Below, piece after piece: positions 1 through 63,904 of a DNA stretch of 63,904 nucleotides. Position numbers and translations under genes: made by a program. The notes beneath the pieces are model-generated. The model searched no databases and was not told the DNA's origin. It saw only the letters and a program-made list of their open reading frames with translations. Source of the DNA: Candidatus Accumulibacter aalborgensis (GTDB taxonomy: Bacteria; Pseudomonadota; Gammaproteobacteria; Burkholderiales; Rhodocyclaceae). The stretch lies in contig NZ_FLQX01000116.1 in the NCBI RefSeq assembly GCF_900089955.1, positions 1-63,904 on the forward strand, given 5' to 3'. Positions within the stretch are counted from its first letter, which is position 1. Every line of letters begins with the position of its first letter.

Positions 1-1
1 C

Positions 2-193
2 GCGGCGCTCACCGCCGTGCACAACTACCACATCCGTCGCGCCGACGGCACGACCGCCGCCCAGCGCTTCTTTGGCCGTGCCCACGAAACGCTGTTCGCG
101 CAGGTGCTCCAGCGCATGCCGCTGCCCCCACGACCGGCGCGCCGACGACCCCGACCGCCCAAGCAGCCCTATCTGATGCCGATGGCGGCCTAG
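2..193 (+). CDS. C-terminal end of a transposase-like protein (partial)
   Basis: The reading frame is open from the left edge to a TAG stop at 191-193 and encodes about 63 residues. It contains the stretch HNYHIRRADGTTAAQRFFGR followed by a proline/arginine-rich tail. This tail resembles the C-terminus of uncharacterised transposases of the DUF6399 type, in which a conserved RRxDGTTxAxRFFG motif precedes a basic end. The gene starts outside the window, so it cannot be told whether it is intact. The family assignment rests on recall of one motif and is moderate at best. Confidence 0.45.
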   Translation, partial: AALTAVHNYHIRRADGTTAAQRFFGRAHETLFAQVLQRMPLPPRPARRRPRPPKQPYLMPMAA

Positions 194-462
194 CGCGGGT
201 GGCCGGAACGATGATCAAGGCCCCTTTGGCCTCTTTTCATGGTTAATCCGCAACATGGGCAATCTTGCTGTCGTGATCAAGAAAAGCCGAAATTTATTCC
301 AAAGTCTGTGAAAGTCGCCTTTTGATAGTTCTTAAATAGGGCTGGTCTCGTTAGGCAAGCTTGATATTGGATTTTTGATGGCCTCTAGAAATTACGTGAA
401 ATCTGGCTTTATTGAACCACGTTCCGACACGCCCCGGAAAAGTTGACGATAGCGGTCGTCTG

Positions 463-1056
463 CTATTTGCGCTTCCCCAGTCCAGGTAGGCCACCCTGCC
501 ATATGCTGACATACGAGTATTTCACGCCCCCAAACATTGAGGAGCCTTTACTCGGGAGGCTGATCCATAACTTTGCGTGTTTGGGTCTGTTTTTTTTCTT
601 CGCGGCCTGTGCTGCTCGCTCAGCCTCCCGCTTCTTTAGCGACTCTTGGGAATGACGGCTATGGTCAAAGGCCCTCTGGGCCTTCTGGCGCTCCTCAGGG
701 GATAGATTCGTTTGCGCGAGGCGATTCAAGAGACGCTGCTCTCTTTTGGTGAGCGGCAACCCCAAGGCTTTGCCGTCTCGCCGCATTCCGGTGGACTGGA
801 TCGTGTGCGCTACGTTCACAAACTCTGCCCGGTTGCCGTCTTGATTGTCAGCCCATTGAGAGGGTTGGTGGGTGGGCTTCGGTTTGACCACATTCGTCAG
901 ATCGGCCTCCTGGGTAGCCTTTCGCTTGGCGTCGTACTCGACGAGCCTAGCCGAAGCTGTTTCGTATCGGCGCCCCAGTTCAACCGCCCTATCGTGAAAC
1001 ATTTTCTGGGGTTTCAAGAGCCCCTTGGCGATCATTTCTTCCCGCAACGTGAGCAT
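463..1056 (-). CDS. hypothetical protein, charged and helical
   Basis: This 197-residue protein is not recognised. It begins MLTLREEMIAKGLLKPQKMF and is rich in Lys, Arg, Glu and Gln, with a Lys/Arg/Ala-rich helical stretch around residues 120-160. No signal peptide or membrane segment is visible. The start is supported by a strong Shine-Dalgarno sequence, GGGAGGG, about 6 nt upstream of the ATG. An overlapping ORF on the other strand (712-1269) has no comparable support. The gene stands alone between a transposase remnant and a toxin-antitoxin pair, so it is probably accessory. The function is unknown. Confidence 0.45.
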   Translation of the reverse strand: MLTLREEMIAKGLLKPQKMFHDRAVELGRRYETASARLVEYDAKRKATQEADLTNVVKPKPTHQPSQWADNQDGNRAEFVNVAHTIQSTGMRRDGKALGLPLTKREQRLLNRLAQTNLSPEERQKAQRAFDHSRHSQESLKKREAERAAQAAKKKNRPKHAKLWISLPSKGSSMFGGVKYSYVSIWQGGLPGLGKRK

Positions 1057-1265
1057 CGTGGCCCTCCCGAATACAATGGTATCAGAGCCAGTTGTTCTCT
1101 GAACATTCGCTCTCGTTTGTGCGTGGACTGTAGGAGCGTGCCAACCTATTTCTGGGGCGAACGGCCGGTATCTGATGAGTTAGCTGACGTTCGCGCAGCT
1201 CGTTTTCTTGGGGCCGCTACGACCGGTCTTGGCCGAGAACAGCCGTCAAAACTGACAAGAGTGCG

Positions 1266-1670
1266 CTAAACCGAGCTTGCCTCGACAAACCAGGGTAGTC
1301 TGGATGCCTTCACATCGAAAGTCGCCGTCGTAGTGCACCCCATCCTCCGATTCCTGGCGCCGATCAAGCAATCCGAGAAGCCAGCGGAATGGTCTTTCCA
1401 GACGAAAATCGCCTGCTCAACGGCAGCCTCATCTTCCAACTCGAAATCCATGGTGTCCAGCAAGCCGGAAACAACCCACTGGATCTGGGGCTTGGAAAAG
1501 CCATACCGACTGCGCAACACCCATTCCATTTCCTGGAGAACGAGCTGGCTCACGAAAACGCGGCGGCTCGCCAGCACTTCTCGTTCAACAATCTTGTGCA
1601 CGATCTCGAACTGCTGGGCGTCGTCTCGAACGAGGAAGCGCACAAGAACGTTGGTGTCGATCCCAAGCAT
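1266..1670 (-). CDS. vapC: PIN-domain ribonuclease toxin, VapC-like
   Basis: This 134-residue protein is a PIN-domain protein of the VapC type, expected to cleave RNA with Mg2+ bound by a cluster of acidic residues. The N-terminus MLGIDTNVLVRFLVRDD carries the hallmark first Asp (D5) and TN. A conserved Glu lies in the QLVLQEMEWVL segment near residue 49, and further acidic residues lie in FSDCLIG and FDVKAS near residues 98-118. The length is typical. Its ATG shares one base with the stop of the upstream antitoxin (TGATG), so the two are translationally coupled. The pair lies just downstream of the BREX operon. Toxin targets cannot be told from sequence. Confidence 0.85.
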   Translation of the reverse strand: MLGIDTNVLVRFLVRDDAQQFEIVHKIVEREVLASRRVFVSQLVLQEMEWVLRSRYGFSKPQIQWVVSGLLDTMDFELEDEAAVEQAIFVWKDHSAGFSDCLIGARNRRMGCTTTATFDVKASRLPWFVEASSV

Positions 1671-1888
1671 CAGATCGATAACTGCTCGATGGGAACAGCC
1701 GCCCGACCTTCCTGGTACAACATCCCCGCCAGGTCGTTAAAGCGCTTGCTCTTCACCCTCATTACCACGGTGCCGTCCGGCATGAGCGTAAAGGTCATGC
1801 GATCTCCTGCTTTCATCCGAAGGCTGTCCCGGATCTCCTTGGGAATGGTCGTTTGCCCCTTGCTAGTCAAGGTGGCTTCTGTAGTCAT
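1670..1888 (-). CDS. vapB: AbrB/SpoVT-family antitoxin, VapB-like
   Basis: This 72-residue swapped-hairpin AbrB DNA-binding protein is the likely antitoxin and autorepressor of the VapC gene it overlaps. The core TEATLTSKGQTTIPKEIRD and the following KAGDRMTFTLMPDGTVVM are classic for the family. The C-terminal part (KRFNDLAGMLYQEG) should wrap the toxin. The ATG at 1888 was chosen over a longer frame to 1942 because AGGAGC sits about 5 nt upstream and because the AbrB fold begins right there. The AT-rich stretch just upstream is the likely promoter/operator, but no clear palindrome was seen. Confidence 0.85.
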   Translation of the reverse strand: MTTEATLTSKGQTTIPKEIRDSLRMKAGDRMTFTLMPDGTVVMRVKSKRFNDLAGMLYQEGRAAVPIEQLSI

Positions 1889-2008
1889 GGCCGGCTCCTC
1901 GTTAAATTCCTTACTCTTATAATTATCGTAAGGAATAAACAAAAAAGCAACTTGCCATTCCAGCGAGGTGAAGAGTCAGGGAGCCTGCGCTTCGTCACAA
2001 CCCGCCCC

Positions 2009-4738
2009 TCATCGCACCGCCACCCGAAACTGCCGCGCCAGCAATTCCCGGTTCAACTCGACCGTACCCGCGGTCTCGTCGAGCACCAGTATCGCGGCTT
2101 GATCAACGTTGAGCACGCGCTTGGCGGCATTGACAAAGCCGCTGATGCGCATTGCGGGCATGCCAAGGCGCTGCGCGAGCGCTGCTTTGGAAAGCTTCCC
2201 ACCACGAGCCGCCAATGCCTCGAGCAGGGAGCGCACGTCGGCATCGGCCGGTGCCACGCGTGCCGCCAGCGCCTTCTGTGCCGTGTAGGCGGGCGATGCC
2301 TGGAGAGCATCGATCCAGTGCACTTCGGGATCGACTGCCGCAACAGGTAGCGCCCCACCGAACAGATCGATCTGCGGTGTGGGTGCAGCCGGAGGTTTCG
2401 CTTTCAGCGGCTTCTTGGGGAGTGCCGGCGTTTCAGTACCTCCTGCCGGCAATGGCGCCTCCAGCGGCGCCCACCAGTCCGGCTGTGATGCCGCGGCCAC
2501 CTGCCAGCCCTTCAACACCATGTTGCGCGGCGTGAATACGCTCAGCGGCACGACCACCTCCTGCGCGGAGACGCCGCCGTGATAGCCGTTCTTCCTGGCG
2601 CCGTGGCGCACGCCTTCCGACCAGGTGCACACCACCACGTTACCGGACGCCGTTTTCACACGGCCGCCCTCGAAAACCAGCTCGCTTGCATCCGGCGTAC
2701 CCGACGGCAGTCGCCAGCGATCGCCCTCGCCCTGGCCGCGCTGCACGGTGCCGTCGTCGATCACATGCCCGTGGTCGGCGGTAACGATCACCACGCGTCG
2801 CGCTCTTCTCGCCTCGCTGAGCAAGGGCCCGAGTAGCCGCAGATCGTCGATCGTCCAGCGCACCTGGATCTGGTTCGATCCGCTGAGATGGTCGTCGACC
2901 GCGTTGTAGACCACGGCCACCACCTGCTGCTGGGTCGAGGCGATGGCATCGCGAACCGTTGACGACAGGCCTTCGGCGTCAGCGAGATCACCCTTGTGGA
3001 ATACCACCGGCGCAGTCCCGGCGCGCGACGCGCCGACGAGTGCCGGATGAGCCGCGAACGCTGTCTTCTCCTGCGCCGCCGCGCCGACCACCAGGCGGCC
3101 TGACAACAGGCTGGTACGGCTCACTTCGGTGATCGTCGGCAGCGCCGCGATCGCGATCGCGACCGCAAGCGTCGGCGTTGGCCCCACGAGCTGCTCGTCC
3201 CAGCCCAGTGCCTCCAGGTCCTGGCAAAGCTCCCGGAAGATGCTGTAACTCAGGCCGTCCGCCACCAGCAATAACACTGGCGCTTGTTGCGCCAACGGGG
3301 CGAGCAGGCGCTCGATGATCGCCTCCACCGGTAAGCATGCTGCCTCCGCCCGCGGCTCACGATTCCAGACCTGCAATGCCTTGGCGAAGGTCTGATTGAA
3401 GGCCTCGGCTTTCTTGCGCGCCACGTCGCGCAGGGCGACAAAAGCCGAAGAAAGTCCCGGCAACTCGTCGCCACCGATCAACTTGAAGCGTGCCCAATCA
3501 ACGAAGGCGCCTTCGCGGGCATAGCACTGCGCGAGCTCATGGAACCCTGTTGCCTGACGTCCGTTGCGACCCTTGCTCTCGGGCCGCTCGGCGATCATCC
3601 ATCGGCACAGGCGAAGCGCCATTTTCACTCGCAGCATGCGCGTGCTTGCCGGGTCGGGATGAGCATGGCACGCCACAGAATCAGCCGCCTGTTCGACGGC
3701 CTGCAGTTGTGCCGGGGAGGGCTCGGCGATGAAGGTCTTGAGCGCATCCGCGAGTAGCCCAAGCCTCCGCTCCAGGCCAAGTGGAAGCACATCGCTCAGA
3801 TGGGCGTAGGCATCAATATGAAGTTCGCGCAGGAGCAACTCGGCGCGTTCGATCACCTCGTGGCGCAAGGCGAGCGTCAAGGCATTCAGACACTTCGCTG
3901 CGGCAGCGGCCCAAAGGCGGCCCTCGGCGATAGCGATGCACTGGTCACCCATGAAGCGTTCGAGACGTATCGCTGCGCCGGCAAGTTCGTGCACGCCTTC
4001 GCCCTGAGCCGACAGCGCCACGCCGCACACCAGTCCGAGCGGGACGGCCTCCTGCGCGTTGCCAGCCATCACGCAGCGCATGACGAGCGTGCCCACTGCC
4101 CCGGCCGAGTCGCCCAGCCAAGCGGCGATCTGCGGTTTTGCTTGATCAGGCAACTCATCGAAATCCCCGGCCGAATCAGTGTCCAGCGACCAGTTCAAGA
4201 GCGTCGCCGCGTCCGGCCTCGATGCATCCAGGCCCAGGCAACGGCTGAGGATGCAGCGCCATGCCGTATCCATGTCCAGAAAACCGTTGGGCACGGGCGA
4301 ATAAGCGCCCATGCTGGCCCGTTCAACAAGCAGTTGTGCCATCCACCGAAATCGGCCGAGTCGCGCATCGATCTCGCGCGCTTTGAACAGCTGCTGCACC
4401 ATACCCCAGGCGTCGGGCTGAAAGACCTGCGCACGTGCCAGCCGGGCCACCACATCGCCGCCCAGATCGCGTGCGGACAGCGGCGTGAGCAGGATAAGCC
4501 CTCGCCCGGACTGGTCGTCAGCCCCCTCTTCCAGCGCGGACAGCGCCTCTCTGGCCATCAAGGGGCTTGCGCACCAGCGCAGCCGGAACTGCCGGCCCGA
4601 CAGCTTGATAGCGTCCGGCCACGCCGCCTGAGTCCTGGTCTGGATAGCGATCACCTTTGCGTCGCTCGCACGCTCCAGCACCGCGAGCGCCTGTGCCTCG
4701 ATCTGCGGCAAAGACAATGGCCCGGCTGCACCGTTCAC
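2009..4738 (-). CDS. pglZ: PglZ, alkaline-phosphatase-fold protein of BREX type 2
   Basis: This 909-residue protein is the BREX core component PglZ. The central to C-terminal part carries the PglZ alkaline-phosphatase-like fold, with VLLLVADGLSYS (a metal-binding Asp-Gly turn) and VVIVTADHGHVIDD near residue 655. A winged-helix-like end follows (LSKAALAQRLGMPAMRI). In BREX systems PglZ is essential for phage defence and host methylation, although its chemistry is not settled. The start chosen is GTG at 4738, which overlaps the pglY stop as GTGA and has GGGGAG about 4 nt upstream. A longer frame to 4768 lacks such support. It is the last gene of the operon. Confidence 0.92.
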   Translation of the reverse strand: MNGAAGPLSLPQIEAQALAVLERASDAKVIAIQTRTQAAWPDAIKLSGRQFRLRWCASPLMAREALSALEEGADDQSGRGLILLTPLSARDLGGDVVARLARAQVFQPDAWGMVQQLFKAREIDARLGRFRWMAQLLVERASMGAYSPVPNGFLDMDTAWRCILSRCLGLDASRPDAATLLNWSLDTDSAGDFDELPDQAKPQIAAWLGDSAGAVGTLVMRCVMAGNAQEAVPLGLVCGVALSAQGEGVHELAGAAIRLERFMGDQCIAIAEGRLWAAAAAKCLNALTLALRHEVIERAELLLRELHIDAYAHLSDVLPLGLERRLGLLADALKTFIAEPSPAQLQAVEQAADSVACHAHPDPASTRMLRVKMALRLCRWMIAERPESKGRNGRQATGFHELAQCYAREGAFVDWARFKLIGGDELPGLSSAFVALRDVARKKAEAFNQTFAKALQVWNREPRAEAACLPVEAIIERLLAPLAQQAPVLLLVADGLSYSIFRELCQDLEALGWDEQLVGPTPTLAVAIAIAALPTITEVSRTSLLSGRLVVGAAAQEKTAFAAHPALVGASRAGTAPVVFHKGDLADAEGLSSTVRDAIASTQQQVVAVVYNAVDDHLSGSNQIQVRWTIDDLRLLGPLLSEARRARRVVIVTADHGHVIDDGTVQRGQGEGDRWRLPSGTPDASELVFEGGRVKTASGNVVVCTWSEGVRHGARKNGYHGGVSAQEVVVPLSVFTPRNMVLKGWQVAAASQPDWWAPLEAPLPAGGTETPALPKKPLKAKPPAAPTPQIDLFGGALPVAAVDPEVHWIDALQASPAYTAQKALAARVAPADADVRSLLEALAARGGKLSKAALAQRLGMPAMRISGFVNAAKRVLNVDQAAILVLDETAGTVELNRELLARQFRVAVR

Positions 4739-7700
4739 TTGCTGCTCCCCGGTTTTTCGAGCCGCCACGAGATCGACAGCCGCAGGTCCGTGTCGCTATC
4801 CAGCCTGGCGTGCAGATCGTCAAGCAGCGCCAGTGCTTGCGTGCTTTCAAGGTCAGCCGCGGCAGATTCCTGAACGATCACCGGTGGCCTGGGTGCCGGC
4901 CGGCCGGGTGGCACCGGCGTCGGAATTGTCGGCAGTAGCGGTGGTGACGGCGGGCCGGGAGGCGTCGGTGACGGCGCCGCGGTCAGCAAGCGCACGGCCT
5001 TGATGCGCTGTTCATCGAGCGCCGCCTTCAGCCCGATCGCATGCTCGTCGGCGGTAAGTGTCTCGCACACCTTGGCGACAATCACCTGCGCGGCGGTTTG
5101 CCGCTCGTCGGTCAGCGCCTTCATCGCCGCGAAGATATCCCAGGCGCCGGTGCGCACCGCCTCGTCGAGTTCGCGCGCCTTGGCCAGGGTCTGGCGCATG
5201 GCGACCTCGGAGGTCTCGATCGGCGCGCCGGCCAGGGTCGTGACCACGGCCGCAGTTTCGGCACTCAACAGCCCGGCAAGCAAGGCCTGCGCGGAACGCG
5301 CCGTCTGCTGGCGATGGTTGTTGCCAGCGGCCGGGAACAAGGCGGACTTCTCGTTCAGCGTCTTGACCAGGCTGCTGATCGCCTCCCGAGCCTCGCGCGC
5401 CCTGGCCTGCACTTCTTCAACCAGCCTGGCGACGTTGCCCGCGTTGCGCGAGGTCGGAATGGTCAGCCCGAACAACGCAGCGGCACGCTTGCAGGCGGCC
5501 TCCCAGTCGCCCGCTTCGGGCAGCATCTGCTCGCGCAGCTCCAGGTCGTCCGGCATCTGGTCGATGGTCGGCATGTAGGCGACGTTGCCGCGCACGAAGC
5601 TGCGATTGGTCTGCCCGGCGAAGGCGAGGATGATCAGGTTCTGCACCTCGGCCGGCAGCCCCATCGCCAGCGGTTGGTCGATCCACTTGCGCAGCTTGGC
5701 GACGGTGATCGCGGCGCCCGTTTTGGCCTGCTCGCGGAGGAAGTGCGAGCGCCAATGGTCAAGCAGCACAAAATGGCTCTCGCCGGTCTTGCCCAACTGC
5801 ACCGGGTCGGCGATCGAGCGGACCAGTTGCCGCAGCACGCGATCGCCGACCGGCGCACGTTCGTCGGCGCTGCCGATGGCGCGCTCCAGTTCCGGCCACA
5901 CCTTTTTCACCACCGCAGGCCTCACCTCGGCATCGAAGACCGGGTGTGCCGGGTATTGGTGCCTGAAGAGCTGGTCGAGCAGTGCCTCGAACGCTGATTT
6001 CAGGTTCGCCCCGACGGGCGGTAGCGGAGTCAGCGTCTGGTCCAGCGAGCGGAACTGGTCTTCGGGCGCCATCGGGTTCACCACGGCGTCGCGCGAGTCG
6101 CCGGCGATGCCGTAGGCCACCTCCAGGTACTGGCGAACCCGCTGCTGCAACTGATCACGCTGGTTGCGCAGCAGCGCCTGCGCCGGCCCGCGGTCGACCA
6201 GCGCCAGGTGGGCGGCGAGCTCGTTGAAGCGCTCGCCGGTCAGAATGTAGTCCAGCACCACCAGGCGGCCCAGGTCATGCTGCGCCTTGGCGCTGAAGAA
6301 CGACGGCATCCACACCAGCGTCCGCGTGTCGTCGCCGCGATAGCCCGCCAGTCGGGCAAGATCGTCGGCAGGGGAGAAGCGAGGGTCGTCGAACGGAAAG
6401 TCGATGACCACCGTCCAGGTGCCCGGGCGCCCGCGCAGTTTCTCGTCCGACAGCTCGCGGACGTTCTCGAAGAGCACCTCGACCTCGCGCTTGGTGCCGC
6501 GCCACAGCACCGAGTAGGTGGCGAACAGGTCGTTGCTGTCGGTGACGCCGAGCTGCTCGAAGAGCATCTCGCGCACGCGGCGGCGGCGGTTGCCGGGATT
6601 GTCGCTGGAGGCTGCCGGTCCGCGCACGATGGGCTCGATGTCGACGCCGGTGACCTGGATCGAGATCAGTGAGTTGGTGTCGTCGGTTACCTTGATTTCG
6701 CCGATGTCGGCCGCCCACTCCTTGCACTTGCGCAGCACGTCCTGGGTTTCCCGGCCGGGGATCGGTGAGCGGATCGTTCCGTGGTTCAGCGCGGCCAGGC
6801 GTTGCGCGGTCAGGGCCTTGAGCGAATCGACTTCGGGCACCAGGGCGCTCAGCAGCAGCGTCTTGATCAGCCGCGCATCGTTCCTCAGCGCTCTGGCCCT
6901 GGCCGGGTCGGCGTCGCCGATACGGATATTTTCCCAGGTCACGCCATGCTGGCGCTCCAGATGCGGCAGCAGCTTCTGCCTGTAGAGTCGCTTGGCGTTG
7001 TCGAAGTGAATGCGCATCGCTTCCGAGAACGGCTCGTCGCCATCGGCGATCACGTCGAACAGGTCGCCGACCGGAATGATCTGGCCCAGTTCGAGGTCAT
7101 CACGCCGATCGACCAGCAGTTGCAGCATCAGCTTCAAGGCCGTGCGTTCGCGCTGCAAGGCCGCCGAGACGGCAATCAGCGTCTGCACCAGCGCCGGGCT
7201 GAACGGATAGACCTTGCGGAACATCTCCTTGTCCGCGGTCTCGGTCAGCAGCGTATTCCAGACCTCGGGCCTTACCTTCTGGAATTCATCGAAGGCGTTG
7301 CCCAGCGTCTGCCGGGCCGCTTCGGACAACGGCCGGAGCACCCGTTTCTCGGCAATCGCCGGCAGGTTGCGGTCTTCGAGCGTGATGCGATGGAAGCGCG
7401 CCTCCCAGTGGCGCAACACGTCGCTGAACTGCAATTGCAGCGAGCCGGCGAGGTTCTCGCCGACCAGTTCGCGCAGATCGCGTTGCCGCGCGACGAAGCT
7501 GACCAGCGGAATCGGCCGATCGGCGTTGCCGGCTTCGACGAGCTTGACGAGCTTGGTGCCCTCGCTACTCACGAAGCTGACATCGGCTGCCCGGCTGGCC
7601 AACCACAAGATCAGTTCGTCGAGGAAGAGGATCACCGCGTCGTAGCCGAGCGCGTGAGCGTGGCGGCTCATGATGCTGAGGCCATCGTCGAGCGGCACGA

Positions 7701-8427
7701 AGGCCTCGCCGCGACTCTCGGCGACGTCGGCGATGGCCGTGAAGTAGCGGCTGATCAGGTCGCCGACCAGGCGGACGCGGTCGTCGCCGCTTGGCGGCTC
7801 GAGCATCGCGGCCTCGAAGCTCGCGGCATCCCAGCCGCCGCTCAGCTCGCCCCAGCCGCTATCACCGCTGTCGTAAGCATCGGACCCTGCGTTCAGATCA
7901 CGGAAGAAGGCCTCGCCGCCGAGGCGATCGCGCATGCGTACCGCGTCTTCGAACAGACGTTCCGACAGATAGAAACCTGGGATCGGCGCCTCCGGATACC
8001 GCTTGCGCACGAACTCGGCGTAGCCGCCGAGGATCGCCGACTCCATGCTGCGTGCGCCGATCATGTGATACGGAACGAGCAGGAACTTGCGGTCCTGCGT
8101 CCAACTGTTGTGCTGGGCGACGACGTCGGCCAGCTCGGGCATCGAGCGAGCCAACACGTTGTTGTCGAGCAGCAGGTTGAGCACGGCCATGAAGTGGCTC
8201 TTGCCGGAGCCGAAGCTGCCATGCAGATACGCAGCCTTGCTGGTGCCGCCCTGGACCGACTGCTTGATGAAGTTCAGCGCATCGTTGAAGCAGGCGTTGA
8301 GCTGCGGCGTCACGACGTAGTCGCGCAGCGTCGCTTCGGCATGCGCCACGCCGTCGGCCAGCTTGAGGACGAAGTCGCCCTGGTGCACCTGCTCCGGGAT
8401 CGCGATCAGTTCTCTGATCAGTGTCAT
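4735..8427 (-). CDS. pglY: PglY, large P-loop ATPase of BREX type 2
   Basis: This 1230-residue protein matches PglY, the type 2 counterpart of BrxC. A Walker A motif, GSFGSGKSH, lies at residues 70-78, and a Walker B motif, VILFLDEL, at about 265-272. The rest is long helical sequence, with a proline-rich linker (PSPTPPGPPSPPLLPTIP) near residue 1165 before a short C-terminal domain. An AGGGAAA Shine-Dalgarno lies about 7 nt from the ATG. Its stop overlaps the pglZ start by 4 nt (GTGA). The upstream neighbour is an embedded P-loop ATPase 24 nt away rather than pglX, which is unusual for this system. ATPase activity is known for the family; the exact role in phage exclusion is not. Confidence 0.92.
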   Translation of the reverse strand: MTLIRELIAIPEQVHQGDFVLKLADGVAHAEATLRDYVVTPQLNACFNDALNFIKQSVQGGTSKAAYLHGSFGSGKSHFMAVLNLLLDNNVLARSMPELADVVAQHNSWTQDRKFLLVPYHMIGARSMESAILGGYAEFVRKRYPEAPIPGFYLSERLFEDAVRMRDRLGGEAFFRDLNAGSDAYDSGDSGWGELSGGWDAASFEAAMLEPPSGDDRVRLVGDLISRYFTAIADVAESRGEAFVPLDDGLSIMSRHAHALGYDAVILFLDELILWLASRAADVSFVSSEGTKLVKLVEAGNADRPIPLVSFVARQRDLRELVGENLAGSLQLQFSDVLRHWEARFHRITLEDRNLPAIAEKRVLRPLSEAARQTLGNAFDEFQKVRPEVWNTLLTETADKEMFRKVYPFSPALVQTLIAVSAALQRERTALKLMLQLLVDRRDDLELGQIIPVGDLFDVIADGDEPFSEAMRIHFDNAKRLYRQKLLPHLERQHGVTWENIRIGDADPARARALRNDARLIKTLLLSALVPEVDSLKALTAQRLAALNHGTIRSPIPGRETQDVLRKCKEWAADIGEIKVTDDTNSLISIQVTGVDIEPIVRGPAASSDNPGNRRRRVREMLFEQLGVTDSNDLFATYSVLWRGTKREVEVLFENVRELSDEKLRGRPGTWTVVIDFPFDDPRFSPADDLARLAGYRGDDTRTLVWMPSFFSAKAQHDLGRLVVLDYILTGERFNELAAHLALVDRGPAQALLRNQRDQLQQRVRQYLEVAYGIAGDSRDAVVNPMAPEDQFRSLDQTLTPLPPVGANLKSAFEALLDQLFRHQYPAHPVFDAEVRPAVVKKVWPELERAIGSADERAPVGDRVLRQLVRSIADPVQLGKTGESHFVLLDHWRSHFLREQAKTGAAITVAKLRKWIDQPLAMGLPAEVQNLIILAFAGQTNRSFVRGNVAYMPTIDQMPDDLELREQMLPEAGDWEAACKRAAALFGLTIPTSRNAGNVARLVEEVQARAREAREAISSLVKTLNEKSALFPAAGNNHRQQTARSAQALLAGLLSAETAAVVTTLAGAPIETSEVAMRQTLAKARELDEAVRTGAWDIFAAMKALTDERQTAAQVIVAKVCETLTADEHAIGLKAALDEQRIKAVRLLTAAPSPTPPGPPSPPLLPTIPTPVPPGRPAPRPPVIVQESAAADLESTQALALLDDLHARLDSDTDLRLSISWRLEKPGSSK

Positions 8428-8451
8428 TTTTATTTCCCTGTCAAACCATAC

Positions 8452-9954
8452 TCATCGCAACGGCTTGACCCCGCCACGCCGGCCGAGACCAAATGCAATG
8501 CGGTACACGTCGGGCATCTGGATGCGGCCGTCAGACAGCCGTTGGATCAGTCCAAGCTCGGCCAGATCGAGCAACACGCCGTCAAGACCATCGACAAGGT
8601 GTTGGGGCGGCAGCTTGACGGACTTGCCAAGGTCGTTTAGCTCGTCTCCCAGCTTTTCCAGAACGCCATGCCGTTTCCATATCGCGCTGATGTCCGCCGG
8701 AAAGCATGGCACCGTCAGTTCGCCTCGCAGCGGCGACATGACGTTCTCCACCCAGGGATAGTCTTCGAGCACCAGTTCATCAACGCGCACTTGCGAAGCG
8801 GTTTGAACGCCTGCCTGAATCGACTTGAAGTGCAGCGGCAACTCGTGGTCCTCGAAGTCGCTCAGGCTCAACTCCGCAGCTTTGCGCAGGGCCTCGCAAA
8901 AGCTCCTCGGGCTGACTTGGTCGCGGCCGTCCTGCAAGTGGTTAACGGCCCATTTATACGGCTTGCCGCGCTTGAGCCCGGTGGGTGAAGACGACATCGC
9001 CTTACCAGCCAAGGACTCGAAGAGCTTCTCCTGCAAGTCCTCGTTGCCGCAAAGCTCCTTCGGAATGAGCCACAGGCTGTCCGCCTTCTGCCATTCCAGC
9101 GACAAGGTTGTGGCGGTCAGGTCACGAAACAACGCCCCTCCTTGCGTTGCGTTGCCGACACACTGATAGAACAGGGCGTAGAGGTCCACCTTGCGCCAAT
9201 TGAGATTGGCTCGGCGGGCGAGCAGCTTCGACGCATCGGGGAAACCGACGATAGCTCGATCCTCCAGCATGTCCGGCCGGACAAAGACCTTCAGGCGCAC
9301 CGCGCGCGTGGAGCGCATGTCCTGAGCCACCTGCAGCAGTCCACGTGCCAGGGGGCGGATATCGGCCCAGGTCTCGGCGAGCCGATCCAGCGCATCGAAA
9401 AGGACGAGTGAGGTCTTGCCGTCGCGATGCAGTGCGTTGTCGGCACCCAGCAGCATGCTGTCAAACGACTCCGGGCTGTCATGGACCCAGGCGGTGCGTG
9501 CAGCCCAGACGTTCACGCCGTCCGGTGCCGTTTGGGGAAATGGTGGGGGAAATTGAAGCTGGTGAGCGATCACCGCGCGCCAGATCGTCCGCGCGTTCTT
9601 GATCTGCGGGAACAAGCTGGCGAGCACGTCCTTGCTGGGTGCGTCTAGCGAGCCGGCCGCATCACCAAAACCCTGTCGGATAATCGTGCTTGGGGCGATG
9701 TGGGCATCCGGGAACGCACTCACCACGAACTTGCGGTGCTCGGTTGACGACAGTGCCGCCCACCAGAAACTCTTGCCGGCACCTCGTATTCCTTCGACCA
9801 CCGAGTTCTCGGGGTCGAGTGCCTTGGCATGACTGGGTGGCACATACGTCAGCGCCGGGGGTTGTTGGGTAATTGCCCCCGCATGGGCAACCTGAGGCAA
9901 GCCCTCAGCGATGGCTTGCCTCAGGCTTTTCTTGTCTTGCGGTGTCATGCTCAC
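8452..9954 (-). CDS. P-loop ATPase of an embedded defence-like module
   Basis: This protein of about 500 residues has an N-terminal Walker A, GIRGAGKS (residues 55-62), and a Walker B-like LVLFDALD (183-190). The rest has no motif recognised here. It does not resemble BrxD, whose P-loop region differs. The start is GTG at 9954 (GGGGA about 6 nt upstream) or ATG at 9948. The upstream KGGVGR ATPase stops 2 nt before this start, and pglY begins 24 nt after its end, so all three are probably co-translated. It is likely the partner of the KGGVGR ATPase and HEPN-like protein. A sensor or effector role is inference only. Confidence 0.75.
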   Translation of the reverse strand: MSMTPQDKKSLRQAIAEGLPQVAHAGAITQQPPALTYVPPSHAKALDPENSVVEGIRGAGKSFWWAALSSTEHRKFVVSAFPDAHIAPSTIIRQGFGDAAGSLDAPSKDVLASLFPQIKNARTIWRAVIAHQLQFPPPFPQTAPDGVNVWAARTAWVHDSPESFDSMLLGADNALHRDGKTSLVLFDALDRLAETWADIRPLARGLLQVAQDMRSTRAVRLKVFVRPDMLEDRAIVGFPDASKLLARRANLNWRKVDLYALFYQCVGNATQGGALFRDLTATTLSLEWQKADSLWLIPKELCGNEDLQEKLFESLAGKAMSSSPTGLKRGKPYKWAVNHLQDGRDQVSPRSFCEALRKAAELSLSDFEDHELPLHFKSIQAGVQTASQVRVDELVLEDYPWVENVMSPLRGELTVPCFPADISAIWKRHGVLEKLGDELNDLGKSVKLPPQHLVDGLDGVLLDLAELGLIQRLSDGRIQMPDVYRIAFGLGRRGGVKPLR

Positions 9955-9956
9955 GC

Positions 9957-11345
9957 TCAGTCCCCGAAAAGGATCGAAGAGACACGTTTGGCAAACGGAC
10001 CAAACGCAAGGTCAATATCCGCATCACCCACTCCGCCGCGAGCGTCGGACGCCATGGGGTCGAACTCCATAAACCTCGCGCTCCATCGCACAATCAATGG
10101 GAAGTGCGGCGCGCCTTCACTGTCCAAAGCGTATGCAAAGGCATTCTCGGGTTCGGCCTGAGCCGGGTCGATTTCGTCGTACAGATTCTCACTGAATAAA
10201 TCGTAGGACCGTTCCAGAAAGGAGTCGAAGTGCTCTTTCTGATCGGTCTCGGGAAACATTGCTCGTACCATCCACAGCCGTTCGCGCACCCCCCGCAGCA
10301 CTGCTGGTCGCTGTTGCCAGTGGGCGAAAAGTTGCCGGTAACCCTGCCAATTCTGTTCATTGTTGGTGGCGAAAAGCAGTGCCAGGTCGGCCAGGGTCGC
10401 GATCGAAATGGCCGCCAAATCGTGCAGCCCGGCGCGGCTGTCAATCAACACGATGTCTGGCCTCTCCCGCGCTTCCAATGCTTGCACCAGCCGCTGCATA
10501 CGCTGCGCAAAGCGCTCGGGCCCCGTCGGCGTGGGAAGATCCGCATAAACGCGCGCCAGTTTCGCCAGGTAAGCCAACTCACCTTGTCCCATGGCCGCAG
10601 CTACGCGGATACGTCCAGTCGTGTTTTCGGCCAGCGGACTATCTGCCACCAAATCGTCCAGCACCGAGTCACCGTGCTGAACACCGTCCTCGATGAACCA
10701 GTCCACCAAGCCAAACCCGGCGACGCGGTCGACCGGCAGCAATAGCCCGGACAAACCGGGCGATTCAAGGTCGAAATCCAGCAGCAGCACCTTCTTGCCC
10801 GCGCGCGCAAAGCTATAAGACAACATGGCCAGCGCGGTGGAACGACCGACACCGCCTTTCAGTCCGTAGAACACAACCCGTGGCGGCGCACTTGGCGCGC
10901 GCTCATGCGTGGTATGCAACCAATCCTGGCCAATAATTTGCCGATCCAGCAGGCGAACCGTCAATTCAGGGCGGATGTTGCCGTCTGGATCTTCGCAGGC
11001 TGGCACCAGCGTATCGTGCCAATCCGGGTTCTGAAACAGTGTTGCCGGATTGAAGAAATTGTCCCTGAACAGCACCTCATCGGCCGTGGCGTAGTGCTGC
11101 AGTTGTGCCGTCGCCTCCTTCAGCAGCACATAGGCTTCCAACGGATACACCTCGTCAGCAGGTGGTGCAGCTTCCGCACGTTCTTCCTCGTCATCCGGCG
11201 TGTGGGGCCGGTAGGCATCAACCGCGAAGCGAAGACGACCGTACACGTCGCGCACTAGCAGCACCGGCCAACGTGTGGGCAAGCGCGCATCCTGACTCGC
11301 TTCGGCCGCCTGCCGCAGCGCCTGGTTGAATCTGAGTGTATGCAT
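9957..11345 (-). CDS. KGGVGR-motif ParA/MinD-like ATPase
   Basis: This 462-residue protein has an N-terminal domain of about 150 residues of unknown function, then a SIMIBI-class ATPase. It shows the deviant Walker A KGGVGRST (163-170; Arg where ParA/MinD have Lys-Thr) and LLLDFDLESPG (187-197). DIVLIDSRAGLHD follows at about residue 285. Such KGGVGR ATPases are known as a variant family in accessory genome regions; no cellular role is established to my knowledge. ATG at 11345 shares one base with the stop of the HEPN-like gene (TGATG), and AAGGAT lies upstream. It is embedded in the BREX operon between the PglX C-terminal domain gene and pglY. Confidence 0.8.
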   Translation of the reverse strand: MHTLRFNQALRQAAEASQDARLPTRWPVLLVRDVYGRLRFAVDAYRPHTPDDEEERAEAAPPADEVYPLEAYVLLKEATAQLQHYATADEVLFRDNFFNPATLFQNPDWHDTLVPACEDPDGNIRPELTVRLLDRQIIGQDWLHTTHERAPSAPPRVVFYGLKGGVGRSTALAMLSYSFARAGKKVLLLDFDLESPGLSGLLLPVDRVAGFGLVDWFIEDGVQHGDSVLDDLVADSPLAENTTGRIRVAAAMGQGELAYLAKLARVYADLPTPTGPERFAQRMQRLVQALEARERPDIVLIDSRAGLHDLAAISIATLADLALLFATNNEQNWQGYRQLFAHWQQRPAVLRGVRERLWMVRAMFPETDQKEHFDSFLERSYDLFSENLYDEIDPAQAEPENAFAYALDSEGAPHFPLIVRWSARFMEFDPMASDARGGVGDADIDLAFGPFAKRVSSILFGD

Positions 11346-11776
11346 CAGAGCGATCCTTGTTTGACGACGTCGAGGTGGTTCACCATTTCCTGCGCTGCCG
11401 CTGCCCAATTGGGCAGCGATTGACGTGGCAAGGCAGCTACCTTCCAGTACCGATGCTCAGTTTTCCAATCATGCATTTTGCCCAAATGAGGTACCGCGGC
11501 AAGCAAGGCGGAGGCTGAACGTCCGTCTGGCAAGGTGGTCATGGCAGCAATCATCTGGGTAAGCCGGGGCAGGTGCTCCTTAAACTCTCCCGCGATGCCG
11601 CCTTCCGCATCCGCAGGCGTACCCGATTGAATCAGCAGCGCCTTCAGTCCACACTCGACGCTGAAACCATAAAGCTGCCCCGCATTCGCGTGGCCACCTG
11701 ATTGATGCAGTTTGCCCGCGTCCTTGAAATGCCGCCGGGCACAGCCCGCATAGTCGACCCGCTTGGTGACGCTCAT
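11345..11776 (-). CDS. small HEPN-like helical protein
   Basis: This 143-residue, mostly helical protein contains YGFSVECGLKALLIQSG, which resembles the second helix of HEPN-fold proteins. The catalytic RNase motif R-X4-6-H typical of HEPN toxins is not evident, so a non-catalytic adaptor or antitoxin-like role is as likely as RNA cleavage. ATG at 11776 overlaps the preceding stop as ATGA, with AGAAAGG upstream. It overlaps the next gene by one base. It is therefore the first gene of a tightly coupled three-gene module (HEPN-like, KGGVGR ATPase, P-loop ATPase). The fold assignment is tentative. Confidence 0.6.
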   Translation of the reverse strand: MSVTKRVDYAGCARRHFKDAGKLHQSGGHANAGQLYGFSVECGLKALLIQSGTPADAEGGIAGEFKEHLPRLTQMIAAMTTLPDGRSASALLAAVPHLGKMHDWKTEHRYWKVAALPRQSLPNWAAAAQEMVNHLDVVKQGSL

Positions 11777-12978
11777 GTTTTTGCCTTTCTGCCACGTTTG
11801 ATCGCCGGCGCTGCCGGCTTCCACGCGCGAAGATCATCAAGCGTGAATTGCAGTGCTCGCGCCTCGTCGGTGACGAAGCTCTCGTAGTAGTCGCCCATGC
11901 GCGCGCCGAAATCGGGGTTCATGTCGTTGTGCCATTGCTTGAGCCAGGGCACCAGTTCGAGCAAGCCGGCGAGCAGGGGTTGTAGCCGCTCGCGACTCCA
12001 TCCTTCGCGTTCCTTCATGTCGATGAAGTACGTCGCCAGGGCAGTGGCCTGCTGCAGGTGATCCCAGCCGGCCCAGGCGATGACCAGGCTGCCGTCGACG
12101 CCGCGCTCGCAGCCGGGGTAGCTGATCCAGCGCTCCTTGGGAACGTCCAGACCGCCGCGCAGGCGCCAGAAGTCAGCCTTCAGGAAGTCCTTGCTTTGGT
12201 ACTTGGGCGGCACCGGGATCTTGCCGACGCTGATGGTCAAATCCTCACCTGCGTCTTGGCGCCGCTGCAGAGCCCAGGTTTCTTCCCACTGGGCGCGCTT
12301 GCGCAGGCCGGTGTCGGTGTAGCGCAACACCGGCAGGAAGGGCACGGACTCGGCGGCGATGAGGTTGGCAACGAGCGGGTTCAGATCGAAGTCGGCACGG
12401 CCGGCATATAGCGCGGCAATCTGCATGAACTCGGCGTCGCGCTGCAGCGCGTCGGCCAGGCGGCTGGTGCTGGTCATCTGCGGCGGCTGGTCGGCGCTGG
12501 TGGGCCAGTAGCGCGGCGATTCCAGCCGCGCCAGCAGCCAGTCGCGCAGCGCGGCCTGTTCCAGAGACTCCCACGACGGCGAGTTCCAGCGACGCTTGTA
12601 CTCGGGGCGCTCGATCAGGCCGATGTTGCGGTCGCTCTCGATCAGCTCGATGCGCCGCTGCACGACGCGGCGATAGTCCTCCGGCCAGCGCGCAGGAATC
12701 TCGGTGATCGGTGTCGAAGCGTGACGCTCGAACCAGGTCGTCGATTCCTGGCCCGCCGCTACGCGGCGGGCCAGGACGATTTCAAAAGCGCGCTCGCCGA
12801 GCGCCACTTCGGGCGGGGCAGCGTGCTCAAAAAGCGATTCCCCGCTGTCGGCGGGCAGCAGACCGTAGAGGCGATAGCAGCGCCAGTCGAGTTCTTCCTG
12901 TGCGGCGATCATCTGGCGACGCAGGTGGGAAGCGTGGGAGCAGGCGGCGTCGAGGCTTTGGCGGGTGGGGAGCGTCAT
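11773..12978 (-). CDS. detached PglX C-terminal domain (DUF7008-like)
   Basis: This 401-residue protein corresponds to the C-terminal third of full-length type 2 PglX. It opens with a coiled-coil-like helix and the characteristic EELDWRCYRLYGLL. It continues through LGERAFEIVLARR, ESDRNIGLIERPEYKRRW and VPPKYQSKDFLKADFWRLRGG, and ends in a basic KRGRKAKT tail. In usual type 2 PglX this follows the methyltransferase domain in the same chain and probably contributes DNA recognition. Here it is a separate frame 657 bp away from the pglX stop. The frame is open up to 13122, but the homologous sequence begins near ATG 12978. No convincing Shine-Dalgarno lies before that ATG, so its expression is uncertain. 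Confidence 0.8.
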   Translation of the reverse strand: MTLPTRQSLDAACSHASHLRRQMIAAQEELDWRCYRLYGLLPADSGESLFEHAAPPEVALGERAFEIVLARRVAAGQESTTWFERHASTPITEIPARWPEDYRRVVQRRIELIESDRNIGLIERPEYKRRWNSPSWESLEQAALRDWLLARLESPRYWPTSADQPPQMTSTSRLADALQRDAEFMQIAALYAGRADFDLNPLVANLIAAESVPFLPVLRYTDTGLRKRAQWEETWALQRRQDAGEDLTISVGKIPVPPKYQSKDFLKADFWRLRGGLDVPKERWISYPGCERGVDGSLVIAWAGWDHLQQATALATYFIDMKEREGWSRERLQPLLAGLLELVPWLKQWHNDMNPDFGARMGDYYESFVTDEARALQFTLDDLRAWKPAAPAIKRGRKAKT

Positions 12979-13036
12979 GGGGCAATCACGTTCAGAGAGT
13001 CGACGCTGAGGCCGGGAACGAAGAGCTTGCCGGTAG

Positions 13037-13135
13037 CGCGTAGGTTGGGGTGAGGCACGAACCCCAACATTCAAGGATAGCCTGTTGCCGAGCGGGGACT
13101 TGCGTTGGGGTTCCTTCGTCACCCCAAGCTACGCG
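13037..13135. repeat. paired inverted repeat in the pglX break (element 1)
   Basis: Two 32 bp arms (13037-13068 and 13104-13135) are inverted copies with a few mismatches. Both carry TTGGGGTGA and AACCCCAAC and end in CGCGTAG. Each arm can itself fold. The pair lies between the detached PglX C-terminal domain gene and the small inserted gene, next to another repeat element. Confidence 0.7.
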
Positions 13136-13166
13136 CTGTGGAAAAATTGCCGCCCCGCCCCAAGCT

Positions 13167-13261
13167 GTCATTCCCGCGCATGCGGGAATCCAGCACGTAC
13201 CACTTGTTCCTTTCCAAGCACACCGATAGATCGACTGGATTCCCGCATGCGCGGGAATGAC
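13167..13261. repeat. paired dRS3-like inverted repeat in the pglX break (copy 1)
   Basis: Two perfect 27 bp inverted arms (13167-13193 and 13235-13261) with the core ATTCCCGCGCATGCGGGAAT surround a 41 nt centre. The core fits the dRS3 pattern ATTCCC-N8-GGGAAT. A related pair is at 27784-27886. It stands inside the 657 bp that separates the two parts of PglX. Confidence 0.85.
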
Positions 13262-13300
13262 GAGACAGGAAGCGGGATCGGGTGATTGATTCACCGGATC

Positions 13301-13648
13301 TCAGTCCTCACGCCCCGGCTGCGCCCGGTCGACGCGCAACTCGCGCTGCCAGGCCGACGCGTCATCGATGGAGGCGAAAGTTCCCGCTTGCGTGACGGCG
13401 GCCAGCGCCTGACGCATTACCGCCCGACGGTCGATTTCAGTGGCGATGTCTTCGTCAATTATCGTCTCAGCCTGCGGCAGCGCCTGCACCGCTTGCATCA
13501 AGCGCGCCCATTCCTGCTCGCGCTCGGCAGCACTGCGTTCGCTGCCCACGACCAGCACTTCGACCAAGGTCCCCGGCGCAAAAGGCAGGTGTGTGATGGT
13601 GAGTTCGCCAGTGGCTTGAATGCGGGCAGTGGTTTTATGGACTGGCAT
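13301..13648 (-). CDS. small protein inserted within the split pglX, antitoxin-like
   Basis: This 115-residue protein starts MPVHKTTARIQATGELTITH and LPFAPGTLVEVLVV, a short beta-rich N-terminal part like that of several antitoxins, followed by a charged helical C-terminal half. No toxin partner is adjacent, and the family is not recognised. Its ATG lies 14 nt inside the end of pglX, and CGAAGGAGACC lies just upstream of it (AGGAG spaced about 4 nt), a strong ribosome-binding site. It sits exactly where the PglX methyltransferase chain is interrupted. It could be an antitoxin remnant brought in with the insertion, or a small BREX-associated factor. Confidence 0.6.
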   Translation of the reverse strand: MPVHKTTARIQATGELTITHLPFAPGTLVEVLVVGSERSAAEREQEWARLMQAVQALPQAETIIDEDIATEIDRRAVMRQALAAVTQAGTFASIDDASAWQRELRVDRAQPGRED

Positions 13649-16094
13649 CGTGGTCTCCTTCGGGTACGCGGGATGTATCGAGCAAGGCCGCCGGGCTGAT
13701 GGCGGCGAGTTCCTGGGCGAGTCGGTCGAGGGTTTCGGCCAGATCGACCGGGCGGTTGTCGATCAGTGGGAACTCGGCCACGATCCCTGAGCCCAGTTCG
13801 TAGAAGTCCTCAAAGGGAGCCGTGCGTTGGCGAGCCCCCTTCTGGTCAACAGTGCTGCCGCGGTTTTGGCTTACTTGCTTTAGCCAGAAGCACGCTACGG
13901 AGGAATTCAGTAGCCCAAGCAGCCCGAGGTGTTCGTTCAGATCTGCCAGTTTCGGCAAGCGGATTACGGGTGCCGTCCGGTTGAATGCCTTACCGCCACG
14001 GTCGAGCAAGAAATGGTTGTGAGTAGAGACGAAGGAGAAGGGAATTAGATATGGGGCCAGCGTGCGCTCAGAAGAAACGAAGCTAAGTTCCCACCACGCC
14101 TTACCCGCCATCTCGGGGGTCTTCCCAAACATGAGACGGTTACGCAGCTTAGTCCGCATCTTCCAAAAGTGGTTTTCAAGTTTCGAGCATGCGGGAGATG
14201 CGGTCGCCGAATGCATGCCGTCCCTTTCTATGTACGGAAAGATAGCTACATCCGAAGGTGTGTGGGTCCAATCCCTTACCTCATCACCCACGCCGAACTC
14301 TTTTGTCGGCGCCTCGATCTTGGCGGCGACGTGTGGCGGCATTACATATACGTCGTCTTCGCCTGTAATGACCGCAAAGCCGATCGAAATCGACCACGTC
14401 TTCAGCACCTCGCGGCCACCTTCAATCCTTTGTTTTACCCCGAGTACGCCGCCACCCCCGATGCTCCACGGATGCCTGGCAAACGTCGCCCTGGGCGTGT
14501 CGGCGACGCTGACGAACTCGCTCTCCGACCCCGCGCGGTCGATCTGCCCGACGATCGCCGACCACACCAGCCCCTGCGCCGGATCGTCCGGCGTACTCGG
14601 CTCGCCCTTGATCCCCATCACCGTGCGCACCGCATCACTGACCGGCGCGCGATGCCGGCCGAACAGGATCACCGTCGGGGTGCCGTGGCCGGGGATGTAG
14701 GCGCCCGAGGTATCGACCACATGCGTGAGGTCCAGCCGTGGCAGGACCTGCTCGATCAGCTTGGCTCCAAACTCGCGTTTCATGAACGAGTTGGCAGTGA
14801 TCAACCCGACGTAGCCGGCCGGCTGGGCATCACGTCCGGTAACTGCCAGTTCGAAGAAGCGGTCGGTGAAAGGCGCGCCGAGCGAATACTTCATGTGGCA
14901 ACTGGCGTACTGCCTGCGATAGGCCGCGTTCAGCGCCGCGTCGCGGACGACGATGTACGGCGGGTTGCCGACCACGGCGTGGTACTGACGGCCCAGGATT
15001 TCCTGGACTTCAGCCAGGTCTTCGCTGGCGTACGCATGCGCCAAACCGGTATCGGCAAAATGTTCGGATCCCTGGAACATGTCCTCGGTGGCGCTCAGCC
15101 CGAAGCGCCGGCCGTGCAGCAGGCTGTCGCCAATGGCAACATGAATCTTGAAGTCGAGCGCCTCGGCCATTCGATGCACATCGCTGGCCTTCAACGCAGC
15201 CAACAACAGGCGGAAGCGCGCGATGGCCACCGCGAACGGATTCAGGTCAACGCCAGCGACCGCGTTCAGCGCCTTCTGCGCGATGTCGCGACGGTTGCGT
15301 CCCGGCTCGTTGCTCGACCACTCTTCAACCAGGCGATGGAAGCCACCGAGGAGGAAGTGCCCCGACCCGCAGGTCGGATCGATCATCCGCACTTCGCGAT
15401 AGCCGAACTCGTTGATCGCCGGGGTCAGCGTCCGGTCGAGGATGAACTCCTCGACGAACTCGGGCGTTTGCAGCAACGCATAGCGCTTGCGCGTCGCTTC
15501 GCTGAGGTCCTGATAAAGGTCACCGAGGAATCGTGTGTTCCAGCTCGGATCGGTGAAGTCGCGGATTAGCGCCCCGGAATCGGCGGCAACCTCCTGCCAG
15601 AACTGCATCACCGCCATCGCCGCATCACCGCTTATCCCTAAGCGAAAAACCGGGTTGTGGGCGCCGTCGAAGAAAGTGTGCAGGCCCGGCAGCGCTCCCG
15701 CCTCACGGAAACAGGCAAGCAGATAGTCGCGATCGTTCTGATGCGGATGTTCGCGGAAGTAGGCGTCATGCCGGTCGCGCGCCAGGGCCAGTCGGCCTGA
15801 TTGCGGTGTGCCGCTGATCCACGGCCGGTCCACTAACTCGTTGTCCTCGATGAAGCGAAGAAACACGCAGCTCAACAGCCAGTGCACGCCGGCCTGAGTG
15901 ATGGCCTGTTCTCCCCAGGATTCGAAGGCCTCCGCCGTGCGCCCGGCATCGCGCGCCGCCTGCCACTCGGCCTGCAGTTGGGTGCGCAGTTCCGGCACCT
16001 CGCTCGCTGAACTGAGGGCGCGTTCGCGCAGGTCGTCTTCGAGCCGCTTGAGCAGGCGGGTCAGGTCAGCGAGCAGGATTTGGGCATTGATCAT
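13635..16094 (-). CDS. pglX: PglX N6-adenine methyltransferase, lacking its usual C-terminal domain
   Basis: This 819-residue BREX methyltransferase is expected to modify adenine in a non-palindromic site using SAM, marking host DNA as self. Motif I is DPTCGSGHF (239-247) and the catalytic motif IV is NPPY (377-380), with GVDLNPFAVAIARFRL between them. The chain ends at LDRLAQELAAISPAALLDTS plus a short tail. Typical type 2 PglX is about 1200 residues and continues into the domain that here is encoded separately at 11773-12978. The stop overlaps the next small gene by 14 nt. Its start has only a weak Shine-Dalgarno, and a GC-rich inverted repeat lies upstream. Confidence 0.92.
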   Translation of the reverse strand: MINAQILLADLTRLLKRLEDDLRERALSSASEVPELRTQLQAEWQAARDAGRTAEAFESWGEQAITQAGVHWLLSCVFLRFIEDNELVDRPWISGTPQSGRLALARDRHDAYFREHPHQNDRDYLLACFREAGALPGLHTFFDGAHNPVFRLGISGDAAMAVMQFWQEVAADSGALIRDFTDPSWNTRFLGDLYQDLSEATRKRYALLQTPEFVEEFILDRTLTPAINEFGYREVRMIDPTCGSGHFLLGGFHRLVEEWSSNEPGRNRRDIAQKALNAVAGVDLNPFAVAIARFRLLLAALKASDVHRMAEALDFKIHVAIGDSLLHGRRFGLSATEDMFQGSEHFADTGLAHAYASEDLAEVQEILGRQYHAVVGNPPYIVVRDAALNAAYRRQYASCHMKYSLGAPFTDRFFELAVTGRDAQPAGYVGLITANSFMKREFGAKLIEQVLPRLDLTHVVDTSGAYIPGHGTPTVILFGRHRAPVSDAVRTVMGIKGEPSTPDDPAQGLVWSAIVGQIDRAGSESEFVSVADTPRATFARHPWSIGGGGVLGVKQRIEGGREVLKTWSISIGFAVITGEDDVYVMPPHVAAKIEAPTKEFGVGDEVRDWTHTPSDVAIFPYIERDGMHSATASPACSKLENHFWKMRTKLRNRLMFGKTPEMAGKAWWELSFVSSERTLAPYLIPFSFVSTHNHFLLDRGGKAFNRTAPVIRLPKLADLNEHLGLLGLLNSSVACFWLKQVSQNRGSTVDQKGARQRTAPFEDFYELGSGIVAEFPLIDNRPVDLAETLDRLAQELAAISPAALLDTSRVPEGDHDASP

Positions 16095-16181
16095 CGGTGG
16101 GCTTCGGGGACAGGTCGCGACAGCGACGTTTGCGATTGTACGGGCTGGGGTTACAAGGCACGGCAGTGATCCGTCGGTTTT

Positions 16182-16323
16182 CCCCCATCCCCCTCCCAGC
16201 CTCCCCCTTGAAGGGGGAGGAGTTCCATGGGCGATAGGGAGTGAATGAAAGTGCGGGGGTCACGAGCCTCGCCGGTGTGGCTACTCCCTCCCCTTCAAGG
16301 GGAGGGCCGGGGTGGGGATGGGG
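16182..16323. repeat. GC-rich inverted repeat between DUF559 gene and pglX
   Basis: Two arms of about 43 bp (16182-16225 and 16281-16323), each containing a smaller palindrome (CTCCCCCTTGAAGGGGGAG; CTCCCCTTCAAGGGGAG), are inverted copies. The right arm encodes the last residues of the DUF559 protein, so the repeat may have altered that gene's end. It could also act as a transcript-folding signal between pglW/DUF559 and pglX. Confidence 0.7.
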
Positions 16324-16702
16324 TCATCAGCGAGGCATCCTCCCCGGATTCTTCTTGCAACGCCGTCCAGATCGCTTCTACCACAGCATCCGTTTCCTGT
16401 AACACCTGGTTGTTCCAAAATCGCATGATGAAAAAACCCGCCTCCTGCAATCGCCGATCCCGCGCCCGATCTGCCTCACAGTCCTGATGCTGGCCTCCAT
16501 CGACCTCCACGATCAGCCGCCTTTCCAGGCACACAAAGTCGAGCACATAATCCAGGAACGGATGCTGACGGCGGAATTTGAAACCGGCATTCTGCCGAGC
16601 GCGCAGACGTTGCCATAATCGAGTTTCGGCATCGGTCATGTGGGTGCGCAGCTTTTTCTGAAGCGCAGGGGTGAGGATCGAACGGTTTGTCTGCCCTTTC
16701 AT
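16295..16702 (-). CDS. DUF559-family putative endonuclease
   Basis: This 135-residue protein is of the DUF559 family, which shares the very-short-patch-repair (Vsr)-like PD-(D/E)xK nuclease fold. Visible signatures are RTHMTDAETRLWQRLRARQN, FRRQHPFLDYVLDFVCLE and the acidic core LIVEVDGGQH, followed by RDRRLQEAGFFIMRFWNNQV. The ATG at 16702, preceded by AGGAGC, was chosen over a longer frame inside pglW. The last residues are encoded by a GC-rich inverted repeat. It sits between pglW and pglX in the same orientation, 20 nt after pglW. Members of this family are often found in mobile regions. Whether it takes part in BREX is unknown. Confidence 0.85.
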   Translation of the reverse strand: MKGQTNRSILTPALQKKLRTHMTDAETRLWQRLRARQNAGFKFRRQHPFLDYVLDFVCLERRLIVEVDGGQHQDCEADRARDRRLQEAGFFIMRFWNNQVLQETDAVVEAIWTALQEESGEDASLMTPSPPRPSP

Positions 16703-16722
16703 GCTCCTGTTTCCTTGTCCAT

Positions 16723-19700
16723 TCAGGCCGCGGCGGCGCGGTGCAGGTTTCTGGCCCAGGCGACGGGAACGTTCGCCCACTGGGTTGAGGTGATCACCGG
16801 TACGGGGACGTCGTCGACGGTAGGCAGACCGGTGGCCGCCATCGGCAGCAGCATCCACAGGCTGGCCAGTTTGCCCGGGCGGCCGACCTCGTCACGCAGC
16901 TCGTCGATCAGTGGCATCAGGCCATAGCGGGCAATCAGGCCCAAATTGACCAGCAGGACAGGATCTGTGGCATCGAGCAGCGCCTGCTTCACCTGCGGCA
17001 GCGCCTTGTGTACCAGGCGCATCAGGCGACTCCAATCGGTGCTGGTGGGGGCTGCGCCGTCGGCGGTGAGCACAAGATTCCAGTTGACCTTCAGCGTTTC
17101 GGCCTGTTGGCGCAGGGCCTTGAGCATGAGCGTGTCGAAGCTCAGCCGCTGGCGGCCGAAGCGGCGCAGCAACTCGGCTTCGACATGGTGCGCAAGCCGC
17201 GGCTCGACGGTCAGCACGAGAAAACCGCCAGCCTTGTGGGCATAAGCGAGCCGATCTTCCAGCTTCTGCGCCTCGATCGCCGGGGCGGATGCCTCGTTGG
17301 TGCCCGCATCCGATGCCGGCAAGCCGCGCTCCATGGTCGTGGTGACGCGCGAGTATTGCGTGGTGGTGCCCGCCGACGGGCCGAGCGCTTGCGTCGACGG
17401 CACGTAGCCCGAGCCAGCCGGGGTGTCGTCGCTCCAGACGAGCAGCGCGCCAACGTCGGCCAGAAGCGTGTCGAGGAGTGGGCGCTGCGGCAGCGGCTGT
17501 GCTTCGGGGTAGCGTCCGGCTACCCGGTCCTGCACGTCCTTGAGCTTGAGGAAACGCACCCCCATCAGCGCGCCTAGCGACTGGCGCAAGGCCAGCGCAG
17601 CGGCCATGCCGCGCGGATAGATTTCCTGGCGGCTGGACAGCGCCGCGTGCTGCGCTGCGGCGGTCGCCAGGCGTAACAGGCGCTGTGCCGAAAGCGCCGG
17701 ACTGACCTCGGGTGCGGGCACCGACGCCAATGTTTCGAGGGCTCTCTGCGGCGTCAGCAAGGGTTCGGCCTGCGCGCAGGCGTCTGCCGACGAACCGAGC
17801 CGACGGGCGTATTCGGCCAGCTCGACAGAAAAGGCGATCAGCGGCCAGGGGCGGTGCTCGAATTCCTGAAAACGCAGACGCTCCAGGTGGGCTTCGGCTT
17901 CGCAGCATGCGCGGACGACGGCGGTCGCCAGGCGCAGGCGCTCGGGCTCGTCCTGCGACGCACAGCCGCGCATGGCGAGCAGCGCCAACGCCAGCTCGGG
18001 CACGGTCATCACCCCGCCCTGGGTGGAGAGCAGGCTTTCGAAGTGATTACGCAGTTCGGTGAGCTGCGGCGTTTTCAGCCAGCGCTCACGAGCTTTCAGC
18101 AAGGCGGCGGAAAGGTCATTGCGGTCGATCGCAAGTGCGCTGGCGGCAACGCCCAGCGGTGTCCATAGGCTCGAGCCTTCGGCCTCTTCCAGGCCAAGGT
18201 AGATGGCCAGTGCGGTTTCTTCGACACGGTCGTCGCCGGCCGGCCGGCGCGGCAGGAGCTGCGCCGCCAACTCATTGACGCTGATCGCGCCGGCGGCTGC
18301 CGAATCGTCATCGACCTCGTGCAGCGTCGGACGGCCTTGAACGAGGTCCGGCCGGATGGCAGCCAGGGCTTTGGCCTTGAGGCGGATTTCCTTGCGGATG
18401 CGATCGCCGACGCCGCGCAGATAGCGGAAGCGCACGCGATCGACCGCCAACAGCTCGCGCGCGTTGTGGATGGCCATCGCTTCGAGCACGTTCTGTGCTT
18501 CGACGCTGTAGCCCAATTCGGCCATGTTGGTGCTGGCGGTGGCCAGGCGGGCGACGGCTTCGAACGGGTCGGCCGACTGCTGGCTCGCCGTCGCGCCGGC
18601 CTCGAAGATCCGGCGCCAGTCGCGCAGCATCTCTTCGGCATTGTCGAAGCGCTTGAGCGGGTTGCGGTTCAGCGCTCTGGCGAAGAATGCGGTGAAATCG
18701 TCGCGCAGCAAGGGGTCGAAGCGCTCGCTGGCGAGCGTGGCTTCGCAATCGAGCATCGACGCTTGTGTCTTGCCATCGCCCCAGCGCGGCGCTACGCCGG
18801 TGACCATTTCGTGCAGGGTGACGGCGAGCGCAAAGCGCTCGGCCTGGAGATCCCAGCGCGCCGGTTTGCGCAGTGAGAGGAAAGGGTCGAGATAGGGATG
18901 CGTGCCGGCGGAGATGTTCTCGGCCGAGGTACGGGTCAGCGAGAAATCAAACAGGACCAGTTGCAGCTTGCCGCGGGTACCGGCCTGCGACATGCCGATG
19001 TTGTCGGGCTTGATGTCGCGGTGGGCGACGCCTTGCTGATCGAGATAATCGACCGCCTGGATCAGCTCTTCGCCGAAGCGTTGCAGGAGGTCGAGCGACA
19101 GGCGAGCCTCTTCGCGGATGCGGTCGGCCAGGGTCTTTTCGCCAGCTTTGCGCATGAGCAGCGCCGTCCGGCCATTGACGCTGAGCGTGCGCTGCCACTC
19201 GACGATGTTCGGATGACGAAGTTTCGCAAGCGCTTCACCCTCGGCGGTGAGACGGTCATTGAAGCTCGCGTCGAGGGCGACCTTGAGGATCATCTCTTCG
19301 CTTTTGCCATCCTCGCGGACCAGCAGCACGTCGGCCGACGAGCCTCGGCCCATCTTGCGAATCACCGTGAAGCCGCCTTCGATGCGCTCGTCGCGATTGG
19401 CCGCGGCCGGATCGACGGTGGCCTCGGGTTCCGGGGTAGTCAGTTCATCGACGACCTTGTCAAGGTCTCGCAGGAACTCGTCGATGGTGCCGTAGCGGCC
19501 CATGACGTCGGGACAGGTGCTGTACTGGATGAGGTCCTGAAGCTGCTTGCCGCAGCCGTCGAGCACGTCCGACAGCCGCAGGCCTTGCCCAATGCGCAGC
19601 TTTTCGGCGAGATCGAGAACCGAGCTTGCCGGTGGCTGGCCGGAGAAGACGTGATAGGTGATCGCACCCAGGCTGAAGACATCCAGGCTGGGGCCTTGCT

Positions 19701-20967
19701 GCGCCTCTGACTGCGAAGTTTCCGGAGCCAGATAGACCAGGCCGGGGTCCTCGACATACTCCTCGACGTGCATGGTGCCGCCGACGGTGCGGCGCGCTGG
19801 ATCGATGGTGTCGCTGCTCTGCGTTCCCTCTCGTGTACCCGTCTGCCAGTTCATGATGCGCGGCCGTGGCGTTGCGCCGGCAACGTCCTGAACCAGGACG
19901 CTTTGCGGACACAAGGCGCGGTGGTAGAGGCGCTTCTGGTGGGCGTGTTTGAGGGTCTCGGCCAAATCACGGACGATCTGCAGGCGCTGGTCTACGCTGA
20001 GCGGTTGGCCTCGCTGTTGACCCCGCTGTTGACCCATCTCGCGCAGCAGGAAGTCGAGCCGGATGGCCTTGGGGTCGTGATCGAAGATGAGCGCCGGGCC
20101 GAGTTCGCTGTCCTGGTAGTCCTTGACCTTGACGATGCCCGGGTGGTCAATGCCTTCGAGGATCTGGAACTCTCGCTGCGCCTGGCGAACCAGCGACTTG
20201 CGCGCATCGGGCGTGGTGGCAGCGGCGACCGTGTAGATGCGAACGCGCCGGCGTACGGCCGCCATCGCGGTGTGCGTGCCCTCCCAGTCCTGGTAGGAGC
20301 CGCCTTCCGACAACAGCGCGCCGAGCTGGTAGTCGCCAATCTTGCGATGCTTGTTCGAGGGCCTTATGCCGGCCTCTGCCATGGCCCGGGCAAGCACCCG
20401 GGCGTGCTGATGGTCGATGTGGCTGGGCTGGATCGCGCGGGCACCACCGCTGCCGTTTTGCAATGCGTCGATGATGCCGGTATCGGACTCGCTGTTCGGC
20501 TGACCGCGCAGGTAGGTGCCGGAGCGGGCCGGGCCACTGAGTTTGCAGGCAAGGCTGGTGGCCGACAGGAAAATCAGCGGCTCGACGAAGGGCAAGCGCA
20601 CCTTGGCCTTGAATACCGACGACTGCCGCCGCAACAGGCTGGCCAGTCGCTTCGACTTGCGGTTGGCGAGGATCAGCGGGTTGTCGCAGGCCCGTTCACG
20701 ACCGTCGGTGACCCACAGCCAGGTATGCGCATCGCCGGTGACGTCGCCAGGCCGGCTCTTGATCTCGATGAGGAAAAGACCCGCTGGCGTCAGGATCAGC
20801 GCGTCAACCTCGTTGACCTTGCCCTCCTCGTCGATGAATTCGAAGTTGGTCCAGGCGTGCCAGGGCTCGCGATCGGGAAGGTGCTTGCGCAGCCAGTCCA
20901 GGGCCTCGCGCTCCCAGGCGAACTGCGACTGTGAGACGGCCTGCCAGCGGCTGAGGCTCATGGGCAT
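16723..20967 (-). CDS. pglW: PglW, NERD-containing serine/threonine kinase of BREX type 2
   Basis: This 1414-residue multidomain protein starts with a NERD nuclease-related domain (residues 10-100) bearing NEVDALIL and LIEIKS, which form a PD-(D/E)xK-like core. It is followed by two protein-kinase-like regions. The first (about 210-480) is degenerate: it has HRALCPQSV where HRDxKxxN is expected. The second (about 540-800) has an intact catalytic loop, HRDIKPDNIG, and a DFS variant of DFG. A long helical C-terminal region follows, with a helix-hairpin-helix-like segment (YLRGVGDRIRKEIRLK). PglW kinases are required in phage growth limitation. ATG at 20967 directly abuts the stop of the XRE regulator. 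Confidence 0.92.
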   Translation of the reverse strand: MPMSLSRWQAVSQSQFAWEREALDWLRKHLPDREPWHAWTNFEFIDEEGKVNEVDALILTPAGLFLIEIKSRPGDVTGDAHTWLWVTDGRERACDNPLILANRKSKRLASLLRRQSSVFKAKVRLPFVEPLIFLSATSLACKLSGPARSGTYLRGQPNSESDTGIIDALQNGSGGARAIQPSHIDHQHARVLARAMAEAGIRPSNKHRKIGDYQLGALLSEGGSYQDWEGTHTAMAAVRRRVRIYTVAAATTPDARKSLVRQAQREFQILEGIDHPGIVKVKDYQDSELGPALIFDHDPKAIRLDFLLREMGQQRGQQRGQPLSVDQRLQIVRDLAETLKHAHQKRLYHRALCPQSVLVQDVAGATPRPRIMNWQTGTREGTQSSDTIDPARRTVGGTMHVEEYVEDPGLVYLAPETSQSEAQQGPSLDVFSLGAITYHVFSGQPPASSVLDLAEKLRIGQGLRLSDVLDGCGKQLQDLIQYSTCPDVMGRYGTIDEFLRDLDKVVDELTTPEPEATVDPAAANRDERIEGGFTVIRKMGRGSSADVLLVREDGKSEEMILKVALDASFNDRLTAEGEALAKLRHPNIVEWQRTLSVNGRTALLMRKAGEKTLADRIREEARLSLDLLQRFGEELIQAVDYLDQQGVAHRDIKPDNIGMSQAGTRGKLQLVLFDFSLTRTSAENISAGTHPYLDPFLSLRKPARWDLQAERFALAVTLHEMVTGVAPRWGDGKTQASMLDCEATLASERFDPLLRDDFTAFFARALNRNPLKRFDNAEEMLRDWRRIFEAGATASQQSADPFEAVARLATASTNMAELGYSVEAQNVLEAMAIHNARELLAVDRVRFRYLRGVGDRIRKEIRLKAKALAAIRPDLVQGRPTLHEVDDDSAAAGAISVNELAAQLLPRRPAGDDRVEETALAIYLGLEEAEGSSLWTPLGVAASALAIDRNDLSAALLKARERWLKTPQLTELRNHFESLLSTQGGVMTVPELALALLAMRGCASQDEPERLRLATAVVRACCEAEAHLERLRFQEFEHRPWPLIAFSVELAEYARRLGSSADACAQAEPLLTPQRALETLASVPAPEVSPALSAQRLLRLATAAAQHAALSSRQEIYPRGMAAALALRQSLGALMGVRFLKLKDVQDRVAGRYPEAQPLPQRPLLDTLLADVGALLVWSDDTPAGSGYVPSTQALGPSAGTTTQYSRVTTTMERGLPASDAGTNEASAPAIEAQKLEDRLAYAHKAGGFLVLTVEPRLAHHVEAELLRRFGRQRLSFDTLMLKALRQQAETLKVNWNLVLTADGAAPTSTDWSRLMRLVHKALPQVKQALLDATDPVLLVNLGLIARYGLMPLIDELRDEVGRPGKLASLWMLLPMAATGLPTVDDVPVPVITSTQWANVPVAWARNLHRAAAA

Positions 20968-21213
20968 TCAGGTCGCTCGCGCAGTCGGCGGGTTGTCGTT
21001 TTGCCGAGGCTCGTCCGGGACGATTTCCAGCAGATCACCGAGCCCGCAGCCGAGGACCGTGCAGATTCGCTCGAGCGCAGAGAGATCGACCCGGGTCGCC
21101 CGATCGCGCGTCAATGCGGCCACCGTGCTGCGATTGACGTTCGCCAGCCGCGCCAACTCGGTCGCTTTCAGATAATGGCGGCGCATGAGTTCGACGAGGT
21201 GAGAACGGACCAT
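20968..21213 (-). CDS. XRE-family helix-turn-helix regulator of the BREX operon
   Basis: This 81-residue protein is almost entirely a Cro/CI-type HTH domain: LMRRHYLKATELARLANVNR followed by STVAALTRDRATRVDLSALE and RICTVLGCGLGDLLEI. It lies first in the minus-strand defence operon, and its stop directly abuts the pglW start, so it is likely a local regulator. The ATG at 21213 was chosen because the domain starts there; the longer frame to 21366 is low-complexity sequence without homology features. The Shine-Dalgarno is weak. The 216 bp upstream region is shared with a divergent FKBP gene and should hold both promoters. Confidence 0.85.
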   Translation of the reverse strand: MVRSHLVELMRRHYLKATELARLANVNRSTVAALTRDRATRVDLSALERICTVLGCGLGDLLEIVPDEPRQNDNPPTARAT

Positions 21214-21429
21214 GAAATCTCGATTTATGGCGGGGTGTTGCGCAGGATAGCACCATTCCCTGGTTGAGCATGTTTGTCTGCGCATGCGCCGCCAGTGTCG
21301 CCTGCGCCAGTCGTTAAATCCGCCGGGGCGCTTGTCGGCACGCTGTTTGGTGCTTGCGCCGTGCATTCAACTGGCCCGTTGGCAGCAGGCTGGGCTAAAC
21401 TTCGCACTTTTCTTTCCCCAGGAGCGACC

Positions 21430-21774
21430 ATGCCCATTGTCACCACCCCCAGCGGTCTCCAGATCGAAGAGATCATCACCGGCAGCGGTCCCACCGCCAT
21501 CGCTGGCCAGCATGTCATCGTGCACTACACCGGCTGGCTGGCCGATGGCAAGAAGTTCGATTCGAGCAAGGATCGCAACGAGCCCTTCCGCTTTGCGCTT
21601 GACGGACGGCACGTGATTGCCGGCTGGGAAGAAGGCGTTCCCGGCATGAGCGTCGGTGGCATTCGCAAGCTGACCATTCCCGCCGAGCTGGCTTACGGTG
21701 CGCGCGGGGCCGGCAAGTTGATCCCGCCGCACGCCAAGCTGGTATTCGAGATCGAGTTGCTCGATATTGCCTGA
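21430..21774 (+). CDS. FKBP-type peptidyl-prolyl cis-trans isomerase
   Basis: This 114-residue single-domain FKBP has no signal peptide and is therefore cytoplasmic. It catalyses cis-trans isomerisation of Xaa-Pro bonds. Conserved elements are VHYTGWLADGKKFDSS, the FALDGRHVIAGWEEGVPGMS segment (VIxGWxxG forms the active pocket) and IPAELAYGARGAG with IPPHAKLVFEIELLDI at the end. The ATG is preceded by AGGAG with good spacing; longer in-frame starts upstream have no support. It runs 3 nt ahead of the pseudouridine synthase gene and may be cotranscribed with it. Confidence 0.95.
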   Translation: MPIVTTPSGLQIEEIITGSGPTAIAGQHVIVHYTGWLADGKKFDSSKDRNEPFRFALDGRHVIAGWEEGVPGMSVGGIRKLTIPAELAYGARGAGKLIPPHAKLVFEIELLDIA

Positions 21775-21777
21775 TCG

Positions 21778-22698
21778 ATGGCCGACCGGCCACGCAAGAC
21801 GCTGACGCCCAGCGCAGCAGCGAGTGGAGTGCCGGTCGGCGCCGGCCCTCCGCCGGTGCGCGGCCGGATGACCAGGCAGCGGCCGGCGGCGGCAGTTGAC
21901 GCCGCTGCGCTGCCGGTCGGTGCGCCGGCGGCTCTGTCGCCGAGGTCACCGACGGCGGCCAGCCCGCCGCCCGACGGCGTGCGGATTTCCAAGCTGATGG
22001 CCGCGCGAGGACTCTGTTCGCGCCGTGACGCCGATGAGTACATCACGCGCGGCTGGGTCTTCGTCGATGGGCGGCGAGTCAGCGAGCTCGGCACCCGCGC
22101 CGGGCCAAAAGCCGTGATTACCCTGGACCGGCGGGCGCAGGCGCAGCAGCACAGCCAGATGACCATCCTGCTGCACAAACCGATGGGTTATGTCTCGGGG
22201 CAGCCGGAACCTGGCTGTACGCCAGCGGTGACCTTGATCCAGCCGGAGAGACAATGCCGAACGCCGGATACGCCGGCCTTTCATCCTTCCTGTCTCAAGG
22301 GGCTGGCACCGGCTGGCCGCCTGGACATCGATTCAACGGGCCTGCTGGTGCTGACCCAGGATGGCCGGGTGGCCCGCAGGTTGATCGGTGAAGACTCGAC
22401 GATCGACAAGGAATACCTGGTGCGTGTCGAAGGCCACCTGGACGCCCGCGGCCTGGCGCTGCTCAATCACGGGCTCAGCCTCGACGAACGGACCTTGAAG
22501 CCGGCCAAGGTGGAATGGCTCAACGACGATCAGCTTCGCTTCGTGCTGCGCGAGGGCAGAAAGCGACAGATCCGCCGGATGTGCGAGCTGGTCGGGCTGC
22601 GCGTGACCGGCCTCAAGCGCGTGCGCATCGGGGCGGTCAGACTCGCCGACCTGCCGCTCGGTCAATGGCGTTTCCTGCGCCCCGACGAAGCCTTCTGA
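21778..22698 (+). CDS. rluF: RluF/RsuA-family rRNA pseudouridine synthase
   Basis: This 306-residue enzyme converts uridine to pseudouridine in 23S rRNA. After a low-complexity Ala/Pro-rich leader of about 60 residues comes an S4 RNA-binding domain ([20 protein letters not shown]). The catalytic domain has [11 protein letters not shown] and the catalytic-Asp motif [17 protein letters not shown]. The [13 protein letters not shown] signature of the RsuA/RluB/E/F branch follows. RluF is favoured over RluB by overall resemblance, but the exact target uridine is inferred. The proline-rich leader is longer than usual, and the true start may be internal. Confidence 0.85.
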
Positions 22699-22722
22699 GT
22701 GCGTTGCCGGTGACGGCCGAGT

Positions 22723-23763
22723 TCAGAGGAAAACCGGCTCGGGAGTCAGTTCAACGCCAAAGCGCTCGCCGACAGATGCCTGCACGGCGCGCGCCAGCGC
22801 TACGACCTCGGTGCCGGTCGCGCCTCCGCGATTGACCAGCACCAGCGCCTGCTTCTCGTACATTCCTGCCCGGCCAAGGTCGCGACCTTTCCAGCCGCTC
22901 TGTTCGATCAACCAGCCGGCAGCGAGCTTGACGCGGCCATCGGCCTGCGGGTAACGCGGCAGGTTCGGATGCGCCGCAGCCAGTCGCTCGCCGACGGCCG
23001 CGTCGACCAGCGGATTGTGAAAGAAGCTGCCGGCATTGGGAAGCACGGCCGGATCGGGCAGCTTGCGCCTGCGCACAGCGATGACGGCGTCGGCAATCTG
23101 GCGGGCATTCGGGCGGCCGAGCTGCTGCCGATCGAGTTCGGCGGCCAGATCGGCGTAAGCGGTCAGCGGCCGCCAGGCCTTGGCCAGGCGTAATGTCACC
23201 CGCGTGATCACCAGGCGCGCGTTCAGGTGCCAGCCCTCGTGCTTGAAGATGCTGTCACGGTAGGCAAAGCGGCAGGCGTCACGATCGAAGCGCAGCGTCT
23301 TGCCAGTCCGCAGGTCGAAGGCTTCGAGCGATTGCAGGCGATCCGCCATTTCGAGTCCGTAGGCACCGATGTTCTGGATCGGCGCGGCGCCGACCGTGCC
23401 GGGGATCAGCGCCAGGTTCTCTAGTCCCGGCCAGCAGCCCTTGACCAGTGTCCAGTTGACCAGTTGATGCCAGTTCTCGCCGGCACCGGCACGCACATAC
23501 CAGGCGTCGTCATCCTCGCCGATCAGTTGGCGGCCGCTGATCGCCATGTGCAGGACGATGCCGTCAAAGTCGCCAGTGAGGACCAGGTTGCTGCCGGCAC
23601 CGAGGACGAAGCGGCGCAGCGCTCTCGTTCCGGCAAGCCGCTCCAGTTGTGCGGTGGACCTGATTTCGGCATAGAAGGCAGCACGGCCGGGCAGCGCCAA
23701 CGTCGTTCGCGTCGCCAGGTCCACGTCGCGTTCGACGAAGTCGGGAAGCTGCCGGCCAGTCAT
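22723..23763 (-). CDS. murB: UDP-N-acetylenolpyruvoylglucosamine reductase
   Basis: This 346-residue FAD enzyme reduces UDP-GlcNAc-enolpyruvate to UDP-N-acetylmuramate with NADPH in the cytoplasmic phase of peptidoglycan synthesis. The FAD-binding signature [17 protein letters not shown] and the [22 protein letters not shown] motif are present. RDSIFKH and [12 protein letters not shown], which carries the catalytic Ser region, are also seen. The C-terminal layout matches the E. coli-type (type I) enzyme, with an extended end. It lies 14 nt downstream of metH and converges with the pseudouridine synthase gene. Confidence 0.95.
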
Positions 23764-23777
23764 GGTGCGGCCTGCGC

Positions 23778-26700
23778 CTAGAGCAGCGGCGCCAGCCAGC
23801 GCTGCGCTTCGGCGACACTGAAACCTGCCCGTTGCGCCCAGTCTTCGAGCTGATCACGGGCAATCTTGCTGACCGCGAAATAGCGCGCCTGCGGGTGCGC
23901 CAGATAGAAGCCGGAAACCGCCGCGGCGGGTGTCATGGCAAACGATTCGGTCAGTTCCATGCCGGCGTTGCGCGGTGCATCGAGGAGGGTGAACAGCGCA
24001 GCCTTGGCCGTGTGATCGGGACACGCCGGATAGCCGGGCGCCGGCCGGATGCCGCGGTAGGCCTCACCGATCAGAGCCTCCCGGTCGAGCAGCTCATCAC
24101 CGGCGTAGCCCCAGTAATCACGACGTACCTGCGCGTGCAACCACTCGGCGCAGGCCTCGGCCAGGCGGTCGGCGATCGACTTCAACATGATCGCATGGTA
24201 ATCGTCGTTCGCCGCCGCGAACTCGGCGAGCTTGGCTTCGATGCCGAAGCCGGCGCCGACGGCAAAGGCGCCGATCCAGTCGGACGTTCCCCGGTCGGCG
24301 ATGAAATCGGTCAGGCAGTAGTGCGGCTTTCCCGCGGGGCGCTCGTGCTGCTGGCGAAGGTTGTGCCAGCGCATCAAGGGCCGGCGGCGCGATTCGTCGG
24401 CATAGATTTCAATGTCGTCGCCGACGGCATTGGCCGGGAAGAGCCCGCAGACGGCATGGGCGCTCAACCATTTCTCGGCGATGACTTTTTTGAGCATCGC
24501 TTGCGCATCGCTGAACACTGCTCGGGCCGTTGCGCCGACCAGCGCATCGTCGAGAATCTTCGGGTAGCTGCCGGCCAGATCCCAGGTCTGAAAGAAAGGC
24601 GCCCAGTCGATGAACTCGGCCAGCGTCGCCAGATCGATCTCGCGCAGCACGTGCAGGCCGGGCTTGTTCGGCGCGGTTGGCCGGTATTCGGCATCGACGT
24701 CCCACACGAAGCGGTTGTCGCGCGCAGCCTCGATGGTCACCAGCGGGATGCCCTTCTTCCTGGCGTGCTGCGACCGCAGCTTTTCATAGTCGGCGGCCAG
24801 TTCGGCCTTGAAGTCGGCCGCGTGGTCGATAGACAGCAAGCGGGTGACGACGCCGACGGCACGCGAAGCGTCGGGGACATAGACCACCGGACCGGAATAG
24901 TTCGGCGCGATCTTGATCGCCGTGTGTGCGCGACTGGTCGTCGCGCCACCGATCAGGAGCGGCACCGGTGGGCTTCCATCGATCCCGGTGGCAAAGCCGA
25001 GGCGCTCCATCTCGGCAGCGACATGGCTCATTTCTTCGAGCGACGGGGTAATCAGCCCCGACAGGCCGACGGCCTGCGCAGCGTGCTCGCGCGCAGCGTG
25101 CAGAATTCTGTCGCAGGAGACCATGACCCCGAGGTCCACCACTTCGTAGCCGTTGCAGCCCAGCACCACGCCGACGATATTCTTGCCGATGTCGTGCACG
25201 TCGCCCTTGACCGTGGCGATGACGATCCTGCCCTTGCTGCTGATGCCGGTGCGCAACTTCTCGGCCTCGATGAAGGGAATCAGGTGCGCTACCGCCTGTT
25301 TCATCACCCGCGCCGACTTGACCACCTGCGGCAGGAACATCTTGCCGGCGCCGAAGAGGTCGCCGACGACATTCATGCCGCTCATCAAGGGGCCTTCGAT
25401 CACCGACAGCGGCGGCTTGCCGGCGGACTCCAGCGCGGCACGACATTCTTCGCAGTCGGCGACGACAAAGTCGTTGATGCCCTTGACCAGCGCGTGCGTC
25501 AGGCGCTCGTCGACCGGCAGTTCTCGCCAGGCGAGGTCGAGGCCGCCCATGCCACCCTCCCTGGCCTTGCCCTCCTTGACCGTCTGGGCAAACTCGACGA
25601 GCGCTTCGCCGGCGTCTGGGCTGCGGTTGAGGACGACGTCCTCGACCTTGCGGCGCAGCACCGGGTCAAGCTCGTCATAGACGCCGAGCATGCCGGCGTT
25701 GACGATACCCATCGACAGTCCGGCCCTGACCGCGTGGTACAGGAAGACGGTGTGGATCGCCTCGCGCACGGCATCGTTGCCGCGAAAGGAGAAGGAGACG
25801 TTGGAGACGCCACCGGAGATCTGCGCCCCCGGCAGATGGGAACGAATCCAGACACAGGCCTCGATGAAGTCGACGGCATAGTTGTTGTGCTCTTCGATGC
25901 CGGTGGCGATGGCGAAGATGTTCGGGTCGAAGATGATGTCCTCGGGCGGGAAAGCCGCCTGCTCGGTGAGCAGGCGATAGGCGCGGGTGCAGATCTCGGT
26001 CTTGCGCGTGTAAGTGTCCGCCTGCCCGGCCTCATCGAAGGCCATGACCACCACGGCGGCCCCGTAACGGCGCGCCAACCCCGCCTGACGAAGGAATTCG
26101 GCCTCGCCTTCCTTCATCGAGATCGAGTTCACGATGCCCTTGCCCTGGATGCACTTGAGGCCGGCCTCGATGATCTCCCATTTCGACGAGTCGACCATGA
26201 TCGGCACGCGCGAGATGTCCGGCTCGCTGGCGATCAGCTTCAGGAAGCGATCCATCGCCGCCTTCGAATCGAGCATCGCCTCGTCCATGTTGATGTCGAT
26301 CACCTGCGCGCCGTTTTCCACCTGCTGGCGAGCGACGGCCAGGGCATCGTCGAAGCGGCCCTCGAGAATCATCCGGGCAAAGGCCCGTGAACCGGTGACG
26401 TTGGTCCGCTCGCCGACGTTGACGAACAAGGAGTCCTTGCCGACATTGAAAGGTTCGAGACCCGCCAGGCGCAGTTTGCGCTCGATGTGCGGGATGACGC
26501 GCGGTTTGACGCCGGCAACGCTTCTCGCGATGGCGGCGATATGTTCGGGCGACGTGCCGCAGCAGCCGCCGACGATGTTCACGAAGCCCTTTCTCGCCCA
26601 GTCGGCAATTTCCGCAGCCAGTTGCTCCGCTGTTTCGTCGTAGCCGCCGAAAGCGTTCGGCAGACCGGCATTCGGGTGCGCCGAGACAAAGCAATCGCAG

Positions 26701-27494
26701 ATTTGCGACAGTTCGGCGACGTACTGTCGGAGGTCGGCGGCGCCGAGCGCACAGTTGAGGCCGAAGGAGAGTGGGCGGATGTGGTTGAGCGAGTTCCAGA
26801 AAGCTTCGGCAGTCTGCCCCGACAGCGTCCGCCCCGAGGCGTCGGTGATGGTGCCCGAGATCATCACCGGCCAGCGGCGACCTGCCTGCTCGAAATACTG
26901 TTCGATGGCAAAAAGCGCTGCCTTGGCGTTCAGCGTGTCGAAGACCGTCTCGACCAACAGGATATCGGCGCCACCCACGCACAGCCCACGGATCGCTTCG
27001 GCATAGGTGCTGACCAGTTCATCGAAGCTGGTGTTGCGGAAGCCAGGGTCGTTCACGTCCGGCGAAATCGACGCGGTGCGCGACGTCGGGCCGAGCACGC
27101 CGGCAACAAAACGCGGCCTGGCCGGGTTGCGGGCGGTGAATTCGTCGCACACGGCCCTCGCCAGTTGCGCTCCAGCGACGTTCAACTCGTAGACGACGGC
27201 TTCCAGCCGGTAATCGGCCTGCGAAGCGCTGGTCGAGTTGAAGGTGTTCGTCTCGATGATGTCGGCGCCGGCTGCCAGGTATTCGGAGTGGATGTCACGG
27301 ATGAGTTCGGGCCGAGTCAGCAGCAACAAGTCGTTGTTGCCCTTCAGATCGTGCGCATGGTCGGCGAAGCGCGTACCGCGGTAGTCCGCCTCCTGCAGCC
27401 CGTGGCGCTGGATCATCGTTCCCATCGCGCCGTCGAGAACCAGGATGTCCTGTTCGAGGCGAGTCTTCAGTTCGGCTGTACGGTCAGGCTGCAT
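23778..27494 (-). CDS. metH: B12-dependent methionine synthase
   Basis: This 1238-residue cobalamin-dependent enzyme transfers a methyl group from 5-methyltetrahydrofolate to homocysteine. The homocysteine domain comes first ([12 protein letters not shown]; zinc ligands in [13 protein letters not shown]). The pterin-binding domain follows from about residue 350 ([11 protein letters not shown]). The B12 domain has the ligand motif [19 protein letters not shown] at about residue 745. A C-terminal reactivation domain binds SAM. ATG at 27494 starts the conserved sequence. The gene is preceded by a promoter, a SAM-II-like riboswitch and a terminator, so SAM excess should shut it off. Confidence 0.97.
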
Positions 27495-27538
27495 GTCTAT
27501 CCCTTTTCTTCGTCGCTGGTCTCGCGCCAGGCGCAAAA

Positions 27539-27571
27539 CAAAAAAACCCGTCGGCGCAAAGCTCGACGGGT
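27539..27571 (-). terminator. intrinsic terminator/attenuator in the metH leader
   Basis: On the minus strand an 8 bp stem, ACCCGTCG / CGACGGGT, encloses a 10 nt loop and is followed at once by a run of seven T. It lies between the riboswitch aptamer and the metH start codon. It is therefore a candidate expression platform rather than an end-of-gene terminator. A second hairpin (GGAGTCC-CGGCA-GGACTCC) sits between aptamer and terminator and may take part in switching. Confidence 0.8.
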
Positions 27572-27623
27572 CTTGGAATCTTGGAATCCTGCTGGGAGTC
27601 CTGCCGGGACTCCTGGTATCGGC

Positions 27624-27680
27624 CCCGCTTTAGCGGCATTTCTAACGCGCCCGCAATCTGTTGATGTCAAATCGGCGCGA
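27624..27680 (-). ncRNA. SAM-II-type riboswitch aptamer upstream of metH
   Basis: On the minus strand the leader reads CGCGCC, GAUUUG, an 11 nt variable loop, UUGCGG, GCGCG, UUAGAAAUGC and then CGCUAAAG. The order and spacing of GAUUUG, UUGC and CGCUAAAG match the SAM-II (SAM alpha) consensus. CGCGCC pairs with GGCGCG to form stem P1 (27674-27679 with 27646-27651). SAM-II aptamers bind S-adenosylmethionine through an H-type pseudoknot. The location in front of metH and the terminator that follows fit feedback control. The motif match was made by eye. Confidence 0.82.
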
Positions 27681-27700
27681 ACCCAAGCGCAAGCGTACCA

Positions 27701-27736
27701 TGGCGTCAATCTACCTGTCAGGGAATCGCCTGTCAA
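27701..27736 (-). promoter_or_regulatory. sigma-70 promoter of metH
   Basis: On the minus strand a perfect -35 box, TTGACA (27731-27736), is followed after 17 nt by TAGATT (27708-27713), which matches four of six bases of the -10 consensus. Transcription should start near 27701, about 20 nt before the riboswitch aptamer. Confidence 0.7.
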
Positions 27737-27783
27737 GGCAGCATGGCGGGCGCCGCACAGTGAATTTATTCTGACCGACCACA

Positions 27784-27886
27784 GTCATTCCCGCGCCGGC
27801 GGGAATCCAGATTCATCCATTTGTTCAAGATGTTAGAAAGACCGATCTAGAAAAACGAACTGGCTTCCCGCCGACGCGGGAATGAC
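27784..27886. repeat. paired dRS3-like inverted repeat (copy 2)
   Basis: Two 27 bp arms (27784-27810 and 27860-27886) are near-perfect inverted copies around a 49 nt centre. The left arm contains the ATTCCC-N8-GGGAAT core known from Neisseria dRS3 elements. Arms and centre resemble the copy at 13167-13261. The element lies between metH and the TerC-family gene, upstream of the metH promoter. Confidence 0.8.
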
Positions 27887-27902
27887 GGTAATTCAAAAAG
27901 AC

Positions 27903-28664
27903 TCAGTCCGGGTCACTGCGCGTGTAGGGCTGATGCAGATGCACAACGGCCGACTGCTTTCTGCGCATCCGGATATTGAGCATCTCGACGGTGATCGAGA
28001 AGGCCATCGCGAAATAGAGGTAACCCTTCGGCACCTTGTGACCGAAGCCCTCGGCGACCAGCGCCACGCCGACGACCATCAGGAACGACAGGGCGAGCAT
28101 CTTGATCGTCGGATGCCCGGAAACGAAGCGCCCGATGGCCGCGGCGAAGACCATCATCAGGCCCACAGAAGCGACGACGGCCGCGATCATCACTGCCACT
28201 TCGTCGACCATACCGACGGCCGTGATGATCGAATCGAGCGAAAAGACAATGTCGATGATGACGATCTGGAAGATGACCGCCGAGAAGGTTGCTTTGACGG
28301 CAGTGGATGCCTCTCCTTCCTCGCCTTCGAGCAACTGATGGACCTCCTGAGTACTCTTCCAGATCAGGAACACGCCGCCGCCGATCAGGATCAGATCGCG
28401 CGGCGAGATGGCCTGCCCAAGAATGGCAAACAGCGGCGCTGTGGCACCGACGATCACCGACAGCAGCAGCAGCAGCGCGATGCGCAGGAACATGGCCAGG
28501 AACAGGCCCAGCTTGCGGGCTTTCTCCCGTGCCTCCGGCGATAAACGATCGACCAGGATCGAAATGAAAATGATGTTATCAATCCCGAGCACCAACTCGA
28601 GGGCAGTGAGCGTTGCAAAGGCCAGCCAGGCCTGCGGGCTGGCGAGGAGAGACATGAAATCCAT
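27903..28664 (-). CDS. TerC-family integral membrane protein
   Basis: This 253-residue protein has about seven hydrophobic segments and the TerC-family signatures LTALELVLGIDNIIFISILV and IVIIDIVFSLDSIITAVGMV. The acidic residues within these membrane helices are characteristic and are thought to handle metal ions. Members are linked to tellurite resistance and to manganese export or loading of exported proteins. The C-terminal MRRKQ and following tail are cytoplasmic. The start at 28664 has AGGAT about 7 nt upstream. A MITE-like element lies 46-56 nt upstream of the start and may affect its promoter. The substrate is not known. Confidence 0.88.
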   Translation of the reverse strand: MDFMSLLASPQAWLAFATLTALELVLGIDNIIFISILVDRLSPEAREKARKLGLFLAMFLRIALLLLLSVIVGATAPLFAILGQAISPRDLILIGGGVFLIWKSTQEVHQLLEGEEGEASTAVKATFSAVIFQIVIIDIVFSLDSIITAVGMVDEVAVMIAAVVASVGLMMVFAAAIGRFVSGHPTIKMLALSFLMVVGVALVAEGFGHKVPKGYLYFAMAFSITVEMLNIRMRRKQSAVVHLHQPYTRSDPD

Positions 28665-28710
28665 ACGGGTATCCTGAAGGTGGTGGGAGCCGACAAGGCG
28701 GCATCGCGCC

Positions 28711-28929
28711 ATTATATTTGGGTGCGGCTCTTTTCGGCCACGCCTTTGAAGCCAAAAAATGGTCAATTTCCGCCTGCTAAGAGCGTCAAAAGCTCGGTTT
28801 AGGCCTGAGTAATGCCGGCCCGAAAAGTTACGTGGCGCCTTCGGGGTAATCTGCCAAGCCATTGATCTGCTACATATTGGATTCTTTTTGAGTCCTCCGT
28901 GGCCGAAAAGATCCACACCCATTATATTT
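28711..28929. mobile_element. MITE-like element with terminal inverted repeats and 9 bp target duplication
   Basis: A 201 bp stretch (28720-28920) has terminal inverted repeats of about 22 bp, GGGTGCGGCTCTTTTCGGCC and its near-complement at the right end, matching at about 20 of 22 positions. It is flanked on both sides by the same 9 bp ATTATATTT (28711-28719 and 28921-28929). It encodes nothing recognisable. The AT-rich duplication and GGCTCTTTTCGG ends recall ISL3-family elements, but that link is only a suggestion. It sits just upstream of the terC-family gene. Confidence 0.75.
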
Positions 28930-28963
28930 CGCTGGCCGCAAGCGCGCCGAGCACACGCTGCGT

Positions 28964-29036
28964 GACTATGAAAGTCGCACCAGCGACTCACAAATCCCCC
29001 CTCTCCCGCGCGCGGGAGAGGGGTCGGGGGTGAGGG
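28964..29036. repeat. two-hairpin repeat, copy A
   Basis: A small hairpin, GTCGC-ACCA-GCGAC (28974-28987), is followed by a 26 bp palindrome centred on CTCTCCCGCG/CGCGGGAGAG (28998-29023) and the tail TCGGGGGTGAGGG. A second copy of the same layout lies at 54501-54581. The rest of the 28665-29368 intergenic stretch, apart from this repeat and the MITE-like element, shows no gene that could be supported. Confidence 0.7.
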
Positions 29037-29368
29037 AAACGGTCATAACCGTTTGGCGAGAGCGGGCCTGAGGACTCTACCCGACGGGCATTTCCGCTGC
29101 CCCATCGAGCGGCGCTCCCTAGCCAGGTCTGGCAACGCGAGTTGACGGAATCGAGATTAATCAATAGACTGCGATTCCTCGTTCAGCCACTCAGCCAATT
29201 TTGGCTATCCCGCTGCACTCTCGCCGCTCTGCTCACGGGCTTTTCAGACCGCACAGAGTTCCGGCCTCAGGGTAAGTACCTCCCGCGTATTCGAGGCTTT
29301 GCACCCGCCTGTTACCGTCCATCGTCGAGCCGTTTGATTGGCGCGATGACCAAAGTGAAGGAGAGAGC

Positions 29369-30052
29369 ATGTCCGCAACTATCTCGCTCAGAAGTACTAC
29401 GGCGCGCAGTACCGACGCCACTTTGAGTTTTGTTCAACACAGCATGATCATCGTTGGCCTGATGCTCCTCTTGAGCACGCTCAAGCCATTCGTCAGCCCA
29501 GGCGCTGACCCGCACCCGGCCGTTCTCGCGGAGTCGACGACGGCGCTCGAAGCCACCCCCACGGAAGCGGTCAAAGCCGTTCCCGAAGTGCTGTCGCCAG
29601 GTCTGCAACGCGCTCTGGACTTCGTTTCGCGTCGCTACCGGGTAGCGCCGGAGGCCCTCGTTCCGGTCTTCGAGGCCGCGCAGTCGATTGGCCGCGAGCG
29701 CCGTGTCGATCCTCTGCTGATCATCGCCATCATCGGCATCGAGTCGAGGTTCAACCCCTTCGCCGAGAGTCAGGTTGGCGCCAAGGGACTGATGCAGGTG
29801 ATCCCCGGCTATCACCTGGACAAGGTTCCACAAGGGTCCGGTGACCAGCCCTTCCTGGACCCGGCGACCAACATCCAGGTCGGTGTGCTGGTGCTCGAAG
29901 AGGCGATTCGCTGGCGTGGTAGTCTGGTTGCCGGCCTGCAGCACTATGGCGGCGCGCCGGATGACCCTGACAGCGGCTACGCCAACAAGGTCCTGGCCGA
30001 GAAGCAGCGTATCGAGCAGGCCGTGCGGCGCGGTCCCGGCGCACACGCCTGA
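29369..30052 (+). CDS. lytic transglycosylase (SLT domain), membrane-anchored
   Basis: This 227-residue protein has an N-terminal membrane anchor or signal (SMIIVGLMLLLSTLKPF, about residues 24-40), then a linker, then a lysozyme-like SLT domain from about residue 100. The catalytic Glu lies in LLIIAIIGIESRFNPFAES, followed by VGAKGLMQVIPGYH and GVLVLEEAIRWRGSLVAGLQHYGG. It should cleave glycan strands of peptidoglycan in the periplasm with 1,6-anhydro product formation. The ATG is preceded by GAAGGAGAG. An antisense frame over the same bases has no support. It is monocistronic by position. Confidence 0.92.
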   Translation: MSATISLRSTTARSTDATLSFVQHSMIIVGLMLLLSTLKPFVSPGADPHPAVLAESTTALEATPTEAVKAVPEVLSPGLQRALDFVSRRYRVAPEALVPVFEAAQSIGRERRVDPLLIIAIIGIESRFNPFAESQVGAKGLMQVIPGYHLDKVPQGSGDQPFLDPATNIQVGVLVLEEAIRWRGSLVAGLQHYGGAPDDPDSGYANKVLAEKQRIEQAVRRGPGAHA

Positions 30053-30108
30053 GCAGCGCCAGTCGGGTTAGACGGATCCATCGCTGAATGAAACCGCGAA
30101 GGGCAAGC

Positions 30109-33100
30109 TTAGCTGCGCGGTGCATAGACCAGTTCGGGAACGAGCATCTCCCAGGATTCGCTTTTCGCGTTGATCCGGGACTTGTATTGGTCTGCCACAT
30201 CCCTGGGCCGGCGCACGTGGATTGCGGCGACGCGGACTTCCATGCAGGCCATGTTGTTTTCCGGTTCGAAGTGTTGCGACAGGGCGCCGATGTCGACCCC
30301 TTGCGCATCGCACAATCGCCAGGCCTTGGCGGATTGTTGCCGGAGCTCAATCCGGCTGCCCACCGCCAGAGCGGCAAGTGCCTGGTGAATGGCGTGGCCA
30401 GGAGGATATTGAGCGGCAAAGTCAAGGTCGATCTGCCGCCAGCCAAGCCGCCGATAGCGACGAGCGAGTTCGCGCGGCGGTGTGGGTAGCGCGGTGGCGA
30501 GGCGACGCAGGATGGCTGGTGATGCGGACGACAAACCCGCTGGCGCATCGAGCCAGGCCTGCCCGCGATCAAGGCGGGCCAGCGCCAGCGTCTTCCGGGC
30601 GCGCGTCATGGCCACGTAATACAGACGGCGTGGCGCGTCCGCATCCTCGTTGGCGCCACTGCGCAGCCAGTCGCCATCGAGTACCGCAACGTGGTCGAAT
30701 TCCAGCCCCTTGGCCTTGTGCGCGGTAAGCAGCAAAAGGCCGGTTTGCCGGCGCCGCGCTTCCCGACCCCATTCGGCCAGCCATTCGAGAAAGTGGTCCA
30801 GCGGTAATTCGGCGTCGCCGACATCAAGCGCATATTCCGCGACGGCCTCGCGCAGACAAGCCCACCAACGGGCGCAGGGTTCTCCCTCTGGCCGCATTTC
30901 AAGCCATCGGGTGATCATTCCGACGTCGATCAATCCGCTGTTTCTCGCCCGCAGCCAGCCAATCAGTGACTGCGTCTCGCGCAGACTCCAGAAACCGTTG
31001 CTGTCTTCATCGGCCTGCTGAACCGGGATCCCCTTGACTTCGCAATAGCTACGCACGGGGTCGAGTGATCGCCAATTGCGGGCGATGACGGCGCAACGCG
31101 CCCAGTCCCACTCCGGCGCCAGCAGCGCCATGCGCTCGAATTCACTGATCACCGCAAGCGCCTGGGTCTGATCGTTGTCACCGGCCGGCAGTATCTGCAC
31201 GCGTCCCTGGCCGACCGGGTCGATGCTCGCCCATTCGCCGCCGGCGGCCTGCCCCTTGCGCGCCGCATTTATGTGGATCGGATGCGCCTGCTTCATGCGC
31301 TTCGCAGCCGGTTCGATCATCCGGTTGGCGGCGGCAATGATGTGCGCTGTGGAGCGATAATTGTCCGTCAGGAAGGTCGGCCTGGCGGCATAGTCGGCCT
31401 CGAAGTGACGGATGAATTCGACCGAGGCGCCGTTAAAAGCGTAAATGTTCTGGTCGTCGTCGCCGACGGCGAAGAGGTTGATACGGCCATCTTCATCGCT
31501 GCGCGTGCGACCAGCAAGTGCCGAAATCAGCGCGTATTGTTCAGGCGCGATATCCTGATACTCATCAACCAGAATCCAGCGGAAGCCGGCCAGCAGGCGC
31601 TCGCGCTGCTCGTCGGCGTCTTGCGGCGGCAGGCCGCAGCCCTTGAGCAGGCTGACCGCCTGCTCGATGATCTCCTTGAACAGGTCGCTGCCCGCACCCA
31701 TGTTCTGCGCTGTCAGACTGGCGCCGACCAGCCGCATGGCCAGCGCGTGCAGGGTGAGCACCGCAACACCGCGCGCGTCGTTGCCGATCAGTTCGCCCAG
31801 GCGCTGGCGAATCTGCACGGCGGCGTGGCGGTTGTAGGCCAGGGCCAGAATGGCGTGCGGGTTCTCGCGGCGGGCACGAATCAGGTAGGCGATGCGATGC
31901 ACCAGTACTCGCGTCTTGCCGGAGCCGGGACCGGCCAGAACGATCACGTTGGTGCTTTCCCGCTCGTCGGCAACGATCTCGCGCTGTTGCCTGTTATTGA
32001 GTACCTCGACAATGTCGTGCCACGATTGAGGCGTCGTCTGGCGCGCCAGTTCCTTGTCGCGATCGGGCAGCCAGCGGCGCATGAATTCGTCGCGTGGCAG
32101 GCTGAAGTAATCCATCGTCAGGTGCAACGCTTCGGCCATGGCCTTGAGCCCGCGCTGCACGTACTCGGCCATGACGTGAATCTGTACCACCTGCTCGTCA
32201 TAGTGCAGCTTGAGCGGCGCGAAATCTGCTGGCATGAATTTATTCTTCCAGTCGGGTTCCAGACGAATCGTCATCGCCGGCCGAAAGACGGCAAGCCCCT
32301 TGTTCAGCCGGATGATCTCCTGCTCGTGCAGCCACAGCAGCGCGCGATCGAGCAGCCTGGGCGTGATCGTCTTCTCGGCCTTGAGCAGCAGATCGGATTC
32401 CAGCGCCGCCAGCAGTTTGCCGAGCGTCGTTTCGGCCAGTTGATCGTTGCCACGTGCGCCGGAAGGCAAAAAGGCATGCAGGTGGTCGAGCAGGCACGCG
32501 GCTGCGTTTCGACGGCGCCGGGCGGTGGTTTCCAGGACCGACCATTCACGTTGCAGTTCGATAGACACCGATTCGGCATCGACACGGCGCAGCTTCAGGC
32601 TGCCCAGGCCGCCCTCGTCATCGCGGCCGTCGGCGGCGAGGCTGCTCAGCAACTGGCGCAGGCGCTCCGGCAGGGCGTCGGCGTGACCAGAGTCCTTGAG
32701 ATGCTGGTTGGCCCGGCGCAGGTGCAGGACTGACGATTCGCCCCGGCCCAAGTCCGGGTGCTGCTCGCGCAACAGGCCGATCAGTGCCGATTCAAGCGCA
32801 GCCGCCTGTTCGAAGCGTATCCTCGACGAGCGTTCGACGGCAATATGGACGTAGGCGGTGAGGGCCGTATCGTTGCTGGCCAGCCCCAGCGACTCCAGGT
32901 CGTAGAACGCGGCACGGAGTTTTTCCGACGAAAGCCCGGAAACGAGCATCAGCTCGTCAGTCGACATGCCTTCATCGACCGGCGCGCCGATCAGCGCACC
33001 GACAATGGCCAGCAGGCTTTGCAGATACTCCGGCGCGATGACCTTCTGCGCAAGTTTTTTCCGTGCTTCGTCGAGCGAGGCGACGCGCAGCGAGGAGGGA

Positions 33101-34959
33101 AAAATCTGCACCCGGTTTTCTTCGCGCGTGAGCAGAGAAGCTTCTTCCAGCCACGATACGGCGGTGCGCACGCGGGTGTCATCGGTGGCCGAATCGCGCT
33201 CGAAAGCGCCGTCTTCGTCCTCGGCGAGGATCTCGCCGGAGGTGGCGATCAGGTCACCGTCCCTGCCGCCGCCCTTGCGTCTTTTCCGGTCGAGATTGCG
33301 CAGCGAATGCAGGATGCTCTGGATTTCCTTGCGCGAGAGTCGCGAGCGGGCCGACATGCCGAACTGGCGTTCGACATCCTCGATGGTGTACAGCAGGACG
33401 CAGCGTGCCGACTGACTATCGCGCCCGGCGCGCCCGGCTTCCTGCAGGTAGTTTTCCAGCGAACCGGGAATATCGGCGTGGATGACCAAGCGCACGTCCG
33501 GCTTGTCGATGCCCATGCCGAACGCATTGGTTGCGACGATGACGCGCAAACCGCCTTCGATGAAAGTCTTCTGTGTGCTCTTTTTGGTTTCGGGCGGCAG
33601 TCTGGCGTGATAGTGGCCGACTGCCCAGCCTTTTTGCTGCAGAAAGCCTGAAACTTCCTCGGTCTGCCTGCGCGTCGCGCAATAGACGATGGCCCCGCCG
33701 GGCAGGTCTGGTGGCAGATCGGCCTCCAGAATCTGATGGATGTGCGAGAATTTCTCGGCCGGGCTGGTCGGAACGACACAGAAATCAAGATTGGTGCGAC
33801 TGGCGCCGCCGTTGAAGCAGCGCAGCTCGATGCCGACCTTTTCCCTGAAATGGGTCAGGATGTCGGCCACCACATCGGGCTTGGCGGTCGCCGTCAGGCA
33901 GAGAACGGGCGGAATGGTTTTGTCGGGTTGATCGCCGGCCTTCTCGCGAATAAACCGGCTGACATAGCGATAATCCGGGCGGAAATCCTGCCCCCATTTG
34001 GAAAGGCAGTGCGCTTCGTCGAGCACCCAGGCGCCTATTTCGCGCTGCGCCAGCACCTTGCGCAGCGTTCGGTTGCGCAGTTGCTCGGGCGAAACGATGA
34101 GAATGCCGATGTCGCCGAGGCGCACCCGGTCGAGCACGTCGGCGCGCTCGGGCATTGAGAGCAGCCCGTTGAGCGCCGCACAGCTTTTGATGTTCCTGGC
34201 TTCCAGCCCGGCCACCTGATCGGCCATCAGGGCCACCAGCGGCGAGATGACGACAGTCAGCGCACCGGTCTTGTCGAACCGCGAGAGGGCGGGGATCTGA
34301 TAGCACAGCGATTTGCCGGTTCCCGTCGGCAGAATACCCAGCAGGTGTTCGCCGCGCATTGCTGCTTCGACAATCGCTTGCTGCAAGGGACGGCCCTCTT
34401 CATCGGCCGGCTTGGGACGAAATTCGGCGAAGCCAAACCAGTGCGTGAGTTCTTTCCGGGCATCGTGCCGTTCCCGGCACCACTGGCAAGCCGGGTCGGC
34501 GCAAGCTGTGCCGCGCAGGCGTTTGATCAGCACGCCGGCCTGCGGAAATTGATGGCGCACCCACGGTGGCATCACCGAATTTCCGCCGGCCACCGACAGC
34601 CAGGCCAGGGCGTACGCCAAGGCCCAGCCCTGGCGAGCGGCGTCAGCCAGAATATCGCTGGCGTGCGTCTGGCAGGTTTGCCCGGCGAGTTGCCGGCAAA
34701 TGGCGGCGAGTGCCTCGTCGTCGCTCGGGCGTGCCTTGTGGCGCAAGGACATGAAGAAGCGATCAAGCCCCGACACCGTGCTGTTGACTGTGGTCAGCCA
34801 GTGCCAGGCAAGAACCAGGTTCGGCGGGGTTTCCGCCAGCGCCGCGTGCTGGTTGCGAAAGACTTCAAGCGTCAGTTGCGCGTCGAGCAGCGGGTCGTTC
34901 AAGCGCCCTCGCTTCAATTGTCCGTCCTGATAATGCTTGACCAGATGGTGATCAGACAA
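30109..34959 (-). pseudogene. RecQ-UvrD fusion helicase, 3' fragment of a gene cut by an IS
   Basis: About 1616 residues remain. The first part is a RecQ-type helicase with Walker A GILPTGTGKSLCYQIPAL near residue 210, VLDEAHCLSKWGQDFRPDY, and the motif VI region LQEAGRAGRD. The second part, from about residue 1000, is a UvrD/Rep superfamily 1 helicase with VLAGPGSGKTRVLVHRI, LVDEYQDIAPEQ and LTAHKAKGLEFDHVAVLDG. The frame begins in the insertion sequence end with only a TTG as possible start. The natural sequence continues upstream at 37386 (HLVKHYQDGQ joins NPYH). The motor domains are intact, so a truncated protein could be made, but the native N-terminus is lost. Confidence 0.9.
34948..34952. 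repeat. 5 bp target site duplication (left), GTGAT
   Basis: GTGAT directly abuts the left inverted repeat of the insertion sequence and is repeated at 37381-37385. Removing one copy plus the element restores a continuous helicase reading frame (NPYH-HLVK). Confidence 0.9.
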
Positions 34960-37380
34960 CCTGATCTCACGGATTTTGCGAAGTACCGAGTTGGAGGATC
35001 AAGCGGAGGTTGGAGCGTGGGAAGAGAGTGTCGGTAGAGTTCAACTCGTCACAGAGTTTGCGGACGGCGCGGTCCGACACGCCATTGGCCATGTGGTGGA
35101 GGCGTACGGTCAAGGTGCCGGCCTGGGGGTCGGGCAGCAAGTCAGCTTCGGTCGTGTAGATCGCGCGTAGCAAGCTACGAGCCTCGTCCGGGCGCGCGAG
35201 AAGCGGTGCCAGGACGTTGGCCATGGCCGTTTCCGCGCGATAGGCAATCATCTTGAGCGTGTCGAGCAATTGCTTGCTGTGGGTGCTCAGCCGGCGAAAT
35301 CGGCTTTCTTCCGGCAAGTCCTTGATGTCGAGATGTGAGGGTGTCTCTTTGCGTTGTTCCTTCAGGGTCTTGAGTTCGTCCTGTAGCTGTTCGATCTCGT
35401 CGTGGGCAGCGGCTTTTTTCGCGACAAAGGCCTCGACTTTCGCCGGGTCAATCGTTTCGTTGAGGTTGAGCGTGCCGAATTGCGCGAGCCGTCGGCTGAG
35501 CTTGCTGGTCAGCGAGCGAACCTGCCCGTCGAGGGTTCTGCGAGCCGGGTTAACGACCCGTGCGGTATCAGGAATTTCTTCCGTCTGATAGTCCGCCAGG
35601 CGGTCCAGGGCAAAGTGTTCACGGGCGTATTTGAAGAAATTTTCCTGAGACCACCGGGCGAACAGAGTGGCCGCCAAGAGCCACATGCCGGACTGATAAT
35701 CCGTGCTGATCAGGGAGACTTGGCGACCGGTGTCACAGAGCTTGCGTACCTCGCGTACCCACACTACGCCGCCGAGCAGCGTTCCCCGTTCAGCGAGTCG
35801 CATACGTACCCGCTCACCGCTGCGCAGCTCAATGGTTCCTTCGACGAATTCCTCAGGTGACCAATCGTCGCCGGGGTACTTGCGATAGGAGAGACAGGCC
35901 ACGCGACGTGCTTTCAGGCGTTTGAACAACTCCGGGCTATAGCCTTCGCGATCGAAAACCAGGGTGAAACGATGGCGTAGCGGTTCGGCCGCGAGCACTT
36001 CGGCGCTCGGCTGGCTCGGGATGTCCCGTTCCAGGCGGGGCAGGATCTCGCCTTCAAGCACCTTGATCAGACCCGGATCGACGGCTTGCGTGACCCGAAA
36101 GAAGGGCTGCCCATCGATCGCGTTGACCCAGTAATCAGCGGTCGCACGCTGGCACAGCCGCTGCCGCGCGATGTAGTGGCGCGGCAGTTGGGTCTGCTCG
36201 CCGTAATACACCCGCACATGCGCGTCGACGTAGAGGATGCCCGCTTGTTCCGGTGCCGCCGCCATCCAGCGCCGACACAGGTCGGCACTCCATTTTTCGG
36301 CATGATCGCCCTGGCTCAGGAGCCCAATCTTCTCGCGCAGAGTGCGCACTTCGGGAATCCGATCGAGACCCAGTAGCTTGCCCCACTCGCCAGGCGCACA
36401 CGAGCGCAGGGACTCGACCGATTCCAGTCGCGCCAGGGCCATGAAGGCGATCAACATCAACAGACTGTCGATCCCGTAGTAACCCGGTGGCAGCGTCAGC
36501 TCCTCACCTCCTTCGAGCAGCCCCACTGCCAACAAGGCGGGTAGCGCAAACAGCACCCCTCCCCGCGGCACGTCGACGGCCGCCTGGAACTGGGGAGCGA
36601 CCGCATTCAGCCCGCCCACGCTGGCCGCCACCCGGGCTTCCACATGGCTTGCCCCAACGCCCATCGGAGCTTTGCTGTCGAGCGCGCTCCGCTCGCTCTT
36701 GGTGCTCGATACGACCGCGCATGGCCCTTTCGCCGCCGGAACATGCAGCCGCCCAGCGCGCACCGCTTTCGACAGGGTGTCGCTCTTGATCCCCAGCTCT
36801 GTCGCGACACTCGGTACTGTCTGTCTGTCGTCCAACAGGACCTGCGCCTGCTTCAACACCTCTGCCGTCAGCACCGCCGGACCACGGCGTCGCGGCGGAA
36901 CATAGAACCCTTTCGGCCCCTCTTGCCGATAGCGCTTCAACGCACGCTTGACACTCAACGCGGGCACCCCGAAGGCGCTAGCCACGTCCACCACCCGCAG
37001 ATGACCCTGCGCGATAAACTGCGCCGTAATCATCCGGAACGTCGCCAAATCCTCTTCCGCATGACTGAACACCGGCAGGACACCGTGGAAATACACGACT
37101 TGCCCGTCCTGCTTCCCGACAGACAGCAAGTCCTTGATCGGCGTCACGGCATCAGGAAAGATCGGCAACAGCAGTTGGGGCATCGGATTCTCCCGCGAGA
37201 TCGGCGTGGCGCCGGCCAAAAAAACCCTACTATCCGTCTCTATCGGTATCTTCGCAATATCCGACACGCCCCTCGTCACAAACCCGCGCCAGTGCTTTAT
37301 CAGCGCGCTAACCTTATGAACTACTGCCGATTCGTGATGCCACCCGCGCAAACGTCATGGCGCCGAGATCAGGTTGTCTG
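34953..37380 (-). mobile_element. complete 2428 bp insertion sequence
   Basis: The element starts with CAGACAACCTGATCTC and ends with its exact complement GAGATCAGGTTGTCTG, a perfect 16 bp terminal inverted repeat. It is flanked by GTGAT duplications and carries one transposase gene occupying most of its length. It interrupts the exonuclease-RecQ-UvrD helicase gene. Perfect ends and duplication suggest a recent, possibly still mobile copy. The IS family was not assigned with confidence. Confidence 0.92.
34967..37183 (-). CDS. transposase of the insertion sequence
   Basis: This 738-residue protein has two N-terminal helix-turn-helix-like parts (VVDVASAFGVPALSVKRALK and VPSVATELGIKSDTLSKAVR), fitting recognition of the element ends. 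A central DDE-type catalytic region includes GILYVDAHVRVYYG, RHRFTLVFDREGYSPELF and a C-terminal segment ARWSQENFFKYAREHFALD typical of DDE transposases of the IS4-like fold. A Glu/Lys-rich coiled coil (EIEQLQDELKTLKEQRKE) follows. ATG at 37183 has GGGAGA about 6 nt upstream; the frame is open further but without support. The stop lies 14 bp inside the left end of the element, as usual for compact insertion sequences. Confidence 0.88.
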   Translation of the reverse strand: MPQLLLPIFPDAVTPIKDLLSVGKQDGQVVYFHGVLPVFSHAEEDLATFRMITAQFIAQGHLRVVDVASAFGVPALSVKRALKRYRQEGPKGFYVPPRRRGPAVLTAEVLKQAQVLLDDRQTVPSVATELGIKSDTLSKAVRAGRLHVPAAKGPCAVVSSTKSERSALDSKAPMGVGASHVEARVAASVGGLNAVAPQFQAAVDVPRGGVLFALPALLAVGLLEGGEELTLPPGYYGIDSLLMLIAFMALARLESVESLRSCAPGEWGKLLGLDRIPEVRTLREKIGLLSQGDHAEKWSADLCRRWMAAAPEQAGILYVDAHVRVYYGEQTQLPRHYIARQRLCQRATADYWVNAIDGQPFFRVTQAVDPGLIKVLEGEILPRLERDIPSQPSAEVLAAEPLRHRFTLVFDREGYSPELFKRLKARRVACLSYRKYPGDDWSPEEFVEGTIELRSGERVRMRLAERGTLLGGVVWVREVRKLCDTGRQVSLISTDYQSGMWLLAATLFARWSQENFFKYAREHFALDRLADYQTEEIPDTARVVNPARRTLDGQVRSLTSKLSRRLAQFGTLNLNETIDPAKVEAFVAKKAAAHDEIEQLQDELKTLKEQRKETPSHLDIKDLPEESRFRRLSTHSKQLLDTLKMIAYRAETAMANVLAPLLARPDEARSLLRAIYTTEADLLPDPQAGTLTVRLHHMANGVSDRAVRKLCDELNSTDTLFPRSNLRLILQLGTSQNP

Positions 37381-37385
37381 GTGAT
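37381..37385. repeat. 5 bp target site duplication (right), GTGAT
   Basis: This is the partner of 34948-34952, abutting the right inverted repeat of the insertion sequence. Confidence 0.9.
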
Positions 37386-37695
37386 AGGGATTGCGCGGAA
37401 AGGCCAGCGGGTTGAGCCACAGCGTGTCCACAGCCGGCAGTTGCAGCAGCCGCAGATCGGGTTTGGCGGCGGCCAGATGCGGCAGGTCGAAAGCGATCAG
37501 GTTATGGCCGAGCAGGAAGCTGGCGCCTTCGGCGAGCGCGTCGAGTCGTTCCAGCGCGGCAAAGAGATCGCCTTGCCTGAAATGCAGCGAGGCTCCGGGC
37601 AAGTCGCCGCGAAGAGCAGCAAGACTGTGAATCCGCGTATCGCGCAACCCGACCTCGAGGTCAATGGACAGGCAGCGGGGAGCGAAACTACACAT
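37386..37695 (-). pseudogene. N-terminal exonuclease part of the interrupted helicase gene
   Basis: About 103 residues beginning MCSFAPRCLSIDLEVGLRDT encode the start of a DEDD-type 3'-5' exonuclease fold: DLE supplies the first acidic pair, and FLLGHNLIAFDLPHL the second motif. The natural frame runs to NPYH and then enters the insertion sequence, where it stops after QTT. An upstream GTG near 37734 is an alternative start. Joined to the fragment at 30109-34952 it would give a protein of about 1700 residues with exonuclease, RecQ and UvrD parts. It lies about 70 bp downstream of plsB and may be cotranscribed with it. Confidence 0.85.
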
Positions 37696-37766
37696 CGGCG
37701 ACGCGAGTGGGAAGTTGCTGCTGGCGGTCACGATGACGGCACGGCGATTCGTGGGCGGCGGCCTGG

Positions 37767-40247
37767 CTAGGGCGCCACTCCGGCTCGCGCCATGCGCCGG
37801 ATCGCCTGCCTGGCCTCGACCGAGAGAACCAGTTCGGAATGCGCCAACGGCGTCAGCAGGCGTTCGTCGAAGTGCAGCAGGCCGCTTTCGTCCTCGCGCA
37901 GAAATTCCCCTTCGATGAGATTGCCGATGAACGCCGAGAAAGTCGCCTTCTCGGGGAACTCGGGCGTATTGAACTCGTAAAGCAGCGAGAGGCGCTGGGC
38001 CAGCAAGTGGCAACTGTCTTCGAGTGCCTGACGCGTCAGGCGGCCGCTCCCTTGTCGCTCGAGCAGTGCCAGGGTGAGAAAATGCCGCTCGAGCAGCGGC
38101 CGAATGGTTTCACCGAGCAGGCGGAGTTCGGCAAACTCCTGACTGATCGGCTCCGCAGCGGTGAGCCGGCCATCGGCTTCCACGCGACGCAGCAGAGCGC
38201 GGGCCACGAGCACCTCAATGACCGCTGCCGTGGCCGTCGGCAGTTCCTCGACCGGCCAGCGCAGGAAGAGCTCAGCGCGCATCAGCGTGCAGATTCCCGC
38301 CACGGCCTGGGCCACGCGCTGGGCATCGAGGTCGCGATTCTGGCTCAACAGGCAGGCAAGCACGGCCGGCAGGGCAAAGAGGTGCAGGGCGTTGTTGCGG
38401 AAGTAGGCAAGCAGCGGCGCCTGCTCCTTGGGCACGCGTATCAGATCACCCAGTGGATCAGCGAAGCGTTCGACGACGGTCAGCCGTTCGGCATAAGCGA
38501 CGATCTGTGGCGCATCGAGCGGGCAGGCGATGGTCGTCGCCGCATACGGCGCCTGCGTGCTCAGCGCCTGGTAGTGCTCGATCATCCGCTGCAGGGCATG
38601 CTCGTCGGCGGTATGTTTGGGAGTGGCCAGCAGCGCGAGAGCAATCATGTTAACCGGGTTGAGCACCGCCGCTTCGTTGATCCGCGTGGCCAGTTCGGCT
38701 GCCGCGTGGCGAGTGGCGCTGCGCGACCAGAGCGACTGACTCTCGGCGGCTTCCCCGCGCCAGCCTGGATGTTGCCCATCGAGAAGGCCGGCCAGGGCCA
38801 GCGGTTCGCCAAAATTGACATGGACCTTGCCAAACACCCGCTTGATGCTGCGCACACTGCGCACGAGGCCGAGCAGCGATTCACGCTGCTTGGCCTGGCC
38901 GGCCAGTTCATCGAGATAGGTGCGCCCCTCGATGATCTTCTCGTAACCGATATAAACCGGGACGAAGACCAGGGGCCGGGCGTGCTCGCGGATGAAACTG
39001 TGCACCGTCATGCCGAGGATGCCGGCCTTCGGCGTCAGCATCCGGCCGCTACGGCTGCGCCCGCCTTCAATGAAGTATTCAAGCGGGAAGCCACGCGCCA
39101 GCATCAGGTGCAGGTATTCATGGAAAACGGCTGCATACAGCGCCTCACCCTTGAGGCTGCGGCGAAGGAAGAAGGCGCCGCCGCGGCGGAGGAGCGGTCC
39201 GACCAGCGGCAGGTTGAGATTGGCTCCCGCAGCGATGTGCGGCGGTGTCACCCCCTGGCGATGAATGATGTAGGAGAGCAGCAGGTAGTCAATGTGGCTG
39301 CGGTGGCAAGGAACGTACACAATCTCCTGCCCCGGGGCGATGCGCGTCACGACGTCAAAGTGGTGCAACTCGATGCCGTCGTAGAGGCGCGTCCATAGCC
39401 AGTCGAGGAACAACTCGAGCGCGCGCACGACACCGTAGGAATAGTCGGAAGAGATCTCGAGCGCAAAATTGCCTGCCCTCGCTGTGGCTTCGGCCAGCGA
39501 AATGCCACGTGTCGCCGCCTCGCTGGCGATGGCCAGGCGCACCCGCTCGCCGGCCAGCACGGCGTTGACCTGCGTGTTGCGGTGTGAGAGATCAGGCCCG
39601 ATGGCCATCTGCCGCTGACGGCGAAAATGGACGCGCAAAACGCGCGACAGCTTGCGTAGCGCCTGCTCCTCGCCGAGCCCCCCGTGCAGCAGATCGCGGA
39701 GCAAAATCGGTGTGTTATAGCGCACCAGAACGTTGCGCCCATGCAGCACGATGGCCAGTAACTGACGCCAGGCGCCCGGTGAGCGCCAGGTCTCCGAGAA
39801 CAGGGCTTTGAGAATCGAATCCTGTTGGTCCGGACTGCGGCCCCAGAGGATGACGACGGGGACCAATTGGACATCGACCTCGGGGTCGGCGACCGCCTGC
39901 CGGATCAGACTGGCCAGTAGAGGTGAATGAACACTGCCGTCACGCGCCCGACCGGCCAGGCTGCGGTCACGATTGAGAAAGAAGAACGAGCAGGGCAGTC
40001 GCTGCCCGCTGATGGTCAGCGGTGCCTCGGCGCGCGGCAAGCCCGCTTGCCGCGACTCGGCGAAAAGAACCAGCAGGTTCGACAGGTGCCTGTCCTGCAA
40101 AACGTAACAGACAGGTTTCGCTGGGTCGAGGCCGAGCTCCTGACTGTTCTGCGGGAAAACCGCTGTCCGGACCCAGAGATACAGCAGCCGGCGGGCCAGC
40201 GGGATGAACCAGTCGGAGACCTTGAGGACCTCGAACACTTTGCTCAC
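37767..40247 (-). CDS. plsB: glycerol-3-phosphate 1-O-acyltransferase PlsB
   Basis: This 826-residue membrane-associated enzyme acylates sn-glycerol-3-phosphate at position 1, the first step of phospholipid synthesis. The four acyltransferase blocks are clear: VPCHRSHIDYLLLSY (HX4D catalytic motif), GGAFFLRRSLKG, FIEGGRSRSGRMLTPKAG and VFVPVYIGYEKIIEG. The length matches gammaproteobacterial and betaproteobacterial PlsB (about 800 residues), with long helical N- and C-terminal regions. No signal peptide is seen. It is the first of a minus-strand group followed by the interrupted helicase gene; EF-G2 lies 40 nt upstream in the same direction. Confidence 0.95.
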   Translation of the reverse strand: MSKVFEVLKVSDWFIPLARRLLYLWVRTAVFPQNSQELGLDPAKPVCYVLQDRHLSNLLVLFAESRQAGLPRAEAPLTISGQRLPCSFFFLNRDRSLAGRARDGSVHSPLLASLIRQAVADPEVDVQLVPVVILWGRSPDQQDSILKALFSETWRSPGAWRQLLAIVLHGRNVLVRYNTPILLRDLLHGGLGEEQALRKLSRVLRVHFRRQRQMAIGPDLSHRNTQVNAVLAGERVRLAIASEAATRGISLAEATARAGNFALEISSDYSYGVVRALELFLDWLWTRLYDGIELHHFDVVTRIAPGQEIVYVPCHRSHIDYLLLSYIIHRQGVTPPHIAAGANLNLPLVGPLLRRGGAFFLRRSLKGEALYAAVFHEYLHLMLARGFPLEYFIEGGRSRSGRMLTPKAGILGMTVHSFIREHARPLVFVPVYIGYEKIIEGRTYLDELAGQAKQRESLLGLVRSVRSIKRVFGKVHVNFGEPLALAGLLDGQHPGWRGEAAESQSLWSRSATRHAAAELATRINEAAVLNPVNMIALALLATPKHTADEHALQRMIEHYQALSTQAPYAATTIACPLDAPQIVAYAERLTVVERFADPLGDLIRVPKEQAPLLAYFRNNALHLFALPAVLACLLSQNRDLDAQRVAQAVAGICTLMRAELFLRWPVEELPTATAAVIEVLVARALLRRVEADGRLTAAEPISQEFAELRLLGETIRPLLERHFLTLALLERQGSGRLTRQALEDSCHLLAQRLSLLYEFNTPEFPEKATFSAFIGNLIEGEFLREDESGLLHFDERLLTPLAHSELVLSVEARQAIRRMARAGVAP

Positions 40248-40286
40248 CGCTGCGCTGCGCCGCCTGCCTACGTGTCTCTGTCGGCC

Positions 40287-42335
40287 CTATTCCTCGTCGA
40301 CGACCTTGTGCTGCGACGCCAGGAGCTGCTGGGTGGCCGGGGGCACCTGCGCGTAGTGCGAAAACGCAAAACTATAGGACCCCTGCCCACCGGTCAGCGA
40401 CTTGAGGCGCGACTGGTAGCCATCGAGTTCGGCCAGCGGCACCTCGCCGGTGATCGCCATCAGGCCCTGGCCACGCGGTTGGGTGCCGGTCAGGTGGCCG
40501 CGCTTGCTCGACAGATCGCCCGTCAGGTCGCCGGTCATCGCGTCCGGCGCCAGTATTTCGATGTCCACGACGGGTTCCAGGATGATCGGTTTGGCGGCCC
40601 GAATTGCTTCGGCCGTGGCTTTGCGAGCGGCGGTGAAGAAAGCAATGTCCTTGCCGTCAACCGGATGCGACTTGCCGTCGTGCACGGTAACGCGCAGGTC
40701 CTCCACCGGGAAGCCGGCAACGACGCCGTCGGCAAGCGCCTGGCGAACGCCTTTTTCGACCGCCGCCATGAAGACTCCCGGGATCACGCCACCCTTGACC
40801 ATATCGACGAACTCGAAGCCGGTGCCGCGTTCAAGAGCCTCGACGCGCAGCGCGACTTCGCCGAACTGGCCGGCACCGCCACTCTGCTTCTTGTGCCGGC
40901 AGTGGCCTTCGGCTGAACCGGTGATCGCTTCACGATAGGCAATCTGCGGTGGCCTGGTGTCCAGTTCCAGTTTGTACTGCTGCGACAGCCGGGTCAGCTT
41001 GGCGCGCACATGCATCTCGCCCAGCCCGAGAATCACCGTCTCGTTGGTCGTCGGATGACGTTCGAGCCGGAAGCACGGATCTTCGACCTCGAGCTTGCGC
41101 AGGATCTCGAACAGGCGCTGCTCGTCGGCCTTGCGCCGGGCCTGCACCGCGAGGCCGTGCATCGGCTGCGGGAATTCGAGCGGCTTCAGGTGAATATGAT
41201 CGTCCTCGTGCGAATCGTGCAGGACGCAGTCGAACTCGATTTCATCGACCTTGGCAATCGCCCCCAGGTCACCGGGCACCAGCGTGTCGACCTCGACATA
41301 CTCCTTGCCCTGCAAGCGGTAGATGTGGCCGACCTTGAACGAACGCTTGCCATCCCCGACGAAGAGCTGCGAATCCTTTCTTATCGTTCCCTGATGTACG
41401 CGGAACACACCGACCTTGCCAATGAAGGGATCGCTGACGACCTTGAAGACATGCGCCAGGACATGCTTTTGCGGGTCTGGTTCGGCGTCGAAGGCGAGCA
41501 CCGGGCCGCCGGGCTCGCCGCGATAGAACGGCGGCGGATTCCCTTCTGCCGGATTGGGCGCCAATCGGGCGAGAACATCGAGCAATTGCGGGATACCGGC
41601 GCCGGTCTTGGCCGAAACGAAGAGAATCGGAATCAGGTGGCCAGCGCGCAGCGCCTTCTCGAAGGGCAGGTGCAGCTCGTCCGGGCTCGGATCGACGCCC
41701 TCCTCCAGGTAGCGCGCCAGCAGATCCTCATCTTCCTCGACGATCTGGTCGATCAGCGCACGGTGCGCCGCAGCCACCGATTCGAAATCGCTGTCACCGC
41801 TGTCATGGCCCAGCAACTCGACGACCTCGCTGCCATGCTGCGTCGGCAGGTCGAGCAACATGCACTGACGACCGAAACGTTCGCGGACTTCGCCCACCAG
41901 CGCCGGCAGATCGACGTTGTCGGCGTCGATCTTGTTGATCACCACCATCCTGCAGACGCCGCGCGCCTCGGCCAAGCGCATCATCCGTTCACTCGACAGC
42001 TCGATGCCGTTCTGTGCATTGATCACCACCAGGGCCGTTTCGACGGCGGCCAGAGCACCGTAGGCCTGGCCGGCGAAATCGGGAAAGCCCGGCGTATCGA
42101 TCAGTTGAACCAGCACACCTTGCCATGAAAAACTCGCCAGCGCTGAACTCAGCGAGTGACCGAACTCTTTTTCCTGCGGGTCAAAGTCGCAAACGGTATT
42201 GCCCTTCTCGACGGTGCCTCGGCTACTGATGGCGCCGGCGGCAGCGAGCAGGCTCTCGGCAAGCGTCGTCTTGCCTGCCGCACCGTGGCCGACAAGAGCG
42301 ACGGTGCGAAGGTTACTGGTGGCGGTCTGGCCCAT
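40287..42335 (-). CDS. fusA2: elongation factor G-like GTPase (EF-G2 type)
   Basis: This 682-residue translational-type GTPase has the P-loop GHGAAGKT (residues 14-21), switch II DTPGFPDFAGQ and NKID for guanine recognition. Domains II to V of the EF-G fold follow (RPPQIAYREAI; QFGEVALRVEALERG; SKRGHLTGTQPRGQG). It belongs to the EF-G-like proteins that accompany the canonical fusA of the str operon and whose role in translation is not well defined. It lies away from ribosomal protein genes, as expected for the paralogue. Divergent from the malic enzyme gene; the 249 bp between them should contain both promoters. Confidence 0.9.
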   Translation of the reverse strand: MGQTATSNLRTVALVGHGAAGKTTLAESLLAAAGAISSRGTVEKGNTVCDFDPQEKEFGHSLSSALASFSWQGVLVQLIDTPGFPDFAGQAYGALAAVETALVVINAQNGIELSSERMMRLAEARGVCRMVVINKIDADNVDLPALVGEVRERFGRQCMLLDLPTQHGSEVVELLGHDSGDSDFESVAAAHRALIDQIVEEDEDLLARYLEEGVDPSPDELHLPFEKALRAGHLIPILFVSAKTGAGIPQLLDVLARLAPNPAEGNPPPFYRGEPGGPVLAFDAEPDPQKHVLAHVFKVVSDPFIGKVGVFRVHQGTIRKDSQLFVGDGKRSFKVGHIYRLQGKEYVEVDTLVPGDLGAIAKVDEIEFDCVLHDSHEDDHIHLKPLEFPQPMHGLAVQARRKADEQRLFEILRKLEVEDPCFRLERHPTTNETVILGLGEMHVRAKLTRLSQQYKLELDTRPPQIAYREAITGSAEGHCRHKKQSGGAGQFGEVALRVEALERGTGFEFVDMVKGGVIPGVFMAAVEKGVRQALADGVVAGFPVEDLRVTVHDGKSHPVDGKDIAFFTAARKATAEAIRAAKPIILEPVVDIEILAPDAMTGDLTGDLSSKRGHLTGTQPRGQGLMAITGEVPLAELDGYQSRLKSLTGGQGSYSFAFSHYAQVPPATQQLLASQHKVVDEE

Positions 42336-42584
42336 TCATCATCTCCCATTCAAGTCGAAGGCACGCCGCAGCGGCAAGGTTAGCCACATGGCATGGCGGC
42401 TGCGCGTGCGTGCGACATTTTACTCCGGCCACGGTCGAATCCGCTCGTTCGTCACATTCTTGCCTCGCCGCGCGGTCCGAAGACGCATTGCGCGGCATCC
42501 AGAACACATTCATTTTGTGTAAACCACGCGACTCGGCTAGAGTTGCGCGTTTTTACGTCGATGAATACCCCGTCAGGAGGCACC

Positions 42585-44873
42585 ATGGAAAACGATCAGC
42601 GTCAGACAGACCTGCGCGAGGCAGCGCTTGAGTATCACCGCTACCCGACTCCGGGCAAGATAGCGGTCCAGCCCACCAAGGGCCTGAGCAACCAGATCGA
42701 CCTGGCGCTCGCTTATTCGCCAGGCGTGGCCTACGCCTGCCATGCGATCGTCGACGAACCCGGCGCGGTCAGCCTCTACACCTCACGCGCCAACCTGGTT
42801 GGCGTCATCACCAACGGCACCGCCGTGCTCGGGTTGGGCAATATCGGCCCGCTGGCCGCGAAACCGGTGATGGAAGGCAAGGGCTGTCTGTTCAAGAAAT
42901 TCGCCGGCATCGACGTTTTTGACATTGAACTGGCGGAAAGCGACCCCGACCGCCTGATCGACATGATCGCCGCGATGGAGCCAACCCTGGGCGGGATCAA
43001 TCTGGAAGACATCAAGGCCCCGGAGTGCTTCTACATCGAGGCCAAACTCAAGGAGCGGATGTCGATTCCGGTCTTTCACGATGACCAACACGGCACGGCG
43101 ATCATTTCAGCGGCCGCCATCCTGAATGCCCTCCAGGTCACCGGCAGGAATATCGCCGAGGTGACGGTGGTCTGCTCGGGAGCCGGAGCGGCGGCCATTT
43201 CCTGCCTCAACCTGTGGTGCGATCTGGGCGTCAGGCGCGAGAACATCATCGTCTGCGACTCGAAAGGAGTGATCTACGCCGGCCGTGATGCCGACATGGA
43301 GCCGACCAAAGCGCGTTATGCGCGCGAAACGGAAATCCGAACGCTGGCCGATGCGCTCAAAGGTGCCGACGTTTTCCTCGGCCTGTCGGCGGCCGGCATC
43401 CTCAAGCCGGAGATGCTCGTCAGCATGGCCGCCCAGCCGATTGTCTTCGCACTCGCCAATCCGACGCCGGAAATCATGCCCGAACTGGCCCGCGAGGTGC
43501 GCCCTGACGTGATCATGGCGACCGGCCGTTCGGACTATCCGAACCAGGTCAACAACGTGCTGTGTTTCCCGTTCATTTTCCGCGGCGCACTCGATGTCGG
43601 TGCGACGGGAATCAACGAGCAGATGAAGATGGCCTGCGTCAAGGCCCTGGCGGCGATGGCACAGGAGGAGGTGAGTGCCGAGGTCGCCATGGCCTACCCG
43701 GGTGAAGAACTGGCGTTCGGCCCGGAGTACCTGATCCCCAAGCCGTTCGACCCGCGCTTGATCACCACCATCGCGCCGGCCGTGGCCCAGGCGGCGATGA
43801 GTTCGGGCATCGCGACCCGGCCGCTGACCGACCTGGCGGCCTACCGGGAAAAGCTCAGGGATTTCGTCTATCGGACCGGCGTCGGCATGCGCGCTGTTTT
43901 CTCGGCTGCCAAACGCGGGCCCAAGACGCGCATCGTCTATCCCGACGGCGAGGAGGAGCGGCTCTTGCGCGCCGTGCCGACCATTCTGGATGAGGGCCTG
44001 ACACGGCCGATCCTGATTGGCCGCCCCGACGTGATTCTGGCGCGACTTGAGCGGATTGGTTCGAAGCTGAGTATGGGCACCCATTTCGACGTCGTCGACC
44101 CCAATAGCGACAGTCGCTACAAGGAATGCTGGACCGCTTATCACCAGTTGCGCAGGCGCCAGGGGGTGACCATCGACATCGCCAAGACGCGCTTGCGCAA
44201 CAACAACACGATCATCGGCGCCATGCTGCTTCGCCTCGGTTACGCCGACGGAATGATCTGCGGCCTTTCCGGCCGTTTCGGGCATCACCTGCGACAGGTG
44301 GACGAGATCATCGGCAAGGCACCAGGGTGTACGACCATGGCCACGATGACCCACCTGCAGCTTCCCGGTCGGGCCATCTTTCTTTGCGACACGCACGTCA
44401 ATGAAGATCCGAATGCCGAGCAACTGGCTGAAATCACGCTGATGGCAGCAGACGCCGTTCGTCGCTTCAAGATCAGGCCGAAAGTGGCACTGCTTTCACA
44501 TTCCAACTTTGGCTCGTCGCAGACCGCTTCGGCCCGAAAAATGGCCGCCGCCGTGGCGATTGTTCGGGGCAAGGCGCCCGATCTGGAAATCGACGGGGAA
44601 ATGCACGGCGACAGTGCGCTCTCCGAAGCAATACGCCAGAAGGCGGACCCGGAATCGCCGCTGGCCGGTGAAGCCAATGTGCTGGTGATGCCCAATCTCG
44701 ACGCAGCCAACATCTCGCACCACCTGCTCAAGATGACCGGCGGCGACGGCATGGCAGTCGGCCCGATCCTGCTCGGGGCAGCGCGCCCGGTGCATGTCCT
44801 CTCACCGACGTCAACGGTTCGCCGAGTCGTGGACATGACGGCACTGGTGGTGGTGGACGCCGCGACCCGGTAG
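42585..44873 (+). CDS. maeB: NADP-dependent malic enzyme with phosphotransacetylase-like domain
   Basis: This 762-residue protein is expected to decarboxylate malate to pyruvate with NADP+. The N-terminal malic enzyme part has [48 protein letters not shown] and the nucleotide-binding [16 protein letters not shown]. From about residue 430 a phosphate acetyltransferase-like domain follows ([20 protein letters not shown] and [18 protein letters not shown]). In this family the second domain is regulatory rather than catalytic, giving acetyl-CoA control. ATG at 42585 was chosen for CAGGAGGCACC just upstream; the longer frame to 42393 lacks features. Confidence 0.95.
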
Positions 44874-45008
44874 CGGCCACAACACTGCTGGACAAGCGGC
44901 CTCCCTTCTTTACAAAAACGCTCAGTCAATGCATGATCAGGGAGGCCGACTCGGAGACGGCCTGGACCTGACGGTTCACAACGCGTTGCAGGGCCCTATT
45001 GCAAACAG

Positions 45009-46724
45009 ATGGCAGCCAACCCGCAACAATCGCCGCTCAGCGGCCTCGCCCGTGCGCTTGTACAAGCTGGCCGACTCAGTGAAACCGAGGCGGAGGTTTT
45101 GCTTGCCCAGGCGGTAGCCAGCAAGACTTCGCTGATCGAGCAACTGGTCACCGCCCAGAAATCGACCTTCCTGGACATGGCGCGTTTTGCCGCGGACAAG
45201 TTCGGTTATCCGTTGCTGGATCTGGCCGCCTTCGACGAGGCGAATATCCAGAAAAACGCGGTTGACCGGAAACTGATCGCGGCACACCGCGTCGTTCCGC
45301 TGCACAAGCGCGGCAACCGACTGGCTATCGCCATCGCCGACCCGACCAACTTGCGCGCGCTCGACGAAATCCGCTTTCAGACGGGCCTGGCGGTAGACCC
45401 GGTCATCGTTGAGGAAAACAAACTCGTTCCGCTGGTAATCAAGCTGACCGAGTCGGCTGACGAGACGATGAAAAGTCTCTCCAACGAGGACATCAACCTC
45501 GAGTTCACCGATGATCAGCCTCAGGAGAAGGCCGACGAGGCGGCAAACCTTGAGGTCGATGATGCACCGGTCGTCAGATTCATTCAAAAGATGATGCTCG
45601 ACGCGATCAACGACGGGGCCTCGGACATCCATTTCGAGCCCTACGAGAAAAACTATCGCATCCGCTTTCGAACCGACGGCGTCTTGCGCGAAGTTGCCGC
45701 GCCGCCCCTGGTGATCAAGGAAAAGATCGCCTCGCGGATCAAGGTGATTTCGCGCCTGAACATCGCCGAGAGGCGTGTCCCGCAGGATGGCCGCATGCGC
45801 CTGGTGCTGTCGAAGAGCCGCTCGATCGACTTCCGCGTCAGTACCTTGCCGACGATGTACGGCGAAAAAATCGTCTTGCGGATTCTCGACCCGACGAGCG
45901 CCCACATGGGCATCGAAGCGCTAGGGTATGAACCCGAGCAGAAGACGGTGTTGATGGACGCCATTCACCGGCCCTACGGAATGATCCTGGTCACCGGGCC
46001 GACTGGCTCGGGAAAGACCGTTTCGCTCTATACCTGCCTCAACATTCTCAACAGTCCCGGGGTCAACATCGCGACCGCGGAAGACCCTGCCGAAATATCT
46101 TTGCCAGGCATCAATCAGGTCAACGTCGACGACAAGGCCGGACTCACCTTCCCCGTAGCGCTCAAGGCTTTTCTCCGGCAGGACCCTGATATCATCATGG
46201 TCGGCGAGATTCGTGACCTTGAAACAGCAGAGATTGCGATCAAGGCAGCGCAAACCGGCCATATGGTTCTGTCGACCGTGCACACCAACGACGCACCGGC
46301 CACCCTGACTCGCCTGATGAACATGGGGGTGCCGACTTTCAATCTGGCCTCGAGCATCCTGCTGATTACGGCACAACGCCTTGTCCGTCGGCTGTGCACG
46401 TGCAGGAGACCGTTGGAGACGCCGATCGAGACCCTGCTCAATGCCGGATTCACGGAAAGTGACATCGATGGTACCTGGACTCTCTATGGTCCTGGACAAT
46501 GCGAGCGCTGCAAGGGAAGCGGCTACAAGGGCCGCGTCGGTCTGTACGAGGTGATGCCGGTGACGGAAGCCATTCAACGGATCATCATGGCCAACGGAAC
46601 GGAACTCGATATCGCGATCCAGGCCAGAAGCGAGGGCGTCAATGACCTGCGTCGTTCCGGCCTGCTGAAGGTCATGCAGGGACTCACCTCTCTCGATGAA
46701 GTACTCGCCTGCACCAACGCTTGA
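45009..46724 (+). CDS. pilB: type IV pilus assembly ATPase PilB
   Basis: This 571-residue cytoplasmic hexameric ATPase powers pilus extension. The N-terminal part (about 1-150) is the GSPII-E/MshEN domain, which in relatives may bind c-di-GMP. The motor domain has Walker A GPTGSGKTVSLY, the Asp box and the Walker B-region FLRQDPDIIMVGEIRDLETA. A zinc-binding tetracysteine follows (CTCRRP and CERCKGSGYKG), typical of PilB but not PilT. It is the first gene of pilB-pilC-pilD; the pilC start lies 14 nt downstream. Confidence 0.96.
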   Translation: MAANPQQSPLSGLARALVQAGRLSETEAEVLLAQAVASKTSLIEQLVTAQKSTFLDMARFAADKFGYPLLDLAAFDEANIQKNAVDRKLIAAHRVVPLHKRGNRLAIAIADPTNLRALDEIRFQTGLAVDPVIVEENKLVPLVIKLTESADETMKSLSNEDINLEFTDDQPQEKADEAANLEVDDAPVVRFIQKMMLDAINDGASDIHFEPYEKNYRIRFRTDGVLREVAAPPLVIKEKIASRIKVISRLNIAERRVPQDGRMRLVLSKSRSIDFRVSTLPTMYGEKIVLRILDPTSAHMGIEALGYEPEQKTVLMDAIHRPYGMILVTGPTGSGKTVSLYTCLNILNSPGVNIATAEDPAEISLPGINQVNVDDKAGLTFPVALKAFLRQDPDIIMVGEIRDLETAEIAIKAAQTGHMVLSTVHTNDAPATLTRLMNMGVPTFNLASSILLITAQRLVRRLCTCRRPLETPIETLLNAGFTESDIDGTWTLYGPGQCERCKGSGYKGRVGLYEVMPVTEAIQRIIMANGTELDIAIQARSEGVNDLRRSGLLKVMQGLTSLDEVLACTNA

Positions 46725-46737
46725 AGAAGAGGAAACC

Positions 46738-47976
46738 ATGGCCAGCGCAGCGAAACCCGTCAAGAAAGCGGCACCGGAAGTCAAGGAACACGTTTTTCTC
46801 TGGGAGGGGAAAAACAAGGCCGGCAAGGTCATCCGCGGCGAGCAGCGCGCGCACAGCGTCACCGTGGTGCAGGCCACTCTCCGACGGCAGGGGATTGTGG
46901 TCAGCAAGATATCCAAACAGCACTTCCGGGGTGGGCGGAAGATCAGCGAGAAGGACATCACGCTGTTTACGCGGCAATTGGCGACGATGATGAAGGCCGG
47001 CGTACCGCTGCTGCAGACCTTCGAGATCGTCGGTCGCGGGCACGATAACCCCGCAGTCGGCAAGCTGTTGCTGGATATCAAGTCTGACGTCGAAACAGGC
47101 AGTTCGCTGTCGCAGGCTTTCCGGAAATACCCGCTGCACTTTGACCTCTTGTACTGCAACCTGGTCGCCGCCGGCGAACAGGCGGGAATTCTCGAAACGC
47201 TCCTCGACCGTCTGGCGAACTACAAGGAAAAGATGATCGCCATCAAGTCCAAGATCAAGGCGGCGCTATTCTATCCGGTGGCGATCATCATCGTCGCCTT
47301 CATCATTACCGCGGTGATCATGATCTTCGTGATTCCGGCCTTCAAGGAAGTCTTCAAGAGTTTCGGTGCCGACCTGCCGGCGCCGACGCTGATTGTCATC
47401 GGTATGTCCGACTTTGTCGTCGCGTATTGGTGGGCTCTCTTCGGAGGCATCGGCGGCTCGGTCTACGCCTTCTTTTATTCCTGGAAGCGGTCGCAGACCA
47501 TGCAGATCGCCTTCGACCGCATGGTCCTCCGCATGCCGGTTTTTGGCGACATCATTCGCAAATCGGTGATCGCCCGCTGGACGCGCACGCTGGCCACCAT
47601 GTTCGCCGCCGGCGTGCCGCTGGTCGAATCGCTCGAATCCGTCGGGGGGGCTGCCGGCAATTATGTGTACAAGGTGGCGACCCGGCAGATCCAGAGCGAG
47701 GTCAGCACGGGCACCAGCCTTACCTCAGCGATGCAGACGTCCGAGCTGTTCCCGAACATGGTCACTCAGATGGTGGCCATCGGCGAGGAATCCGGCGCCC
47801 TCGATTCCATGCTCGGCAAGGTAGCCGATTTCTTCGAGGCAGAGGTGGACGATGCGGTGGAAGCACTCTCCAGCCTGATGGAACCGATGATCATGGTCGT
47901 CCTCGGCGTGCTCATCGGCGGCATGGTCATCGCCATGTATCTGCCGATCTTCAAACTGGGCGCTGTCGTCGGATAA
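46738..47976 (+). CDS. pilC: type IV pilus inner-membrane platform protein PilC
   Basis: This 412-residue inner-membrane protein carries two GspF-type domains and three to four membrane segments (IKAALFYPVAIIIVAFIITA near residue 170; YWWALFGGIGGSVYAFFYSW near 225; MIMVVLGVLIGGMVIAMYLP near the C-terminus). It connects PilB to the pilus base. Signatures such as FTRQLATMMKAGVPLLQ and MVAIGEESGALDSML mark both domains. ATG at 46738 has GAGGAA upstream. The stop overlaps the pilD start (TAATG), so the two are translationally coupled. Confidence 0.96.
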   Translation: MASAAKPVKKAAPEVKEHVFLWEGKNKAGKVIRGEQRAHSVTVVQATLRRQGIVVSKISKQHFRGGRKISEKDITLFTRQLATMMKAGVPLLQTFEIVGRGHDNPAVGKLLLDIKSDVETGSSLSQAFRKYPLHFDLLYCNLVAAGEQAGILETLLDRLANYKEKMIAIKSKIKAALFYPVAIIIVAFIITAVIMIFVIPAFKEVFKSFGADLPAPTLIVIGMSDFVVAYWWALFGGIGGSVYAFFYSWKRSQTMQIAFDRMVLRMPVFGDIIRKSVIARWTRTLATMFAAGVPLVESLESVGGAAGNYVYKVATRQIQSEVSTGTSLTSAMQTSELFPNMVTQMVAIGEESGALDSMLGKVADFFEAEVDDAVEALSSLMEPMIMVVLGVLIGGMVIAMYLPIFKLGAVVG

Positions 47977-48836
47977 TGCCGGCTGCGCTGACCGTTACCC
48001 AGGACCCGACGCTGTTCGCCGTGACCTGTGGTCTGCTCGGGCTGTTGGTCGGCAGCTTCCTCAATGTCGTCATCCATCGTTTACCGAAGATGATGGATCG
48101 CGACTGGCGCCTCCATTGCGCCGAACTTCGCGGTGAGGAGGCGGCCGAGCACGAGCACCTGTCGCTGGCCACGCCGCGATCGCGGTGCCCCGCGTGTGGT
48201 CACGGCATCACGGCGATGGAGAATATTCCCCTGCTGAGCTGGCTCTTTCTGCATGGTCGCTGCTCGGCGTGCCAACAGCCAATCTCGCCGCGCTATCCGC
48301 TCGTCGAAGCGATCAGCGGCCTGCTTTCCGCTTTCACCGCTTTTCATTTCGGCTTTGGCTGGCCTGCGGCCGGCGCCATGCTGCTCGTCTGGTGCCTCAT
48401 CGCCTTGACGTTCATCGACTTCGACACCCTGTTGCTGCCCGACGCGATCACCTTGCCGCTGCTCTGGGCCGGTCTGCTGTTCAATTTGTTGGGCACCTTC
48501 GCCGACCTGCAGTCGGCCGTCATCGGCGCCGCCAGCGGCTATCTCTCGCTGTGGTCGGTTTACTGGGCGTTCAAGTTGACCACTGGCAAGGAAGGCATGG
48601 GCTATGGTGACTTCAAGCTGCTCGCTGCGCTCGGTGCCTGGCTCGGCTGGCAGATGCTGCCGCTGACCATCCTGCTCTCGTCCTTGCTCGGCGCAGTCGT
48701 CGGCCTGACACTGATCGTGGTCGCCAAACGGGGCCGCAGCGTGCCGATTCCCTTCGGCCCTTACCTGGCGGCGGCGGGCATGCTGGCGCTGTTCTGGGGC
48801 AAGCCGCTGACGCGCGCCTACATCGGCCTGCTCTAG
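47976..48836 (+). CDS. pilD: prepilin peptidase / N-methyltransferase PilD
   Basis: This 286-residue polytopic membrane protease cleaves type IV prepilin leaders and N-methylates the new N-terminus. The N-terminal motif GSFLNVVIHRLP is followed by the cytoplasmic zinc tetracysteine (CPACGH and CSACQQP). The catalytic aspartates lie in TFIDFDTLLLPD and GMGYGDFKLLAALGAWLG. Length and topology are standard. ATG at 47976 shares bases with the pilC stop. The coaE gene often found next in betaproteobacteria is absent; an FmdB-type gene follows after 106 nt. Confidence 0.95.
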   Translation: MPAALTVTQDPTLFAVTCGLLGLLVGSFLNVVIHRLPKMMDRDWRLHCAELRGEEAAEHEHLSLATPRSRCPACGHGITAMENIPLLSWLFLHGRCSACQQPISPRYPLVEAISGLLSAFTAFHFGFGWPAAGAMLLVWCLIALTFIDFDTLLLPDAITLPLLWAGLLFNLLGTFADLQSAVIGAASGYLSLWSVYWAFKLTTGKEGMGYGDFKLLAALGAWLGWQMLPLTILLSSLLGAVVGLTLIVVAKRGRSVPIPFGPYLAAAGMLALFWGKPLTRAYIGLL

Positions 48837-48942
48837 TCGCCAGAAAAACCGGCCTGGATTCCCGCCCGCCCTCGGCAGGCCGGTTACCACCGCCGGGTTC
48901 GCGTATAATTCGTCTTTTGCCAGTGCTTTCTGAGGGTTAGTC

Positions 48943-49275
48943 ATGCCGATTTACGCCTATCGCTGCGCTTCCTGCGGTTTCGAGAACGATCACTTGCAAA
49001 AGCTCAGCGACGCCGCGTTGAGCGTCTGTCCGCAGTGTGCTCAGGCCACCTATCGCAAGCAGGTGACGGCAGCGGGCTTCCAGTTGAAAGGCAATGGCTG
49101 GTACGCAACCGACTTCAAGCATGGGCACAGTAAAGCGCCGGTGAGCAAGGAGCCGGATGGCAAGGAAGCAGCGGACCAAGCGCCGGCCAGCCAGGCACCT
49201 GCCGCGGTGGAAAAACCGGCCAGCAGCGAAAGTGCGCCAGCCACTGCCGGAGCTGGCGCGTGCGCGGACCACTGA
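48943..49275 (+). CDS. FmdB-family zinc-ribbon protein
   Basis: This 110-residue protein has an N-terminal single zinc ribbon (MPIYAYRCASCGFENDHLQK then CPQCAQATYRKQV) and a low-complexity Ala/Lys/Glu-rich tail that starts after FQLKGNGWYATDFK. Members are putative regulatory proteins of unknown target; the short ribbon plus disordered tail is typical. The C-terminal 16 bases overlap the start of the DUF502 gene, and the group then leads to aspS, an order frequent in betaproteobacteria. Confidence 0.88.
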   Translation: MPIYAYRCASCGFENDHLQKLSDAALSVCPQCAQATYRKQVTAAGFQLKGNGWYATDFKHGHSKAPVSKEPDGKEAADQAPASQAPAAVEKPASSESAPATAGAGACADH

Positions 49276-49907
49276 TCAAGCGCTACTTCCTGACCGGGCT
49301 GCTGATCTGGGTCCCTCTGGCGATCACCGCCTGGGTTCTGGCGCTCATCGTTGGCACCATGGACCAGTCGCTGGTCCTGCTGCCGGCGGCGATTCACCCG
49401 CGCAATGTGGTCGGCTTCGACCTGCCTGGCGTCGGAGCGATCCTGACGCTGCTGATCATCCTCGTCACTGGCGCTCTGGCCGCCAACTTCATTGGCCAGC
49501 GGCTGGTGCTCTGGTGGGAACGGCTGCTGGCCCGAATTCCGGTCGTCAATTCAATCTACCACAGTGTCAAGCAGGTTTCCGACACACTGTTCTCATCGTC
49601 GGGCAACGCTTTTCGCAAGGCGCTGCTGATCGAGTACCCACGTCGGGGCACGTGGACGATCGCTTTCCTGACCGGAACGCCGGGCGGTGAGGTAGTTCGG
49701 CACCTCGACGGCGACCATGTCAGCGTCTACGTGCCGACGACGCCGAATCCGACCTCAGGTTTCTTCCTGATGTTGCCGAAAACGGAGGTCATTGAACTGG
49801 AAATGAGCGTCGATACGGCGCTGAAGTACGTGATCTCGATGGGCGTCGTCGCGCCCCCGTTGAGGCCGCGGACCGCCAATGCCACCACGAATGCCACGAT
49901 AACCTGA
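49260..49907 (+). CDS. DUF502-family membrane protein
   Basis: This 215-residue protein has two N-terminal membrane segments ([20 protein letters not shown] and [20 protein letters not shown]) and the DUF502 signatures [40 protein letters not shown] and [20 protein letters not shown]. The function of the family is not established. It overlaps the upstream zinc-ribbon gene by 16 nt and ends 23 nt before aspS, so the three probably share a transcript. Confidence 0.88.
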
Positions 49908-49930
49908 CACAAGTAACCCTGGAAAACAGC

Positions 49931-51733
49931 ATGCGCACTCACTATTGCGGACAAGTCAGCTCACCGATCATCGGCCAGGAGGTCACCCTCTGTGGCTGGG
50001 CGCATCGTCGCCGCGACCACGGCGGGGTGATCTTCGTCGATCTTCGCGACCGCGAGGGACTGGCGCAGGTCGTCTGTGATCCGGACCGACCGCTGATGTT
50101 CAAGACCGCCGAGTCCGTCCGCAGCGAGTTCTGCCTGCGCATCAGCGGCAAGGTCCGCGCCCGTCCGGAAGGCACGGTCAACGCCCACATCGCCAGCGGC
50201 GAGGTCGAGATCCTGTGCCACGAGATGGAAATTCTGAACCCCTCGGTGACGCCGCCGTTCCAGATCGACGAAGAGAACCTGTCGGAGAACATCCGCCTGT
50301 TGCACCGGGTGCTTGACCTGCGTCGTCCGCAGATGCAGCAGAACATGCAACTCAGATACCGGACGGCGCGCGCCTTTCGCCGCTTCCTGGATGACGCAGG
50401 ATTCATCGACATCGAAACGCCGATGCTCACCAAGAGCACCCCCGAGGGGGCCCGTGACTACCTCGTTCCGTCGCGGGTTCATCCGGGCCAGTTCTTCGCC
50501 CTCCCCCAGTCGCCACAACTGTTCAAGCAACTTTTGATGATTGCCGGCTTTGACCGCTACTATCAGATCACCAAGTGCTTCCGCGACGAGGACCTGCGCG
50601 CCGACCGGCAGCCGGAATTTACTCAGGTGGACATCGAGACCTCGTTCATGAACGAGGGCGAGATCATCGCTCTGATGGAAGAACTGATCCGGGTGGTGTT
50701 CAGGGAGGCGATCGGCGCCGACCTGCCGAACCCCTTCCCGCGCCTGCCCTACGGCGAGGCGATGGACCGCTACGGATCAGACAAACCCGATCTGCGCGTG
50801 ACTCTCGAACTCGCTGACCTGACCGATGCGCTGAAAGATGTTTCCTTCAAGGTCTTTGCCAGTGTCGCCAACAGCGACGGTGGCCGGATTGCGGCCCTGC
50901 GCATTCCCGGCGGCGCCAGCCTGACGCGCGGCGAGATCGACGCCTATACCCAGTTTGTCGGCATTTATGGTGCCAAAGGCCTGGCCTACATCAAGGTCAA
51001 CGACGCAACGCAACTCAATGAAAGTGGCCTGCAATCGCCGATCGTCAAGAACCTGCACGCGCTGGCACTGCAGACGGTGGTCGAACGAACCGGCGCGCAG
51101 TCAGGCGACCTGATCTTTTTCGGTGCCGACAAGCGCAAGGTCGTCAATGACGCACTGGGCGCCCTGCGGGTCAAGATCGGCCACGAAAAAGGCTTCCTCA
51201 ATGGTCATTCCTGGGAACCGGTGTGGGTGGTTGACTTCCCGATGTTCGACTACGACGAAGAAGAGAAGCGCTGGACGGCCTGCCACCACCCGTTCACCAG
51301 TCCGAAAGACGAGCACTTGCCGCTCCTGGAAACCGACCCGGGGAGTTGCCTGGCCAAGGCCTACGACCTGGCGCTGAACGGATCTGAACTGGGCGGTGGT
51401 TCGGTGCGGATTCACAGCGCCGCCGTACAGGAACAGGTTTTCAAGGCGCTCGGCATCGGCGATGAAGAGGCCGCGCTCAAGTTTGGCTTCCTGCTCGACG
51501 CGCTCAGGTACGGCGCGCCGCCGCACGGTGGCCTGGCCTTTGGCCTCGATCGAATCGTCACCCTGTTGGCCGGCGCCGATTCGATCCGCGACGTGATCGC
51601 TTTCCCGAAGACGCAGCGTGCCCAGTGCCTGCTCACCGACGCGCCCAGCAGCGTGGACGAAAAACAGCTTCGGGAACTGCACATCCGCCTGCGTCAAAAG
51701 GTAGACACGCAGGTCGAGGTGGGTAAAGGCTGA
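49931..51733 (+). CDS. aspS: aspartyl-tRNA synthetase
   Basis: This 600-residue class II synthetase charges tRNA with aspartate in the cytoplasm. It has an N-terminal OB-fold anticodon-binding domain ([20 protein letters not shown]), class II motif 1, motif 2 ([20 protein letters not shown]) and motif 3 ([16 protein letters not shown]). Between motifs 2 and 3 lies the bacterial GAD insertion. Size and layout are standard for the bacterial type. Whether it also charges tRNA-Asn (non-discriminating) cannot be decided here. Downstream come barstar and nudB genes in the same direction. Confidence 0.97.
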
Positions 51734-51789
51734 CTACTACAGCGACGACCACTAGCGCAGCTTCCTCCGGATACACGAATAGAATAGTC

Positions 51790-52233
51790 ATGAGCCAGAA
51801 ACGTCTGCAGACCGTGCTTGAGAATGCATGCCAGACCGGCGTCTACCATTTGCCGGAGAGCGGCCTGGCGGCCGTCAGAGAGGCCGCCGACGCGCTCGGC
51901 CTGGCCTGTTTCGAGGTCAGCCTCGCCGACGTCGTCCGGATCGACGCGGTTCTTGCCGCGCTCGGGCGAGGCCTCGACTTTCCCGAGTGGTATGGCCACA
52001 ACTTCGATGCCCTGAAGGATTGCCTGACCGATTTCTCATGGCAACCAGCGGCTGGCTGCGTGATCATCGTCTCGCACGCAGAGACCTTGCAGGCCACCCA
52101 CCCGGCCACGTTCCAGACGCTCAACGAAGTGTTTACCGCGGCGATTGCGGAATGGCGGTCGCAGGGCCTGCCGCTGTGGGTATTTTACGATCTGCGTAGC
52201 GATGGACTGGCCACGCTGCCGACCGTGGCATGA
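51790..52233 (+). CDS. barstar-family protein
   Basis: This 147-residue protein contains the barstar core LDFPEWYGHNFDALKDCLTD, in which the conserved Asp/Trp/Asn/Asp surface binds barnase-type ribonucleases. No barnase-like gene is adjacent, so its partner is unknown; many proteobacteria carry such orphan barstars next to nudB or aspS. The stop overlaps the nudB start by 4 nt (ATGA), suggesting coupled translation. The start at 51790 gives a typical length with a modest N-terminal extension. Confidence 0.88.
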   Translation: MSQKRLQTVLENACQTGVYHLPESGLAAVREAADALGLACFEVSLADVVRIDAVLAALGRGLDFPEWYGHNFDALKDCLTDFSWQPAAGCVIIVSHAETLQATHPATFQTLNEVFTAAIAEWRSQGLPLWVFYDLRSDGLATLPTVA

Positions 52234-52685
52234 CCGACTTCAAGCGGCCGGTGTCGGTGCTGGTCGTCATCCACACGCCGGACCTGCAGGTGCTGCTGCT
52301 CGAGCGCGCCGCGCATGCCGGCTACTGGCAGTCGGTCACCGGCAGTCAGGAAGCCGGCGAAACCTTGCCGGCCACAGCCGCCCGTGAAGTGGCCGAGGAA
52401 ACCGGCATTACAGCCGTCGCCGGTGACCTGCAGGACTGGCAGGTCACCCACAGCTACGAGATCTTCGCCGAGTGGCGCCACCGCTACGCGCCGGGAGTAC
52501 GGGTCAACACCGAGCACGTCTTCTCGCTGCAAGTGCCAACCGCCCAGCCGGTGACCATCGCTTGCGGCGAGCATCTGAACTCCTGCTGGCTCCCCTGGCG
52601 CGAAGCGGCGGCAAAGTGTTTCTCGTGGAGCAACCGCGACGCAATACTCATGTTGCCGGAGCGCATCGGCGCCCGGCGTCGGTAA
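52230..52685 (+). CDS. nudB: dihydroneopterin triphosphate diphosphatase
   Basis: This 151-residue Nudix hydrolase has an intact Nudix box, GSQEAGETLPATAAREVAEE followed by TGI. It should remove pyrophosphate from dihydroneopterin triphosphate in folate synthesis. RYAPGVRVNTEHVFSLQVP and the position after aspS fit NudB rather than another Nudix enzyme. Its start overlaps the barstar stop. Its 3' end overlaps by 38 nt with the convergent CWC gene. Confidence 0.88.
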   Translation: MTDFKRPVSVLVVIHTPDLQVLLLERAAHAGYWQSVTGSQEAGETLPATAAREVAEETGITAVAGDLQDWQVTHSYEIFAEWRHRYAPGVRVNTEHVFSLQVPTAQPVTIACGEHLNSCWLPWREAAAKCFSWSNRDAILMLPERIGARRR

Positions 52686-52872
52686 GCCGCTTCTCCAGCT
52701 TCTCCAGGCACGCGGGACAGTAGCAGTTCCCCTCAGCCGCGTCTGGCGCGAGGGTCAGACGCGGTTTGTCCATGCACCAGCAGGACGATAACCCGGCGAC
52801 TGCACCGCAAACAAAACGCACGCCACAAGCGCAGCAGGCGGTCTCGCCGACCGGCGAGCGCCGTTCGGTCAT
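52648..52872 (-). CDS. cysteine-rich CWC-family protein at the end of the bufferin operon
   Basis: This 74-residue protein has a cysteine pattern of C13-C14-x2-C-x4-F-x-C, then SSCWCMDKPRL and NCYCPACLEKLEK, which matches small cysteine-rich CWC proteins that probably bind zinc or another metal. ATG at 52872 overlaps the bufC stop as ATGA, so it is the fourth gene of that operon and likely serves the same metal response. The 3' end overlaps the convergent nudB gene by 38 nt. Confidence 0.8.
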   Translation of the reverse strand: MTERRSPVGETACCACGVRFVCGAVAGLSSCWCMDKPRLTLAPDAAEGNCYCPACLEKLEKRLTDAGRRCAPAT

Positions 52873-53645
52873 GCCGGCGTCTCCGCCTTGGCCAGCAGAC
52901 CTTCATCGAGCCAGCGCCGGAGAAGCGTGGCCGCGGTCATCGCCGGTTGGGGATCGCCCGCGGCGGCGATGACCGTACACCAGTCGGCAAAGCTGGCACC
53001 TCGGCTCAAGGCCCGCAGGGCGGCCGCTTCGCCGGCCTCCGCCGAACGCCAGCAACAGTCCAGTGCCGGCCGCCAGATGAGCAGGGCATGCGGCAGTGCT
53101 TGCGGCTCGTCGGTTGCCGCGTCGGCCGCATCGTTGAGCGCTTTCCAGATCGGCTCGATGGACCACGAAAGATCGAGTACCTGCAGCGAGCGCACCGGAA
53201 CGAAATGTTGCCCCGGCCAATCGTCCGGCTGCAGCGAGGCGAGATCGCCGAAGCTGAGCGGTATCGCGTCGGCAGCATCGAAGGCCGCCCGCATGGCCCA
53301 GTCCATCCGCGCCAGGTCGACCAGTGCCGGATGCGGCACGCGCTCCGGCGCGTCGGCGAGAAACCCCGGCAGGGCATCGCCGAACCAGCGAATCGAACGA
53401 AAATGCGAAGGATGGAGATCGATGTAGGAGCGCGCCAGCGTCGCGAAGGCATCGTCACCGAGTGCCCGGTGCAGAACCGGAAAGTTGTCGCGCAGCGCTG
53501 CCGCCAGACGGGCACGGTAAGCCTGCAGGTAGAGGTCGAAACCTCCCACCGGCTGCGTCCCCTCGGCGACGAACAAGCCGGGAGCAGGATTCTCGCTCAG
53601 AACGGCGCGCTGAAAACGCTGCTGCAGTTCGCCCAGGGCACTCAC
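52869..53645 (-). CDS. bufC: BufC/HvfC-type DUF2063 protein
   Basis: This 258-residue protein is a DUF2063 (putative DNA-binding domain) partner of the DUF692/MNIO enzymes. The signatures are [30 protein letters not shown] followed by [13 protein letters not shown], and a C-terminal winged-helix-like domain of about 90 residues. In bufferin biosynthesis this protein helps the MNIO enzyme recognise and modify the precursor peptide. It overlaps bufB at its start and the CWC gene at its end, both by ATGA, which indicates one translationally coupled unit. Confidence 0.85.
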
Positions 53646-54481
53646 GCGGCATGCCTCGTGTCGTCCAGCGCGCGCCGCGCCAGCGAACGCGCGACGTCCA
53701 GTTCGCTGATCAACTCAGGCAAGGGCGGGATGTGGTCATCACGCTCGATCATCGTCGGAACGTGACCAAGGCGTCGGACGGTATCGACGTAGAGCTTCCA
53801 GACGGCTTCGCAAACCGGCTGATCATGCGTATCGACGAGGTAACGGCCATGGTCCTCGTGGCCCGCGAGATGGATCTGGCGGACGGCCGCGGGCGGCAGT
53901 GCGTCGATGAAATGCTGCGCATCGAAACCGTGGTTGACGCTGCTGACATAGACGTTATTCACATCGAGCAACAGCTCACAAGCTGTGCGGGTGACCAGTT
54001 CGCGGATGAACTCCCACTCGCTCATCTCGTCGGCGCGGAAAGCGACGTAGCTGGAAACGTTCTCCAGCACCAGCGGACGGCCGAGGATGTCCTGCACCTG
54101 GGCCACGCGCGGTACCAGGTGACGCAGCGTCGCCTCGGTGTAAGGCAGTGGCAGCAGGTCGTGCAGGTTCAGCGAACCGGCCCCCGTCCAGCACAGATGA
54201 TCGGACACCCAGGCTGGCTCGATTCTGTCGGCCAGCGCCTTGATCTGGCGCAGATAGCCCGCGTCAAGGGCATCGACACTGCCGATCGACAGTGAGACAC
54301 CATGCATGACCATCGGATAATCGCGGCGGATGCGATCGAGAAAGTGGAGGGGCTTGCCGCCCTCGACGAGGTAGTTCTCGGAGATCACCTCAAGCCAGTC
54401 GACCGCTTGCGGTGCGGCGACAAAATCGCGATAGTGCTCAGTGCGCAAACCCAGGCCGAAGCCTTCGATCGTCCCACTCAC
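53642..54481 (-). CDS. bufB: MNIO-family (DUF692) bufferin-modifying enzyme
   Basis: This 279-residue TIM-barrel multinuclear iron oxygenase belongs to the DUF692 family. Related enzymes convert cysteines of a secreted precursor into thiooxazole-type heterocycles that chelate copper. The visible markers are [11 protein letters not shown] at the start, [49 protein letters not shown] and [10 protein letters not shown], which supply His/Asp/Asn metal ligands. The start is GTG at 54481 with GGGGAGAG about 6 nt upstream; the longer frame has no support. It lies between the precursor gene bufA and bufC. Confidence 0.9.
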
Positions 54482-54500
54482 CGCTTCTCTCCCCTTTCCT

Positions 54501-54581
54501 GACCATGAAGTCGCGCGAGCGACTCGCGCATCTCGCCTCTCTCCTCTCCCGCATGCGCGGGAGAGGAATCGGGGGTGAGGG
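54501..54581. repeat. two-hairpin repeat, copy B, between bufA and bufB
   Basis: A hairpin, GTCGC-GCGA-GCGAC, precedes a strong palindrome with a perfect 10 bp stem (CCTCTCCCGC / GCGGGAGAGG, 54543-54566) and the tail ATCGGGGGTGAGGG. The same arrangement occurs at 28964-29036. In the bufA-bufB mRNA it would fold just after the bufA stop codon and could stabilise or partially terminate the upstream transcript. Confidence 0.7.
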
Positions 54582-54582
54582 C

Positions 54583-54843
54583 TTACTTGACGACCTTGCC
54601 ACCCGCATCGGTACATTCCTTGGCGCTGGCCTTGACCAGCCAGCCCTGGCCCTTGCAGGCATTCATCCCCTTGCATTCGCTCTTGGCCGTCTTGCAATCG
54701 GAACTGCCCTTGCAGGAATTGACACCGGCGCAATGAACCTGGGCGCCTTCAGCGGCGCTGACCGTCGGCGCGACGAGGGTTCCCGCAGCGAAGAGGGCTG
54801 CCGCAGCGGCAGCAAGAGCGACTCCAGACAATTGATGTGACAT
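54583..54843 (-). CDS. bufA: bufferin precursor, DUF2282 type
   Basis: This 86-residue precursor has a clear Sec signal peptide (hydrophobic alanine-rich segment at residues 5-25 and likely cleavage after APTVSA). The mature part has six cysteines in [29 protein letters not shown] and [11 protein letters not shown]2282 proteins of this layout are known as bufferins, copper-sequestering modified peptides; the modification is done by the DUF692 enzyme encoded downstream. ATG at 54843 has AAGGAG about 8 nt upstream, a strong site fitting high expression. It is the first gene of the operon. Confidence 0.9.
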
Positions 54844-55075
54844 CTCGTATCTCCTTCAGTGTGGGGTAGGTAAGGTCAAAGCTGACGGACTGCAACCGCT
54901 TCTCTGACACAGCTTAGACGCATCAAAGCCGAAATTACTTACAGCGAAACGCAGAAATCCGCATTGGCGGGCAAAATTTTCTTCCTGCCCGGGGAAATCA
55001 GACAGCCGAATCCTCGACGGGGAGCAGAGTCGCCATGACCGGCACGAGGGAAGGACAAACGATATAATCCGCGCC

Positions 55076-55759
55076 ATGGCAGTGCACCCCTTGCTCTTGC
55101 AGCAGTTCCCGCTCCTGAAATCGCTTCCTGCGGATGTCCTGGAGCGACTCGCCGGCCAGGCCAGCAGCCAGAGCTTCGCCAAACGAGAGGTCGTGCTGCC
55201 GAAATCCACTGCCCCCCGTCACCTCTGCCTGCTGGTCAATGGGCGCCTGCAAGCGATCGATTTCACCCTGGACGGGAGGGAGGTCGGCCTTTATTTCATC
55301 GATCCAGGCGACTACTTTGCCGAGTTGGCTCTTATCGACGGCCAGCCGCAGCCGGAACTGGTGATCTCCAACAGCGTCTCGCAAGTGGTGTTCGTACCCG
55401 CCGCCGAGGTCCGGCCCCTGCTCTTCTCGACGCCAGCGATGGCCGAGGCGCTGTGCCGCCGGCTGGCGCAAAGGGTTCGCGTCCAGGTCACCCATCGCCA
55501 GATTCTCGGCTTGACCAATCCCCTGCAGCGCATTTGCGCGCATCTCGAACTCCTGACTTTGGGCGGCGATGGTCAGCGACGTATCGTCAAGGCACCGACG
55601 CACCAGGAAATCGCCATCATGGTCAGTCTGACTCGTGAAACGGTCACGCGCACGTTTCAGGTGCTGCAAACCAGGGGGGTGCTAACTCGCGACGGTGAGG
55701 ACTTGGTGGTGGATTCCGCCCGTATGTCTGACCTGGCCAGCGGAGGCACCAGCGACTGA
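55076..55759 (+). CDS. Crp/Fnr-family transcriptional regulator
   Basis: This 227-residue protein has a cyclic-nucleotide-binding beta-barrel (about 20-130; FAKREVVLPKSTAPRHLCLL, YFIDPGDYFAELALIDGQPQ) and a C-terminal winged helix whose recognition region is PTHQEIAIMVSLTRETVTRT. It lacks the N-terminal cysteine cluster of FNR, so it is not an FNR-type oxygen sensor. The ligand is unknown. It stands alone and divergent from bufA with 232 bp between them, but there is no direct evidence that it controls the bufferin genes. Confidence 0.88.
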   Translation: MAVHPLLLQQFPLLKSLPADVLERLAGQASSQSFAKREVVLPKSTAPRHLCLLVNGRLQAIDFTLDGREVGLYFIDPGDYFAELALIDGQPQPELVISNSVSQVVFVPAAEVRPLLFSTPAMAEALCRRLAQRVRVQVTHRQILGLTNPLQRICAHLELLTLGGDGQRRIVKAPTHQEIAIMVSLTRETVTRTFQVLQTRGVLTRDGEDLVVDSARMSDLASGGTSD

Positions 55760-55781
55760 CGCCCAGGCAAATTCCACTCAG

Positions 55782-56744
55782 TTATAGAAATATCCGCCAT
55801 CGCTTATTTGCGGCGATGACCAGAGGTGAACTGAGGAGCGACAGTACCACGGCTGCCAGCGTGAGCGGGGTTGCCGCCTGCAGGCCAAGGCCCGGAAGCA
55901 GCAACAGGAACAGCGGGTGGATGAAGTAGATGACCGTGGAAATTTCGCCCAGCGTCGCACTTTGGCTGATAGTCCTGCCGCTCGCTGCAAGGACGAATAT
56001 CGCCAGGCAGACCACCGGAAGGGAGACAAGCAGATCAAAGCCTTCTCCAATCGGCAAGCCCAGCGCCACATTCATTGAATATTCAGCCGCCAAAAGAAGT
56101 CCGCCCAGCGAAAGAAGGCAGAGCTTCCAATAGAGTGACATTTCGCTCGGAAGCCTTTTCTTTGCCGCCAGATAACCCATGCCGAACATCGGGAATCCGA
56201 AAAAGGCAAAGTTCCGGTAGGTCGGAATTTCATTTGCCACGACGTCAAGGCGAGTGTCCGGGAACCAATGATAGTTTCCCGAGTACTGCAACAGCAAGCC
56301 AAACGCATATGCCGTGGCCAGCAGCGCCGCCAGCACTACGGTTTTGGCATTTTTCAGGGGGAGAATGCAAAGCGCCGCAAGAAACGTTGCTGGCAGATAC
56401 CAGAGATGGGCGTAACCAATGAGCAGGGTGAACGCCAAGGATCTGGCGGCGGGTAGCAGGCCGGGCTCTGTTGGCCAGAAAAAGCCAGAGTAAACGAGCG
56501 ACCAGGTGAGATAAAAGACCGATACCTTGCCCAGCCAGGTGATCACCGCAGACCTGCGATCAACGATGCTCGCGAAATAATACCCGTTAATCATGAAGAA
56601 GATCGGCACCGCCATCCTGAACAAGTAGTTCTCAAGAAAATACCCGACATGGACATCAATATCGCTCAGAAACCGGCCATGCAAGCCAACGACCATCAAG
56701 GCCAGAAGTATCTTCAGCGAATCGAGGATGGCATTGCGTTGCAT
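55782..56744 (-). CDS. acyltransferase 3 family membrane protein
   Basis: This protein of about 320 residues has roughly ten membrane helices. The N-terminal region, LDSLKILLALMVVGLHGRFL, contains the family's early conserved His, and VPIFFMINGYYFAS follows. Such proteins O-acylate sugars of surface polysaccharides or other extracytoplasmic substrates. ATG at 56744 was chosen because the family sequence starts there; the longer frame overlaps the upstream LpxL-like gene. It is the last gene of a minus-strand group that includes an ABC exporter, suggesting O-acetylation of the exported glycan. Confidence 0.85.
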   Translation of the reverse strand: MQRNAILDSLKILLALMVVGLHGRFLSDIDVHVGYFLENYLFRMAVPIFFMINGYYFASIVDRRSAVITWLGKVSVFYLTWSLVYSGFFWPTEPGLLPAARSLAFTLLIGYAHLWYLPATFLAALCILPLKNAKTVVLAALLATAYAFGLLLQYSGNYHWFPDTRLDVVANEIPTYRNFAFFGFPMFGMGYLAAKKRLPSEMSLYWKLCLLSLGGLLLAAEYSMNVALGLPIGEGFDLLVSLPVVCLAIFVLAASGRTISQSATLGEISTVIYFIHPLFLLLLPGLGLQAATPLTLAAVVLSLLSSPLVIAANKRWRIFL

Positions 56745-56766
56745 CCGGAGAAGCGGCCTCCCGCGT

Positions 56767-57801
56767 TCAACGTCCCCCCGACCAGCAAGCTCGGACGGCC
56801 CAGCGCAGACCATCCCGGGCGCGCAATAGTGGATGGCTGGCAAGTTCGATACATTCCCGCAGCAGAAATACGATGCGGGCGTCAGCACGGGAATGGTCGG
56901 GAACGGGCAGTAGATCGGGATACCAGGACCAGCCCTGCCAAGCCCATGGCGCTACAGCCAACTGCCGTTCCAGGAAATGAAAATAGGCACGGGCAGTGCA
57001 TTCCAGGTCCTCGATAGGCCCAGCGTCCTCCAGGATGAGCCGGTAGCCACCGACGAGGTCCGGATAGAACAGCACGAAGTAGGCTGGAACCTCCGCCTGC
57101 TGGGCCAGCTTCATGACTCCGGTGCCGATGCCGATCTGGCGGCCCATGATCGCCACCGGGGGGATGGCGCTGTCCGGCACGGGATTGTCGCATAGCGCCA
57201 ACACGGTCTGCCCGGCAGCAAATGCGGCGCGAACGCCGGCGACGAGACTGCGCATTTCATCGGTGAACAGGTAACGTCCACCAGAGAACTTCGCCTCGCT
57301 ATCGCCATTGATGATGCGCATGTAAGGTCCGGTGTAGGGAGCAAAAGGAGAGTTTTTCTCGGTGGCGGCGACCGGAAACAGAGGTATTCCGCATTGCCCG
57401 AGGGTCAAAGCCAAGGTGTTCTGGTGAAAGGTGTGGAAAGTGAGCACCAAGCCTCCTTCCCGCTGCATCCGGGCCAGAACGTCCGGCTGGTCAACTGCCA
57501 CTCGCCGCCTGACCCACTCCGGGCTCATGCTCTTGTAGGCAAAAATGTCCGTCGCGAAAAGCCCGTCGCTCGCCTTCCACAGCCCGAACAGGCGCTGGGC
57601 TTCCGCCAGGTTCAGGCCGAGCCCGAGACGAAAAGCCACCAGCAGCTTCGTCCGTTCCCGCCGCTGAGGGCTGAAAGAGCGCCCGAGCAGGCGCGCCAGG
57701 CGTAGCCGCGCGCGCGCTGGCAGCGGCAGACGCGAAAGCAGGTGAGCCAGTTGGAAAAAGCGCCGGCTATCAAGGGCCAGGCGCAACTGCGCCGGACTCA
57801 C
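56767..57801 (-). CDS. LpxL-like lysophospholipid acyltransferase family protein
   Basis: This 344-residue protein resembles the lipid A late acyltransferase (LpxL/HtrB) superfamily. TFHTFHQNTLAL sits where the HX4D/E catalytic motif is expected, with FPVAATEKNSPFAPYTGPYM after it and VPAYFVLFYPDLVGGYRLIL further on. No strong N-terminal membrane anchor is seen. The start is GTG at 57801, overlapping the stop of the ABC ATPase gene as GTGA, so the two are translationally coupled. The link to a polysaccharide exporter suggests an acyl modification of that glycan or its lipid carrier. The substrate is unknown. Confidence 0.7.
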   Translation of the reverse strand: MSPAQLRLALDSRRFFQLAHLLSRLPLPARARLRLARLLGRSFSPQRRERTKLLVAFRLGLGLNLAEAQRLFGLWKASDGLFATDIFAYKSMSPEWVRRRVAVDQPDVLARMQREGGLVLTFHTFHQNTLALTLGQCGIPLFPVAATEKNSPFAPYTGPYMRIINGDSEAKFSGGRYLFTDEMRSLVAGVRAAFAAGQTVLALCDNPVPDSAIPPVAIMGRQIGIGTGVMKLAQQAEVPAYFVLFYPDLVGGYRLILEDAGPIEDLECTARAYFHFLERQLAVAPWAWQGWSWYPDLLPVPDHSRADARIVFLLRECIELASHPLLRARDGLRWAVRACWSGGR

Positions 57802-59021
57802 GGCAGGCTCTGCCAGCGGTGCGGCAGCGACACCAGCCCCTGCTCGAGATGGTCCTGTTCGACAGTGAGCGTTGCCATGTGCTCGAGGCCTTCGTACACA
57901 TGGATACCCCGTTCGCACATCAGGTAGGCTGATATGGTGTACTTGCCCTTGAGCAGCGGCAGGTTCGGGTAGGTCAGCGTCGCCACACCATCCCCATCAG
58001 CGCGACGTGTCAGCGCCACGCCATCCATCCAGTTGCCGGTGCTGGTCAGGATGCGACCGTCTGCGGGGTAGATGGCCACCGCCAGATTGGGCATCGGCAG
58101 CGCCGGGTCGGAATGGTATTCCAGCTTGATCTCCAACTGACTGTGGCCGCTGCGAGCGTTCAGATCGAGTCCCTCGACGCCGTCGCAGCTCACCGTGATG
58201 GCGCTGAATGCCGCATGCCCTCGCACGCCGATTCCCAGCGCCGCTGCGGAGGGGTTCGCCGTGTCGGCATGAATCTGCGTGTTCAGCCACGAATCATATT
58301 CGGCGATCACGCCGGAGGAAGGGCCGGAGGCCCGGACCTCGCCCTTGTGCAGCCACAGCGCCTTGTTGCACAGTGCTTCGACCTGGAACAGCGAGTGCGA
58401 GCAGAAGAGAATCGTCACGCCGCGCTCGCGCAAGGCCATGATGCGATCGAAAGACTTGCGGGCAAATTGCCCGTCACCGACAGCGATCGCTTCGTCGATC
58501 ACCAGGATGTCGGGTTCGATGCTCGCGGCGATGGCAAAGGCCAGCCGAACGTACATGCCACTCGAATAGGTGCGTACCGGTTGGTCGATGAAATCGCCAA
58601 TGTCAGCAAAGCTAATGATGGCTGCCAGCCGTTCGATGATTTCCTCGCGACCCAGACCGAGAACCGAAGCATTGAGGAAAATGTTCTCGCGGCCGGTAAA
58701 GTCCATGCTGAAACCAGCGCCGAGTTCAAGCAGCGGCGCGATGCGCCCGCTGATGTCGATCGTCCCGGTGCTCGCCGTCAACGTTCCGCAGATGAGCTGC
58801 AGAAGCGTCGATTTGCCGGCGCCGTTCGGGCCGATCACGCCCACCGATTCGCCGCGGGCAATGTCCAGATCGACGCCGCGCAAGGCGTGGAAAACCTGCA
58901 CCCCGGCCGGATTGGGCCGGATCATCTGCCACAGGCGAGCGCGCGGGCTGCCATAGATCTGATAGGACTTGCCCAGGTTGCGGGCGGCGATCGCCAGTGT
59001 GGACAAGGGCTCAGACGACAT
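57798..59021 (-). CDS. wzt: ABC transporter ATPase for polysaccharide export, Wzt-like
   Basis: This 407-residue protein couples ATP hydrolysis to export of a lipid-linked glycan with the adjacent permease. The ATPase part has Walker A GPNGAGKSTLL, the signature YSSGMYVRLAFAIAA, Walker B ILVIDEAIAVGD and the switch His in FCSHSLFQVEALC. The extra C-terminal domain from about residue 255 (beta-rich, with YPADGRILTSTGNWMDG) matches the carbohydrate-recognition domain of Wzt proteins that read the glycan end. ATG at 59021 lies 11 bases inside the permease gene. Confidence 0.9.
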   Translation of the reverse strand: MSSEPLSTLAIAARNLGKSYQIYGSPRARLWQMIRPNPAGVQVFHALRGVDLDIARGESVGVIGPNGAGKSTLLQLICGTLTASTGTIDISGRIAPLLELGAGFSMDFTGRENIFLNASVLGLGREEIIERLAAIISFADIGDFIDQPVRTYSSGMYVRLAFAIAASIEPDILVIDEAIAVGDGQFARKSFDRIMALRERGVTILFCSHSLFQVEALCNKALWLHKGEVRASGPSSGVIAEYDSWLNTQIHADTANPSAAALGIGVRGHAAFSAITVSCDGVEGLDLNARSGHSQLEIKLEYHSDPALPMPNLAVAIYPADGRILTSTGNWMDGVALTRRADGDGVATLTYPNLPLLKGKYTISAYLMCERGIHVYEGLEHMATLTVEQDHLEQGLVSLPHRWQSLP

Positions 59022-59820
59022 CGGCGAACCCGCTGCGCAGCCGCCGGAAAACGCTTGCCCCAAAGATGGCCAAAAGGATGCAGGCGCCCATTTCGACGAG
59101 CCACGGACCCATGTCGGGCCATTGGCCGGAGAAGATCGCCGCCCGACTCTGTTCGATGATCAGGGCCAGTGGATTCAGGTAGGCAAACCCCCGCACTCTT
59201 TCCGGCAGGGCGCTGATCGGGTAGAAGACCGGGCTGAGAAACTGCAGCAGTGCGACGGCAAGGCCGAGCACCTGCCCGAGGTCACGCAGATAGACGCCCA
59301 CGGCCGACAGCAGCCAACCCAGCCCAAGCAACAGCGGCAGCAGCGGCAGCCAGATCAGCGGCAGCGCCAGCCAGGCCGGGGCGAGCGGGATGCCCATCGC
59401 CAGGCAGACGCACATGAGTAGCGCCAACGCCAGCAGGGCCTGAAAAAGCGCCGCAATCAGGCTGACCCAACTCAGAATTTCGGTCGGGAAACGCACTTTC
59501 TTCACCAGGTTGGGCTGTTCGAGAATGAGGCTCGGCGCGCGCAGGACGCATTCCGAAAACAGGCCGAAAACGACCATCCCAGCAAACAGGCGCAGCCCAA
59601 AATCGACGCTGCCGGTGCTGCCTACCCAGTTCATTCTGAAGACATAGCGAAAAACAAAGGTATAGACGGTGATCTGCAGCAGCGGATTGATGAAGGTCCA
59701 GCCAATGCCGAGCAGCGAACCGCGGTAACGGGCTTCCACCTGTCTTTGCACGAACTGGCGCAGCAGCCAAGTCTGTCGCCAGGGAAAAAGGTACGAGACG
59801 ATCGAGTCGGGAGGAAGCAT
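59011..59820 (-). CDS. wzm: ABC-2 type polysaccharide export permease, Wzm-like
   Basis: This 269-residue integral membrane protein has about six helices. The N-terminal segment, FVQRQVEARYRGSLLGIGWT followed by FINPLLQITVYTFVF, is the family's hallmark. The signature of ABC-2 permeases appears in FLSPVFYPISALPERVRGFA and YLNPLALIIEQSR. It should form the channel with the downstream Wzt-like ATPase for O-antigen or capsule export. It is the first gene of a coupled trio (permease, ATPase, LpxL-like), which is followed by the acyltransferase 3. Confidence 0.9.
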   Translation of the reverse strand: MLPPDSIVSYLFPWRQTWLLRQFVQRQVEARYRGSLLGIGWTFINPLLQITVYTFVFRYVFRMNWVGSTGSVDFGLRLFAGMVVFGLFSECVLRAPSLILEQPNLVKKVRFPTEILSWVSLIAALFQALLALALLMCVCLAMGIPLAPAWLALPLIWLPLLPLLLGLGWLLSAVGVYLRDLGQVLGLAVALLQFLSPVFYPISALPERVRGFAYLNPLALIIEQSRAAIFSGQWPDMGPWLVEMGACILLAIFGASVFRRLRSGFADVV

Positions 59821-60070
59821 GCCGGCATTGTACCAAACACCGCCGGCCGAGAGCGGCAGATCGCCTTCTGCCCTTTTGAGTTGACCCTGGGAGGCCCAAC
59901 AGCGTCGAGCAAGCGGATAGTCCGGGGCCGCCGGTCACGATCGATGCGGGAATCCAGGGCCAGCGCGGCCCGGCCGAAGTTGGCACGCAGGAAACGGCGA
60001 TCAGTGCCGTCGATTATTGGGCTTCGCACGCTCAGCCCAAGCTACGGGCTGGCCGTTGTCGGCCGACCCT

Positions 60071-61600
60071 TCAGGCGATAGCCAATGCCCGCAGGATCGG
60101 TAGCCGTTTTTCGGCGAAAAGCGTCGCCTGAGCTGTGAGTTCAGCCACGTTTTCTTCGAGCGTTTCCAATGGCTTCCCTTCCTTGAGTAGACGTTGTCCT
60201 TGGTCCGCCAGCAGGCTCCAGGCGAAGGCAGCCCATTCAGCAGGATGCTGCCTCCCCTCGCTGCGGGCCAGCAGGAACAGTTGATCAAAGCGCCCGACGG
60301 CATAGCCACCCCCGCTGACCGGACTCGCAAGACAGGAGATCTCACCGCCACCTCGTGCTTGCTGGAGCAGATGACGGTTGAGGCGGTCAGTCGCTTTTCT
60401 GGCCATGCTATGCTCATCCTGGACCATAATGAGGTGTCCGGCCCCGACGAGGACAATGACCGCCTGGCAAACCTGGGCAAAGGTAGTACCTTTCCCGTTC
60501 ACTGCGTCAAAAATCTGCTGCAAGGTCTGCGGACGGTGGTCTGCGAGCCGGTCGATAATGGGCGCATAAATGGGCTCGCTCAGTTCTGCCTCGCCCAAAG
60601 CGCCAGCCACTTTCAGCGGGACGTCCGTCCGATGGTTGACCAGGAGTACCCTGACGGCGCGCATCGCCTCGGATTGCGCGAGGGGGTTCAGACGACGTGC
60701 GCCCTTGACCCAGTAATCGCGCCGAAATTGCTGGTTGACCATGAAGTCGCGCACCGTCTCGCGAAATACGGCATCCGGGATCTCGTTGAGGAAAGCATGC
60801 TGCTCAGCGGTCACGTTCAGTACCGGGAGATGGTCCAGGTAAAAGGCGGAGCAGGCGTAGCTGAGCTTGGCAGGCACGAGCCATTCGGCCATGGTCGAGA
60901 AATGCATCGGGAGCCAGTCCCGGTTGAAATACTCGTGGGCCACGTAATGGCGATTCTGGTCCTTCAGACGCTTCACGCGATCGACTACCGCCGGATTGGC
61001 GCGGATGTAGCTCGGATCGGTGGCCAGGAGTTTTTCTGCAAAGTCTACCGCGCCGTCGATCCGGTGGATGATGCCGCTTCCTTCGGAACCGATGACTGCG
61101 GAGTGCCTGGTGAGCAAGTGGCGCATGGGCGCAAAAGCCGCCCACCCGGGCTGGGTATTGTAGCCGATATAGAGCACGCCCCCCACTTTGAGCTTGCGGC
61201 GGACGAAGTCGACAATGATGTGGCGATTCTGATCCGAGATCCAGCTCCAGATTCCGTGCAGGCCGATGAAATCGAAGTCTGGCAGATCAGCGCGAGTGCA
61301 GAATTCGTCGAAGGCCTGGTCGAAGAGCTGGGCGCCAGAGCCGGACGCCTCGGCCAGTTCCTGCGCAAAGCCTGCTTGTGCCGGACTGAAATCAGTGCCG
61401 TACCAGCGCGTCACAGAAGCGGCGGCATGTACATTGGCGCTCAAACCCTGGCCAAAGCCAAGTTCGCAGGCGGTCCCGAATTCAGGAAAGTGCAGTCCGG
61501 CAGTGAGAAAAGCGAGCTTGACTCGCCATGGGTTGAGTTCAGGGTAATAGCCGTAGGTGTAGCCGATATCGGCCACGTAGCCGGCAGTCCAGTCGCTCAT
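60071..61600 (-). CDS. SAM-dependent methyltransferase with regulatory domain
   Basis: This 509-residue protein starts with a class I methyltransferase domain. Motif I is ACELGFGQGLS, preceded by GYTYGYYPELNPWRVKLAFL, and FDFIGLHGIWSWIS follows. From about residue 225 comes the methyltransferase regulatory domain (LPMHFSTMAEWLVPAKLSYA) found in a group of putative lysine or sugar methyltransferases. ATG at 61600 was chosen because AGGAGT lies 5 nt upstream. It lies 250 bp from the exporter genes, and that gap holds no gene. A role in modifying a surface glycan is inferred from context only. Confidence 0.82.
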   Translation of the reverse strand: MSDWTAGYVADIGYTYGYYPELNPWRVKLAFLTAGLHFPEFGTACELGFGQGLSANVHAAASVTRWYGTDFSPAQAGFAQELAEASGSGAQLFDQAFDEFCTRADLPDFDFIGLHGIWSWISDQNRHIIVDFVRRKLKVGGVLYIGYNTQPGWAAFAPMRHLLTRHSAVIGSEGSGIIHRIDGAVDFAEKLLATDPSYIRANPAVVDRVKRLKDQNRHYVAHEYFNRDWLPMHFSTMAEWLVPAKLSYACSAFYLDHLPVLNVTAEQHAFLNEIPDAVFRETVRDFMVNQQFRRDYWVKGARRLNPLAQSEAMRAVRVLLVNHRTDVPLKVAGALGEAELSEPIYAPIIDRLADHRPQTLQQIFDAVNGKGTTFAQVCQAVIVLVGAGHLIMVQDEHSMARKATDRLNRHLLQQARGGGEISCLASPVSGGGYAVGRFDQLFLLARSEGRQHPAEWAAFAWSLLADQGQRLLKEGKPLETLEENVAELTAQATLFAEKRLPILRALAIA

Positions 61601-61616
61601 GAGCACTCCTTATATT

Positions 61617-61640
61617 AATAGGGTCTGACCCCTTATTGCA
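61617..61640. repeat. GGGTCTGACCC palindrome, copy 1
   Basis: AATAGGGTCTGACCCCTTA followed by TTGCA lies between the methyltransferase and glycosyltransferase genes. An almost identical direct copy is at 63083-63105, so the two bracket the glycosyltransferase gene. Confidence 0.7.
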
Positions 61641-61654
61641 TTCCTGTGCGCGAG

Positions 61655-62974
61655 TCACTGCGCGCGATCGGAAATTCCCAGTGCCCATCGATCATCCAAC
61701 CCATGCCTGTGCCACTGGCGCACGGCAGCTCCAGCATCCTTGTCGCCCGCCTGCCGGTCTACCAAAGGCTGCAAAGCCTGCAGCAAACGCTGCGTGCTGA
61801 GGTTCAATGGGTGGCGTGTGCGCCCCACACGCAGCGCCCGTGCGGCCAGTTCGGCGTATTGCGCTTCGTCGTCATATAGCACTTCAATGCGCTGCAACAG
61901 CGGCTCCAGCGCTTCGTCGGGCGGTACGCCGGTGTAGGGCTCTTCATAGTAGCCCGCACCGAGCTTGAGGATGATGCCGCCGTCTTGCACCATCTCGGGC
62001 ATACCACCCCGGTCGGTGCAAATGGCGGGTATACCGTTGAGCATGGCCTCGGCCAAAACCCGGCCCGAACTCTCCCACCATAGACTGGGAGCCACCAGTA
62101 GACGTGCCCGGCCATACACCGGCCGCATGTCATTGGTGTTGGGAGTGGCCACCACGTTGGTCAGCATCTCACGCGGCTGGCCCATGGCGGCTGAAACGGA
62201 GCGCAGGATGTCGCTCCACTTGCCGCGCGACTCCACCACTTCAAATACGATGTCAGGGCGGCGCTTCTCCAGCAGCATGGCTAGCCTGATGACCACGGCC
62301 ACACCCTTTGCAAGTATGGGATTGATAAACAAAATGCGTTCCCGGGTGTGCTCTGACGCAAGCACCCGCGCCGGGTCAATAAATGCCCCCACAGGCCTTG
62401 GCGCAACACCCAGGCGACGGGTATACATATCCGCCGTAGCCTGCGAATCAGTCAGGACCAGGTCAACATCACGGCACCAGCGCGCTTGCGTGTAATTGCC
62501 GTTAGCCAAGTAAAACACCGCAGGAATTTCCCTTGCCCGCGCTTCACATGCGATGAGCAAATCAAACGGCTGCCCGCCGTAATAAAACACTACGTCGGGC
62601 TTGCACGTCGCCAAGGCCTGCTGGTAGAGCGAAAACCACGCCCACTCCTCGAACGAGGTCATTTGCTCACGCCGGGTGCTGGTGGTCGCAAAAAGCTTGT
62701 GCTCCAGCGCGCCGTCTTTCAGTGACACCAAGCCACCTCGGCTGGCCTGCACATCAGCCCATGCGCCCTGCAGACCCGCCGTGCCCCTATCATGATCAAA
62801 CACCGTTGCACCCAGGATGGAGACGTCATACCCGCGGTGCGCGAGTTGACGCAACATTTCCCGCACCGCGATGGAGGCGCCGCTGGAGGTATCCAACAGG
62901 CAATACACACTGGCCCACAGCAGGCGCGGTTTGCGCAAGTTCAGAGAGGATACTTGTATGCCATTAGCATTCAT
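61655..62974 (-). CDS. glycosyltransferase, GT4-like
   Basis: This protein of about 439 residues has two Rossmann-like halves. The N-terminal half contains LLDTSSGASIAVREMLRQLA, the acceptor-side glycine-rich loop of GT-B enzymes. The C-terminal half contains RARLLVAPSLWWESSGRVLA followed by EAMLNGIPAICTDRGGMPEM, the E-x7-E donor-binding signature. It should transfer an activated sugar during glycan synthesis in the cytoplasm. The start is uncertain: ATG at 62974 or 62998, neither with a strong Shine-Dalgarno. The gene is flanked by direct copies of a short palindrome and may be a transferred cassette. Confidence 0.85.
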   Translation of the reverse strand: MNANGIQVSSLNLRKPRLLWASVYCLLDTSSGASIAVREMLRQLAHRGYDVSILGATVFDHDRGTAGLQGAWADVQASRGGLVSLKDGALEHKLFATTSTRREQMTSFEEWAWFSLYQQALATCKPDVVFYYGGQPFDLLIACEARAREIPAVFYLANGNYTQARWCRDVDLVLTDSQATADMYTRRLGVAPRPVGAFIDPARVLASEHTRERILFINPILAKGVAVVIRLAMLLEKRRPDIVFEVVESRGKWSDILRSVSAAMGQPREMLTNVVATPNTNDMRPVYGRARLLVAPSLWWESSGRVLAEAMLNGIPAICTDRGGMPEMVQDGGIILKLGAGYYEEPYTGVPPDEALEPLLQRIEVLYDDEAQYAELAARALRVGRTRHPLNLSTQRLLQALQPLVDRQAGDKDAGAAVRQWHRHGLDDRWALGISDRAQ

Positions 62975-63082
62975 ACGGGACCCGCACGCCTGGTTCATTA
63001 AAAAAATGCATCTCTTGAACCACTGAGGCAAGATGTCATCGCGCCATATGGCTTATCACTGTCGTTGATCGCAACGACTGTC

Positions 63083-63105
63083 AATGGGGTCTGACCCCTT
63101 TTGCA
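63083..63105. repeat. GGGTCTGACCC palindrome, copy 2
   Basis: AATGGGGTCTGACCCCTT followed by TTGCA repeats the sequence at 61617-61640 in the same orientation, differing by one substitution and one missing base. It lies between the glycosyltransferase start and the antitoxin gene. Confidence 0.7.
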
Positions 63106-63120
63106 CCCTGTCGCACCCTT

Positions 63121-63354
63121 TTACGCAGACCCCTTTTTACGCACCTGAGCATCAAGCCGATCTAGAATCGACAGGGCTTGGCTAACGTCACCTGTAGCCG
63201 CCAGTGTTCGGAAATGATTTTCAGTGTCCCACGCCGCCAAAGCATAAGCACTTAGCTCTTCTACTAGCTTGTTCATGCTAAGCCCCCGGCTACGCGCCAG
63301 GGATCTAAGCCTCTCGGTGGTGTCGTCCGGAAGCCTAATCGTCAAGGTACTCAT
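63121..63354 (-). CDS. ribbon-helix-helix antitoxin
   Basis: This 77-residue protein begins MSTLTIRLPDDTTERLRSLA followed by RSRGLSMNKLVEEL, a typical ribbon-helix-helix DNA-binding domain, and ends in a helical, basic C-terminal part likely to bind the toxin. ATG at 63354 overlaps the toxin stop (ATGA), and GGAGGA sits about 6 nt upstream, which favours this start over ATG 63360. The antitoxin follows the toxin, the reverse of the common order. It likely autoregulates through the palindrome in front of the toxin. Confidence 0.82.
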   Translation of the reverse strand: MSTLTIRLPDDTTERLRSLARSRGLSMNKLVEELSAYALAAWDTENHFRTLAATGDVSQALSILDRLDAQVRKKGSA

Positions 63355-63770
63355 CTCCATTCCTCCATACATTGCGCAGGTGTTAATACGCGCAGACTAC
63401 CGAGCCATAATTCGCCTCGTCCTACATCGCGTACATTATGCGTAACGATCACCTCAGCTCCGCCTGCCAGGGCAAGTTCGATCAGGTGATTGTCTGCCTC
63501 GTCAGGCAAGTTAGGGCGCCAGCCGTAATAGACCGTCACCCATCGCCCAAGCTTGGCCAACGCAGCCAACACTTGTAATCGCTCGGCGGGTGTTGTGGCG
63601 TCACCCCAAACCGGCCGTCCAAGCAAGTCCTGATATTCCAGCCATAGTGCATTACCGAACATCGGTTGGACACCTCCCGCCAACGCCCGGCGCAATACCT
63701 CACGTGACGCCCCCCCTGCGGAACGTAAGCCAGCAACAAAAACGTTGGTGTCGATAACAATCGGAATCAT
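63351..63770 (-). CDS. PIN-domain toxin of a toxin-first pair
   Basis: This 139-residue protein belongs to the PIN toxin type annotated as putative toxin-antitoxin system toxin component. MIPIVIDTNVFVAGLRSAGG holds the first catalytic Asp, NALWLEYQDLLGR the conserved Glu, LPDEADNHLIELAL the next acidic cluster and VIVTHNVRDV the last segment. It should cleave RNA when free of the antitoxin. Its gene precedes the antitoxin gene with a 4 nt overlap. A perfect palindrome starts 3 bp upstream of its ATG. Confidence 0.85.
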   Translation of the reverse strand: MIPIVIDTNVFVAGLRSAGGASREVLRRALAGGVQPMFGNALWLEYQDLLGRPVWGDATTPAERLQVLAALAKLGRWVTVYYGWRPNLPDEADNHLIELALAGGAEVIVTHNVRDVGRGELWLGSLRVLTPAQCMEEWR

Positions 63771-63772
63771 AG

Positions 63773-63792
63773 TGACAGCATATACGCTGTCA
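63773..63792. promoter_or_regulatory. candidate operator of the PIN/RHH toxin-antitoxin pair
   Basis: A perfect inverted repeat, TGACAGC-ATATAC-GCTGTCA, lies immediately upstream of the toxin start codon. Its size and position fit a ribbon-helix-helix dimer-of-dimers binding site that would block transcription or translation of the pair. Confidence 0.65.
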
Positions 63793-63848
63793 CCTAATTT
63801 TGCAACTGCTGTCGGACGCCGGGAAGATCAAATTCTGGAAGGCAGCGC

Positions 63849-63881
63849 AATGGAAAAACCCCGCCTCCTTGTGAGAGACGG
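63849..63881 (-). terminator. intrinsic terminator of a gene beyond the right edge
   Basis: On the minus strand GACCCCGTCTCTC and GAGGCGGGG form an imperfect GC-rich stem around ACAAG, followed by TTTTT. No gene inside the window ends here, so it probably serves a minus-strand gene outside. Confidence 0.5.
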
Positions 63882-63904
63882 GGTCTTGAGCTTAGTGTGG
63901 TGTC

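Follow-up and report, generated by a model that had tools for sequence, protein, structure and literature searches.

A three-gene cassette within a type 2 BREX operon matches the candidate defence system PDC-M28 and combines a HEPN-like protein with a ParA/MinD-like protein and a P-loop ATPase

We analysed a 63,904-nucleotide stretch of Candidatus Accumulibacter aalborgensis DNA (hereafter, the window) and found that three consecutive genes inside its type 2 BREX operon, here called A, B, and C, represent by sequence one copy of PDC-M28, a candidate defence cassette that is already catalogued. The three proteins matched the PADLOC-DB 2.0.0 profiles PDC-M28A, PDC-M28B, and PDC-M28C with E-values of 8.7e-32, 5.5e-140, and 5e-167, respectively, and their genes are adjacent on one strand. 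None of the features tested distinguishes the trio from the PADLOC candidate. An earlier note, made from the letters alone, had not recognised the trio, which was already listed in PADLOC-DB; it had also allowed for a match to a described system, and here a catalogue entry does exist, but no function for PDC-M28 was reported in the literature searched, where the name was absent from the main text. The PADLOC entry appears in the output with neither description nor function.

The host operon was assigned to BREX type 2 from PADLOC and NCBIfam matches to PglW, a PglX encoded as two genes, PglY, and PglZ (Table 1), which bears out the nesting proposed in the earlier note. PglY scored 1063.8 bits against an NCBIfam curated cut-off of 1700, and the other BREX proteins exceeded their cut-offs. 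BrxD and BrxHI are encoded side by side on C109, a different contig of this draft genome. Coordinates confirmed both the position of the trio between the PglX C-terminal gene and pglY and the claimed overlaps: the start of A (11776) overlaps the stop of the preceding gene (11773) by 4 nt, A and B share position 11345 (1-nt overlap), B and C are spaced by 2 nt (B stop 9957, C start 9954), and 24 nt lie between the stop of C (8452) and the start of pglY (8427). Because genes overlap, the trio is probably co-transcribed with BREX.

Table 1. Genes of the trio and of the surrounding BREX operon, in window coordinates
Gene	Position	Strand	Description
PglZ (BREX-2 type)	2009..4768	-	PADLOC and NCBIfam models
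PglY/BrxC ATPase	4735..8427	-	24 nt past C; PADLOC and NCBIfam models
C	8452..9954	-	500 aa P-loop ATPase; PDC-M28C; ORC/Cdc6-STAND-like; start GTG at 9954
B	9957..11345	-	462 aa ParA/MinD-like KGGVGR protein; PDC-M28B; NF047398
A	11345..11776	-	143 aa; HEPN-like; PDC-M28A; predicted effector; start ATG at 11776
PglX C-terminal gene	11773..13122	-	DUF7008; PADLOC and NCBIfam models
PglX N-terminal methyltransferase gene	13635..16094	-	PADLOC and NCBIfam models
PglW	16723..20967	-	NERD nuclease, kinase; PADLOC and NCBIfam models

The trio recurs as a block both inside and outside BREX operons, a question that the earlier note had raised. The order A-B-C was intact in 75 of 81 loci; the 80 named loci were the best 80 of 264 by similarity of C, and the sample therefore leans towards the clade of the window. 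Three of the remaining six loci lay at contig edges, and three held only a remnant of B. When the start codon nearest the preceding stop was chosen for each gene, 68 of the 75 intact loci showed an overlap of 4 or 1 nt between A and B. Across 369 genomes of the class, strong matches to C occurred in eight, strong matches to B in the same eight, and A in seven of these, the eighth being at a contig edge; counting one weak match, C was present in 9/369 class genomes, and within the genus it was found in 9 of 25 genomes. Pairwise divergences of the proteins correlated across the 75 loci (Spearman 0.64 for A-B, 0.79 for B-C, and 0.73 for A-C), and none of 500 permutations reached the observed values. 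In one genome (G387), A and B share a single frame, which is shortened.

Protein A is probably a HEPN-T protein that lacks the canonical Rx4-6H motif and carries an alternative His plus Arg-Tyr. Its AlphaFold2 model (mean pLDDT 93.9) retrieved HEPN structures at Foldseek ranks 1–7 with probabilities of 0.75–0.98, all at E-values above 0.1 (0.24–1.8); among them was 1ufb, which we take to be a HEPN structure. The HEPN status of these matches was taken from their titles or from a table in PMC3710099. Residues R15, D19, H68, W104, R109, and Y110 were invariant in the 62 of 75 rows that passed a length filter for the structure/profile alignment. E41-x3-K45 falls within the helix at residues 29–50, and H68 lies in the loop region ahead of helix 71–78; no conserved His follows R109-Y110 by 4–6 residues. 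For AF0298-like HEPN-T proteins and AbiV, Anantharaman et al. 2013 (PMC3710099) put forward an upstream His together with the Arg as an alternative RNase site, and A has the upstream H68 in its helix 2–3 insert, R109, and the acidic E41/K45 element. Eight of 14 PF05168 HEPN matches from relatives, when aligned, likewise have the invariant His and Arg-Tyr, and the A profile additionally picked up a PF05168-like HEPN in G032. The A protein of the window gave no significant Pfam HEPN match, no NCBIfam match, and no match at E 1 among solved-structure sequences. An hhalign comparison of A with PF05168 members aligned 41 columns around Ex3K and was not significant (P 0.016, probability 2.9%); the control comparison of C with the same members gave P 0.95. 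With the HEPN-T/AF0298 type, A shares the helix-2 Ex3K, the upstream His, the Arg-Tyr, and possibly the predicted helical fold, whereas it lacks a significant PF05168 score and Rx4-6H, and it accompanies two ATPases instead of a minimal nucleotidyltransferase.

The composition claimed in the earlier note, a HEPN-like protein with a deviant ParA/MinD protein and a P-loop ATPase, was upheld for B as well, which matched the KGGVGR family NF047398 at 190.3 bits (curated cut-off 90). ParA/MinD proteins of the SIMIBI class carry the signature KGGxGK[ST] with the Walker A lysine. B departs from the classic signature (KGGVGR): it resembles SIMIBI ParA/MinD proteins and retains the signature lysine, but arginine replaces the Walker A lysine in 76/76 rows; its structure/profile alignment comprised 28 of 75 rows. 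Among solved-structure sequences, B had 49 matches, including ParA/MinD, ArsA, and NifH types. Protein C has an invariant Walker A (GxRGxGK) and a conserved Walker B (FDALDR). Its AlphaFold2 model (mean pLDDT 94.1) gave eight Foldseek matches at E≤0.001, all to the BrxC N-terminal ATPase and ORC2 chains (best E 3e-5), with low TM-scores of 0.29–0.37 by query length. Judged from this model, BrxC/PglY and other ORC/Cdc6-STAND ATPases would be the nearest structural relatives of C, which has 500 aa against 1230 aa in PglY. Searches with PADLOC BrxC or BrxD profiles yielded no match to C at E 0.01, and the match to the Sll1717 family was weak (49 bits, cut-off 75). Four matches of C in solved-structure sequences (E 0.096–0.73) were taken as chance.

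Natural fusions connect the two larger proteins. In a diverged relative (L190), a single 893-aa protein contains both B-like and C-like regions and comes directly after an A-like HEPN of 138 aa; in two further cases, the fusion partner of a KGGVGR protein is an ORC-CDC6-like ATPase (L188) or an Mrr nuclease and NACHT (L189). From these fusions, joint action of B and C is probable. The KGGVGR module of B is shared by proteins in which it is fused to NACHT, ORC-CDC6-like, TPR, or nuclease domains, and two such cases include a STAND-type ATPase domain; the fusions are single polypeptides, whereas B and C are separate genes.

On balance, we lean modestly towards a cassette of abortive type that works independently, with B and C gating A, as a predicted second line beside BREX. 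B and C would constitute a nucleotide-loaded sensor or switch that restrains the small HEPN protein A. An infection signal, such as a phage component, foreign nucleic acid, or damaged host restriction machinery, would alter the B–C state and release or assemble A, which could then cut or block RNA via His68 and Arg109-Tyr110 and thereby stop the infected cell. Another possibility, which we consider doubtful, is a guard system, in which B and C would watch a methyltransferase-based defence of the host and, when a phage inhibitor disables it, unleash A as a HEPN RNase with a non-canonical His/Arg-Tyr site. Systems of the kind to be watched that occur nearby are BREX 1, BREX 2, and type III or DUF1156 methyltransferase systems.

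Genomic contexts indicate that the trio is a mobile, self-contained unit settled between pglX and pglY. Type 2 BREX genes flanked 12 of the 81 copies (the window and the best 80 of 264) and type 1 BREX genes four (L045 included), giving 16 loci, or 17 with a doubtful fifth type 1 case (L055). At loci close to a contig end, neighbours may go unseen, which makes any count without BREX an upper one; among the 36 loci for which 5 kb of flanking sequence was available on either side, BREX was present in eight (six type 2, two type 1). In separate searches, the complete trio was found on eight of nine predicted viral contigs in IMG/VR, six of which carried phage integrase, repressor, primase, head, or replication genes among the tested neighbours, and the trio was also present on two conjugative plasmids. 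A tblastn search of 50,697 phage records found no relative of C; the phage link therefore rests on the IMG/VR contigs, themselves predictions. Neighbour families were scattered, with no single dominant partner (103 of a set of 111 same-strand neighbour proteins of at least 120 aa outside the BREX-2 clusters). The trio sometimes adjoins methyltransferase-based defence.

These contexts bear directly on the alternative raised in the earlier note, that the trio is an auxiliary regulator of BREX, and equally on a role as a BREX subunit. The co-directional, overlapping genes within the operon, a clade of 18 C proteins with 12 BREX-2 members, and BrxC as the best structural match of C would all suit such a role. 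However, BREX accompanies the trio in a minority of loci, a C tree built by a quick method implies several moves into or out of BREX, and some BREX-2 junctions lack the trio. Of the 12 trio-holding BREX-2 loci, 8 have BrxD, which is also encoded elsewhere in the genome of the window, and we rejected C as a BrxD stand-in. We likewise rejected a BREX-specific trio; the auxiliary role is largely refuted as a general one and is highly improbable. The note's other suggestion, a second, independent anti-phage unit, is probably right. Rare co-occurrence or a housekeeping function, which the note had named as grounds for abandoning its idea, was not what we found: apart from the ParA/MinD resemblance of B, nothing favours a housekeeping role or open reading frames that follow one another by chance, and patchy presence, strong profiles, and the conserved gene order refute this reading, leaving it a negligible probability.

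Toxin–antitoxin and abortive defence systems are hard to separate by sequence. As an addiction module, A would be a HEPN RNase toxin and B, with C, its antitoxin or regulator, the module being kept for stabilising its carrier element and not for phage sensing. HEPN and ParA/Soj gene pairs have been reported and proposed as toxin–antitoxin modules (PMC3710099), the trio occurs on plasmids and predicted viral contigs, and PIN and ParE toxin genes are among the other cargo between pglX and pglY. The MAE_18760 dyad of Anantharaman et al. 2013 likewise sets a HEPN gene beside a ParA/Soj-type ATPase gene, but its HEPN family retains the Rx4-6H that A lacks (Table 1 of PMC3710099), and the trio differs further in having a third, ATPase gene in all intact loci and a B without the Walker A lysine. 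Two large conserved ATPases exceed what an antitoxin needs, PADLOC lists the trio as a defence candidate, and its occasional methyltransferase-based neighbours also argue against addiction, which we regard as unlikely, if credible. Alternatively, A may be a non-enzymatic adaptor that binds nucleotides or RNA, with the active step left to C or a host system. The missing Rx4-6H fits this idea, as does the typical lack of catalytic residues in nucleotidyltransferase-fused HEPN domains (PMC3710099). Yet H68, R109, and Y110 are invariant in 62/62 rows, beyond what a pure scaffold needs, and a Pfam search of B and C revealed no nuclease domain; we judge the adaptor role rather improbable.

Beyond the trio, the junction itself receives varied cargo. 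Searching 41 relatives and 369 class genomes for PglZ (G000 and G323 in both lists) yielded 10 readable pglX/pglY junctions, of which three held the trio, four held other genes (Septu-like genes, PDC-M25, Fic, and PIN and ParE toxin genes), and three were empty; at G376:C25, G380:C34, and G247:C2 the junction was degraded or could not be read, and a second PglZ piece in G200 (C47) was left out. In G385, both pglX and pglY seem to be split. In type 2 BREX, the pglX/pglY junction may thus serve as a site where defence and toxin cargo is exchanged and as a practical place to seek further systems; were the guard reading true, it would be a functional niche beyond a landing site. PDC-M28, a listed but undescribed candidate, thereby gains a testable predicted anatomy, which comprises a small effector, for which particular residues are named, and a switch of two ATPases that occur elsewhere as natural fusions.

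The three genes A, B and C are embedded in a type 2 BREX operon comprising PglW, PglX (two genes), PglY and PglZ, as identified by PADLOC and NCBIfam model matches. There is a 4-nt overlap between A and the PglX C-terminal gene, and A has 1 nt in common with B; a 2-nt gap separates B from C, and 24 nt separate C from the downstream pglY. These coordinates and the 4-nt, 1-nt and 2-nt junctions agree with the position and spacing first noted for the trio. BrxD adjoins BrxHI elsewhere in this draft genome, on contig C109. PglX is likewise in two frames in loci L013, L033 and L141 (genome G382).

Features of the window, with positions in nt
Feature	Positions	Strand	Remark
A	11776-11345	minus	HEPN-like, 143 aa
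B	11345-9957	minus	ParA/MinD-like KGGVGR, 462 aa
C	9954-8452	minus	P-loop ATPase, 500 aa
Short antitoxin-like ORF and inverted-repeat pair	13122-13648		between the two PglX genes; by eye
PIN-domain toxin-like gene	1266-1670		just past PglZ, close to the contig end
1616-aa protein	30109-34959		matches DpdF-like and GajB-like helicase profiles
Transposase gene (PF21804)	34967-37351		adjoins the gene of the 1616-aa helicase-like protein

The earlier note did not recognise the trio; the block is real and is already catalogued in PADLOC-DB 2.0.0 as candidate PDC-M28 (PDC-M28A, B and C). PDC candidates reportedly stem from a 2024 preprint by Payne et al. about defence systems nested within others, which PMC12629846 cites next to PADLOC. 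Full-text searching of main texts found no paper naming either PDC-M28 or KGGVGR. "PDC" stands for phage defence candidate in PMC12242098. The 2026 BREX survey by Rakesh and Krishnan (PMC12839542) mentions HEPN proteins as auxiliary effectors and contains zero occurrences of MinD, KGGVGR or PDC.

Scanning contigs of named genomes with an alignment of C yielded 264 relatives, the best 80 of which, together with the window, gave 81 loci. These best 80 span Pseudomonadota, Thermodesulfobacteriota, Myxococcota, Acidobacteriota, Chloroflexota, Planctomycetota, Nitrospirota, Bacillota, Deinococcota and other phyla. A, B and C were adjacent and in order at 75 of the 81 loci; contig edges truncate the trio in L060, L076 and L090, and only a remnant of B persists in L071, L075 and L087, with A not found in L071 and L075. 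Taking each gene to begin at the start codon closest to the stop before it, A and B overlap by 4 nt in 48 of the 75 intact loci and by 1 nt in a further 20, and B and C by 4 nt in 45. Among 369 class genomes, strong C matches occurred in eight, with a weak ninth (G055); strong B matches occurred in the same eight, with weaker KGGVGR matches in seven further genomes. A was present in seven of the eight, the other (G068) meeting a contig edge, and one additional weak A match was found in G032. Divergences of the three proteins correlate with each other. In L088 the trio occurs twice, on opposite strands of one stretch.

The block recurs inside and outside BREX, with BREX beside a minority of copies, and a general role as an auxiliary BREX regulator is very unlikely. 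BREX-2 genes adjoin 12 of the 81 loci and type 1 genes four: L037, L047, L045 (BrxC and PglX shortened) and L038, ordered BrxC, PglX, trio, PglZ, BrxL. L055, where a BrxL-like gene lies on the opposite strand, is a doubtful case. Among the 36 loci with 5 kb on either side, BREX-2 is present in six and BREX-1 in two. Other copies lie near a type III methyltransferase (L017) or DUF1156 methyltransferases (L023, L080), and many lack close same-strand neighbours. Within the window's genus, C occurs in 9 of 25 genomes and BREX-2 PglZ in 6 of 25. The two are linked in G000, G391 and G385 and lie on separate contigs in G376; C occurs without PglZ_2 in G381, G383, G387 (A and B sharing one shortened frame), G388 (contig ending within C) and G390; G380 and G382 carry BREX-2 and lack C. 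On a 78-row tree of C, all 12 BREX-2 members fall inside one 18-member clade, and the starred branches require three or more changes of the BREX-2 label and three or more of the BREX-1 label, indicating repeated entry into or exit from BREX by the trio. The trio is not a BREX part.

The pglX/pglY junction is a cargo site. PglZ_2 matches in 41 relatives and the 369 class genomes led to 10 readable junctions, three of which hold the trio (G000, G391 and, with a Fic gene, G385, read in L033). Other cargo comprises a Septu-like pair of AAA ATPase (Pfam) and PtuB match (G380), a PIN toxin (G382), Fic (G376), and a ParE toxin with a weak PP2C-like match (G202); the junction is empty in G196, G361 and G200. 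PDC-M25 genes come after the trio in L015 (second gene scanned) and L028 (first gene scanned). Separately, L155 on contig C2 of G247 carries a degraded type 2 BREX, with pglY over several frames and pglX absent within the stretch examined.

A is likely a HEPN-T protein. Its AlphaFold2 model is confident (mean pLDDT 93.9), and Foldseek ranks 1-7 (E 0.24-1.8) are HEPN structures, including 1ufb and, by title, 1o3u, 2hsb (AF_0298), 1wol and 3o10. Another of these, 2q00, is HEPN according to a table in PMC3710099. A Pfam scan of the window's A gave no HEPN match and hhalign of the A profile against PF05168 members was not significant; the profile did find a PF05168-like protein in G032 (PF05168: 21.4 bits, cut-off 22). 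In the 62-row alignment, R15, D19, H68, W104, R109 and Y110 never vary, and E41 and K45 are almost fully conserved. Eight of 14 PF05168 matches from relatives, when aligned, likewise show an invariant His and Arg-Tyr, and six of these eight stretches the ExxxK. In Anantharaman et al. 2013 (PMC3710099), such an arrangement is described as an alternative active site of AF0298-like HEPN-T and AbiV proteins, its His lying within an insert that separates helices 2 and 3. A shares with these the conserved His and Arg-Tyr, and H68 in its model comes after a short helix (63-66), between helices 29-50 and 71-78.

B matches NF047398, and 76 of 76 rows have Arg in place of the Walker A lysine. Kaur et al. 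2020 (PMC7159879) predict inactive MinD/ParA-like domains in some other conflict systems. In C, Walker A and Walker B motifs are conserved. The C model (mean pLDDT 94.1) best matches BrxC N-terminal structures and ORC2, with low TM-scores.

L190 (G247) came to light through weak B matches in the class search. At 2303-5391 it has a gene for a 138-aa A-like HEPN protein (domain E 5e-6) overlapping that of an 893-aa protein, which combines B-like (3e-23) and C-like (1e-13) regions. This pair is a two-gene form of the trio; it adjoins a gene in which an NPPW methyltransferase-like motif was seen by eye. KGGVGR is fused to an ORC-CDC6-like ATPase in L188, and a 1645-aa open frame in L189 (2328-7262) combines it with Mrr nuclease and NACHT in the part scanned; the KGGVGR protein of L100 has TPR repeats instead. 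The fusions and the L190 pair support a putative working unit of effector, KGGVGR protein and STAND-type ATPase. We infer an effector-switch mechanism for the trio.

Trio relatives also occur on mobile elements. C relatives were not found in the named phage record collection; a scan of predicted viral contigs (IMG/VR) returned nine loci, seven with A, B and C all found by profile. In L184, A is present in an overlapping frame, L187 is cut, and L179 and L183 are near-duplicates. On six of the contigs ten neighbours were tested, among them integrases, a repressor, a primase/helicase, a major head protein and replication genes; the two tested in L185 were one unknown family and one weak anti-repressor match. 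C relatives occur in 20 plasmid records, and A-B-C is in order on both conjugative plasmids inspected, from Burkholderia glumae and from Enterobacter asburiae, the latter copy lying next to an integrase as well as a gene with a TIR domain. Already catalogued as a defence candidate, the trio is a mobile cassette that in the window is nested in BREX-2.
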